Shown here: piece by piece, positions 1-42,558 of the stretch
Position numbering within the stretch: the first letter of the stretch is position 1
Layout: each line of letters starts with the position of its first letter
Assembly (NCBI GenBank): GCA_031269485.1
Contig: JAISZC010000150.1
Location: 1 to 42,558, forward strand
Length of the DNA: 42,558 nucleotides
DNA from: Deltaproteobacteria bacterium
GTDB lineage: Bacteria > Desulfobacterota > Desulfarculia > Adiutricales > Adiutricaceae
Reading direction: 5' to 3'
Notes under the pieces: generated by a model
The model's input: the letters and a program-made list of their open reading frames with translations, nothing else
The model's database searches: none
Told to the model about the DNA's origin: nothing
Position numbers and translations under genes: made by a program

Positions 1-746
1 AAATAAAACGACCAGCTCCTAAACCTTTATTTGAATTTTTAAGAACTTAATTTTAAGAACTTAATTTATGAAAGGAGGTATCCTATTGCATTAGTAAAAT
101 AATTGGCTTTTAATAAAACCACATTTGAATATGCTGTGGTGATAGGATAAATTTATCATAAAACTATCATTTAATTAAATATACATAAATTTTAAAAAAA
201 AAATCCGAAGAACCGCTGTTTTTTCTTTTTTTTCGAGCCCCAAAAAACCATTTTGCATAGGCGACTAAGTATTTTGTATACATATTATTCTTTAATGTTG
301 GACATAGATATTTTCGCCCGATACAATTCCAATCGAAATCCAAATTTGCAATGCTTTACCTGCTGTTTGTTTATTGCTTTGATTCCAAATATGTCAAATA
401 TCTTCTTTTAAAATATACCATAATGTTATTAATGGGTTTAAATCCAACAATCTGAATCCCGAACAGGAGGAGGCGCTTCGGACCGCCTGACCATCCCGCC
501 CAAACAGGGAAACCAGGGGCCGCTGGCCTCGCGCCTGTCAGAAGAACCAATTTTTTCTGGACCAAGCCCAGGAAACACAAGGGGCCAAAAAGACCTGATT
601 CTCCCGTTCATGAACCCCAGCGCGTCGCCACCAGGCCCAAGGGACCAGCCAAGTTGTCATGGACGCCCCCCGCAGGCCAGGCCAGCGCCCCAGGGCAATA
701 ATCTCACGACGGACATGGCTCGGCAATCCGGAATCACATGCTCCGC
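1..746. other. Non-coding left edge, AT-rich then GC-rich
   Basis: No convincing gene is seen. Bases 1-450 are AT-rich and contain a tandem duplication of a 14-base unit (TTTAAGAACTTAAT at 38-51 and 52-65). A Shine-Dalgarno-like AAAGGAGG at 71-78 is followed only by a few codons before a stop. Bases 450-746 are GC-rich but have no reading frame resembling a known family. The segment lies downstream of the leftward mogA gene, and no clear terminator was found there. Confidence 0.6.
38..65. repeat. Two tandem copies of a 14-base unit
   Basis: TTTAAGAACTTAAT is repeated exactly twice without spacing. Each copy contains a short dyad (TTAAG, AA, CTTAA). It lies in an AT-rich gap with no gene beside it, and its function is unknown. 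Confidence 0.7.
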
Positions 747-1256
747 TCAGCCGCCGGCGAACGGCGGCGCGGCGCAGTCGCCGCTTTGACCGGTCAGGAC
801 CTCCAAAGCGTGGGCCAGCACGGGCAGGACGGCTTCCAAGCCCTCCCGCACGGCCTTGGGACTGCCGGGCAAATTCAAAATCAGCGTCCGACCCCTGATG
901 GCGGCCACTCCGCGACTAAGCATGGCCCGTGGGGTCTTTTTCAGACCTTCAGCCCTCATGAGTTCGGCCAAGCCAGGCGCCAGCCGATCGGCCGCGTCCA
1001 AGGTGGCCTCGGGCGTCCAATCCCGGGGAGAAAAACCAGTTCCTCCGGTGGTGATCACCAAATCCGCCACGCCAGAGTCGCACAATTCTCTTAAGGCTCG
1101 GGCCAGCTCCAACCGCTCGTCGGGCAAAAGCCGCCTTTCGACCACCGTCAAGCCGGCCGAGGTCAACATCTCCTGAGCCGTAGCCCCGCTGACGTCCTCG
1201 CGTTCCCCTCGACTGCCCTTGTCGCTGGCGGTCACCACCGCCGCTCGATAAGCCAC
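747..1256 (-). CDS. mogA: MogA/MoaB-family molybdopterin adenylyltransferase
   Basis: Adenylylates molybdopterin before molybdenum insertion in molybdenum cofactor synthesis; cytoplasmic. The protein has the MoCF-binding signature: an N-terminal [19 protein letters not shown] segment, the [17 protein letters not shown] loop, and a C-terminal [19 protein letters not shown] segment. I place the start at the GTG at 1256 because GGGGAGG lies six bases upstream. That gives 169 residues, the usual MoaB size. A longer reading from a TTG at 1337 has a weak ribosome site and an unconserved leader. It follows the MoeA-like gene on the same strand after about 130 bases, so the two are probably one unit serving the aldehyde oxidoreductase encoded divergently. 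Whether it is MogA or MoaB by orthology cannot be decided by eye. Confidence 0.9.
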
Positions 1257-1383
1257 GCGAAACCTCCCCTCGGCCGACCCGGAGGCCGCCGTCGGCGTCT
1301 CTCGGCCGGCCACGCCGAACTTCGCCGACCACGCCAAACTTTCGTCAAGCTGCCTGGCAAATGGCCGGCGAGCGCCCTGACGG

Positions 1384-2418
1384 TCAGAGCGAGTAGGCGA
1401 AGCCGCGTCCGAAGCCGCAGATCGGAAAAACGCAGTCCCGACATTCCAGGCACAGTCCGCCGTGGCCCAGACCGCGCAGTTCGTGTCTGGTCAGCCTGCG
1501 GCCGGCCGCAATTCGGGGCAAAACCACGTCAAAAATGGTCCGTCGTCCGAACATCACGCAACCCGGCAGACCCAAAATAGGCACGTCCCCAAAATAGGCC
1601 GCCAAGAACATGGCGCCCGGCTGGACCGGCGCCCCGTAGACGACCAGTTCGGCCCCGGCGGCCTTGATGGCCCCGGGCGTGAGGTCGTCGGGGTCGACGC
1701 TCATGCCGCCCGTGCAGACGATCAGGTCCAGCCCTTGCGCGAGACAATCTTTGATGGCCGCGACAATGCGCCCGAGATTGTCGTCGCAGACGGCTTTGGA
1801 AACCGTCCGGATGCCGTACTCGGCCAGCTTGTCCTCGACCACGGGCGTGAACTGGTCCTGGATGCGGCCGTGAAAAATCTCGTTGCCGGTGGCCACCACC
1901 CCGGCCTTCAGCGGCCGATAGGGCGCGACGTCAAACAGCGGCCCCCCGGCCACCAGTTCCTCGACCTGGGCCAGCAGGCTTTTTTTTACGGCCAAGGGCA
2001 CGACCTTCAGGCCCGCCGCCGTCTGGCCACGGCTCACCGGAAAGCCGCTGTGCCGCGCGGCCAGGCTGAGCTCGTCAAAGCCGTTGACGGCCTCCAGCTT
2101 GGCCAAATCGACCAAAAAAAGCCCGTCGCGCGCCGCGGTCAAGACCGCCTTGCCCTCCTTGATCGGCGAGACAGCGAAGGCTTCGCCGCCGCAAATCCTG
2201 GCCAGGGCCTCGGCCGCCTCGTTTTCATGGGCCATGTCCTCGCCCAGATCCCAGACGTAGAGCCGATCCTTGCCCATGGAAAGCAGCACCTGCACGTCCT
2301 CGGGCCGCACGACGTGGCCTTTGCGGAAAGCCGTCTCCTTGACGTCATCTTTGACGATGCGGGTCAGATCGTGGCACAGCACGGCGCCAACCGCGGCCTC
2401 AGTGTCTATGGTCTTCAT
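1384..2418 (-). CDS. MoeA-like molybdopterin-binding protein with C-terminal Cys cluster
   Basis: Probably acts in late molybdenum cofactor handling: molybdenum insertion, or delivery to the aldehyde oxidoreductase. Of 344 residues, the second half carries a MoCF-binding domain ([16 protein letters not shown], then [17 protein letters not shown], then [12 protein letters not shown]). The C-terminus has an unusual cysteine group, [12 protein letters not shown], that could bind a metal or cluster. It is shorter than classical MoeA (about 400 residues), and the N-terminal half is not the standard MoeA domain set. The ATG at 2418 follows GGGGGAG at nine bases. The gene is divergent from mop across about 620 bases and leads a leftward unit with mogA. 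Proteins of this type often sit beside xanthine dehydrogenase-family genes, which supports a dedicated role. Confidence 0.8.
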
Positions 2419-3039
2419 CGAAAAAAACTCCCCCGGCGGGCGGCGTCTCGGAAGGCCTTTCCAGCCTCTCCCGAAGCCGCCTTGGCCCTCATTATATCAG
2501 CCTGCGGCGGCGGAGCAACTGGACGGCGACCGGCCGGCAGCGTCCGCCCGAAGGCGGCGGCGGCGGCGGCGGCGGGCGGGCCGCCGCGTCCTGCACCAAA
2601 CGTCACGAACCTTGATCAACAAAATTTTCCCGCCCCCAGCCGGGGCCATTTGGACGAAAAATAATCAAACTAAACGCAACGAAAGCTATTCATCCAATTA
2701 GTTGCTTTGCGTAAATATTCGTCATTACGATGATCAACGACACACCTTGGTCTCATCTTGATTTTGACTTGATCAACATTCGTAAAATTGTTATCTTTTC
2801 ATTACACACGCCCCGGCACTTTTGCATATTCCGGCCGCTTGCGCAAGGCCATTTTTTGAGCGTCGGGGCAGTTGCCTCAGGAATGCGCACCCGCGCCGCC
2901 GGGCGCCATCTCAGCAATTCAGCGCGCCGGCTTCGACGCACGTCCCAACAACGTCGCCGCCTGTCCGGCGGTTCGTCGACCGCGACGCGGGCTCGGCGAA
3001 TCGGCGGCGGACAGCCTCAGCCAGCCAAGGAGCAGATTG
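2419..3039. other. Divergent intergenic region between moeA-like gene and mop
   Basis: Probably holds the promoters for both divergent units. The part next to the moeA-like gene is GC-rich and contains a run of seven GGC units (2553-2573). Bases 2640-2830 are AT-rich with -10-like TAAAAT (2783-2788) and -35-like hexamers whose spacing is not good (TTGACT at 2764-2769, TTGATT at 2758-2763). A palindrome TTGATCAA lies at 2769-2776. No promoter can be fixed with confidence. Confidence 0.5.
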
Positions 3040-5760
3040 ATGATTCAGAAGACCATTTACGTCAACGGCGTGGCCCACAACATTTTCGTCGACCAAGACG
3101 CGTCCTTGGCCAAGGTGCTGCGCGAGCAGCTGCATTTGCTGGGCACGAAGGTCGGTTGCGGCGAAGGTCAATGCGGCGCCTGCAACGTCATTCTCGACGG
3201 CAAGCTCGTCAAGTCGTGCGTCGTCAAGCTCAGCCGCGTGCCCAACGACGCCAAAATCTTGACCATCGAGGGCCTGGGCACGCCTCTGAACCTCCACCCC
3301 ATTCAAAAGGCCTGGATCAAGCACGGCGGAGCCCAATGCGGCTACTGCTCGCCTGGCTTCATCGTGTCCTCCAAGGCCCTGCTCGACGAAAACCCCAACC
3401 CCACCCGGGAGCAAGTCCGCGACTGGTTTCAGAAAAACCGCAACGCCTGCCGCTGCACCGGCTACATCCCGCTGGTCGACGCCGTCCTCGACGCGGCCAA
3501 GGTCTTGCGCGGCGAGGCGCCGCCCGAGTCGCTCGAATATCAGCTGCCGGCCGACGGGCACATCTGGGGCAGCGACTCGCGGTATCCCCGTCCCACGGCC
3601 ATCGCCAAGGTCACCGGCACCATCAAATACGGCGGCGACTTGAGCCTAGAGCTTCCGCCGAACCGTCTCTTCCTGGCCTTGGTTCAAGCCAAGGTCTCCC
3701 ATGCCAACATCAAGGGCCTCGACTATTCGGAAGCCGAAAAAATGCCCGGCGTGGTCAAGGTCGTCACCAGCAAGGACGTCAAGGGCAACAACCGCATCAA
3801 CGGGCTGGCCTTCCCCGCCAACAAGGGCGACGGCAAGGAGCGGCCCATCTTGTGCGACACGAAGGTCTTCCAGTATGGCGACGCCATCGCCGTGGTGGCG
3901 GCCGCCACCGAAGCCGAGGCCAAGGCCGCGGCCGCGGCCGTCAAGGTCGACCTCGAGGTCCTGCCGGCCTACCTCTCCGCTCCGGCGGCCAAAGACCCGG
4001 ACGCGATCGAGATCCACCCCGGCACGCCCAACGTGTATTTCGTCCAGAAGCTGGTCAAGGGCGCCGACACCGCCCCGACCTTCAGCCGGCCCGACGTGGT
4101 CACGGCCGAAGATCACATCGTCACCAGCCGCACTCCGCACATGCCCTTGGAGCCCGACTGCGCCTTCGGCTTCCTCCACGACGACGGCAGCCTGATCGTC
4201 CACTCCAAGTCCATCGGCGTCCATCTTCACAAGGCCATGATCCAGGAAGGCCTGGGCTTGGCCGACGACAAGCTCCAGCTGGTCGCCAACCCCATGGGCG
4301 GCACCTTCGGCTACAAGTTCAGCCCGACCAACGAGGCCATTGTCGGCGCCGCGGTGCTGGCCACCGGCCGCCCCTGCTGCCTGCTGTTCGATTATCATCA
4401 GCAGATGCAGTACACCGGCAAGCGCTCGCCCTTCCACGGCACGTTGCGCCTGGCCGCCGACAAGAGCGGCAAAATCTTGGCCATGGAAACCGACTACGAC
4501 GTCGATCACGGCCCCTACTGCGAGTTCGGCGATCTCTTGACGCTCCGCGGCGTCCAGTTCATGGGCGCGGCCTACGACATCGCCGACATCCGGGGCGAGG
4601 GCCGCACGGTCTGCACCAACCACGCCTGGGGCTCGGCTTTCCGCGGGTACGGGGGCACGCAGGCCCAGCTCATCTCCGAGATCGTCGTAGACGAGCTGGC
4701 CGAAAAGCTCGGCATGGACCCGTGGGAGCTGCGCCACAAAAACGTGCTGCGTCCAGGGGGCACCAATCCCAACGGACAGACCCCCGACTCCTACTCCTAC
4801 GTCGAAATGCTGGAGGCCGTCAAGCCCAAGTACGACGAGGCCCTCAAGAAAGCCAAGGCCGAATCGACCGACACGCACAAAAAAGGCGTGGGTCTCAGCT
4901 GCGGCTCCTACGGCTGCGGCCTTGACGGTCCCGACTCCTCCAACGCCTACGCCGAGCTCCACGCCGACGGGACCATCACCATCTGCACCGCCTGGGAGGA
5001 TCACGGCCAAGGGGCCGACATGGGGGCCATCGGCACCGCCCACCAGACTCTCAGGCCCATGAAGGTGGCCCCGGAGCGGCTCAAGTTCACCTGGGCCGAC
5101 ACCCGCAACCCGGTCTCCGGCCCGGCCGGCGGCTCTCGCTCCCAGGTCATGACCGGCGGCGCCGTCAAGGCGGCCTGCGAAAACCTGCTCGAAGGGCTCA
5201 AGAAACCCGACGGCGGCTTTTTGACGTACGACGAGGCCGTGGCCGCAGGCAAGCCCGTCAAGTACGACGGCACCTTTTCCGTGCCGGGCGTGCCGCTGGA
5301 CGAAAACGGCCAGGGCAAGCCCTTCATGGTCTACATGTACGGCGTCTGCCTGGCCGAGGTCACCGTCGAGAAGGCCACCGGCAAGACCAAGGTCGACAAG
5401 ATCACCTTCATGATCGACATCGGCAAGCTCAACAACCGCCTCGTGGTCGACGGCCAGCTCTGGGGCGGCGTGGCCCAAGCCATCGGCTTGGCCCTCTCGG
5501 AGGACTTTGAGGACATCCAAAAGCACCGGACCATGATCGGCGGCGGCTTTCCGTACATCAAGGACATCCCCGACAACATCGAGCTGCATTATTTTGAAAA
5601 CCCGCGGGAGTTTGGACCCCATGGCGCCGCCGGCGTCGGCGAGATCCCGCTGTGCGTCCCGCACCCGGCCATCCTCAACGCCATCTACAACGCCGTCGGG
5701 GCCCGAGTGACCCGCATCCCGGCCTTGCCGGAACGGGTGCTGGAGGCCATGCCCAAGTAA
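3040..5760 (+). CDS. mop: Molybdenum aldehyde oxidoreductase (MOP type)
   Basis: Xanthine oxidase-family enzyme that oxidises aldehydes to carboxylates with water, passing electrons through two [2Fe-2S] clusters from a molybdopterin cytosine dinucleotide centre. The 906 residues match the 907 of D. gigas MOP. Cysteines 40, 45, 48 and 60 form the plant-type cluster and 100, 103, 137 and 139 the second, the same numbers as in D. gigas. The GVGEIPL motif places the catalytic glutamate at 868. RGYGG, GPAGGSR and the absence of a FAD domain also fit. The ATG at 3040 follows AAGGAG by seven bases and gives the exact family N-terminus MIQK; the open frame upstream is not conserved. It has its own terminator downstream and lies amid cofactor-assembly genes. 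The physiological aldehyde is unknown. Confidence 0.97.
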   Translation: MIQKTIYVNGVAHNIFVDQDASLAKVLREQLHLLGTKVGCGEGQCGACNVILDGKLVKSCVVKLSRVPNDAKILTIEGLGTPLNLHPIQKAWIKHGGAQCGYCSPGFIVSSKALLDENPNPTREQVRDWFQKNRNACRCTGYIPLVDAVLDAAKVLRGEAPPESLEYQLPADGHIWGSDSRYPRPTAIAKVTGTIKYGGDLSLELPPNRLFLALVQAKVSHANIKGLDYSEAEKMPGVVKVVTSKDVKGNNRINGLAFPANKGDGKERPILCDTKVFQYGDAIAVVAAATEAEAKAAAAAVKVDLEVLPAYLSAPAAKDPDAIEIHPGTPNVYFVQKLVKGADTAPTFSRPDVVTAEDHIVTSRTPHMPLEPDCAFGFLHDDGSLIVHSKSIGVHLHKAMIQEGLGLADDKLQLVANPMGGTFGYKFSPTNEAIVGAAVLATGRPCCLLFDYHQQMQYTGKRSPFHGTLRLAADKSGKILAMETDYDVDHGPYCEFGDLLTLRGVQFMGAAYDIADIRGEGRTVCTNHAWGSAFRGYGGTQAQLISEIVVDELAEKLGMDPWELRHKNVLRPGGTNPNGQTPDSYSYVEMLEAVKPKYDEALKKAKAESTDTHKKGVGLSCGSYGCGLDGPDSSNAYAELHADGTITICTAWEDHGQGADMGAIGTAHQTLRPMKVAPERLKFTWADTRNPVSGPAGGSRSQVMTGGAVKAACENLLEGLKKPDGGFLTYDEAVAAGKPVKYDGTFSVPGVPLDENGQGKPFMVYMYGVCLAEVTVEKATGKTKVDKITFMIDIGKLNNRLVVDGQLWGGVAQAIGLALSEDFEDIQKHRTMIGGGFPYIKDIPDNIELHYFENPREFGPHGAAGVGEIPLCVPHPAILNAIYNAVGARVTRIPALPERVLEAMPK

Positions 5761-5816
5761 GGCCGGACGGCTTGCCCGCCGGCCAGACCGTTTGAGCTGA
5801 CGGCTTTCTTCAACTC

Positions 5817-5846
5817 GTCCTCCGGGCCTTGCACGGCCCGGAGGAC
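5817..5846 (+). other. Stable 12-bp hairpin after mop
   Basis: GTCCTCCGGGCC and GGCCCGGAGGAC are perfect inverted repeats with a six-base loop, 57 bases after the mop stop codon. No T run follows directly, so it may stabilise the mRNA 3' end or assist the terminator just downstream. Confidence 0.6.
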
Positions 5847-5855
5847 GCCTTCTCC

Positions 5856-5887
5856 AGAGCGCCGGCCCGCCGTCCGGCGCTCTTTTT
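5856..5887 (+). terminator. Rho-independent terminator of mop
   Basis: A perfect 10-bp stem (AGAGCGCCGG / CCGGCGCTCT) with an eight-base loop runs into a short T tract. It ends the mop transcript and separates mop from the downstream six-gene run. Confidence 0.75.
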
Positions 5888-6807
5888 CGCCGCCGTGGCC
5901 AACTTCAGCGGCCCCGCGGGCGAAGCGGTTTGACGAATCGGCGCCAAATCGCCTCCGCAGAAGGGTTTTCCGGCGTGGGCGCCGCGGCTTCAAATTCCGA
6001 CGCGGGGCTATTTCGTGCTACAATTCGGCCTGAAGACGACCGCCTCCGACCGCGCCGGCCGCTTGTTCCAGGCCGCCGTATGCGCTTAAGCGGACGATCG
6101 CGGACGGAGCCAGCGGTCAAGGCCGCGGGCGGGGTCTGACAGCCGATCGCTCGCCAGAAGGGAGACCTCGCCCGGGCCAAGCGGGAAAAGCGGCGAACGT
6201 GGCGACGGCGTCCTGCTGTGGACGCCAGATTTTAGGGACTCTTGAAGGCGTTTGGAACGTATTTTGGCAGACTGGCGGCTCGCTACATGCGGATCGGCCG
6301 TTATTAGTCCAGAGCGACGACTCCTTAAAAAACAGCCGTCTAACAAAGCAGCTATATTTTTATATTATATCTATGACAACAATTTAAATACGATTCACGC
6401 TTAAATATAAAACAGCAACTAGATAATAATGTTTAATATAAAATACTAATATCTTCAGGGTCAGCTATTTTAAAATAATTAGAAAAAAAATAATCATTTA
6501 AATGTTGATAAAACGAATTTTGTTTATAATTTAATATCTTACGGGCTCGACGCAAGCTGGACCGGACCGGCGACGGCGCCCAAGGCCTGGCTGAACGCTC
6601 GGCCCTGGCGCGCCCCAAGCAGAAAGCCTTTGTCTGACGCCGGCGGGCCTCTGCCGACCAAAAAATCATGGGCGCGAATGGTCTTTGCCGGGCGCCGTCC
6701 GCTTCGCTCGGCGGCGCGGTCGGCCGCTGGAGGTTCGCGCCCTCCGAAGGCGCCCCCGACCGCTCGGTCCGCGGACCGCCGCGCCCGTCAGCGTCCTCAA
6801 GGCCTCC
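5888..6807. other. Long intergenic region without a recognised gene
   Basis: Open frames in the GC-rich part (5900-6300) resemble nothing known and have no ribosome sites. Bases 6320-6540 are strongly AT-rich and are a likely promoter region for the downstream operon, but no well-spaced promoter could be fixed. The open frame of the next gene extends back to 6685 with an arginine-rich leader that I regard as untranslated. Confidence 0.5.
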
Positions 6808-9222
6808 ATGGAACATTCGACACTGGCAGCCTTCGAAAACCTGTGCGCCCAAGACCAGCCCCCCGCCTGCCAAGGCGCCTGCCCGACGCAGCTCGAGGCC
6901 GGCAGGCTGGCCGACTTGGCGGCCGCCGGCCAGTTCGCCGAGGCCCGCAAGATCCTCGAGCGCCACCTGCCCGCGCCCGCGCTGTCGGCTCGCTTGTGCG
7001 AAGGTCCTTGCCGCGTCAAATGCCTCCGAGCCGGCCTCGACGAGCCCGTCGATCTGCCTTTGCTGGAACGTTTCATCGCCGACCACAGCCGGCCCGGCCG
7101 GGTCTTTCCGCTGCCCAAGACGGGCCATCGGGCGGCGTTGCTGGGCTCGGGCCTGTCGTCTCTGGGCCTCGCCCACGAGCTGGCCAAAAAGGGCCACCAG
7201 GCCGAAATCGTCCATGCGACGCCTTTGGGCGGTTGGCTGGCCGAGCTTGGGCCGGCGGACGGCCCGGCAAGCCGGCCTTTCGCCGGACCCGCAGCTTCGC
7301 CGGCGTCGACCGAGGCCTTGTCGCGGGCCCTGGCGGAGACCCTCGACCAGCTGCGGAGCCTCAAAGTCGCCTTCAGGTCCGTGGAGGCCTTCTCTCCCCA
7401 GCTGCTGGCCCAGCTCGAAGAAGAATTTGAGGGCGTCTTTTTGGGGCTCGACGACCCGTCCGTCACGGCCGCCGTCTTGGGCCTCCCTGAGCTCGACTCC
7501 GACCCGATCACCATGGGAGCGCTGCGGCCGCGCCTGTTCGCGGCCCGCCTCGATCCCGCGACGCCCTTCGCCTCGGCCATGTCCTCGGCCAAAAAGGCGG
7601 CCGGTTCCCTCGACCGGCTTTTTCAGGGCGTCAACCCCGCCACGGCCCGCGAACGCGAGGCGCTGACCGACTCGCGCCTGCCGGTCGATTTGTCCGACCG
7701 AGAGATTCGGCCCTTGAGGCCCCCGGCCGACCCAGCCCGACCCCAAGCCGCCGAGGTTCAAGCCGAGGCCGACCGCTGCTTGCGTTGCGCTTGCCTGAGG
7801 TGCCTGCCGCCCTGCCCGCTGTTGCGCAGCCGACGGGGGCATCCCAAAAAATACGCCCGGGAATTCTACAACAACATCATCACCGCCTTCGGCATCCGTC
7901 ACGCCAACTTGGCCATCAACAGCTGCGCGCAATGCGGCCTGTGCGGCCAAATCTGCCCCAACGGCTTCGACTTGGGCCAATTCGCGGCCTTGGCCCGCCT
8001 GGACATGACCGCCGCCAGCCACATGCCCGTTTCGGCCCACGAATTCGCCTTGGAGGACCTCACGTCGGCCAACTCGCCGGCCGTCGCCTTCGCGCGGCCC
8101 CAGCCCGGCGGAAGCGAAAAATGCCGCCGGCTGCTCTTCGCCGGCTGCCAGCTGCCGGCCGCGGCCCCCGAGGCGGTCGAGGGCCTCTACGCGCACCTTT
8201 GCCGCCATCTCGACGGAGGCGTGGGGCTGATGTTCGCCTGCTGCGGCGCCCCGGCCGGCTGGGCCGGCCGGCCGGGGCTGACCGGCCGGACGGTCGAGGC
8301 CCTGCGCCGCGCCTGGGCGGCTTTGGGCTCGCCGGAAATCGTCGCGACCTGCCCCTCGTGCCTGTCTTTTTTTCGGCAGGAAATGCCCGAAGCGACGTCC
8401 GTCTCGCTGTGGACGGTTTTGGAGGCTCTCCCGACGCCGGCCGGCGCCCAGGCCTTGGACGCCCCGATGATCCTCCACGATCCGTGCTCGGCCCGCCTCG
8501 ACGAGCCCAGCCAGAACGCCGTACGCAGCCTGCTGGCTCGCCTGGGCCAAAGCTTCCGCGAGCCGCGCTTCGCCCGTCGCCTGACGCTGTGCTGCGGATA
8601 CGGCGGACTGGCCGATCAGGCCAACCCTGCTTTGGGCCGGGAATACGCCCTCCAGCGCCTCGCCGACGGCCCGGAGCCTCTGCTGGTCTGGTGCGTGATG
8701 TGCCGCGACCGCTTTCGCCGGACGGGGCGGGCTTCGCTTCATGCGCTGGATCTTTTGTGGCCCCGCAAGCCGCCCTCCGAGGCGCTCGCCGATCCTCCCC
8801 AAGGTCTGTCGGCCCGCCGCGAGGCCCGTCTAACCTTCCGACGCCGAATGCTCGCCGAACTGTGGGGCGAGACGCCCGACCAAACCCCTCAGGAGCCTGA
8901 AATGACCGTCAAGCTCGACATCCCCGGCTCGGTCCTCGAAGACCTCGAGTCCCGACGCATCCTGACCTCCGACGTGCTGGCGGTGCTGGAAAACGCCGCC
9001 CTAAACGGCCCGACCTTCGTCAATCCCGAGACCGGCCGTCGTCTGGCCTGCCTGCGGCCGCGCCAGGTGACCTTTTGGGTCGAATACGAGGTCCGCCCCG
9101 ACGGCGCCTGCCTTGTCCACCGCGCCTGGTCCCATCGCATGACCGTCCCGGGCGTTCAGGGCCGGGGCGAAGAGAGCCCCGCCAGCCTCGAGGGCTTCGC
9201 CCGGCAGGGCGGCCGGGTCTGA
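6808..9222 (+). CDS. Multidomain Fe-S oxidoreductase (pyridine nucleotide-disulfide oxidoreductase/dicluster-binding type, DVU_1558-like)
   Basis: Predicted cytoplasmic electron-transfer hub of the aldehyde-oxidoreductase locus; 804 residues. Order of parts: a GltD-type N-terminal cysteine domain (C13, C21, C25, then C64, C68, C72); a short nucleotide-binding fold with GSGLSSLG at 113-120; a ferredoxin-like pair of clusters (C324, C327, C329, C332, C336 and C373, C376, C379, C383); then two HdrD/GlpC-like cysteine-rich CCG modules (C478-C479 with CPSC, and C595-C596 with WCVMC). A further C-terminal domain of about 105 residues begins near 8901. The FAD/NADPH part is much shorter than in GltD, so flavin binding is uncertain. 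The start at ATG 6808 gives the family-like N-terminus, though only a weak AAGG precedes it. It overlaps the next gene by one base (TGATG). The family name is from memory of NCBI naming. Confidence 0.85.
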   Translation: MEHSTLAAFENLCAQDQPPACQGACPTQLEAGRLADLAAAGQFAEARKILERHLPAPALSARLCEGPCRVKCLRAGLDEPVDLPLLERFIADHSRPGRVFPLPKTGHRAALLGSGLSSLGLAHELAKKGHQAEIVHATPLGGWLAELGPADGPASRPFAGPAASPASTEALSRALAETLDQLRSLKVAFRSVEAFSPQLLAQLEEEFEGVFLGLDDPSVTAAVLGLPELDSDPITMGALRPRLFAARLDPATPFASAMSSAKKAAGSLDRLFQGVNPATAREREALTDSRLPVDLSDREIRPLRPPADPARPQAAEVQAEADRCLRCACLRCLPPCPLLRSRRGHPKKYAREFYNNIITAFGIRHANLAINSCAQCGLCGQICPNGFDLGQFAALARLDMTAASHMPVSAHEFALEDLTSANSPAVAFARPQPGGSEKCRRLLFAGCQLPAAAPEAVEGLYAHLCRHLDGGVGLMFACCGAPAGWAGRPGLTGRTVEALRRAWAALGSPEIVATCPSCLSFFRQEMPEATSVSLWTVLEALPTPAGAQALDAPMILHDPCSARLDEPSQNAVRSLLARLGQSFREPRFARRLTLCCGYGGLADQANPALGREYALQRLADGPEPLLVWCVMCRDRFRRTGRASLHALDLLWPRKPPSEALADPPQGLSARREARLTFRRRMLAELWGETPDQTPQEPEMTVKLDIPGSVLEDLESRRILTSDVLAVLENAALNGPTFVNPETGRRLACLRPRQVTFWVEYEVRPDGACLVHRAWSHRMTVPGVQGRGEESPASLEGFARQGGRV

Positions 9223-9434
9223 TGGCCCACGTCTTCGTCAGACCCGGCGGCGAGGGTTGGGTCTGCCCCAAATGCTCCCGGCCCTTGGGGCCGGTTTCGG
9301 TCAACGTCGAGTACATGGGGGCCAGCTTCATGGTGGAGTTGCCCGGTTGCCAAAGCTGCGGCAAAGTTTTGGTGGACGACGAGCTGGCCTTGGGCAAGAT
9401 GCTCGAGGTGGAAAAGCTGCTGGAGGACAAATGA
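9222..9434 (+). CDS. Small Cys4 redox/zinc-ribbon protein (DVU_1557-like)
   Basis: A 70-residue cytoplasmic protein with two CxxC pairs, C15/C18 and C43/C46, arranged like a rubredoxin or zinc ribbon. It could bind one iron or zinc and serve as a small electron carrier for the neighbouring Fe-S enzyme. The start codon overlaps the upstream stop (TGATG) and its own stop overlaps the next start (ATGA), so the three genes are translationally coupled. No other domain is present. The assignment to the DVU_1557 redox family rests on position and the cysteine pattern. Confidence 0.8.
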   Translation: MAHVFVRPGGEGWVCPKCSRPLGPVSVNVEYMGASFMVELPGCQSCGKVLVDDELALGKMLEVEKLLEDK

Positions 9435-10351
9435 GCTCAAGGCCTCAGCCAGGCCCGGCCAAGTCCGCCGGCCCGACCGCCCCAGGACCTGTGACCCGAC
9501 CGGCCGCCGCGTCAGGGCGCCCCGCGCCGACCCAAACGGCCCGGCCAGCCGATCCCGACGCCTTGACCGCGCTCCTCGGTCCGGCTTGGCGGCCCGGCGG
9601 CCTGACGCTGACACGCGAAACGCTCGCCGCCTGCGGCTTCGAGCCAGGGGCCAGGATCGTCGACGTGGCCTGCGGCCACGGAGCCACCTTGGGACTTTTG
9701 GCCGAGCTGGGCTTTGAGGCTCATGGGCTGGATCTCAACCCCGCCGCCGCCGCGCAGGCCCAAGCCGCCGCCGGACGACCGGCGTCGGCTGGCGACATGG
9801 CCGCCCTGCCCTGGCCCTCGAACTGGGCGGACGGACTTTTTTGCGAGTGCGCGCTGAGTCTGGCCCGCGACCGGGCGGCGACCTTGGCCGAATTTCGCCG
9901 CGTGCTCAAGCCCGGCGGCCGGCTGGCGCTGAGCGATCTGGCCCTGCGCCAAACGCCGGCTTTGGCGCCAAATATGCCGCCGGGCTTGAGGCCGGGTCTG
10001 AAGGCTGATCCGGCGGCTGATTCGGCGCCTGATCAGTCGACGGGCCCAGCGGCCAAAAGAGCTCAAGCTTCCGCGCCGGCCGGCGGCTGGCTGACGGCCG
10101 AGGCTCTGAAGGCCGCGCTGGAGGCCGCCGGCTTCGAGGTCTTTCACTGGCAAGATCGCCTAAACGACCTGCGAAGCCTGGCCGGCCGGCTGCTGTGGCA
10201 CGGCGGCGGCGCCGACCTGCCGAGCCTTTTGGCCTGCCGCCCTGGCGGTTGCTCCGCCGGCCCGTCGGGCGGGCCAAGGGATTGCCCCCACGGCCAAGCC
10301 GGCCCGCCGCCGGCTTTGACTTATGTCGCCGCGGCCGCCCGCAAGCGATAG
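9431..10351 (+). CDS. SAM-dependent methyltransferase (DVU_1556-like)
   Basis: Class I methyltransferase of 306 residues. After a disordered, Pro/Ala-rich N-terminus of about 45 residues, the fold starts at VDVACGHGATLGLLAELGF (SAM-binding motif I), followed by the acidic LDLNP strand, an FCECALSL segment and the FRRVLKPGGRLALSDLAL strand typical of UbiE/Methyltransf_11 enzymes. A low-complexity insert follows the core. The substrate is unknown. The start overlaps the preceding stop by four bases (ATGA). Methyltransferases paired with the TrsS radical SAM protein have been called TrsM; I infer this is that partner from the gene order, not from a diagnostic residue. Confidence 0.85.
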   Translation: MSSRPQPGPAKSAGPTAPGPVTRPAAASGRPAPTQTARPADPDALTALLGPAWRPGGLTLTRETLAACGFEPGARIVDVACGHGATLGLLAELGFEAHGLDLNPAAAAQAQAAAGRPASAGDMAALPWPSNWADGLFCECALSLARDRAATLAEFRRVLKPGGRLALSDLALRQTPALAPNMPPGLRPGLKADPAADSAPDQSTGPAAKRAQASAPAGGWLTAEALKAALEAAGFEVFHWQDRLNDLRSLAGRLLWHGGGADLPSLLACRPGGCSAGPSGGPRDCPHGQAGPPPALTYVAAAARKR

Positions 10352-10591
10352 CGGCTCGCCGCCGCCCGAAAAGCCGGTCAAAAGCAAGCGCCCCAAAAAG
10401 GCTGGCCAAAAGCCGGTCATTTGCGCTGGTCGCCTGTTTTTCGTCGGGCCCGCCGCCAGCGGTCGCTTGCGAAACCGGCGAGACGCCTGAAAGACAAGAG
10501 CCTGGAGAAACGGCTTTTGAGCGAAATTATGGTACCCGGCGGCGGTCCTGGCCGCTCGCCTAACGTTTGGCTTCAGCGAAAGGAGCCTGCC
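10352..10591. other. Intra-operon spacer
   Basis: A 240-base GC-rich spacer, the only sizeable gap in the six-gene run. It contains the AAAGGAG (10579-10585) of the next gene but no recognised promoter or terminator. The frame upstream of that start is open but not conserved-looking. Confidence 0.4.
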
Positions 10592-11068
10592 ATGCTGGAC
10601 GACGCCAAGATGGAGGTGCTGGAACTGGCCGGACAGGGCTACACCTGCGCCCAGATTGTCGTGCTGATGGGCTTGCGCGTCATGGGCCGAGAAAACCCCG
10701 ATCTGATCAGGGCCATGAGCGGACTGGCCATGGGCGCGGCTTGCGGTTCGCTGTGCGGGGCCCTCACGGGCGGGCTTTGCCTCGTGGGGCTGCACACGGG
10801 CCAGGGGCGGCCTTTCGAGCGGCCCGTCCCCGGCGGCCGCATCCCTTTGGGGGCCTTGGTCAAGTGGTTCGTCGCCGAAGAACTCGGCGGGCGCGTCGAG
10901 CCGACCTGCCGGGCCATCTTTGAGAGCGCCGGCCAAAGCTACGACTTCGAGTCGGCCAATCCGGCGGCCGCCTGCGGCGATTTGGTGAGCCACGTCTGGG
11001 CCAAGGCCTTGGCTCTGGTGGCCGAGCACGGCCTGGATCCTTCGGCCGGCCGGGTGGATGACGAATGA
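10592..11068 (+). CDS. C_GCAxxG_C_C family protein (DVU_1555-like)
   Basis: A 158-residue protein of the C_GCAxxG_C_C family (PF09719), presumed to be a redox or metal-binding helical protein. The pattern is visible: C19 (YTCAQ), then C51 and C55 in GAACGSLCGALTGG, C63, and two later cysteines (PTCRAIF and AAACGDL). The ATG at 10592 is set by AAAGGAG six bases upstream. Its stop overlaps the start of the radical SAM gene (ATGA), tying the two. Family members are often placed next to oxidoreductases, and no enzymatic activity is established for them to my knowledge. Confidence 0.88.
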   Translation: MLDDAKMEVLELAGQGYTCAQIVVLMGLRVMGRENPDLIRAMSGLAMGAACGSLCGALTGGLCLVGLHTGQGRPFERPVPGGRIPLGALVKWFVAEELGGRVEPTCRAIFESAGQSYDFESANPAAACGDLVSHVWAKALALVAEHGLDPSAGRVDDE

Positions 11069-12666
11069 ACGGGGAAGCCGGCCGGAACGGCGACGCGGCT
11101 CCGGCGGCCTCGGACGCCCGTCCAGGCGACGGCTCGTCCCGCGCGACCGCCTCCGGCCCTCTTCCGGGCCGTTTGGCGGGCCGCACTGAAAGCCTGTGCC
11201 CAATCTGCCTCAAAGTTCTGCCGGCGACCCTCGAGATCGCGGGCGACGTGACGCTGCTGCGCCGGGTCTGCCCCGAGCACGGGCCATTCGACGAGGCCGT
11301 CTGGCGCGGCCTGCCCTCTTTCGAGAGCTGGAAACGGCCCAAAAAGCCCGCCGCGGGCGTGGCCGTCCACCGGCCGGCCGAGCGCGGCTGCCCCCACGAC
11401 TGCGGACTGTGCCCCGAGCACGCTCAGCGGCCCTGCACCATCCTGCTGGAGCTGACCCAAGCCTGCAACTTGGGCTGTCCCGTCTGCTACGCGGCCAGCC
11501 CGAAGGCGACGTCGGCCGGCCTTCACGTTCCGCTGGACGACCTTTTGGCCCAGCTGCCCTACATCAAGCGGCAAGCCGGCCGGGTGGTCCTGCAGCTCTC
11601 CGGCGGCGAACCCACGCTGCACCCGGATCTGCCGGCCGTCGCCGCGGCCGCGGCCCGACTTTTTCCGGCCGTCCAGCTCAACACCAATGGCTTGGAACTG
11701 GCCGCCCGACCATCTTTGGCGCGGGAACTGGCGGCGGTCGGCCTGACGTGGGTTTTTTTGCAGTTCGACAGCCTCCGCGACGAAGTTTATCAGGCCATCC
11801 GCGGCCGACCGTTGACGTCCCAAAAGCTGGCCGCCGTCGAGGCCTGCCGCGCGGCGGGCCTGCCGACCATCCTCACCCCCACGGTGGTCAAGGGCCTCAA
11901 CGACGACGAGCTGGGCGATCTGGTCCGCTACGCGACGGCCCAGCCCCTGGTCCGCGGCCTTCATTTCCAGCCCATGACCGCTTCGGGCCGCACGCCCTTC
12001 GCCGGCTCGGCCGGCCGCTTGACGCTCCCCGAACTGCTCCAGGCCTTGGCCCGGCAGACCGACGGCCAAGTCGACCCGGCGGAGGCCTTTCCGCCGGGCT
12101 GCGAGCACGAGCGCTGCTCGTTTCATCTGAGATATCGACGGCTGGCCGACGGACGGCTCGTTCCGCGGCCCGGCGCCGCCCCGGGCTGCTGCTCGCCCGA
12201 CAAGTTCGGCCCGACCGCCTCGGAAGCGCAAGACGGCGACGCCGGCCTGGAACGGGCCGTGGACATCATTTTGCGCAGCTGGGGCCCGCTGGGCGCCAGC
12301 CCGCGCAGCGGGACGGCCGCTTCCGGCGGCCACGAAGGCCCCCAAGCCTCCGCCGGCCCGAGCGGCCAAAGCGGCCTGCTCTTGCCCATGGCCCCGCCGC
12401 GGCCGCTGGACGCCTTCGACGAGTTTTTGGCCCAGGCGGCTCGCGAGACCTTCAGTCTGACGGCCATGGCCTTTCAGGACGCCTGGACGGCCGACCTGGC
12501 CCGCTTCCGCGGCTGCTGCGTCCACGTCTTCGATCCGCCCGACCGTTTCGTGCCTTTTTGCGCCATGAACCTGACCTCGGCGGACGGCCAACCCCTCCAC
12601 CGCCGGCCGCCGCGCCTCGCCGACGCCCAAGCCGCCCCAACCGCGGGCGGGGCTGTTCGGCGCTGA
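11065..12666 (+). CDS. trsS: Radical SAM protein, TrsS-like (DVU_1554-like)
   Basis: Radical SAM enzyme of 533 residues that should cleave SAM with a [4Fe-4S] cluster bound by C134, C138 and C141 (CNLGCPVC). SGGEP follows as the SAM-binding motif. Upstream are a zinc-ribbon-like CPIC (C45, C48) with CPEH (C69) and a second cysteine group (C109, C113, C116, C124). The C-terminus has GCCVHVF (C484, C485) and VPFCAMNL (C499). This layout resembles the family of archaeal MJ0619 and tetraether synthase Tes, which join or methylate unactivated carbons. NCBI describes TrsS as a radical SAM (seleno)protein; here every candidate position is cysteine and no UGA interrupts the frame. The region between 410 and 445 is low complexity. 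Substrate unknown. The single UGA stop lies in frame with the next gene. Confidence 0.85.
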   Translation: MNGEAGRNGDAAPAASDARPGDGSSRATASGPLPGRLAGRTESLCPICLKVLPATLEIAGDVTLLRRVCPEHGPFDEAVWRGLPSFESWKRPKKPAAGVAVHRPAERGCPHDCGLCPEHAQRPCTILLELTQACNLGCPVCYAASPKATSAGLHVPLDDLLAQLPYIKRQAGRVVLQLSGGEPTLHPDLPAVAAAAARLFPAVQLNTNGLELAARPSLARELAAVGLTWVFLQFDSLRDEVYQAIRGRPLTSQKLAAVEACRAAGLPTILTPTVVKGLNDDELGDLVRYATAQPLVRGLHFQPMTASGRTPFAGSAGRLTLPELLQALARQTDGQVDPAEAFPPGCEHERCSFHLRYRRLADGRLVPRPGAAPGCCSPDKFGPTASEAQDGDAGLERAVDIILRSWGPLGASPRSGTAASGGHEGPQASAGPSGQSGLLLPMAPPRPLDAFDEFLAQAARETFSLTAMAFQDAWTADLARFRGCCVHVFDPPDRFVPFCAMNLTSADGQPLHRRPPRLADAQAAPTAGGAVRR

Positions 12667-12675
12667 GGGCTGGCC

Positions 12676-14205
12676 ATGGCCAACGCTGCCCCCGATCCCT
12701 TGCGGCCGGCCTGTCGCCTCCTAGGGGCCCGACCAGCCTCGGGCGCGGCGGCCGCCGTCGCGCTGGCCAATCGCCTCGACGAGTTGCTGGCGCTCGAGCT
12801 TCCCGGCCCGGCGCCCTTGAACCTGCGCCTGGCCGAAGCCAGAACGCTCCGCTTGGCCGGCTCGCTGGAGCTGGCCGCCCGCGAGTCGGCTCGCTGCCGC
12901 CGGACGCCCGGGCCGGGCGCCCTGCTGGCCGCCGCCGCCGAACTGCGCGCGGGCCTGACCGGACGGACGGCCGAGCTGCCGACCGACGAGCTGGCAGCCC
13001 GCCCCAAGTCCGTCGACCGCGCCAGCCGCTCGGCCGACCTTTTGGAGGCCCGGCTAGCCGCCACGCTCGCCCGTTTGCCCTTCACCTGGCCCGAAGAGCT
13101 GGCCGAGGCCCCGGAAGCCTTTTTGTGCGTGAGCCAAGACGAGGTCGAGGCGCTGACCTCCATCCCCACCTCCGGCAGCCAAGGGCGCCTCAAGCGCGTC
13201 TTTTCGTCGGCCGAGGATCTCGAAGGGGTAGTCAGCTTTTTTCAGTTCGGCATGCGCCACCTCGTCGAGCCGGGCCGCGATCGCCCGGCCCTGCTGATGA
13301 ACGGCGGACGGCCCGGCACGGTGGGCTGGCTACTGGAAAAAGCCCTGGCCCGCTGGGACGTCCCGCTGCTAATCGCCGGCTTTTTGGACTTCGCCCGCCT
13401 CGACGCCGTCGCCGCCGAGCTCGCAGAAGCCCGCGTCACCTGCCTGGTGGGTCTGCCCTGGCAGCTGCTGGCTCTGGCCCGCGGCGCGGTCAGCCGGCGG
13501 CCAGCCGCCCTCCAAACGGTCCTGCTCAGCGGCGAGGCGGCGCCCCAAGCCCTCAAGCAGGCCTTGACCGACGAGTGGGGCGCGGAGGTCTTCGTCCACT
13601 ACGGCTTGACGGAGTTCGGACTGGGCGGCGCGGTGGAATGCCGCTGCCACGGAGGCCCGCACCTGCGGGAAGCCGACCTGGCCGTGGAGATCGTCGATGC
13701 GGACGGGCGCGCGCTGCCGCCGGGCCAGGCGGGCGAAATCGTCGTCACTTCGCTTTCTCGCCGGGCCATGCCGCTTTTGCGCTATCGGACAGGCGATTTG
13801 GGCCTCATGGCCCCGGACGCCTGCCCTTGCGGCTCGGTCATGAGACGGCTGCGCCCCTTGGGCCGGCTGGCCGACCGGCTGACCTTGCCGGACGGCCGCC
13901 TGACCTCGCTGACCGAGCTGGGCGAGCTCCTGCCGCCCTTCGCCGCCGGCTGCCGCCTCGGCTGGCGCCCTTCCCCGCCGTTGCTGCGCGCGGCCTTCGC
14001 CGTCCGACCGGGGACCGGCCCGGCGAACCGCCCGTCAGGCGGACCGTCAGCCGCGGAAGCCCGTCGGCTGCGTCAAGATTTTTTGGCTTTTTTGGGCCCC
14101 GGAGTCGAGCTTGAGCTGGTCTTCGAGGAACTGGCCCAGCGCCCGGGCAGTTTGGGCGCCAAAAACGTCTTGGCCGCCCTCGGCCCGGCGCCGGCGGAAA
14201 GGTGA
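12676..14205 (+). CDS. AMP-dependent acyl-CoA ligase, PaaK-like (DVU_1553-like)
   Basis: Adenylate-forming enzyme expected to activate a carboxylic acid with ATP and CoA; 509 residues. The P-loop-like TSGSQGRLKR begins at T165, HYGLTEFGLGG is the A5 motif, YRTGDLG the A7 motif and LGRLADRL the A8 hinge. The last residues (GAKNVLA) could supply the A10 lysine. It most resembles phenylacetate-CoA ligases, but with a different, alanine-rich N-terminus of about 140 residues. The gene starts nine bases after the TrsS stop with only a weak GAGGG site, so coupling to TrsS translation is likely. With mop in the locus, a natural guess is that it activates the acid made from the aldehyde, but the substrate is not readable from sequence. 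Confidence 0.85.
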   Translation: MANAAPDPLRPACRLLGARPASGAAAAVALANRLDELLALELPGPAPLNLRLAEARTLRLAGSLELAARESARCRRTPGPGALLAAAAELRAGLTGRTAELPTDELAARPKSVDRASRSADLLEARLAATLARLPFTWPEELAEAPEAFLCVSQDEVEALTSIPTSGSQGRLKRVFSSAEDLEGVVSFFQFGMRHLVEPGRDRPALLMNGGRPGTVGWLLEKALARWDVPLLIAGFLDFARLDAVAAELAEARVTCLVGLPWQLLALARGAVSRRPAALQTVLLSGEAAPQALKQALTDEWGAEVFVHYGLTEFGLGGAVECRCHGGPHLREADLAVEIVDADGRALPPGQAGEIVVTSLSRRAMPLLRYRTGDLGLMAPDACPCGSVMRRLRPLGRLADRLTLPDGRLTSLTELGELLPPFAAGCRLGWRPSPPLLRAAFAVRPGTGPANRPSGGPSAAEARRLRQDFLAFLGPGVELELVFEELAQRPGSLGAKNVLAALGPAPAER

Positions 14206-14340
14206 ACCGCGCGCGACAGGCCTTTGCGCTTGGGCTGGCGACGGGCTTGGGCGGCTGGCTTGGGCGGGGCTTGAGAGGCTGAACCGGCCACGAGGGAGCA
14301 AAAGAAGCTGACAGGGCGAAAACTCGACGCGGCCGCTGTC

Positions 14341-15216
14341 TCAGACTCGCTCGATCACGGCCGCGGACCCCAAAGGCACGTCGATGCTCAAGACCTCCAA
14401 GAGAGGCCAGCCCCGCTCCTGGGCCAGGATAACCCGATTGACGGCCTGATGGGCCGTCACCAGAGCCGCTTCGCCGTCCCCCAGCCGTCGGACGATTTTT
14501 TCCCAGGCCGGCAGGACTCTGGCCGCCACCTGAGCAAAATTCTCGCCGCCCGGCGGCGCCGCATGGACCAAATCCCGGCCCCGAGCGGCCCACAGCTCCG
14601 GCCAGTCCGCCAGGACGCGCCGCTTGGTCAAGCCTTCCCAGTCGCCTAGAGAGATTTCGACGAAGTCGGGCTCAATCTCAGGCTCGAAGGCCTCCTCGGA
14701 CTCGCAGGCGCCCTTGGGCTCAAAGGCGTCGCGCGCCGCCGCGTCGGACTCGCCAAAAACGCTCGCGTCTCCTTTGGCGAGCGGCGAACCGACGCCTTGA
14801 ACCTCGCTTTGCCGGGCCTCGCCTTTCTCGGAGACGCCGGGCGCCGTCTCCTGGCGCCCGGAGGTCGAGGCAGCGCGGACCGCGAGGCCCGTCTCGCGAC
14901 GCCGGCCCGCCCCTCCGAACAGGAGGATCTCCGCGGTCTGCCGAGCCCGAAGCAAGGGGCTGGTGCAAGCCAGCCTCAGCGGACGGCCGCCCAAAAGGTT
15001 CGGCAGCTCGACCCGCAAGGCTTCTATCTGCGCCCGTCCTTCGGCGGTCAAAGGCGGATCGAGCCGGCCGAGCAGCTCGCCGCGGACGGCGGCCTGGCCA
15101 TGCCGCACCAAGACGATTCTTTTGGCGGCTCGGTGCACGGCCGTCCGGCGGCTTTCGGCCTCGCTCGAGGCCCAGCCCGCCAGCGCCGTCCCGGCCGCGC
15201 CAAGGGCCGGCTTCAC
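14341..15216 (-). CDS. Histidine phosphatase family protein with acidic insert
   Basis: Phosphoglycerate mutase-like phosphatase of 291 residues. RIVLVRHGQ carries the phospho-accepting H39 with its RHG motif, ISLGDWEGL is the usual middle motif, and VTAHQAVNR supplies the second catalytic histidine. Such enzymes include cobalamin phosphatase CobC. Between the halves there is an insert of roughly 75 residues rich in Glu, Ala and Ser, probably disordered. The GTG start at 15216 overlaps the upstream stop (GTGA), so it is co-translated with the NTP transferase. A later start nearer residue 30 is possible because the first 30 residues look unconserved. The substrate in this locus is unknown. Confidence 0.8.
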   Translation of the reverse strand: MKPALGAAGTALAGWASSEAESRRTAVHRAAKRIVLVRHGQAAVRGELLGRLDPPLTAEGRAQIEALRVELPNLLGGRPLRLACTSPLLRARQTAEILLFGGAGRRRETGLAVRAASTSGRQETAPGVSEKGEARQSEVQGVGSPLAKGDASVFGESDAAARDAFEPKGACESEEAFEPEIEPDFVEISLGDWEGLTKRRVLADWPELWAARGRDLVHAAPPGGENFAQVAARVLPAWEKIVRRLGDGEAALVTAHQAVNRVILAQERGWPLLEVLSIDVPLGSAAVIERV

Positions 15217-16583
15217 GGCCGCGCCAAGGGCGGATCGCGATCAAGCCCGGCCGAACGGCCAAAGCTGCGAAGCACGTCGACCAGCCCCAGCAAGGCCGAC
15301 TCCCACGGCCGGCCGGTCGAGGCGGCGGCGACGGCCGCCGGCTCGGCGCCGAGGCGCCGACGAAACCAGTCCTCGACGGCCACGGCCGCCGCCCGCCGTC
15401 TGGCCACGGAGGCCAGAGCCTCGGCGCTGTCGTCCCAGGCCGCGTAGGACGGGGCAAAACGCTCGTCGAGGCCGACGACGGTCGAGCCCTTGACGTATTT
15501 GTCGGCCAAGTGGACGGCCAAGGCGGCTTCGACGGTCGCCGCCGGCCGGTCGCGAAAAAATTCCTGATGAGGCCGCTCGGCCCCGGGTCCCGACCAGCCC
15601 ACGACGGAATAAAAGGCCGTCGGCAGCTCGGTGTGGGCCCCGACCACGGCCGCCAGCTCCGGCCAGCCCAGGGCCAGCAGCCGCTCTTTGACCCGCTGGT
15701 CGTGCCTGGCGCGGCCATGATCGAGGTCGTGGCACAGCCCGCCGACCAACGCCAGCTCCGGATCCTGGGCCCCGGCGGCCTCGGCCAGCCGCCGGGCCAA
15801 AAGACCCACGGTCAGGGCGTGGACTTTTTTGGCCTCGGCGGGCCCCGCCAAGGCCAGCAGCGTCAGGGCGGCCCGCCAACCAGGCGAGGGCGACGCCGGC
15901 CGGGGCCGGGCCAGCAGCCGCTCAAGCTCCTGAGGGTCGTCGGCGTCGCTGAGAACGAACTCGTCGGGCAGGTCCAAAAAGTCCAAAACCGGACCGTCAG
16001 CGGCTGGCGCGCTCTTGGGCCGGCGGCCCGCCAAAAACTCCGCGCGGGCCTCGGGCGTGGCGGCCAGCGACCCCAAGGCGCCCCGCAAGCCGCCCGGGCC
16101 GGACCAGGCGGCCAAGGTCCGAAAAAGGCGGGACCCGACCAAAGGCGGATGCCCGGTCAAGCCGTCGAAGGCCGGCGTCAAGACGCGGCCGCGGGCCAGC
16201 GGGCCGGCCTGCAGCCAAGCGGCGGCCAGCGACAGCAGCGAGGCGGGCCGCGCCAAAGCCGCATCCACCGGGAGGATGAAGGCCCCGTCGAGGTCGGTCC
16301 CCACGGCCCTCAAGCCTGTTTGGACGGAAGAAAACATGCCCCGATCGTAGTCGGGGTTTTTGACCGGCCTGATCCCCAGGGCCCTGGCCTCGGCCATCGT
16401 CTCCTCGGCCCGGTGGCCCGTCACCGCCGTCACGCGGGTCAGCCCGACCAAGGCCAGCGACCTGGCGGCCAGAGCCATGAGCCCCGGCCCGGCCGGCGGC
16501 GACAGGGCCTTGTGGGCCGGCGCGAACCGCGTGGAGCGGCCGGCGGCCAAAATCAGCGTTTCAAGCTGGAGGGCGAGCGGCAT
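15213..16583 (-). CDS. MocA-like NTP transferase fused to an HD domain (DVU_1551-like)
   Basis: Likely transfers CMP from CTP to molybdopterin to make the cytosine dinucleotide cofactor that MOP-type enzymes need. Residues 1-200 are MobA/MocA-like: LAAGRSTRF at 12-20, K25, an FILPVD metal site, and GLTGHPPLV, where GHP is typical of MocA. After a linker, the second half is an HD-superfamily phosphohydrolase with an upstream histidine (KKVHALTVG) and CHDLDHG, then HTELP and a later DKYVKG. The ATG at 16583 has GAGG about seven bases before it; the open frame continues 75 codons upstream without conserved features. The HD domain could hydrolyse a nucleotide by-product. It forms an operon with the histidine phosphatase and is divergent from xdhC. 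Confidence 0.82.
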   Translation of the reverse strand: MPLALQLETLILAAGRSTRFAPAHKALSPPAGPGLMALAARSLALVGLTRVTAVTGHRAEETMAEARALGIRPVKNPDYDRGMFSSVQTGLRAVGTDLDGAFILPVDAALARPASLLSLAAAWLQAGPLARGRVLTPAFDGLTGHPPLVGSRLFRTLAAWSGPGGLRGALGSLAATPEARAEFLAGRRPKSAPAADGPVLDFLDLPDEFVLSDADDPQELERLLARPRPASPSPGWRAALTLLALAGPAEAKKVHALTVGLLARRLAEAAGAQDPELALVGGLCHDLDHGRARHDQRVKERLLALGWPELAAVVGAHTELPTAFYSVVGWSGPGAERPHQEFFRDRPAATVEAALAVHLADKYVKGSTVVGLDERFAPSYAAWDDSAEALASVARRRAAAVAVEDWFRRRLGAEPAAVAAASTGRPWESALLGLVDVLRSFGRSAGLDRDPPLARP

Positions 16584-16963
16584 TTTTCGCCTCAAACGGC
16601 CGCGGCGGCCCTGTCCGGACAGCCGGCGCGCCTTTGACGGCCTGCGGAGGGACGGCACCAAAAAAGGCGCCGAAAAGCTGGCCGAAATCCGGGCCGAAAA
16701 CGGGCGGCGCTCGCCACGGCTCAGGACAGTTTCAGGACAGTCTCGAACGCCGGCCCCGGCCTCTGGCGCTTTTTCGGAATCATAGCCGGACGACCGGCCG
16801 GCGGTCAAGCGCCGCCGCCCCTCCGACGCCCGTCCTAGAACGCGCTTTGACGAGACCGATGCCGGTGGCCTTTACGCTTCTATCTCCGGCAATAATTATA
16901 TCTTATATCTTTGTTAAACTATTATTTTATTAAATCAAATATCAGTTTAGTTCGGAGAACCGC
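16584..16963. other. Divergent intergenic region between the NTP transferase and xdhC
   Basis: Bases 16870-16950 are AT-rich. A perfect -10 hexamer TATAAT reads leftward at 16895-16900, but no -35 at proper spacing was seen. The xdhC ribosome site GGAG lies at 16954-16957. Co-regulation of the two maturation genes from this gap is plausible. Confidence 0.45.
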
Positions 16964-17977
16964 ATGTCCACCATCTTCCAAGGCCTCCACCAAGCCCTGC
17001 TCCGCGGCGAGGAAGCGATCCTGGTCACCGCTTACGAGCGCGAAGGCCCGCGGCGGACTCTTCACCTCGGCGCCGCTCTGGCGGCCTTCGAGGGCCGGCC
17101 CGAAGCCGCCGCGACTCCGCGTTTGGAAAAAAACGGCGAGCTCGTCACCCTCGTCGAGCTCTTTCGGCCCAAGCCCCGGCTCGTCATCTTCGGCGGCGGC
17201 CACGTGACCTTGGCCCTGGCCCCCTTGGCCGCGACCTTGGGCTACCGGACCGTCATCTACGACGATCGCCCCACCTTCAGCAATCCGTTCCGCTTTCCCC
17301 AGGCCGCCGCGACCATCTGCGACTCCTTCGAGGCCATCGGCCGCCATGTGGAGCTCAGGCCCGGCGATTTGGCGGTCATCGTCACTCGGGGGCACCGGCA
17401 CGATCTCGAATGCCTCGACTTCGTCATGGCCGGACCGGAGCCTTTCTACGTCGGGCTCATCGGCTCTCGGCGGCGCATCGCCGTCATCCGCAAGGGCCTG
17501 GCGGCCCGCGGGCTCGATCTCGGACGCCTGGAGCGTCTGCACGCGCCCATCGGGCTTGACATCGGCGCGGTCACCCCCGAGGAGATCGCCTTGGCCATCA
17601 TGGCCGAGATCGTCCAAGTCAAACGCGCCTCCGAGCGCGAGCGCGGCTTGGGCCGCCAGGAGATTTACGCCGACCTGGAGCTGACCGCCTGGCTGGCTCA
17701 GCCGCCCCCCGCGGAAGGCGCGGCGCTGATCACCGTGACCGCCACCTCCGGGTCGACCCCGCGCAAGGCCGGGGCCAAGATGGCCGCCCTTTTCGACGGG
17801 CGGGCCGTCGGCAGCATCGGCGGCGGCTGCGCCGAGGCCGGCGCGCTGGCCGCCGCCCGGGAGATCATCGGCTCAGGGCGTCACGAAATCAAAACCGTCG
17901 ATTTGACCGACTCGGCCGAGGAGGACGGCATGGTCTGCGGCGGACGCATGGAGCTGCTGCTGGAGGACTTGGACTGA
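16964..17977 (+). CDS. XdhC-family aldehyde oxidoreductase maturation factor
   Basis: XdhC proteins bind molybdenum cofactor, promote its sulfuration and hand it to xanthine dehydrogenase-family enzymes; here the client is presumably MOP. The protein has 337 residues. An N-terminal segment of about 65 residues is followed by the Rossmann domain of XdhC (FGGGH at 76-80, YDDRPTFSNPFRF, GLIGSRRR, and HAPIGLDIGAVTPEEIA). The XdhC_CoxI domain, usually N-terminal, is at the C-terminus (TATSGSTPRKAGAKM, then GSIGGGCAEA, ending with EEDGMVCGG). The order is therefore reversed relative to standard XdhC. A ribosome site GGAG is six bases before the ATG. It stands alone on its strand, divergent from the MocA-like gene. 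Confidence 0.92.
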   Translation: MSTIFQGLHQALLRGEEAILVTAYEREGPRRTLHLGAALAAFEGRPEAAATPRLEKNGELVTLVELFRPKPRLVIFGGGHVTLALAPLAATLGYRTVIYDDRPTFSNPFRFPQAAATICDSFEAIGRHVELRPGDLAVIVTRGHRHDLECLDFVMAGPEPFYVGLIGSRRRIAVIRKGLAARGLDLGRLERLHAPIGLDIGAVTPEEIALAIMAEIVQVKRASERERGLGRQEIYADLELTAWLAQPPPAEGAALITVTATSGSTPRKAGAKMAALFDGRAVGSIGGGCAEAGALAAAREIIGSGRHEIKTVDLTDSAEEDGMVCGGRMELLLEDLD

Positions 17978-18224
17978 GCCGTCCCAAGGCCGGCCGCTTC
18001 GCTGGCCAGGGCCAGAGGTCCCCCGAAAGCGCTGACGACGGCCATCTTTGTTTTCGCCGCAGGTCGTCGGCTTTCGTCAACGGGCCGCAAAGCAAAAAAG
18101 TCCGTAATTTGGCCTCAAGCGGAATTTTATGATTTGGGGCAAAGGGCCCAGGCCTCCGGCGGGGCCGTCCGCCGCGCTTGAGGCGGCCAAGCTTGAGCGA
18201 CGTGCAAAAATTTCATTTTCAGGC

Positions 18225-18252
18225 TTGACGCCTAAAATAATCCCTTGATAAT
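18225..18252 (+). promoter_or_regulatory. Sigma-70 promoter for the serpin gene
   Basis: TTGACG (18225-18230) and GATAAT (18247-18252) are each five of six matches to consensus, with a 16-base spacer. Transcription would begin near 18259, leaving an untranslated leader of about 80 bases. Confidence 0.6.
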
Positions 18253-18255
18253 ATA

Positions 18256-18270
18256 CGTCAAAACTTGACG
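18256..18270. promoter_or_regulatory. Inverted repeat at the serpin transcription start
   Basis: CGTCAA and TTGACG are perfect inverted repeats separated by AAC, directly after the -10 box. The position suits a repressor operator. No regulator is identified. Confidence 0.35.
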
Positions 18271-18339
18271 ATTTCGTCCCTGCCCCGGTTTTTGACGCAA
18301 AGCTTGAGCCGTCATGAAACCCAAAAATGAGGAACGCCC

Positions 18340-19575
18340 ATGAAAATCATCGCTCCGAGCCGCCTGGCGACCTGGCTGTTGACGGCCCTCTGGTGCGCCG
18401 CCTGGCTCTCTTCGGCCTGGGCCGACGACGGATCGGCCGCCGCGCCGTCCCAAGAAATTTTGGCCTTGGCCGCCGCCGACGCGGCCTTCGGCCTGGACCT
18501 CTACGGTCAGCTCGGCCGCCAGGCTGGCAACATCTTCTTTTCGCCCTTGAGCGTCTCCTTCGCTCTGGGCCTTTTGGAGCCCGGCGCCGGCGGGGAGACC
18601 GCCGCGCAATTGAGCCAAGTCCTGCGTCGGCCCCAAAGCGGCCCAGCCCTGGCGGCCTCCGTCGCCGAACTTAAAAAAAGCCTCTTGGCCGCCCGCGGCG
18701 AGGGGCTGGAGTTCGCGCTGGCCGATTCGCTGTGGGCCGACGAGCGTCTGACCCTCAAAGACAGCTATTTGCAGCTCTTGCGGACCAATTTCGAGGCCGA
18801 AGCCTTCAACGTTGACTTTGCAAAAAACTCCGAAGGCGCCAGACAGCGCATCAACGACTGGGTCGCCCAAAACACTTTAGGCAAAATTGACAATCTACTC
18901 GCCAAGCCTTTGGCCGCGAACGTCAGGCTGATATTGATCGACGCGGTCGCCTTCAAAGGCCGCTGGACGTCGCCTTTCGATTCTCAGATCACAGCTGACG
19001 ACGAATTTTATGTAGGGTCAACAAAAATATCGACCCCCTTCATGAGCCAAACGCATAAATTTCCCTACGCGGAGGTCGAAGGCCTCCAGCTCGTCGAGCT
19101 GCCCTACGCCGACGAGGCTTTTTCGTTGCTCATCGCCCTGCCTGCAGACGAGTCGGGCGCCTTGGCGGCCTTGGAGCAGTCTTTGACCGCCGACAAGCTG
19201 GCTCAATGGCGAAAGGCCTTGAAGGCGCAGAAGGTGGAGCTGTCGCTGCCCAAGTTCTCCATCGTCTGGGGCGCCGCCTCGCTGCGCGAGGCGCTCGCCG
19301 CGTTGGGCTTGACCGCCCCCTTCGGACCGCAGGCTGACTTCGGCGGCCTGGCCGACGGCGGCCTGTTGGTCGACGACGTGCTGCACAAAGCCGTCATCGA
19401 GCTCGACGAAGAGGGGACCGAAGCCGCCGCGGCCACGGCCGTCATCGGCGTGACCAGCATCCGCCTGGAGCCGAGCCCGGTTTTTCGCGCCAACCGCCCC
19501 TTCGTGTTCTTCATTCAGCACGTCCCGACCGGCAGCGTCGTCTTCATGGGCCGGCTGACCGACCCCCGCGGCTGA
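18340..19575 (+). CDS. Secreted serpin (serine protease inhibitor)
   Basis: Serpins trap target proteases by a suicide mechanism. The 411-residue protein starts with a signal peptide (hydrophobic core LLTALWCAAWLSSAWA, likely cut before DDG) and then has a full serpin domain: NIFFSPLSVSFALGLL, DAVAFKGRW, FPYAEVEGLQLVELPY, and the C-terminal NRPFVFFI and GSVVFMGRLTDP. The hinge EEGTEAAAA matches the inhibitory consensus P17-P9. Aligned with antithrombin, the downstream FRANRPF falls in register and gives P1 Ser and P1' Ile (TS-IR), with Arg at P2'. GAGGAA precedes the ATG at 18340. Serpins are sporadic in bacteria and often come by transfer, but base composition here matches the neighbours. 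Likely role: protection from host or competitor proteases. Confidence 0.95.
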   Translation: MKIIAPSRLATWLLTALWCAAWLSSAWADDGSAAAPSQEILALAAADAAFGLDLYGQLGRQAGNIFFSPLSVSFALGLLEPGAGGETAAQLSQVLRRPQSGPALAASVAELKKSLLAARGEGLEFALADSLWADERLTLKDSYLQLLRTNFEAEAFNVDFAKNSEGARQRINDWVAQNTLGKIDNLLAKPLAANVRLILIDAVAFKGRWTSPFDSQITADDEFYVGSTKISTPFMSQTHKFPYAEVEGLQLVELPYADEAFSLLIALPADESGALAALEQSLTADKLAQWRKALKAQKVELSLPKFSIVWGAASLREALAALGLTAPFGPQADFGGLADGGLLVDDVLHKAVIELDEEGTEAAAATAVIGVTSIRLEPSPVFRANRPFVFFIQHVPTGSVVFMGRLTDPRG

Positions 19576-19642
19576 CCACCGATCGCCAGGCGAGCCGGCG
19601 GGCAGCCTACGGCTCGACGCGTCTGGGCCCTTCTCCGGAGGC

Positions 19643-19677
19643 GCCGCCCCTTGACGCCGAAAGGCCGCGGCTTTTTT
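19643..19677 (+). terminator. Possible terminator after the serpin gene
   Basis: GCCGC (19643-19647) can pair with GCGGC (19667-19671) just before six T residues. The stem is short and the loop long, so this is a weak call. It sits in the convergent gap between the serpin and nucleotidase genes. Confidence 0.3.
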
Positions 19678-19694
19678 CCAGCGGCCGGCGGCTC

Positions 19695-21302
19695 TCAAGC
19701 TCCGCGCCCCTGGAGGTCCGCCCGCCAGGCCCGCCTAGCGGCCGCCAAATCCTCGAAAAGCCTGAGATTGGGTCGCTCGACGAGCGCCAGCTCTTGAGCC
19801 GACAGACGGGTCAAGCCGTCCATGACGGCCGAGGCCAGGAGCCCATGCTCCCGACGGCCAGGCAGCCCGCCGAGGGCCAAGGTTTCGGCCAGCTGCCGGC
19901 TGAAAACCGCCCGTCGCCGTCCGCCGGCCCTGAGGTCCCGGCCGGCCGCGTCGATCAGGCCGGCCAACTCCAAAGGCTCGTTCTCGGGACCGTCGTCTTG
20001 CCGCCGGCCGAGCCCCTGGCTCGGCCGGTCGTCCGGCCTTTCGCCGACGCCGCCGGCCCGGCCGTAGACGTCGACGCCCCAGTGGAAGGGCAAGCCCAGC
20101 GGGCCCTTGCGGCCCAAGCGGACAAGCAGTTCCCAAATCTCCTCGCCCTCGAGGAGGCCAGAGACCGCCTCGTCCCGGAAGGGCAGCGCCTCGTGGACGT
20201 CGCCGACGGTGACCAGTCCCGCCAAGCCGCCACGCAGGGCCCCCTGATTAAGAAAAGCCAGATCGGCCCCGACGGCCGCCGCCAGAGCCCGGCAAATCAG
20301 CCGGCTCAAGGGCGAGCCGGCGCCCAGCCGGCCACCGGGGCGGCGATCGAAGGCCCCCGGCAGCCGCGCGAGAGGCTTGGCCAGTTCCAACCGGGCCGTC
20401 AGCTCGTCCGTCAAGGCCTGGAGGTCAGGATCCGGCCGGACATGCGCCAGATCGCCGTACGTCAGCAGCCGCGGGACAAAAGGCCTCCCCGGCCTGAGGC
20501 GGGCTTCGGCCACCGCCGTCAGGCCCTCGCCGCAATTGAGGTACCAGGCCCGCCCCACTTGAAGCGGCCCGCGGCGGCGGTGGCTGTGGCCGTCGACGAC
20601 CAAGGCGACTCCCGACAGCCGGGCCAGATCAAAGCCCGTCACGCGTCCCTGGCGGGCGCCGAACTCGCCCAAATGCGACATGACGACCACCGCGTCGCCC
20701 GGCCGCGCGCCGGCCGCCAGGCGCCGCTCCAACCCCTCGAGCAGCCGGGCCCTGGTCGCCGGCGCCTCGTCGGGGCCTTCGGCCGCCTCAAATTCGCAGC
20801 CGTCAATGTAGGGGGCCAGGCTGGGCCGGCTGGAGTAGGGGCAAGCCACCCCGACCGCCCTCACGCGAAAGCCGTCCTCCTCGAAGAGCGTCAGCGGCCC
20901 TTCGACGTTTTGGGGAAAAGGCCCGCCGCGCCAACGCAGGTTGCAGGCCAAGACGTCCAGCGGGCCGCCGGCTTGCTCCCTGACCAGCGGGACGAGGGCG
21001 TGGACGTAATGAAGCGGATCGTTTTCGTCGCGGCTAAAATCAAAATCGTGGTTGCCTGGCGTCAGCGTCCGGCATCCCAGGCGGCCCAGCGCCCGCGCCA
21101 CGGTGCGGCCGCCGTCGATGGCCCCGAAGACGTGTCCGCTGAAGACGTCGCCGGCGTCGAGATGAAAGACGGCCCTGGCGCTCCGGCGCAGCTCGTCGAG
21201 ATAGGCTTTGAGGCGGGCCGCCCCGATGCGACCCCGGGCCGGATCGTCGGCCAGGCAGGCGTGAAGGTCGGAGGTGGCCGATATGACGACTGGCTCGTCC
21301 AA
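19695..21302 (-). CDS. 5'-nucleotidase/UshA-like metallophosphatase
   Basis: Calcineurin-type two-metal phosphoesterase joined to a 5'-nucleotidase C-terminal domain; 535 residues. Metal-binding motifs are SDLHA (D12, H14), DAGDVFSG, TPGNHDFDF, VVMSHLGEFG and VDGHSHR. The C-terminal domain includes FLNQGALRGGL and DVHEALPF. I choose the TTG start at 21302 because AGGAGG (21308-21313 on the plus strand) is five bases upstream; a TTG 21 codons earlier lacks this. The N-terminus then has no signal peptide, unlike periplasmic UshA, so the enzyme is probably cytoplasmic. A segment around VGERPDDRPSQGLGRR is low complexity. It is divergent from the selenium operon; substrate not known. Confidence 0.87.
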   Translation of the reverse strand: MDEPVVISATSDLHACLADDPARGRIGAARLKAYLDELRRSARAVFHLDAGDVFSGHVFGAIDGGRTVARALGRLGCRTLTPGNHDFDFSRDENDPLHYVHALVPLVREQAGGPLDVLACNLRWRGGPFPQNVEGPLTLFEEDGFRVRAVGVACPYSSRPSLAPYIDGCEFEAAEGPDEAPATRARLLEGLERRLAAGARPGDAVVVMSHLGEFGARQGRVTGFDLARLSGVALVVDGHSHRRRGPLQVGRAWYLNCGEGLTAVAEARLRPGRPFVPRLLTYGDLAHVRPDPDLQALTDELTARLELAKPLARLPGAFDRRPGGRLGAGSPLSRLICRALAAAVGADLAFLNQGALRGGLAGLVTVGDVHEALPFRDEAVSGLLEGEEIWELLVRLGRKGPLGLPFHWGVDVYGRAGGVGERPDDRPSQGLGRRQDDGPENEPLELAGLIDAAGRDLRAGGRRRAVFSRQLAETLALGGLPGRREHGLLASAVMDGLTRLSAQELALVERPNLRLFEDLAAARRAWRADLQGRGA

Positions 21303-21331
21303 TAAAACCTCCTGCGGCGCCGCTGGCGCAA

Positions 21332-21360
21332 TTGACGCCGGCTCGGCGAATGGATATATT
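21332..21360 (+). promoter_or_regulatory. Sigma-70 promoter of the Se-carrier/mobA-selA operon
   Basis: TTGACG (21332-21337) and TATATT (21355-21360), each five of six to consensus, are separated by 17 bases. Start of transcription would be near 21367, about 85 bases before the first gene. Confidence 0.6.
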
Positions 21361-21450
21361 AGCAAATGTCGGGCCAGCGCCTCCAGGCCGCCCGGTCCGC
21401 CCCAGCCGAGATCCGACGTCGCCGGGCCGCGTCCGGCCCACGGTTTTCTT

Positions 21451-21741
21451 ATGGAAACTGTTTTGACTTTTCAAAGCGCCGCCCAGGCCCTCAACGGAGA
21501 GCAGGCCCTGGCGGCCGCCGGATTCAAGGTCGGGCTGATGGCCCGGCCCACGGCGCTGGGTTCGGAATGCGGCTTTTGCCTTCGACTGGCGGCCGCCGAC
21601 TTGGCGCGGGCCCTGGCGACGCTCCAAGCCGCCGGCCTCGCGTGGGAAGGAGTTTTCGTCAATGAAGCCCAAGCCGGCCAAAAAGCCCGCTACCGCCCGT
21701 TCGACGGCCACGCGGCCCCCCAAGAAGGCCAAGACGCCTGA
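21451..21741 (+). CDS. DUF3343 putative Se/S carrier-like protein
   Basis: A 96-residue protein of the DUF3343 family, described in Pfam as putative Se/S carrier-like. It shows the family pattern LTFQSAAQALNGEQAL followed by a proline-bearing segment and SECGFCLRL. The conserved SxCG cysteine is present, and a second cysteine three residues later makes a CGFC pair. No strong ribosome site precedes the ATG at 21451. Its last 80 bases overlap the start of the MobA-SelA gene in another frame, so the C-terminal tail after the domain may be dispensable. Placement directly before selA supports delivery of selenium to the selenocysteine pathway, though this role is not shown for the family. Confidence 0.82.
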   Translation: METVLTFQSAAQALNGEQALAAAGFKVGLMARPTALGSECGFCLRLAAADLARALATLQAAGLAWEGVFVNEAQAGQKARYRPFDGHAAPQEGQDA

Positions 21742-23956
21742 CTTGACCCGCTTCGGCGCCGCCGTGCTGTGCGGAGGCCGCAGCAGCCGGATGGGCTTCG
21801 ACAAGGCCTTTCTGCGCCTGTCCGACGGCCGGCCCCTGCTGGCCGACTTGGCCGGCCAGCTCGCCGGCCGCTTCGGCCAGGTGGTCCTGGCCGCCGGCGC
21901 CCCTGACAAATTCGCCGAGGTCGAGCAGCTGCGCCCCTACCGCCTCATCCCCGACGAGCTCCCCTTCGGCGGGCCGGCCGCCGCGGCCGCCGCGGTTTTG
22001 GCGGCTTGTCCCGGGCAAGCCTTCTTTTTCATGGCCGGCGACATGCCCGTCGTGGACTGGCCGGTCATCGAGCAGCTGGCCGCCCTGATGAACCAAGGCG
22101 CCGACGCGGCCCTGCCGCGCCACCAAAGCCGCCTCGAGCCGCTTTACGCCTTTTATGGCCCGGCCGCCGGTCCCCTGCTGGCCGACTCCGCCGCCAAAGG
22201 CCGCGGCACTTTCAAGGAAATTTTTTCGCGCCTGAAAACCGCCTACCTGACGTTGGACGGAACCGCGCTGGCCGCAGGCCTGTTCGCCAACCTCAACACC
22301 CCCCAAGACGCCCGGCTGGCCGGCTGCTCGCCGCCGGACTCCGCTCCGGGGCTGGCCGCCGGCCCCTCGCCGGGACGGCGGAAGAAGGCCGAAGCCCTGA
22401 GCGCCGAAGCCTCCGGCCGGACCCCTCCGCCTCCACCGCCACCGCCGAAAAAAACCAAAGCCGCCGCCGCCGCCCGCTCCGCCGCCCTGCTCCCCGCCCA
22501 GCCGACCGACTGCCCCGCGGACGTCGTCGCCGCGGCGGGCCCCGCCCCGCGGGAGCTCCACGCCGCCCTCCGGACCATCCCCAAGGTCGACGTGATTATC
22601 CAGGCGGCCAAGCTCGAGCCGGCCTTGGCCAGGCTCAACCCCGACGCCCTCCTGGAGGCCGTCCGCGGCGTCCTGGCCCAGCGTCGGCAGCTCATTCTCA
22701 GCGGCGCCCCGGCCGACCCCTGGCCCGCGGAAGCCTGGCTCAATGAAATCGCCGACGAGGCCGCCCGCGCCGCCCTCCCTAGCCTCAGGCCCGTGGTCAA
22801 CGCCACCGGGGTGGTGCTGCACACCAATCTGGGCCGCTCCATCCTGGCCCAGGAGGCGGCCGAAGCGGTGCGGCAGACGGCCTTGAGCTACTCGACCCTG
22901 GAATACGACCCGCAGGAAGGGCACCGGCGCGACCGCCAAAGACACGTCGAGGAGCTGGCCATCAAGCTCTTCGGGGGCGAAACGGCCATGGCCGTCAACA
23001 ACAACGCCGCCGCCGTGCTGCTGGCCTCGGCCGCCTTGTGCGCCGGCCGTCAGGCCGTCATCTCCCGCGGCGAGCTGGTGGAGATCGGCGACTCGTTTCG
23101 GCTGTCGGACGTGCTGACGGCCGGAGGCGTCCACTTGCGCGAGGTGGGCTCGACCAACTCCACCAAGCTGGCGGACTATCAGGCCGCCGTCAAGGACGGC
23201 CAAGTCGGCATGCTCGTCAAGGTCCACGCCTCCAACTTCCGCATGGTCGGCTACTGCAGCCAGACCGAAATCTCCGAGCTGGCCGTCTTGGCCGAAGCCC
23301 ACAATTTGCCTCTGGTGTGCGATCTGGGCAGCGGCTCGCTTTTCGATCTGGGCCCCTTGGGCCTCCCCGGCGAGCCCTCGGCCAGGGACGCGCTGGCCCA
23401 AGGCGCCTCTTTGGCCACCATGAGCGGCGACAAGCTCCTGGGGGCCGCCCAGGCCGGTCTCATCGTCGGCCAAAAACAATACATCGACCTGATGAAGCGC
23501 CATCCCCTGGCCCGGGCGCTGCGGATCGACAAGCTGAGCCTGGCGGCTCTCGAGGCCACCCTTCGGCTGGCGCTGCGCCCGGAGGAGGCTTTGCGGAAAA
23601 TACCGGCCATGGCCATGATTTTCGCCGACGAGGCGCAGGTCAAGGCCAAAGCCGAGGACCTGCTGGCCCGCTTGGGTCGCCTGGAAGGCGTGCGCCTGGA
23701 ACTCGTCGAGGTCGAGGGCCAGGCCGGCGGCGGCTCGGGCCCCGAGCGGCCTCTAAAGTCCTGGGCGGTGGCCGTCGAAGTCATCGACGGCTCGACGGTC
23801 GAACTGGAAAAGGCCCTGAGGCGCCGCAACCGGCCAGTGGCGGCCCGCATCCACCGAGGCCGCCTGCTGCTGGACGCCCGCACCATCGGCATCGACGAGC
23901 TGGCTCTGACGGCCGAGGCTCTCAAGGCCGCCGCCGCCAAGCTGCTCAAAGCCTGA
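21662..23956 (+). CDS. selA: MobA-SelA fusion: Mo-cofactor guanylyltransferase / selenocysteine synthase
   Basis: One open frame of 764 residues joins two enzymes. Residues about 30-225 are MobA-like, which would attach GMP to molybdopterin: AVLCGGRSSRMGFDK, then DELPFGGPAAA, MAGDMPVV and LFANLNTP. A Pro/Lys/Ala-rich linker (about 226-295, with eight prolines in a row) leads to a complete SelA of about 465 residues, the PLP enzyme that converts seryl-tRNA(Sec) to selenocysteinyl-tRNA. VVNATGVVLHTNLGRS, the NNNAAAVLL segment and ATMSGDKLLG with PLP lysine K591 are intact. AAGGAG lies nine bases before ATG 21662. No ATG, GTG or TTG with a ribosome site occurs near the SelA boundary, so separate SelA translation is unlikely. 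Fusions of these two enzymes are unfamiliar to me. selC lies about 13 kb away. Confidence 0.93.
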   Translation: MKPKPAKKPATARSTATRPPKKAKTPDLTRFGAAVLCGGRSSRMGFDKAFLRLSDGRPLLADLAGQLAGRFGQVVLAAGAPDKFAEVEQLRPYRLIPDELPFGGPAAAAAAVLAACPGQAFFFMAGDMPVVDWPVIEQLAALMNQGADAALPRHQSRLEPLYAFYGPAAGPLLADSAAKGRGTFKEIFSRLKTAYLTLDGTALAAGLFANLNTPQDARLAGCSPPDSAPGLAAGPSPGRRKKAEALSAEASGRTPPPPPPPPKKTKAAAAARSAALLPAQPTDCPADVVAAAGPAPRELHAALRTIPKVDVIIQAAKLEPALARLNPDALLEAVRGVLAQRRQLILSGAPADPWPAEAWLNEIADEAARAALPSLRPVVNATGVVLHTNLGRSILAQEAAEAVRQTALSYSTLEYDPQEGHRRDRQRHVEELAIKLFGGETAMAVNNNAAAVLLASAALCAGRQAVISRGELVEIGDSFRLSDVLTAGGVHLREVGSTNSTKLADYQAAVKDGQVGMLVKVHASNFRMVGYCSQTEISELAVLAEAHNLPLVCDLGSGSLFDLGPLGLPGEPSARDALAQGASLATMSGDKLLGAAQAGLIVGQKQYIDLMKRHPLARALRIDKLSLAALEATLRLALRPEEALRKIPAMAMIFADEAQVKAKAEDLLARLGRLEGVRLELVEVEGQAGGGSGPERPLKSWAVAVEVIDGSTVELEKALRRRNRPVAARIHRGRLLLDARTIGIDELALTAEALKAAAAKLLKA

Positions 23957-23990
23957 GGGGACCGCCCAGTTGGCGCCGGACAAAGCCCGG

Positions 23991-24014
23991 CCAGCCAGCC
24001 AGCCAGCCAGCCAG
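23991..24014. repeat. (CCAG)6 tetranucleotide repeat
   Basis: Six exact tandem copies of CCAG in the gap between selA and the FmdE gene. It is outside both coding regions as called, but lies in the operon leader of the FmdE gene where slippage could alter spacing. Confidence 0.85.
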
Positions 24015-24179
24015 CCCGAGCTTGACCATGCCTGGCCCGGCCAAGCTCGGGCGAACGGCTCGCGAAACGCGGACGGCCGAGCCGACGATGAGCCCGAACG
24101 CGGCCGGAGGCGGGTCCGGCGGACGCGACGAAGCGCTGATCAGAGGCGTACGGCCAGGACCGACGCCCAAGGAGCGACG

Positions 24180-24785
24180 ATGACCACCCACGACTGGAAA
24201 AAATTCTTGCCTCGGGCCGAGGCCTTTCACGGACATTTATGCAGCGGACAAATATTGGGCGTCAGGCTGGCCCTCAAGGGCTTGGAGCTGCTCAACCTTG
24301 AGCCCGGCGGCAACCACCGGGATCTGGTTCTTTTTTTGGAGACCGACCGCTGCATGGCCGACGCGGCCATCGTGGTCACCGGCGTCACCGCCGGCCGCCG
24401 ACGCCTGAAATTTCGGGACTACGGCAAGGCGGCCATCTCCTTTCTGGATCTCGCCACCGGCCAGGCCTTCAGAGTGGCCGCCGCTTCCGAGCCCCGGCCG
24501 CCTCACGGCCTGACGGATCTGGTGGGCTTCTGGAGCGCCTACGCGGACGAGCAAATCATGACCGCCGAAGAAGTGGCCATCGAGGTGCCGCCCGAAGATC
24601 GGCCCGGCAAGCCTTTGCGTCGCGTGACTTGCGAGATCTGCGGCGAGGACGTGATGGACTTCCGAGACGTGGAAAAAGAAGGGCGCATCATGTGCCGAGC
24701 CTGCTCCGGGACGGCCTATTACCGCAAGCTGGACGCGGCGCCGCTTGGCCCGGCGCGGTCTGACGAGGCGCCGGGCGCGGCCTGA
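24180..24785 (+). CDS. FmdE-family protein with C-terminal zinc ribbon
   Basis: FmdE proteins occur beside molybdenum/tungsten formylmethanofuran and formate dehydrogenases; their biochemical role is not settled. Of 201 residues, the N-terminal part carries the signature FHGHLCSGQILG (H17, H19, C21) and the C-terminal part a treble-clef/zinc ribbon with C151, C154, C172 and C175 (CEICGEDV and MCRAC). The ATG at 24180 follows AAGGAG by five bases. It is the last gene of the selenium operon and converges on moaC. Its position among Mo/Se genes suggests service to a molybdenum selenoenzyme such as formate dehydrogenase, which is not in the window. Confidence 0.88.
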   Translation: MTTHDWKKFLPRAEAFHGHLCSGQILGVRLALKGLELLNLEPGGNHRDLVLFLETDRCMADAAIVVTGVTAGRRRLKFRDYGKAAISFLDLATGQAFRVAAASEPRPPHGLTDLVGFWSAYADEQIMTAEEVAIEVPPEDRPGKPLRRVTCEICGEDVMDFRDVEKEGRIMCRACSGTAYYRKLDAAPLGPARSDEAPGAA

Positions 24786-24862
24786 AAAACCTCGGGCCGC
24801 CGGCTCGTCGCCGGGAGACGCGAGGAGCATCGACGCCGGCCCGAGGGGGCCCTCGAGTTTTT
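24785..24862. terminator. Bidirectional terminator between the FmdE gene and moaC
   Basis: CTCGGGCC (24791-24798) pairs with GGCCCGAG (24838-24845), and A5 at 24785-24790 gives a T run for leftward transcripts. For rightward transcripts CGAGG / CCTCG (24842-24855) forms a compact hairpin before TTTTT (24858-24862). The convergent layout supports a two-way role. Confidence 0.45.
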
Positions 24863-24921
24863 GAGCCCAAAGGCCGACGGCGGTCATCCCCGCCCCGACC
24901 GACCGGCGGCGCCGGAGCGGC

Positions 24922-25476
24922 TCAGACGCAGTCCGGCTCGAGCCTGGCCGGCGGCGACTCGGCCTCGTAGACGCCGCCGCGGCCGCCGGACTTGCGCAGC
25001 AGGCGAATGGGACCCAAGACCATGCCTTTGCCGAGGGCCTTGCACATGTCGTAAATCGTCAGCAAGGCCACGCTGGCGCCGGTCAGGGCCTCCATCTCCA
25101 CGCCCGTGCGGCCGGTCGTCGTCACTCGACAGCAGACCGCGATTACGGATTTGGCTTCGTCAAGCTCGAAATCGACCCGACAGCTGGTCAAAAAAAGCGG
25201 ATGGCACAGCGGCACCAAATCCGAGGTCTTCTTGGCCGCCATGATCCCGGCCGTCCGGGCCACGCCCAACACGTCGCCTTTGGCGATTTTTTGCAGGACC
25301 ACCGCGGCCATGATTTTTGACCCCACGGAGATCTCGCCCCAGGCCGTGGCCTCGCGCGCGGTCTCGTCTTTGGCGGTCACGTCCACCATGACGGCGGCGC
25401 CGTTTTCGTCGAGATGGCTAAAACCGCCGGCTGGCTGACTTTGGGCGGCGGCGGCTGGCCGTTTGGTCCTGGTCAC
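24922..25476 (-). CDS. moaC: Cyclic pyranopterin monophosphate synthase MoaC
   Basis: Second step of molybdenum cofactor synthesis, acting after MoaA on the GTP-derived intermediate to form cyclic pyranopterin monophosphate; cytoplasmic. The MoaC core is clear: MVDVTAKDETAREATAWGEI, then KKTSDLVPLCHPL with the catalytic histidine region, GRTGVEMEALTGASVALLTI and YDMCKALGKGM. I prefer the GTG start at 25476, giving 184 residues, because GGGGAGGA lies five bases upstream; an ATG at 25500 adds eight residues without a ribosome site. The N-terminus is about 20 residues longer than in E. coli and basic. moaA, moaD and moaE are not in the window. The gene stands alone, convergent with the selenium operon. 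Confidence 0.95.
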   Translation of the reverse strand: MTRTKRPAAAAQSQPAGGFSHLDENGAAVMVDVTAKDETAREATAWGEISVGSKIMAAVVLQKIAKGDVLGVARTAGIMAAKKTSDLVPLCHPLFLTSCRVDFELDEAKSVIAVCCRVTTTGRTGVEMEALTGASVALLTIYDMCKALGKGMVLGPIRLLRKSGGRGGVYEAESPPARLEPDCV

Positions 25477-25648
25477 GGGTTTCCTCCCCAGTTTTTTCAT
25501 GGTCGACAAGTTTTTTACCGACAAGCTTGGAACTTTGATCTTGGCGACTAATTTTTAGACCCGGCTTTCAGGAGACCAGCGTAGGCTAATTGTTTTAGTC
25601 GAATAAATATTTAACCAAGATGTTGATAACATTTTGCTTAGCAGCATT

Positions 25649-25688
25649 ACCTACCTACCTACCTACCTACCTACCTACCTACCTACCT
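25649..25688. repeat. (ACCT)10 tetranucleotide repeat
   Basis: Ten exact tandem copies of ACCT (AGGT on the other strand) in the AT-rich region about 170 bases upstream of moaC. Such a perfect tract is prone to slipped-strand length change. Confidence 0.95.
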
Positions 25689-25968
25689 ATTGGACCTTAA
25701 CTTTTTTAACCTCAATAAATGACACTATACCATAATATTTATCACTAAACCATAACTAACTGCTTGTTATTCAAAAAATGCGATAGCTGGATTAGGTTAA
25801 ATGGCCGGTCCTGGCGGTCACGGCCCAAGCAAACGGGAGGGGTCATTTTTGACGTCGGCGGACCTGACAATTGCTGTTTTTTGGCCGCGCCGCTTGACAA
25901 GCAGCGGCAGTCAGCCAGTCTGCAGCGACGGACTTGGGGGTCAGACCTAGGCCTTGATTCACGCGGAC

Positions 25969-25999
25969 AAAAAAACCGAAGCACGCCTTGAACTGCTCG
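25969..25999 (-). terminator. Terminator of the ABC transporter operon
   Basis: Read leftward, CGAGCA pairs with TGCTTCG (one bulged T) and runs into seven T residues (A7 at 25969-25975 on the plus strand), 28 bases after the permease stop codon. Confidence 0.55.
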
Positions 26000-26026
26000 C
26001 GAGCGCCGCCGTCCAGGTCTCGCTCC

Positions 26027-26785
26027 TCACCGCTTCAGCCAGGGGCACAGCAGCTTTTCGGCGGCATTGGCCAGCCCATAGAAAAAAAGCCCCAAAAAGC
26101 TCATCGCCGCGATGCCCGAAAACATTTTCGGCAAGTCCAAGCCCCCCCAGGCGTCCATGATCCAGTGCCCCAAGCCCCAGTCGGTGGCGAAGCTTTCGGC
26201 CATAAACAGCACCGACACGGCCGTGCCCGAAGCCAGCCGCAAGGCCGTGGCCGCCGCCGGCGCGGCGGCGGGAACGAGCACGTGGAGGCTTAGGGCCCAG
26301 GCCTTGGCCAAACGACGGCGGCCCCGCGGCCACATGCCCTCGAAGGCTTCGAGCAGGCGTCGATCCAGGCTCAAGACGGAGTCGCGGACGACCACCAGGA
26401 CCTGATAGCCCACGGTCAAGCCCACCAGCAGGATCTTGGGGGCTTCGCCCAAGCCCAGCAGGACCAGCAGAACCGGCAGCAGCAGCACCTTGGGGGCCGG
26501 ATAAGTCAAAAACAGCAGCGGCGCGGCCAAGTCGTCGAATTTTTTGACCGCGCCCATGATCAGTCCCAGAGGCGCGGCCAGGGCCAAGCCCAAAAGCGTG
26601 CCGACGCCGGCCCGCCAGCCGCTGGTCCACAAATGGCGGTAAAAGACGGGCTGTCGGAGCCGCAAGGCCAAATCTTCGGCCGTCGCCCAGGGAGTCGGCA
26701 GGATGCGGTCGCCCAGCGACGCGGCCGCCAGTTGCCAGACGAGCAGGGCGGCGGCGCAGGCGAGCATGGCGCGCAGCAGCCTCAT
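26027..26785 (-). CDS. ABC transporter permease, NitT/TauT type
   Basis: Inner-membrane subunit of an importer for an anion or small metabolite; 252 residues with about six hydrophobic helices. The BPD_transp_1 loop that contacts the ATPase is visible as EAFEGMWPRGRRRLAKAWAL, close to the EAA motif of SsuC/TauC proteins. The ATG at 26785 overlaps the ATPase stop (TGATG), so it is coupled; the open frame extends far upstream only as a shadow of the ATPase gene. The transported compound cannot be read from the sequence. Nitrate, sulfonates, taurine and thiamine precursors are known cargo of the group. Confidence 0.88.
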   Translation of the reverse strand: MRLLRAMLACAAALLVWQLAAASLGDRILPTPWATAEDLALRLRQPVFYRHLWTSGWRAGVGTLLGLALAAPLGLIMGAVKKFDDLAAPLLFLTYPAPKVLLLPVLLVLLGLGEAPKILLVGLTVGYQVLVVVRDSVLSLDRRLLEAFEGMWPRGRRRLAKAWALSLHVLVPAAAPAAATALRLASGTAVSVLFMAESFATDWGLGHWIMDAWGGLDLPKMFSGIAAMSFLGLFFYGLANAAEKLLCPWLKR

Positions 26786-27750
26786 CACCGGGCTCCGCTC
26801 GAAGCCGCGGCGCGCGGGCGGGAATTCCGCCGGGGATCCTCTCGCCGGCTCGGCTGGAGGCTCGATTGGAGACTCGGGCCGAATGTTTCGCCGGAACTGA
26901 CGTCGCCTGGCCCTGCGAGGCGGGCGTCGGCAGGCGTCGCGAAGCGGGTCTCGAGGCCCGCGCGAGGGCTTGCCGGCGCCGGGCCGGAAAATGCGGCCCC
27001 AGAGGAGGCTCGGCCCCGGACGGCCGCCAAGGCCAGCCTCACCTCCCGCGCCAAGGCCGAGGCCGAGGCCCGGGTCAGGCCGCCAGGCTCTCCGGCGTCG
27101 GGATTGGCGAAGGCGGCCTCCGCGACGGTGGGCGAGCCGCCCAGCACCAAGACGGTTTCGCCCAGCAGGACGGCTTCCTCGATGCTGTGGGTGGCCAAAA
27201 CCATCGTCCAGCCCAGCCTTTTCCACAATCCGGCCAGATGATCGCCCAAAGCTTCCCGCGAAATGGCGTCCAGAGCCGAAAAAGGCTCGTCGAGCACCAA
27301 CAGCTCAGGCTGGCCGACCAAAGCCCGGCCCAAGGCCAGACGCTGACGCTGGCCGCCGGACAAGGAAGCCGGATAGCGGCCGGCCAGTTCGGTCAGCTCC
27401 ATCAGCGCCAAAACCTCCTCGGCCCGCCGGCGACGCTCGGCCCGCGGCCGGCCGGCCAGCCGGAGGGGGAGCTCGACGTTGGCGAAGGCCGTCTTCCACG
27501 GCAGCAGGCCCAAGTCCTGAGAAACCATGGCCCGGGCTGGCCGGCCTGGTCCGACGGAGACGCGTCCCCGTCCGGCTTCGATCAAGCCGGCCACGGCGCG
27601 CAAAATGGTCGTCTTGCCGCAGCCGGAGGCCCCCACCAGGGCCAGCGACCGGCCCGGCTCGAGCTCAAAGGACAAGTTGGCGAAAACCGGCCGGCCGTCG
27701 AAGCTTTGGGTCAAGCCCTCGACCTTCAGCCAGGCCCCGCCGGCCGTCAC
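26785..27750 (-). CDS. ABC transporter ATP-binding protein, NitT/TauT type
   Basis: ATPase of the importer; 321 residues. Walker A GASGCGKTT (40-48), the Q-loop VSQDLGLLPW, signature LSGGQRQR, Walker B LLVLDEPFSALD and the switch ATHSIEEA are all intact. The usual SsuB/TauB protein ends near residue 240; here a further tail of about 80 residues, rich in Ala, Ser, Arg and Pro, is probably disordered and has no known domain. The GTG start at 27750 overlaps the binding-protein stop (GTGA), and the stop overlaps the permease start, so all three genes form one coupled operon. Confidence 0.92.
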   Translation of the reverse strand: MTAGGAWLKVEGLTQSFDGRPVFANLSFELEPGRSLALVGASGCGKTTILRAVAGLIEAGRGRVSVGPGRPARAMVSQDLGLLPWKTAFANVELPLRLAGRPRAERRRRAEEVLALMELTELAGRYPASLSGGQRQRLALGRALVGQPELLVLDEPFSALDAISREALGDHLAGLWKRLGWTMVLATHSIEEAVLLGETVLVLGGSPTVAEAAFANPDAGEPGGLTRASASALAREVRLALAAVRGRASSGAAFSGPAPASPRAGLETRFATPADARLAGPGDVSSGETFGPSLQSSLQPSRREDPRRNSRPRAAASSGAR

Positions 27751-28883
27751 TCGTCGGCTCCCGCGGGCGAACCGGCGGCCGCCGCCTCGGCCGCGCCAAA
27801 GACGACGTCCTCATAGGCCGGGGCCGGCTTGAGCCGACCGCCGGCGCCCGGCGGGCCCAAGACCTCGTTTTTGACCAGCCAGGCCACGTAGGCGTCGTAC
27901 ACGGCGGGGCCAGGGAGGCTCTCGGGGATGGTCGCGGGGTTGTATCTGGGCGGGGTCCAGTCGGCCAGCGACGGAGGAATGAGGCCTAATTCCAGCATCA
28001 AAGCCCGGGTCTGGACTGGCTGGCTGTTGACCTGGGCCACGGCCCGGGCCAAGGCCCGCCTAAAGGCCTCGACCGTGGCCCGGTCGGCCAAGTCGGCCCT
28101 GAGAGCCACCACGGCCAAGGGCATGTTCAAGGTCCGGTCGTCGACGATCACGCGGCCCCCGGCCTTTTCGACGACGCTCAACAGCGGCTCGGGGAGGACG
28201 GCCCCGTCAAGCTGGCCGGCCAGCAGCGTCTGGACCCGCAAGGGAATTTTCTGTATGTCGCGGCGCTCGACGAAATCGTCTGGCAGGCCCGCCTGAGCCA
28301 AAAAGACGTCGGTCAGGAAATCGATGATGGTCCGGCTGGCCCCGGCCAGAGAGGCGCCCCGCAGATCGGCCAAAGACTTGGCCGTCGAGCCGGGCTTGAC
28401 GACCAGCCCGAAGACGCGCTGCGCCGGGTCGGTGTGGGTGGTGGTGGCCGCCACCACGTAAGGCAGGCCGTGCGCCCGCTGGACGATGGCCGCGCTGATT
28501 TCGCAAAAATGGCCGTCGAGGCCGCCGGCCATGACGGCGGCGTTCTTTTCGTCGGCGCTTTGAAAAGGCACGAACTCCGCCTCCAGCCCTTCGGCGCCGA
28601 AAAAGCCGCTTCGCTGGGCCACGTGGAGCAAAACCGTGTCGGCGATGGGCAGCAGGCCCAAGCGCAGCTTGCGGGGCTCCTCCGCGGCCGCGGCGGGGGC
28701 TTGGAAGGCGGTCAGGATCGACGCGGCCAGCAGCGTTCCCCAAAAGACCCGGCCGCAGGCGGCCCAGCCGGAAAAAAGCTGGCCGAAAACCAGGCCGGCC
28801 AAGGCGACGCAAGGCGGGGCCGCGGCGTTTGAGGGCTTGGCCGCGGAACTTGAGGCGCGACAGGACGACATTTTTCCTCGCAT
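27747..28883 (-). CDS. ABC transporter substrate-binding protein, NitT/TauT type
   Basis: Periplasmic binding protein of 378 residues. A hydrophobic stretch at about 44-66 ending AAAA before EEPRK is the signal region; it is preceded by an unusually long polar leader, so the true start may be later than 28883. An ATG at 28871, with GAGGA close by, is an alternative. The mature part shows the NMT1/SsuA-like pattern: KLRLGLLPIADTVLLHVAQ, GFFGAEGLEAEFVPF, AVMAGGLDG and LLAGQLDGAVLPEPL. The ligand is unknown. It follows the beta-CASP gene by 70 bases on the same strand and overlaps the ATPase gene. Confidence 0.88.
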   Translation of the reverse strand: MRGKMSSCRASSSAAKPSNAAAPPCVALAGLVFGQLFSGWAACGRVFWGTLLAASILTAFQAPAAAAEEPRKLRLGLLPIADTVLLHVAQRSGFFGAEGLEAEFVPFQSADEKNAAVMAGGLDGHFCEISAAIVQRAHGLPYVVAATTTHTDPAQRVFGLVVKPGSTAKSLADLRGASLAGASRTIIDFLTDVFLAQAGLPDDFVERRDIQKIPLRVQTLLAGQLDGAVLPEPLLSVVEKAGGRVIVDDRTLNMPLAVVALRADLADRATVEAFRRALARAVAQVNSQPVQTRALMLELGLIPPSLADWTPPRYNPATIPESLPGPAVYDAYVAWLVKNEVLGPPGAGGRLKPAPAYEDVVFGAAEAAAAGSPAGADE

Positions 28884-28953
28884 AAATCGGTTGTTTTCTC
28901 GCGGCCGCTCCGCCGGCCGTCGGTGACGTCGGCGACGCCGTCCGCAAAGCCGG

Positions 28954-30570
28954 TCACGGCTCCAGCAGCAGCTCCTCGGCTCGGTTCAGCAGGCTTTCCA
29001 GCCGGGCCAGCCGGTCAGGCGGCAGGGGACGGCTCGACAAGCCAGCGTAAAGGCGCTCCAAACGACGCTTGAAGCTGGCAGCCTCCGTGACTTCGGGCAA
29101 CCCCGCGGGGCGCTCTTCGGGCTGTTCCGGGGCGGGCGCCAAAGCCGGCGCGGCCGCCGGCGCCTCCCGGCCGATCTCGAGGGTTTCAAGCCAGCTTGGC
29201 ACGATGGGCCGCAGCTCGGGAAAAACGGCCTTGATCTTCTCGGCGAAAGCCAAAGTGCCGGTTTCCTCGCCGTGGATCAAATAAACCGGCAGGCCCGGAC
29301 GGACTTGGGGCCTCAACCAGTCGAGCAGCTCCTTTTGGTCGGCGTGTCCGGAAAAGCCGCCGATGGTGTGCACCGTCGCCCCGACGGAAACCGCCTCGCG
29401 AAAAATCTTGACCGTGTCGGCCCCGTCGACCAGCCGGCGGCCGGTGGTGCCTTGGGCCTGAAAGCCCACGAAGACCACGTGGCAGTTGGCCTTCCACAAA
29501 TTGTGCTTGAGGTGGTGGAGGATCCGGCCGGCGTTGGCCATGCCCGAACCGGCCAAGACCACGGCCGGCCCGTCGGCGAGGTTGATGCGGCGGCTCTCTT
29601 CGCTGGTGCGGCTTATCCGCAGGCTCGACATGTCCAAAGGCGTGCGCCGGGCCGCGACCAGCGAGCGGGTCTCGCGGTCGTAGAGCTCCGGATGCCGCAG
29701 GTAGATCTCCGAGGCGGCCAGCGCCAAGGGCGAGTCGAGGTAGACGGGCATGTCGCGGGGAATTCGGCCGTCGTGCCAGGCCTCGGCCAGCAGCACCAGC
29801 AGCTCCTGGGTCCTTTCCACGGCGAAGGCGGGAATGAGAACCTTGCCGCCTTCGACGTAGGCGGCCCGGATGACGCCCAGCAGCTCTTCGACGGAGTCGC
29901 GGGCGTCCTTGTGGAGGCGGTTGCCGTAGGTGGTCTCCATGAAAATGGCGTCGGCCTCCGGCGGCGTCTCGGGATCTTCGATCAGCAGCTGCCCCGGGCG
30001 CCCCAAGTCTCCGGAAAACAGCGCCCGGACGGTCCGGCCGTCCTTTTCGGCCGTCAAGTGGACGCTGACCGCGCCGAGGATGTGCCCGGCCGTGCAGAGC
30101 CGCGCCGTCAGGCCCGGCGCAATCTTGACGGGGTCCCGCAACGGCAGGGGCTTCAGAAGGAGAGCCGCCTGTTCGGCCGCCTCCAAGTCATACAACGGTT
30201 CGACATGCTCTCGTCCCTGGCGGCTGTTTTTGCGGCTTTTCCAAACCGCCTCATGTTCCTGAATGTTGGCGCCGTCGGCCCACAGGATCTTCAAAAGCTC
30301 GGCCGTGGCCGCCGTGGCGTAGACCGGGCCGCGGTAGCCGGCCTTGACCAGACGAGGGATCAAGCCGGAGTGATCCATATGGGCGTGGGTGACGACGATT
30401 GACCGCACTTCCTGGGGACGATAAAGCGCGGTGTTGAAATTTCTAAGCTCCGTCTGCCGGCCGCCCTGAAAAAGGCCGCAGTCCAACAGGGTCAGGCCGC
30501 CGGCGGGGTTTTCCAGCTGAAAGCACGACCCGGTGACGGTGCGGACGGCGCCCAAGCAGCGAATTTTCAT
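28954..30570 (-). CDS. Beta-CASP metallo-beta-lactamase fold RNase-like protein
   Basis: Related to the CPSF73/YsgA-type family of metal-dependent nucleases; 538 residues, cytoplasmic. The zinc-binding HAHMDH is at residues 62-67, with a GHILGA histidine and FSGDLGRP for the remaining metal ligands. The beta-CASP part continues with METTYGNRLH, IPAFAVERTQELL, VVLAGSGMANAGRI and HTIGGFSGHADQKELL. The C-terminal 75 residues are Pro/Ala-rich and end in a helical segment. The ATG at 30570 follows GGGAG by six bases and begins directly at the fold (MKIRCLGAVRTVTGSC). A role in RNA processing is inferred from the family only. It lies after proB on the same strand, 170 bases away. Confidence 0.9.
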   Translation of the reverse strand: MKIRCLGAVRTVTGSCFQLENPAGGLTLLDCGLFQGGRQTELRNFNTALYRPQEVRSIVVTHAHMDHSGLIPRLVKAGYRGPVYATAATAELLKILWADGANIQEHEAVWKSRKNSRQGREHVEPLYDLEAAEQAALLLKPLPLRDPVKIAPGLTARLCTAGHILGAVSVHLTAEKDGRTVRALFSGDLGRPGQLLIEDPETPPEADAIFMETTYGNRLHKDARDSVEELLGVIRAAYVEGGKVLIPAFAVERTQELLVLLAEAWHDGRIPRDMPVYLDSPLALAASEIYLRHPELYDRETRSLVAARRTPLDMSSLRISRTSEESRRINLADGPAVVLAGSGMANAGRILHHLKHNLWKANCHVVFVGFQAQGTTGRRLVDGADTVKIFREAVSVGATVHTIGGFSGHADQKELLDWLRPQVRPGLPVYLIHGEETGTLAFAEKIKAVFPELRPIVPSWLETLEIGREAPAAAPALAPAPEQPEERPAGLPEVTEAASFKRRLERLYAGLSSRPLPPDRLARLESLLNRAEELLLEP

Positions 30571-30743
30571 AAAAAACTCCCGGAAAAAAACATCCGGCGC
30601 AAAAAGAATCGCAAATCGAAACGTTCTGCAGCAAGCGAGGATCACGACAATTGATGCTTAAATACTATTATTAAACAGATATAGGCCAATAAATAACAAC
30701 TATTAAAATATTTTACATTTATGTCTGGCGTTTATTTGGATAT

Positions 30744-31925
30744 TTATAACTTTGAGGTCTTATTACGTAATTTTTCAGCGCCGTGCGGACGCCCGACGCC
30801 CTTGAACACGACCAAATTGTCACGATGGACGATTTCTTCGGAATGACTGTAGCCCAACGTCCCTTCAATGGCCGAACTGGGCCGTCCCATGATGCGGCCG
30901 ATCTCAGGAGCGCTGTAGTTGACCAAACCCACGCCCAATTCAGCCTCGCCGACGGCCTCGACAATCGTCACCGCGTCGCCGACGTCGAAGAGCCCTTCAA
31001 GGCCGCAGACGCCGCCGGGCAACAGGCTTTTGCCGCGCTCGACCAAGGCGGCCGCCGCTCCGGCGTCGACCAGCAGGCGGCCCTTGGGCCGGGCCGCAAA
31101 GGCCAGCCAATGCTTGCGGGCGCCCCCGCGCTTGGCCGCGGGCTTGAAAAAAGTCCCCAATTCCTCGCCGTCGACGATCCGCAGCAACACGTCCCGGACC
31201 AGGCCGCTGGCCACCACGCTGGCCACGCCGCGCTCAGCCAGCCGGCCGGCCGCCCGGACTTTGGTGAACATGCCGCCGGTGCCCCACTGGCCGCCGGAGT
31301 CGCCGGCCATGGTCAGCACGGACTGGTCGACCTTGCCCACTTCGGTCAGCAGCGGCGCCGCAGGATTTTCGCGCGGATCGGCCGAATGCAGGCCGTCGAG
31401 GTCGGTGAGGTTGACAAAAAGATCGGCCTCGGCCAAGCTGGCCACCAACGAGCCCAAGGTGTCGTTCTCGCCCAGCTTGAGCTCTTCGACGGCCACGGTG
31501 TCGTTTTCGTTGACGATGGGCACCACGCCCATCTCGACGAGCGAAGCCAGGGTGTTGCGAGCGTTGAGGAAGCGGCGGCGGTCGGCCAGATCCTCGGCCG
31601 TCAGCAGGATCTGGGCGCACTTGAGGCCGAACCCGCCCAGGGCCTTCTCCCAAGCCGTCATGAGGCTGACTTGGCCGGCGGCGGCGCACACCTGCCTGAG
31701 CCTTAAGGTCGCGGGCCGCGACGGAAGCCCCAGCTTGCGGACGCCGGCGGCCACGGCCCCGGAGGAGACGACCACGGATCGGCACCCGCGCCGGTGAAGC
31801 TCGGCCAGCTGACGGGCGAAGGCCCGCAGACGCCCGGCGGAGACGCTCTCGCGGTCGCAGACCACGGAACTGCCCATCTTGACGGTCAGCAGCCGAACTT
31901 TGCCGAAGTCTGATCTTTTTTCCAT
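30744..31925 (-). CDS. proB: Glutamate 5-kinase ProB
   Basis: First step of proline synthesis: ATP-dependent phosphorylation of glutamate to glutamyl 5-phosphate. The 393 residues cover an amino-acid kinase domain (VKMGSSVV, VVVSSGAVAAG, PIVNENDTVAV, GENDTLGSLVA, WGTGGMFTKVRAA) and a C-terminal PUA domain (about 280-375). The ATG at 31925 has GAGG five bases upstream; the frame is open for 75 further codons but without family similarity. Here it is not next to proA or obg, its usual partners. The last codons lie in an AT-rich island. The LysM gene upstream on the same strand is separated by a terminator, so proB has its own promoter, not identified. Confidence 0.96.
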   Translation of the reverse strand: MEKRSDFGKVRLLTVKMGSSVVCDRESVSAGRLRAFARQLAELHRRGCRSVVVSSGAVAAGVRKLGLPSRPATLRLRQVCAAAGQVSLMTAWEKALGGFGLKCAQILLTAEDLADRRRFLNARNTLASLVEMGVVPIVNENDTVAVEELKLGENDTLGSLVASLAEADLFVNLTDLDGLHSADPRENPAAPLLTEVGKVDQSVLTMAGDSGGQWGTGGMFTKVRAAGRLAERGVASVVASGLVRDVLLRIVDGEELGTFFKPAAKRGGARKHWLAFAARPKGRLLVDAGAAAALVERGKSLLPGGVCGLEGLFDVGDAVTIVEAVGEAELGVGLVNYSAPEIGRIMGRPSSAIEGTLGYSHSEEIVHRDNLVVFKGVGRPHGAEKLRNKTSKL

Positions 31926-32498
31926 GCCGCCTCGCTTGCGGGGCCTGACAAAAGCCACGCGTCTCCAAGCGGCCGCCGGACCGCGCGGCGGCCCCCACGA
32001 CGCAAATAAGCGGAAAGCCCGCCGGACCAGGCCAAACGGACGCCGAGACGGACGAAATGACCGACGACGCGTCAAGCTGCGGACCGAATGGGGACCAGAC
32101 GCAGACTGAGCGACGGCCTGACGTTGGACCTCAACGGACTTCACGGCCACGGCACATAAAAAAGAAATAAATCTAAAAACCTTTGAAATGATATTTTATC
32201 ATTTCAAAGGCAAATATTAATATCATCTATTTTTTAGGCAATTTAAGCGTTATTTTGTTTTTCATAGCTAACTAAAGCTATTTTCAATACTTATTTAGCC
32301 ATAGCTTATTATCATATTCTCCGTCTCGTATACTTCGACAAGCTCATTATCTTTTAGATTATTACTAAATATTTTATCTTCCTTCTTTATTCGCCTCCCA
32401 CGAGGTTGACATCGAGACTAGCTTGGAGCCTGACATGGCGATCTAAAAAACCTCAAAGAAGCAATTGACCGCCATCTCGGTCTGGTCGACGTTTTGCC
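31926..32498. other. Intergenic region between the LysM lipoprotein gene and proB
   Basis: GC-rich near proB, AT-rich from 32150 to 32400. It contains the strong hairpin terminator of the LysM gene. No gene is seen, and the proB promoter presumably lies between 31930 and 32180. Confidence 0.5.
32175..32210 (-). terminator. Rho-independent terminator of the LysM lipoprotein gene
   Basis: A perfect 14-bp inverted repeat (CCTTTGAAATGATA at 32180-32193, its complement at 32197-32210) with a three-base loop. On the leftward strand the stem is followed by TTTTT, then more T-rich sequence. It is AT-rich for a terminator but very regular. Confidence 0.65.
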
Positions 32499-32993
32499 TC
32501 AGCGCGGAATAAGCAGCCTTTCGCCAAGCCAGACCATCATCTGCGGCCGGGAGCGCAGCTGAGGGTTGAGGCGCAGGATGGCCTCCGCAGTGGTGGAGTG
32601 ACGACTGGCGATCACGCCCAAGGTGTCGCCGGCCTGCACGACGTAGCTGCGATTGCGCTCCGTGTCGGCCGGGGCCGCCGGGGCGGCCGCCGCGGTCTCG
32701 TCGGCGGAGGTCTGCTCCTCGGGCCTGGCTAGCGGAGCGTTGAGCAAATCCACCAAACGGTCGCGTTCCTTGTAAACGTTGGTCAAGGCGCGGTTAAGCA
32801 GATCAGCTTCGCGTCTGGCGGACGTCAGCTCAACGGCCAAAGCCGCGTTTTCGACCTTGAGCTTGCCCAGTTCGTCTTCCGACATGCCGGAACAGCCTGC
32901 GGGGACCGTCAAGACGGCCGCCGCAATAATCAGGGCCGCCGCCGGGTTGAAGCGCCCGCCCCGGCGGCGGCCGGTACGTAAAGGGTTGAACAT
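32499..32993 (-). CDS. LysM-domain lipoprotein with coiled coil
   Basis: A 164-residue envelope protein expected to bind peptidoglycan. The N-terminus is a lipoprotein signal (hydrophobic ALIIAAAVLTV, lipobox PAGC with lipid-bearing C34). Residues about 37-85 form a coiled coil (DELGKLKVENAALAVELTS and on), then an Ala/Pro-rich linker, and the LysM domain is at 116-164 (YVVQAGDTLGVIASRHS, ending GERLLIPR). GGAG is seven bases before the ATG at 32993. It follows the DUF2156 gene by 54 bases on the same strand, so the two may be cotranscribed. The exact role is unknown. Confidence 0.9.
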   Translation of the reverse strand: MFNPLRTGRRRGGRFNPAAALIIAAAVLTVPAGCSGMSEDELGKLKVENAALAVELTSARREADLLNRALTNVYKERDRLVDLLNAPLARPEEQTSADETAAAAPAAPADTERNRSYVVQAGDTLGVIASRHSTTAEAILRLNPQLRSRPQMMVWLGERLLIPR

Positions 32994-33047
32994 GCTCTTC
33001 TCCGGGCCACGACGGCGGCCGCCCGCGTCGTATGTCCGCCGCCGGCC

Positions 33048-33923
33048 TTAAGGCCGTACGTTGAATTTTTTTTCCATATGGTCAGGCTTAAGCGATTCCT
33101 TGGAGCGCCGAAGTCCTGGCAGGCCTAAATCTTGCTCTCGGTTGACATACGTCAGATCACCGAAGCATGAACGGCAAAAAAACGAACACAAGGCAACATA
33201 AATACCTCTGACGTCGGGGTTTCCTTTTTCGACGTGCACCAAACCTGTGTCACCGCTGAGACGTTCACCTAAAGCAAAAGCTTCGATGCGGCCATCAATT
33301 CTTATAGCCAAACCGCAAGTTTCCAAAGCTTCAAAATTTTCCAATAACACGTGAACCGCCTCTTGTTCCATGCGGAGATGCGAGTCCGGTCCTATTTTTT
33401 CTGTCTTGGAGGTCAACCACTTGGCTTCAACCTCCACTAGTTCATCGTGAAGAGCCGGCGTGACCTCTATCGCCTCATAACGGTAGTTCTGGACGAAATA
33501 ATTATAATGATTCTTTTTTTGGTGCATCCGCCGCCCGCTGAGGGTGACGATCTTGTCGACCAAATAAACGTAATCGTCGTTGTCCGGATCGGGCGCCAGA
33601 CGCCAGCCGGGCCTGGCGGCGGCCAGTTCGACGGCCATCGCCTCCGGCGTCCGCGTCAGCAGCGGTTCGTCCATGTTCTCGAACAAAAATTCGACGGCCC
33701 GAACCTTGTCCCCGTCGCCAAGGGGCGGGAAGCCGAAAGCCGGGCGTCCCTCAGGCCGGGCCAAAAGACACAAGCAACCGTGCGCCTCCGTCCAACTGAA
33801 ACGGTAGTAGCTCCGCCACATGAACATGTTGCTGAAATTCGCGTCCGAGGTCGGCAGCGGGCGGCTTTTTTCGATCTCGCGAAATACCGGCCTGTCAGCC
33901 AGTTCGAGAGGTTTGAACGTCAT
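33048..33923 (-). CDS. DUF2156 domain protein
   Basis: A 291-residue protein of the DUF2156 group, which shares the double-GNAT fold with the C-terminal domain of phosphatidylglycerol lysyltransferase (MprF). The N-terminal half reads FSNMFMWRSYYRF, and the second half has HQKKNHYNYFVQNY, a GLAIRIDGRIEAFALGE strand and YVNREQDLGLPGLRRSKESL near the end, typical of these proteins. No membrane segment is present, so it is a soluble acyl- or aminoacyltransferase candidate. The ATG at 33923 follows AGGAA closely. Base composition is lower in GC between 33060 and 33540 than in neighbouring genes. The substrate is not known. Confidence 0.85.
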   Translation of the reverse strand: MTFKPLELADRPVFREIEKSRPLPTSDANFSNMFMWRSYYRFSWTEAHGCLCLLARPEGRPAFGFPPLGDGDKVRAVEFLFENMDEPLLTRTPEAMAVELAAARPGWRLAPDPDNDDYVYLVDKIVTLSGRRMHQKKNHYNYFVQNYRYEAIEVTPALHDELVEVEAKWLTSKTEKIGPDSHLRMEQEAVHVLLENFEALETCGLAIRIDGRIEAFALGERLSGDTGLVHVEKGNPDVRGIYVALCSFFCRSCFGDLTYVNREQDLGLPGLRRSKESLKPDHMEKKFNVRP

Positions 33924-34601
33924 GACTTCCTGCAGTTGGTCGCCGCCGTCGGCTTCGAGCACCGCGCGGCTAAAGGCGTCGCCGGTCTCGGCCGAAAAAA
34001 AACGGCGCTCGCTTTAGGGTTGGAGGCGGAGCGTCGGCAGGCTGCAGCCTTTACGGCGGGCCGCCGCGCCTGAGGCCGAAAGCGGCGGCCGATCGGCTGG
34101 GCGACAGCCCGTGACGCGAAGGGCGAAGGCGGCCTCCCCCTTCGGGCACGTAAAATTATATCGTTTTGATCCCAATCATTCAAGGCCGCGTCTTGACGCC
34201 CGCCCCGCCGCGGGCCGAGGCCAGGCCGCCTGGTCCCGGCTCGGCCTGAAAAACGCCGCCTGACGGTTTGAGACGACCTTTTATGACCGCCAACAGCTGT
34301 CAACGGCCACGGAAAGGAGGCCCGCCGTCTCAGACGGGCTCAGGCCGGGGGCTGTCCTGGCGGCCCCAAACAGGTTAAGATAAATTGTTGACATGATTAG
34401 GGAGCTCGTGTAAACTTCCTAATACTCGGAAAAAATCGCTTGACCTCTTAATGCAGGATCTGGGCCGAGATAAGCCCTCCGGCCTCCGCCCTTCGCCTCC
34501 AGGCAAGCATTCTTTTTTTCATACCGGACGTCGACGGCCTCTTTTTAGGGGCGCCCGCCCGGCAGCGACCTCACGGGGCCATGGCCGCAAAGGAGAAATC
34601 A
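33924..34601. other. Divergent intergenic region upstream of the hydrogenase operon
   Basis: A 678-base gap with no recognised gene. It holds the probable hydrogenase promoter, an inverted repeat (CCGTCT, C, AGACGG at 34325-34337) about 50 bases before it, and the ribosome site AAAGGAG at 34589-34595. The second AAAGGAGG at about 34313-34320 is not followed by a start codon at useful distance. Confidence 0.5.
34388..34416 (+). promoter_or_regulatory. Probable promoter of the hycB-hydA operon
   Basis: A perfect -35 TTGACA (34388-34393) is followed after 17 bases by TAAACT (34411-34416, four of six). The implied leader is about 180 bases, long enough for regulation. Confidence 0.5.
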
Positions 34602-35183
34602 ATGGCTAACGAATTCGGGTTGTTCGTCACCACGGACACCACCAAATGCACCGGATGCAAGGCCTGCGAGATGGCCTGCTTCCAGGTTCACAACGAAGGC
34701 CGCAACAAGGTCGGCCGGACGGTCGGCACCATAACGGTACCCGTGACCCCCAAGCTCTACGTCACCGTGATCCCGACCGCCAGCATGCCGATCCAGTGCA
34801 AGCACTGCGAGAACTCCCCCTGCCGCGCCGTCTGCAAGCAGTTCGCCATATCCAAGATAGGGCGTCAAATCATCGTCGACGAGGCCAAGTGCATCGGCTG
34901 CAAGGACTGCCTGGTGGCCTGCCCCTTCGGCGCCGTCACGTTGTTGCCGTTGTACTCCGACGGCCAGCCGGCCAGGCAGGCCGGCTCGCCCGACGGCAAG
35001 GTGGCCGCCTCCAAGTGCGATCTTTGCGCAGGCGTCCCGGAAGGGCCGGCCTGCGTGCGCGTCTGTCCCAACAAGGCTCTGTCCCTCAACGACATCGACG
35101 AGGAGCGCAAGCGCAAGAACATAGCCGCCGCCGAGGCCCTGGCCGTCGTCAACGCCGGCGCCCCTGAAAGGAGAGCCCTGTAA
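34602..35183 (+). CDS. HycB/HydN-type four-cluster ferredoxin subunit
   Basis: Electron-transfer subunit of 193 residues with cysteines for four [4Fe-4S] clusters: CTGCKACEMAC (C16, C19, C22, C26), CKHCENSPCRAVC, CIGCKDCLVAC and CDLCAGVPEGPACVRVC. This is the pattern of HycB, HydN and formate-dehydrogenase Fe-S subunits. AAAGGAG lies six bases before the ATG at 34602. Its stop overlaps the hydrogenase start (TAATG), so the two proteins are made together and probably form one complex. In hydrogen-dependent CO2 reductase such a subunit links hydrogenase HydA2 to formate dehydrogenase. No formate dehydrogenase gene is present here. Confidence 0.93.
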   Translation: MANEFGLFVTTDTTKCTGCKACEMACFQVHNEGRNKVGRTVGTITVPVTPKLYVTVIPTASMPIQCKHCENSPCRAVCKQFAISKIGRQIIVDEAKCIGCKDCLVACPFGAVTLLPLYSDGQPARQAGSPDGKVAASKCDLCAGVPEGPACVRVCPNKALSLNDIDEERKRKNIAAAEALAVVNAGAPERRAL

Positions 35184-36559
35184 TGACCGTCATCGCCATA
35201 GACCAGAACCTCTGCACCGGCTGTCAGGAATGCACCAAGATCTGTCCCAATCTGGCCATTGAAGGCCTGCCCCATCAGGCGCAAAAAATCAACGAAGACA
35301 AGTGCGTCATGTGCGGTCAGTGCGTCCAAAAGTGCAAGTCTTACGTTTCGGCGGCCGAACATGGTCTGAACGCCTACCTGGGCGTCCGCAAGGAACGCGA
35401 TTTGCCCGAAACGGTTTTGGAGCCGTTGTTCGCCGCCTACAACGTCACCCACATTCAGGAAGTCAAAAGAGCGTTGGCCGACCCCAACGTCTACACCATG
35501 GTCCAGAGCGCGCCGGCCGTGCGCGCGGCCATCGCCGAGGACTTCGGGGCCCCGCTGGGCGAGCTGGCCGCCGGCCGCTTGGCCGCGGCCCTCCGGAAGA
35601 TCGGCTTCGACAAGGTCTTCGACACCAACTTCGCCGCCGACGTCACCATCATGGAGGAGGGCAGCGAGCTCATCCACCGGGTCCAAAACGGCGGGGTGCT
35701 GCCCATGTTCACCTCCTGCTGCCCGGCCTGGGTGCGCTATCTTGAGATTAACTACCCCCAAATGCGCAAGCACCTATCGACCTGCAAGAGCCCCCAGCAG
35801 ATGGAAGGCGCCCTTTTCAAGACCTACGGGTCCAAGCTCCTCAACGTCCCGGCCGAAAAGGTCTTCAGCGTCTCGGTGATGCCCTGCACGGCCAAGCAGC
35901 ACGAGTGCAGCCGGCCCGAGATGGTCGACAGCGGCCACCGCGACGTCGACGTGGTGCTGACCACGCGCGAGCTGGCGTGGCTCATCAAGGACATGGGCAT
36001 CGACTTCCTCAAGCTCAACAACGAAAAGTTCGATCTGCCCATGGGCGACTACTCCGGCGCCGCCGAGATCTTCGGCGTCACCGGCGGCGTCATGGAGGCG
36101 GCCCTGCGCACCGGCTACGAGCTGATCACCGGCAAGGCCATTCCGGCTCTGGACATCACCGCCGTCCGCGGCGTTGACGGCTTCCGCACGGCCGAAATCG
36201 CCGTCGGCGACCTCAAGCTCAAGGTGGGCGTCGTCACCGGCCTCAAAAACGTCAAGCCAGTCATGGAACTGCTGGTGGCCGGCAAGCTGGATCTGCACTT
36301 CGTCGAGGTCATGACTTGCCCGGTAGGCTGCGTCACCGGCGGCGGCCAGCCCAAGCTCATTGACGAGACCGATTTTGAGACCGCCTACAAGCAACGCATC
36401 TCGGCCACCTACGACCACGACAAGGAGCTGCCGATCCGCAAGTCCCACGAAAACGCGTCGGTGATCAAGCTGTACGAGGATTATCTCAAAAAGCCCCTGG
36501 GCCAGCTGAGCCACAAGCTGCTGCACACGACCTACTGCGGAGACAAAAAGCACCACTGA
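35183..36559 (+). CDS. hydA: [FeFe] hydrogenase catalytic subunit
   Basis: Reversible hydrogen oxidation or evolution at an H-cluster; 458 residues. Two N-terminal [4Fe-4S] sites are C11, C14, C17, C21 and C41, C44, C47, C51. The three H-cluster motifs are TSCCPAW (177-183; C180 is the proton-relay cysteine), MPCTAKQ (from 233) and MTCPVGCVTGGGQP (from 377; C379 and C383). The C-terminus contains the small-subunit-like tail ending LLHTTYCGD, fused as in monomeric enzymes. The protein lacks the N-terminal [2Fe-2S] domain of clostridial CpI. Pairing with the HycB-like subunit suggests formate- or ferredoxin-linked service. The maturases HydE, HydF and HydG are not in the window. Confidence 0.97.
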   Translation: MTVIAIDQNLCTGCQECTKICPNLAIEGLPHQAQKINEDKCVMCGQCVQKCKSYVSAAEHGLNAYLGVRKERDLPETVLEPLFAAYNVTHIQEVKRALADPNVYTMVQSAPAVRAAIAEDFGAPLGELAAGRLAAALRKIGFDKVFDTNFAADVTIMEEGSELIHRVQNGGVLPMFTSCCPAWVRYLEINYPQMRKHLSTCKSPQQMEGALFKTYGSKLLNVPAEKVFSVSVMPCTAKQHECSRPEMVDSGHRDVDVVLTTRELAWLIKDMGIDFLKLNNEKFDLPMGDYSGAAEIFGVTGGVMEAALRTGYELITGKAIPALDITAVRGVDGFRTAEIAVGDLKLKVGVVTGLKNVKPVMELLVAGKLDLHFVEVMTCPVGCVTGGGQPKLIDETDFETAYKQRISATYDHDKELPIRKSHENASVIKLYEDYLKKPLGQLSHKLLHTTYCGDKKHH

Positions 36560-36575
36560 GAACCATCGGAAGCCA

Positions 36576-36600
36576 CCGCGGCCGCTCCGCGGCCCCTTTG
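36576..36600 (+). terminator. Weak terminator candidate after hydA
   Basis: CCGCGG (36576-36581), five-base loop, CCGCGG (36587-36592), then CCCCTTTG. The stem is short and the T run poor, so this is tentative. Confidence 0.25.
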
Positions 36601-36629
36601 TCCGCGGCCCGTCAAGCCACCCCCGCGCC

Positions 36630-37199
36630 TCAGGCGCCAGGGTCCTGAGCTCGGCGGGCCGTCTTGGCCCTTAGGCCCAGCCGGTCGATGACGAGTTCCA
36701 TCAGCCCTTGGACGTCGTCGAGCGCCAGCCGCGGCGGCCCCGTCCCGTCGCCTGGCACGTCGGTGGCCAGAGCCAGCACCAGACCGCCGGTCGCGACGGG
36801 CCGCTCGGAAATGGCCGCTCTTACCACCTCAATTTTGGGAAAAGGACTGTTTTTTCCGCCTTCCAAGACAATCAGATCGGCCCAGGAAAACCATGCGGCC
36901 GTCTCGGCGAAAGTCGTCTCGGGACGCTCGACGGTCACCAGGAAACGGCGGGGGGAAAACACGGCCACGCCCGCCGCTCCGGCCTGCCGGAGCCGAAAGC
37001 TGTCGGTTCCCGGGACGTCGGGCTCAAAATCGTGCCCGTCGCGTTTGATGGCGGCAACCTTCAGGCCCGCCTCGACGAGCCGCCGCACCAGATTGACGGC
37101 CAAGGTCGTCTTGCCGGAATTCTTCGCCCCGCAGACAGCCAGCACAGGGGGTTGACCTGGGCCAAGGGTCTCGTATACTTTTAAGGAGGGCTGATTCAT
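36630..37199 (-). CDS. mobB: MobB, Mo-cofactor guanylyltransferase accessory GTPase
   Basis: GTP-binding partner of MobA in forming molybdopterin guanine dinucleotide; 189 residues. Walker A is GAKNSGKTT (24-32) after VLAVCGAK. AIKRDGHDFEPDVPGTDSFRLRQAGA is the family signature after it, and DLIVLEGGKNSPFPKIEV follows. The ATG at 37199 has AAAGG about seven bases upstream. It converges on hydA and is divergent from selC; the selC promoter lies antisense inside its first codons. The MobA partner is the N-terminal half of the MobA-SelA fusion. Guanylylated cofactor would serve enzymes such as formate dehydrogenase, not the CMP-type aldehyde oxidoreductase. Confidence 0.95.
   Translation of the reverse strand: MNQPSLKVYETLGPGQPPVLAVCGAKNSGKTTLAVNLVRRLVEAGLKVAAIKRDGHDFEPDVPGTDSFRLRQAGAAGVAVFSPRRFLVTVERPETTFAETAAWFSWADLIVLEGGKNSPFPKIEVVRAAISERPVATGGLVLALATDVPGDGTGPPRLALDDVQGLMELVIDRLGLRAKTARRAQDPGA
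37152..37179 (+). promoter_or_regulatory. Promoter of selC, antisense within mobB
   Basis: TTGACC (37152-37157) and TATACT (37174-37179), both five of six to consensus, with a 16-base spacer. Transcription would start near 37186, about 75 bases before the tRNA. The site overlaps mobB codons about 7 to 16 on the other strand. Confidence 0.6.
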
Positions 37200-37261
37200 T
37201 TTTTAGCCTTTCGCGGCCCTCCGGCCGAGGCGCTCGACCTCTCCGGACCGGGCCTTTTTGC

Positions 37262-37358
37262 GGGAATATATGGGTTCTGGTGTGCCCCCTGGTCTTCAAA
37301 ACCTGTGCTGGCGGCTAATCCCCGCCTAGGTGGGTTCGATTCCCACATATTCCCGCCA
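37262..37358 (+). tRNA. selC: Selenocysteine tRNA (anticodon UCA)
   Basis: A 97-base tRNA with all marks of bacterial tRNA-Sec: an 8-bp acceptor stem (GGGAATAT with ATATTCCC), discriminator G and an encoded CCA, a 5-bp T stem (GTGGG / CCCAC around TTCGATT), a long variable arm (GGCGG / CCGCC), and anticodon TCA at 37296-37298 in the loop CTTCAAA. The anticodon stem has one T-T mismatch. It reads UGA as selenocysteine together with SelA, SelB and SelD; only SelA is in this window. Confidence 0.97.
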
Positions 37359-38317
37359 AAAACTTTTCCCAGCGGTCCGCCAAGATCGCCTATTTTAAGG
37401 TCAATTTAGGAGATTTTAGAAATTATATGACTTAAACTTTTTTAAAGCTCCTTTAAACCTACTCCTTGCTTGACAACACACAAACAAAGACCATAATTTA
37501 CATAAATATTTTAAACTATATCAATTTAACATTTCATATGTCACAAAATATACTAGTGCTGTACTATTTTAAAGTCAATAAGACCACCTAGTACTACAAA
37601 ACACTGCTATTATCCCAATTTTTCCATACTATACTATTTAAAGACCATAAACAATATTATTAATATATTTAAGCCTAAAATATATTAATAATTTTAAAAA
37701 CCGATTCCCCTTTGGCCCCTTGACTGGACAGGCGCCAGGAAAGGGTTTCCGCCGGCCGCTGACTTGGGAGCGGACACGACGCCTCTCGAAGGCGTCATCG
37801 AGCCGGCCCTCATCAAAGACGCCTTTCCAGGTCAGGGGAGGTCCACGCGCGAAGCGCCGGGCGAGCCCTGGCGACCCTGGCTTCAAATTGCCTCCGCGAG
37901 CCTAAACCGCTTGGGGCGGCATGCGGCGCGACATCGGACCGCCAGGCGCCGCCCTCCGCTTCGGAGTCGCGCCCTGATGCGCGCAGCCGCCAAAGGCCGC
38001 CCGAAACAGTCCGTCGCCGTTTCGCCTCGGGCCTCCGTGGCGCCCGCCGCCTGACGAAAAGCGCAGCGGCCTGTTCGCCGTCAACCGCAGTCAAGGACAG
38101 GGGGAAAACGTTTGGTTGTCGAGTCCGTAACGCCGCTTTTTAATGCCTTTCGTTTTGCGTATAATGAAGCGGCTGGAACGCCAACCCATACCGCTCAAAG
38201 ACGGCCCAGCCCGCCCCGAAGCCGGCCCTTGAGCGTTCAAGGGGCCTGGGCGACGCTGAGGGCGGCGTACGGCATACTTACGTTTCGCTCAGTTTCGTCC
38301 AGCCGCCAGGAGATCGC
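37359..38317. other. Long intergenic region after selC
   Basis: Bases 37380-37700 form the largest AT-rich island of the window and contain no gene; an 11-base direct repeat (AAAGACCATAA at 37486 and 37640) may be chance. Bases 37700-38130 are GC-rich with short open frames that resemble nothing known and lack ribosome sites. The end holds the promoter of the next operon. Confidence 0.5.
38137..38165 (+). promoter_or_regulatory. Probable promoter of the DUF364/nnr operon
   Basis: A perfect -10 TATAAT at 38160-38165 with only a weak -35 (TTTTTA at 38137-38142, 17-base spacer). Leader of about 145 bases. Confidence 0.45.
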
Positions 38318-39106
<789 letters not shown>

Positions 39107-39121
39107 GCTTCAGGAGTCCTC

Positions 39122-40879
39122 ATGCCTCCAGCGCACCTCCTCGAGACGCCGGCGCGCCGCCCCTCCGGCCCGTCCGTCGCCCGGCCCGACAGCCTGACGG
39201 CGTTCTCCACGCCCCTCTACGTGGTCACCAGCGAAGAAAGCCGCGCCCTGGATCGCGCGGCCATGGAAATCTTCGGCCTGCCGGGTCTGGCGCTGATGGA
39301 GACCGCCGCCCGGTCCGTGCTGGCTCACCTGCTGGACTTTTGGCCCATGCTGCGCCGCGGCGTCGCCAATGTCTTGGTGCTGTGCGGGCCCGGCCAAAAC
39401 GGCGGCGACGGCTTCGTCCTGGCCCGCCTCTTGGACGGCCTGGGGCACAAAGTCGAATGCCGCCTGCTCTGCCAGCCAGGACAAAAGCCCCGCGGGGACG
39501 CGGCCGTCAATCTCGCCGTCGCCTTGCGGCTTGGGCTGCACGTCGTCGTCGTGGACAGCGACGACATCCCCCCGCCGGAGTCAGGCGACGTCGATCTGAT
39601 CATCGACGCAGTTTTCGGGACCGGCCTGGCCCGCCCCCTGGAGGGGCAGGTTCTGCGGACTTTCCGCCATCTGAAAAGCTGCAAGACGTTCGCCAAGGTC
39701 GCCGCCGTGGATCTGCCCTCGGGCTTGTCCGCCGACGACGGCACGGCCAGCCCTTATCTGCTCCCGGCCGATCTGACCGTGACGCTGGGGGCCTACAAAC
39801 GGGGCCTTTTCTTGCGCGACGGCCCCGCCGTCTGCGGCCAGGCGCGCTTGGGCGACATCGGCCTGCACCCGGCCATGGCGGAAAAAGTCCGACCCTCAGG
39901 CCGGCTGATCGACGCCCGAGCCGCGGCCGCCCTGACGCCCGACCGGCCGGAGTTCGGGCACAAGGGGCTCTTCGGACGGGCCTGGCTGGTCGGCGGCGCC
40001 CGCGGCAAGACCGGCGCCTTGGTCTTGGCCGCCCTTGGGGCCCAGCGCGCCGGCTGCGGGCTGGTCACGGCCGCTCATCCGGCCTCGCTCTCCAACGTCG
40101 TCTCGGCCCAGCTCGTTTCGGCCATGACCGCCCCGCTGCCGGAAGAGGCCGACGGCCGGCTGGGGCTGGCCGCGGCCGAGGCTCTGGCCGCTCGGCTCGG
40201 CGCCGGCGGGGCTTTGGGCCTGGGACCCGGCCTGGGCCTGGGGCCGGCGGAGACGGCCTTGACGGAAAAGCTGGCCGTGGAGCTCGAAGGACCGGTCGTC
40301 CTGGACGCCGACGCCCTGACGGCCCTCGCCGGCCGCCTGGAGATTCTCCAAAAAGCCCGCGGCCCCCGCGTGCTCACCCCTCACTCCGGCGAGGCCGGCC
40401 GCCTCTTGGGCCGCTCGGCGGCCGACGTCGAGGCCGATCGGCCAGGGGCGGCTCTCGAGCTGGCCCGCCGCAGCGGGGCCGTGACGGTCCTCAAGGGCCG
40501 GCGCACCATCACGGTCTGCCCTGAAAGCCTGACTTTGCATTTCAACGACTCAGGCGGCCAGCACCTGGCCGTAGGCGGCTCGGGCGATCTGCTGACCGGC
40601 CTGATCGTCGGGCTGACGGCCCAGAGGCTCAAACCGCTGCCAGCCGCGATCTTGGGCGTCCACGTCCACGGCCTGGCCGGAGATCTGGCCGCCGAACGGC
40701 TAGGCGCCTTTGGGCTGATTCCCGAGCAGATCGCCGAATTTGTGCCGGAGGTCTGGCGCCGGCTGACGACGCTGCGCGACGAAGACGCCTTGGCGAAAGC
40801 GCTGGAAGAAGCCGCGCAACGCAGACGCCTGAAGGCGGCGGCGGCTGGCGCGTGGGGTTGGCCTGCGTCAGAAGCTTGA
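39122..40879 (+). CDS. nnr: Bifunctional NAD(P)HX epimerase/dehydratase
   Basis: Repairs hydrated NADH and NADPH: the N-terminal YjeF_N domain epimerises NAD(P)HX and the C-terminal ribokinase-like domain dehydrates it using ADP. The 585 residues show the epimerase at about 35-255 (LCGPGQNGGDGFVLARLL, where the usual NNGGDG reads QNGGDG; DAVFGTGL; AVDLPSGLSADDG) and the dehydratase at about 270-565 (GRAWLVGGARGKTGA, GLGPGLG, VLDADALTAL, TPHSGEAGRLLG, LKGRRTITV, AVGGSGDLLTG). AGGAG lies five bases before the ATG at 39122. Some 30 residues at each end are extra to the family. It follows the DUF364 gene by 15 bases. Confidence 0.95.
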   Translation: MPPAHLLETPARRPSGPSVARPDSLTAFSTPLYVVTSEESRALDRAAMEIFGLPGLALMETAARSVLAHLLDFWPMLRRGVANVLVLCGPGQNGGDGFVLARLLDGLGHKVECRLLCQPGQKPRGDAAVNLAVALRLGLHVVVVDSDDIPPPESGDVDLIIDAVFGTGLARPLEGQVLRTFRHLKSCKTFAKVAAVDLPSGLSADDGTASPYLLPADLTVTLGAYKRGLFLRDGPAVCGQARLGDIGLHPAMAEKVRPSGRLIDARAAAALTPDRPEFGHKGLFGRAWLVGGARGKTGALVLAALGAQRAGCGLVTAAHPASLSNVVSAQLVSAMTAPLPEEADGRLGLAAAEALAARLGAGGALGLGPGLGLGPAETALTEKLAVELEGPVVLDADALTALAGRLEILQKARGPRVLTPHSGEAGRLLGRSAADVEADRPGAALELARRSGAVTVLKGRRTITVCPESLTLHFNDSGGQHLAVGGSGDLLTGLIVGLTAQRLKPLPAAILGVHVHGLAGDLAAERLGAFGLIPEQIAEFVPEVWRRLTTLRDEDALAKALEEAAQRRRLKAAAAGAWGWPASEA

Positions 40880-41012
40880 GGCTGAAGGCGCGAAAAAAAC
40901 GACGTTCGGAAAACGCCCCCACGCCAAATCAAATTTTTAACCCCTCAAGCCAAGCCGACAAATAAATTGACCGCCAAATAAGGCCGTCCGTCCTCAAAGC
41001 CTTAACTCGGCG

Positions 41013-41029
41013 CTGGCACGAAAATTGCT
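41013..41029 (+). promoter_or_regulatory. Sigma-54 (RpoN) promoter upstream of the macA-like gene
   Basis: CTGGCACGAAAATTGCT matches the sigma-54 consensus YTGGCACGrNNNTTGCW at every defined position, with the GG (41015-41016) and GC (41027-41028) at correct spacing. Transcription would start near 41040, about 110 bases before the adaptor gene. It needs an enhancer-binding activator; no clear upstream activator site was recognised. Confidence 0.85.
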
Positions 41030-41152
41030 TGACCAACTCCCCGAAAGCGCGGTCTCGTAAGGCGCCGCAGGCCGAACAAGCCCGCCGCCGCAACGTTTTG
41101 GAGGTCCCTAGCCGGCCAAAGTCAGGTCTGGCGCGGCCCGGAGAGGTCATAG

Positions 41153-42508
41153 ATGAAAAAGGCCCTGATTTTGGCGGGCTTGGCCGCCGTCGTCGCGGCG
41201 ACTTTGCTGTTTTTCAAGCCCTGGTCGGACGATCAGTCGGTCAATTCCTTTCGCACCCAGCGAGCATTAATCAACCGCCTGCGCATCGCCGTCGGGGCCA
41301 CCGGCACCCTCAACCCCGTCATGGTGGTCAACGTCGGCACTCAAGTCTCAGGCACCATTAAAGAAATTCACGTAGATTACAACGATTCCGTCAAGGCCGG
41401 ACAATTGCTGGTGGTGCTCGACGATCAGCTGTTCAAGGCCAAGGCCGACATGAGCCGGGCCAATTTGGCCAACGCCGAAGCTCAGCTGCGTCTGGCGGCC
41501 CTCAAGCACGAGCGGCAGGAGCGCCTGTTCAAGGCCGGCTCGGCCCCCAAGGAGGACCTCGACACGGCCCTGGCCAACCTCGACATGGCGAAAGCCTCCG
41601 TGGCCCAGCATCGGGCTTCCATGGCCCAGGACGAATACAACCTCAACAACACCCGCATCGTCTCGCCGGTTGACGGCGTGGTCGTCAACCGCGACGTCGA
41701 CGTCGGCCAGACTGTGGCCGCGAGCTTTCAAACCCCAACTCTGATCGACATCGCCGGTGATTTGACAAAAATGCAGATCAACGCCAGCTTCGCCGAGGCC
41801 GACGTGGGCCGCCTCGCGCCAGGGCTGGAGGGCTCTTTCACCGTCGACGCCTTCCCTGGGGAGACCTTCGCCGCCAAGCTGCGGCAAATCCGCCTCAATC
41901 CGACCATAACCTCCAACGTGGTCACCTACGACGTGGTGCTCGACGTCCAAAACCCGACCCTCAAGCTGCTGCCGGGCATGACGGCCTACGTCGACATCGA
42001 GTTGTACCGCGAAGACGACGTGCTTTTGGCGCCCAACGCCGCCCTGAGCTGGCGGCCTCGCCAGACCAACGACGGCGCGGCCGACGCCGCCGTTGTTCCT
42101 GCGCCGGCTCAGACGTCAAGCCAGGCTCAAGGTCCGGCCGGCGAAAACCGGACGCAAGACCAACGCCATGCGGACGGTCAAGCCAGCCAAGACCAGGCTG
42201 GTCAAAGAGGCCAAGGCCCAAGGTCTCAAGAGCCAGAGCTGACGACCTCCGGCGCCTCGGATCAGGCGCCGGCGCCTGGGCAGAATCTTGAAACAAGCTC
42301 GGAGCCCAAAGTCGGCGTGGTCTACGTGCTCGACAAAGCCGGCCGGCCCCAGCCCGTCACCCTCTCGCTGGGGGCGACTGATCAGCGTTACACCGTGGTC
42401 AAGTCCGGCGATTTGAAAGCCGACGACTTGGTGATCATAGGCGAAAACGCCCAGGCCGCCCCGGCCGCCGGCTTCATGACCGGCGGCGGCGGACCCAGGA
42501 GGCTGTGA
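41153..42508 (+). CDS. MacA-like periplasmic efflux adaptor (HlyD family)
   Basis: Periplasmic adaptor of a tripartite ABC efflux pump, joining an inner-membrane MacB-type transporter to an outer-membrane channel. The 451 residues begin with a membrane anchor (5-21, ALILAGLAAVVAATLLF), then the biotinyl-lipoyl half (GTLNPVMVVNVGTQVSGTIKEI), a coiled-coil hairpin (about 100-165), the second half-motif (TRIVSPVDGVVVNRDVDVGQTV) and the beta-barrel domain. An insert of about 90 residues rich in Gln, Ala, Ser and Pro (300-390) interrupts the last part; MacA proteins are usually nearer 370-400 residues. GGAGAGG precedes ATG 41153. It is the first gene behind the sigma-54 promoter and is followed at once by its ATPase partner. 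Confidence 0.92.
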   Translation: MKKALILAGLAAVVAATLLFFKPWSDDQSVNSFRTQRALINRLRIAVGATGTLNPVMVVNVGTQVSGTIKEIHVDYNDSVKAGQLLVVLDDQLFKAKADMSRANLANAEAQLRLAALKHERQERLFKAGSAPKEDLDTALANLDMAKASVAQHRASMAQDEYNLNNTRIVSPVDGVVVNRDVDVGQTVAASFQTPTLIDIAGDLTKMQINASFAEADVGRLAPGLEGSFTVDAFPGETFAAKLRQIRLNPTITSNVVTYDVVLDVQNPTLKLLPGMTAYVDIELYREDDVLLAPNAALSWRPRQTNDGAADAAVVPAPAQTSSQAQGPAGENRTQDQRHADGQASQDQAGQRGQGPRSQEPELTTSGASDQAPAPGQNLETSSEPKVGVVYVLDKAGRPQPVTLSLGATDQRYTVVKSGDLKADDLVIIGENAQAAPAAGFMTGGGGPRRL

Positions 42509-42509
42509 G

Positions 42510-42558
42510 GTGGCCGAGCAGGTCGTCGCCGTCAAGGCTTTGCGAAAATCCTACCTCA
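42510..42558 (+). CDS. Start of a MacB-like ABC transporter ATP-binding protein (cut by window edge)
   Basis: A GTG at 42510 follows AGGAGG by seven bases and one base after the adaptor stop. The 16 visible codons (VAEQVVAVKALRKSYL) resemble the beginning of a LolD/MacB-type ATPase. Only the N-terminus is in the window, so the family is inferred mainly from the adaptor next to it. Confidence 0.6.
   Translation, partial: MAEQVVAVKALRKSYL

Follow-up and report, generated by a model that had tools for sequence, protein, structure and literature searches.

The trsS operon in the window

The window analysed here is the whole 42,558-nucleotide stretch of a Deltaproteobacteria contig (JAISZC010000150.1). 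It contains trsS, which encodes a Tes-like radical SAM protein, surrounded by an operon of the DVU_1551–1559 type plus the gene for MOP, a molybdopterin-dependent aldehyde oxidoreductase (Table 1), as is the case for the TrsS family. The ATG of trsS overlaps the stop codon of the upstream C-GCAxxG-C-C gene.

Table 1. Genes of the window and ligand residues of its TrsS protein, with positions in the window
Feature	Position	Strand	Evidence and remarks
Molybdopterin-binding-domain protein	1384..2418	-	TIGR00177 domain, E 4.4e-18
MOP, molybdopterin-dependent aldehyde oxidoreductase	3052..5760 (start approximate; frame open from 2872)	+	NF045668, 1507 bits; PDB matches 1SIJ and 1DGJ, both with a reported E of 0
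Pyridine nucleotide-disulfide oxidoreductase/dicluster protein	6685..9222 (start uncertain)	+	NF045663, 732 bits
DVU_1557-family small redox protein, ending ...EVEKLLEDK	9222..9434	+	NF045645, 91.8 bits; tail conservation
DVU_1556-family methyltransferase	9431..10351 (start inferred from ORF)	+	NF045667, 180 bits
DVU_1555-family C-GCAxxG-C-C protein	10592..11068 (start inferred from ORF)	+	NF045669, 119 bits
trsS, Tes-like radical SAM protein, 533 aa	11065..12666	+	NCBIfam NF045646, 484.9 bits, E 1.7e-145
Rubredoxin-like Cys3His site C45, C48, C69, H72 (CPIC..CPEH; Tes C9, C12, C33, H36)	11197..11280	+	65/65 TrsS; PF23545
N-terminal auxiliary [4Fe-4S] ligands C109, C113, C116, H119 (Tes C73, C77, C80, H83)	11389..11421	+	64-65/65 TrsS
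C124, invariant in TrsS (Ile88 in Tes)	11434..11436	+	65/65 TrsS
Radical SAM [4Fe-4S] motif CNLGCPVC: C134, C138, C141 (Tes C98, C102, C105)	11464..11487	+	65/65 TrsS; PF04055
C351 (Tes C338)	12115..12117	+	65/65 TrsS; putative C-terminal cluster ligand, from Tes and conservation
TrsS-specific pair C375-C376	12187..12192	+	52-53/65 TrsS; region absent from Tes
C-terminal cluster segment: M468 (Tes labile Met439), C484, C499 (Tes C455, C470)	12466..12561	+	65/65 TrsS
DVU_1553-family AMP-dependent CoA-ligase-like protein	12676..14205	+	NF045666, 312 bits; fused to TrsS in L073
Histidine phosphatase, alpha-ribazole-phosphatase-like	14341..15216	-	PF00300, E 3.5e-36; TIGR03162, 109 bits (cut-off 163)
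DVU_1551-family MocA-like NTP transferase with HD domain	15213..16808 (start uncertain)	-	NF045665, 218 bits (cut-off 315); fused to TrsS in L063 and L077
XdhC-family maturation factor	16964..17977	+	NF045664, 249 bits (cut-off 350); Pfam XdhC_C, E 1.9e-40
selA fused behind a MobA-like NTP transferase domain, one 764-aa frame	21662..23956		
tRNA-Sec	37262..37358		

In the DVU_1557 family of small redox proteins, the last residue was Lys and the third-last Glu in all 63 sequences compared (the window and 62 loci from many phyla), the proteins ending in LEDK (rarely LEEK, LESK or MEDK) immediately before the stop codon. The tail is retained where a DVU_1557-type protein is fused to the dicluster protein (locus L101), and the C-terminal residues of the other nine operon proteins are variable. 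This invariance suggests a docking or modified C-terminus. The AlphaFold model of the protein had a pLDDT of 66 and was set aside. DVU_1557 was also considered as an obligate substrate of TrsS, which is disfavoured because its gene tracks the dicluster gene (61 shared occurrences, with one and three exceptions) more closely than it tracks trsS.

Identity and fold of TrsS

TrsS is already catalogued as NCBIfam family NF045646. The window protein scored 484.9 bits with this model (485.1 bits in the genome search), below the curated cut-off of 490; the shortfall of 5 bits is marginal, since full-length TrsS genes from the same family of genomes span approximately 474 to 593 bits. Tes was the runner-up NCBIfam family (NF045702, 258.9 bits), short of its own cut-off of 450. 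In the phylogenetic tree, the window protein grouped with those of loci L038 and L039 (support 100/99) within a TrsS clade of 65 rows (99/99), and Tes grouped with the protein of locus L139 (100/99) outside that clade. The Pfam HMPTM N-terminal zinc ribbon (PF23545) was also detected (E 6e-14). The window protein is a member of the TrsS family, despite its score just under the cut-off.

The solved structure best matched by sequence was Tes (PDB 7TOL, E 2.8e-68), and a 16-sequence profile aligned with 7TOL over profile positions 1–440 of 450 (E 1.5e-119). The AlphaFold model of the window protein had a mean pLDDT of 83 and a pTM of 0.85, with low-confidence Ala-, Gly- and Pro-rich stretches at residues 1–30 and approximately 417–442. 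Foldseek aligned this model with 7TOM over 527 columns (E 2.6e-35, TM 0.66/0.70), and the next unrelated match extended over approximately 220 columns (E 9e-12). TrsS is accordingly modelled with the Tes fold along its full length.

An earlier note on this DNA, made from the letters alone, had recognised a TrsS-like protein with the layout of Tes-type enzymes (CPIC..CPEH, a second Cys group, CxxxCxxC and CCVH..PFC). These motifs were all confirmed in the open reading frame at 11065–12666, and the identification and layout were borne out by the NF045646 score, a ligand-by-ligand alignment and the full-length fold match; the structure prediction and alignment with Tes that it had proposed as a check pointed to accessory metal sites common to both proteins. 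Its biochemical premise did not hold up. MJ0619 and tetraether synthase, presented there as two enzymes, are one protein (MJ0619, or Tes, or GDGT-MAS), and the assignment of MJ0619 as a pterin methylase could not be corroborated by the authors of the Tes study (PMC9433317). Our literature search found no paper on the function of TrsS; one selenoproteome review mentions it.

Metal sites and the segment preceding the labile methionine

The Tes sequence was taken from the profile alignment, and its numbering matches the residues given in PMC9433317 (C9, C12, C33, H36, C73, C77, C80, M439 and Y459). Counted over 65 aligned TrsS proteins, the columns aligning with all Tes ligands were conserved in at least 64. 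In the window protein, GCPHDCGLCPEH contains C109, C113, C116 and H119, and CCVH..PFC corresponds to C484, C485 and C499. Residues beyond the motifs noted earlier are C351 (in CEHERC), a probable ligand, M468 (in AMAFQD), the counterpart of the labile Met439 of Tes, and C124, an invariant residue of TrsS only. In Tes, C338, C455 and C470 are presumably the ligands of the C-terminal cluster.

At a conservation level of 95%, TrsS has 70 conserved columns; Tes carries the identical residue in 61 of them, and the other nine include (Tes to TrsS) A143 to S, A171 to N, I88 to C, N266 to H and M442 to Q. Tyr459, which is conserved in archaeal Tes yet dispensable there (PMC9433317), is not kept in TrsS; its counterpart is V488 in the window and Val in 43, Glu in 9, Ile in 6 and Ala in 4 of the 65 proteins. 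The segment from the first Cys of the C-terminal cluster to the labile Met is shorter in TrsS, with 20% Ile, Leu, Val, Met and Phe compared to 40% in Tes and a GRAVY of -0.43 versus +0.28. Judged from the sequence, with this presumed lipid-binding segment shorter and more polar, a lipid tunnel of the Tes type is unlikely in TrsS, and the substrate may be polar.

Cysteine sites and selenium

As stated in the earlier note, the sites of the window TrsS are all Cys, and the genome has tRNA-Sec and selA. What that note treated as an anomaly appears to be the usual state of TrsS: no convincing internal UGA was found in several hundred homologues (genome searches reading through stops) or at 79 of 80 trsS loci, and no Sec column was found among them. 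The one TGA flagged by the genome searches, in genome G515, was rejected as an ordinary stop, and another, at locus L057, is located within an inserted stretch. A Sec-containing TrsS is listed in PMC13188914, and we would guess at C375–C376 as a possible site in such a rare form.

Gene neighbourhood and fusions across trsS loci

We compared the genes within approximately 10 kb at 80 named trsS loci from phyla including Thermodesulfobacteriota, Myxococcota, Bacillota, Chloroflexota, Pseudomonadota, Synergistota, Actinomycetota, Acidobacteriota and Spirochaetota; many contigs end early, and counts are therefore lower bounds. Neighbours were the CoA-ligase-like protein (at least 68 loci), C-GCAxxG-C-C protein (at least 65), dicluster protein (at least 64), DVU_1557-family protein and methyltransferase (at least 62 each), MOP (at least 56) and the NTP transferase with HD domain (at least 42). 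A molybdopterin-binding-domain protein with an N-terminus similar to that in the window recurred at 19 of the 80 loci, and a cysteine-desulfurase-like gene family was present at nine, directly upstream of trsS in L059. Solitary TrsS genes at four loci (L062, L069, L072 and L086) count against a module for MOP.

TrsS was part of a single-frame fusion at three loci, as NTP transferase-HD–TrsS at L063 (Pleomorphomonas koreensis) and L077 and as TrsS–CoA-ligase-like protein at L073. Other single-frame fusions occurred at L060 (methyltransferase–ligase), L059 (ligase–phosphatase), L081 and L085 (both NTP transferase–phosphatase) and L101 (dicluster–DVU_1557-type protein). These fusions connect TrsS with the biosynthetic genes and link the redox proteins with one another. 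The trsS gene of C. ragsdalei has modA, a permease and ATPase of the molybdate/tungstate type (modABC-like) and modD nearby. At locus L067 (9968–12145), TrsS runs in frame into a region resembling MbdU, a metal-binding double selenoprotein (118 bits), and cobalt/nickel-transport-like genes were recognised by eye close by.

Co-occurrence of TrsS with MOP

Among 247 Desulfovibrionaceae genomes, 164 had MOP, 166 had TrsS and 155 had both (raw tallies that ignore shared ancestry). A looser search of the nine MOP-only genomes recovered TrsS in pieces in three (G826, G842 and G853), in one reading frame split by insertions, and found none in G775, G797, G864, G875, G920 and G928, which are less than 90% complete or in more than 800 contigs. 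The MOP-only genomes were rejected as proof that TrsS is dispensable, because TrsS is split in the first three and the other six are incomplete or fragmented. We also chose 16 genomes with a TrsS-family locus lacking MOP or lying in an incomplete or different cluster. A MOP-family protein was present in 13 of these, above the MOP cut-off in 11, although G469 is no test of unlinked co-occurrence since one of its MOP genes adjoins a TrsS gene. In the complete Desulfovibrionaceae genome G749, TrsS was present and no MOP-family protein was found, which counts against a MOP module; the TrsS-like pair of this genome sits with a DVU_1553-type ligase in another type of cluster, and branches separately outside the main clade.

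Desulfovibrio gigas MOP has been a model molybdoenzyme for approximately 40 years, and seemed fully explained by molybdopterin cytosine dinucleotide (MCD) and two [2Fe-2S] clusters. Over 512 aa, the MOP of genome G763 shows 100% identity to the crystallised D. gigas protein, and the same genome encodes an intact TrsS of 446 aa that keeps every ligand. Gene order is MOP, dicluster protein, DVU_1557-type protein, methyltransferase, C-GCAxxG-C-C protein, TrsS, ligase, XdhC and phosphatase; the sequence within reach of this operon yielded no NTP transferase gene, which again counts against a MOP module. D. gigas MOP, solved at 1.28 Å, is described with the ordinary pyranopterin (molybdopterin) cytosine dinucleotide (PMC10223205, PMC3877041). 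Given an intact trsS near mop and an ordinary MCD, a covalent change of the cofactor that is retained in mature MOP is unlikely, provided that trsS was expressed in the source cells. An unmodified MCD in MOP from a strain with active TrsS was the result that the earlier note had named as contrary to its idea, and under the same proviso D. gigas supplies it for mature MOP.

Related Tes-like subfamilies

Some matches that appeared to be early-ending TrsS genes were assigned elsewhere when read through. Those of L137 and L138 constitute a separate sister subfamily, which lies beside molybdopterin oxidoreductases of the DMSO-reductase family in L177, L178 and L179; in L177, MobB and a MOSC protein are encoded upstream. 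That of L139 is a bacterial Tes, grouping with MJ0619, from G073, an Acidobacteriota genome in which TrsS is likewise encoded, and that of L140 was rejected as a frame-broken copy. A more distant Tes-like branch (L036) occurs with ketoacyl synthase genes in L180 (G046:C42), and L181 (G013:C158) is similar; these clusters encode ketoacyl synthase, acyl carrier, ketoreductase-like and class V aminotransferase proteins, and recall lipid or polyketide assembly. At loci L149, L151 and L167, TrsS-like radical SAM genes occur in pairs, together with a gene for a PaaK-like ligase; the L149 cluster has an HGD-D-type protein and DUF5714, and that of L167 resembles it.

Proposed role of TrsS

We lean, with modest confidence, towards TrsS being a C–H-functionalising enzyme with the Tes fold that belongs to a cofactor module dedicated to MOP. 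The ligand set, operon, co-occurrence and fusions, and the fold given by the model, are computed results; we infer the chemistry by analogy with Tes, and likewise infer the polar substrate and the function of the module. TrsS would act as a radical SAM enzyme with four metal sites, in which the 5′-deoxyadenosyl radical derived from SAM abstracts hydrogen from a small polar substrate at an unactivated carbon. The substrate carbon radical would be captured at the C-terminal [4Fe-4S] cluster (C351, C484, C499 and the labile M468), and a C–C or C–S bond would then be made. Its partners would be the CoA-ligase-like protein, the methyltransferase, the phosphatase and the MocA-like protein with NTP transferase and HD domains, in a cofactor-forming module dedicated to MOP-type aldehyde oxidoreductases. 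The predicted product is either a transient intermediate in maturation of the MOP cofactor or a separate organic cofactor of the electron-transfer proteins of MOP, rather than a stable change of MCD in mature MOP. TrsS probably serves MOP by making or altering a small molecule. Alkylation of an unactivated carbon, as put forward in the earlier note, is a plausible candidate reaction, and sulfur insertion at the C-terminal cluster would also be compatible with the data.

A reading of low probability is that TrsS, the CoA-ligase-like protein and the methyltransferase constitute a metabolic pathway instead of a cofactor pathway, processing what MOP consumes or produces (an aldehyde oxidised to an acid and converted to acyl-CoA, with radical C–C bond formation to follow). 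MOP yields carboxylic acids, the neighbouring protein resembles PaaK, and TrsS-like proteins recur with a PaaK-like ligase in clusters without an adjoining MOP; however, neither the tight tracking of TrsS with MOP nor its fusion to a MocA-like NTP transferase would be predicted by a catabolic pathway. We regard as similarly improbable that TrsS inserts sulfur (or selenium) from its C-terminal cluster, in the manner of biotin and lipoyl synthases, into a substrate activated by the CoA-ligase-like protein, with the methyltransferase possibly capping the thiol, an alternative that partly overlaps with the reading we favour. The Tes intermediate contains a bond between the substrate carbon and a cluster sulfur, and the labile ligand has been likened to that of biotin synthase (PMC9433317); the cysteine-desulfurase-like genes described above fit such chemistry, but are missing from most loci.

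It is more doubtful that TrsS alkylates the molybdopterin (pterin) part of the MOP cofactor as a final, stable target, a pterin having been the target suggested in the earlier note. An operon rich in molybdenum-cofactor genes, the two fusions of TrsS to MocA-like NTP transferases and the DMSO-reductase-linked sister subfamily all argue for a pterin, and the fusions and sister subfamily keep the broader idea of a pterin target open. The part of that idea that fares poorly is a stable change in mature MOP, given the ordinary MCD of D. gigas despite its intact trsS and the pterin precedent of MJ0619 that was not reproduced. Coupling of lipid tails, as by Tes, is very improbable: the fold and ligands are the same and other bacterial members of the superfamily lie beside fatty-acid-synthase-like genes (L180 and L181), but the Tes model gives 259 bits against a cut-off of 450, Tes occupies a separate clade, the putative lipid-binding stretch is short and polar by comparison, Tyr459 is replaced by Val, Glu or Ile, and trsS is linked to MOP instead of lipid genes.

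A more tentative proposal, which we rate as possible but somewhat unlikely, places TrsS in the first radical SAM system to construct or edit a nucleotide-linked cofactor for molybdenum hydroxylases once molybdopterin has been synthesised. It could make a transient or labile edit of the molybdenum cofactor; alternatively, it could supply the partner proteins of MOP with a novel organic redox cofactor. Purified D. gigas MOP would have lost this product or never contained it. The co-occurrence of TrsS with MOP, the TrsS fusions, the sister subfamily linked to the DMSO-reductase family and the polar segment are new here. Across phyla, MOP is associated with a radical SAM enzyme of the Tes type, raising the question of why MOP would need carbon activation; if the proposal is true, Tes-type chemistry would reach beyond lipids.

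Comparison with known systems

Biotin and lipoyl synthases insert sulfur at an auxiliary cluster with one non-cysteine, labile ligand. TrsS is predicted to resemble both in having an auxiliary cluster of this kind, although neither enzyme was among the TrsS profile matches to solved structures. The likeness extends to Tes, the authors of which compared its labile cluster ligand to that of biotin synthase (PMC9433317). With the class D radical SAM methylases, under which MJ0619 was formerly annotated, TrsS shares a family name (the Pfam HMPTM zinc ribbon), but the founding pterin methylation of that class was not reproduced (PMC9433317). Tes itself (MJ0619; PDB 7TOL and 7TOM), among the closest known systems, has the four metal sites with the same ligand residues, the labile Met and the full-length fold in common with TrsS, and differs in forming a separate clade, in the low score of TrsS with its model and in the placement of TrsS genes in a molybdoenzyme operon.
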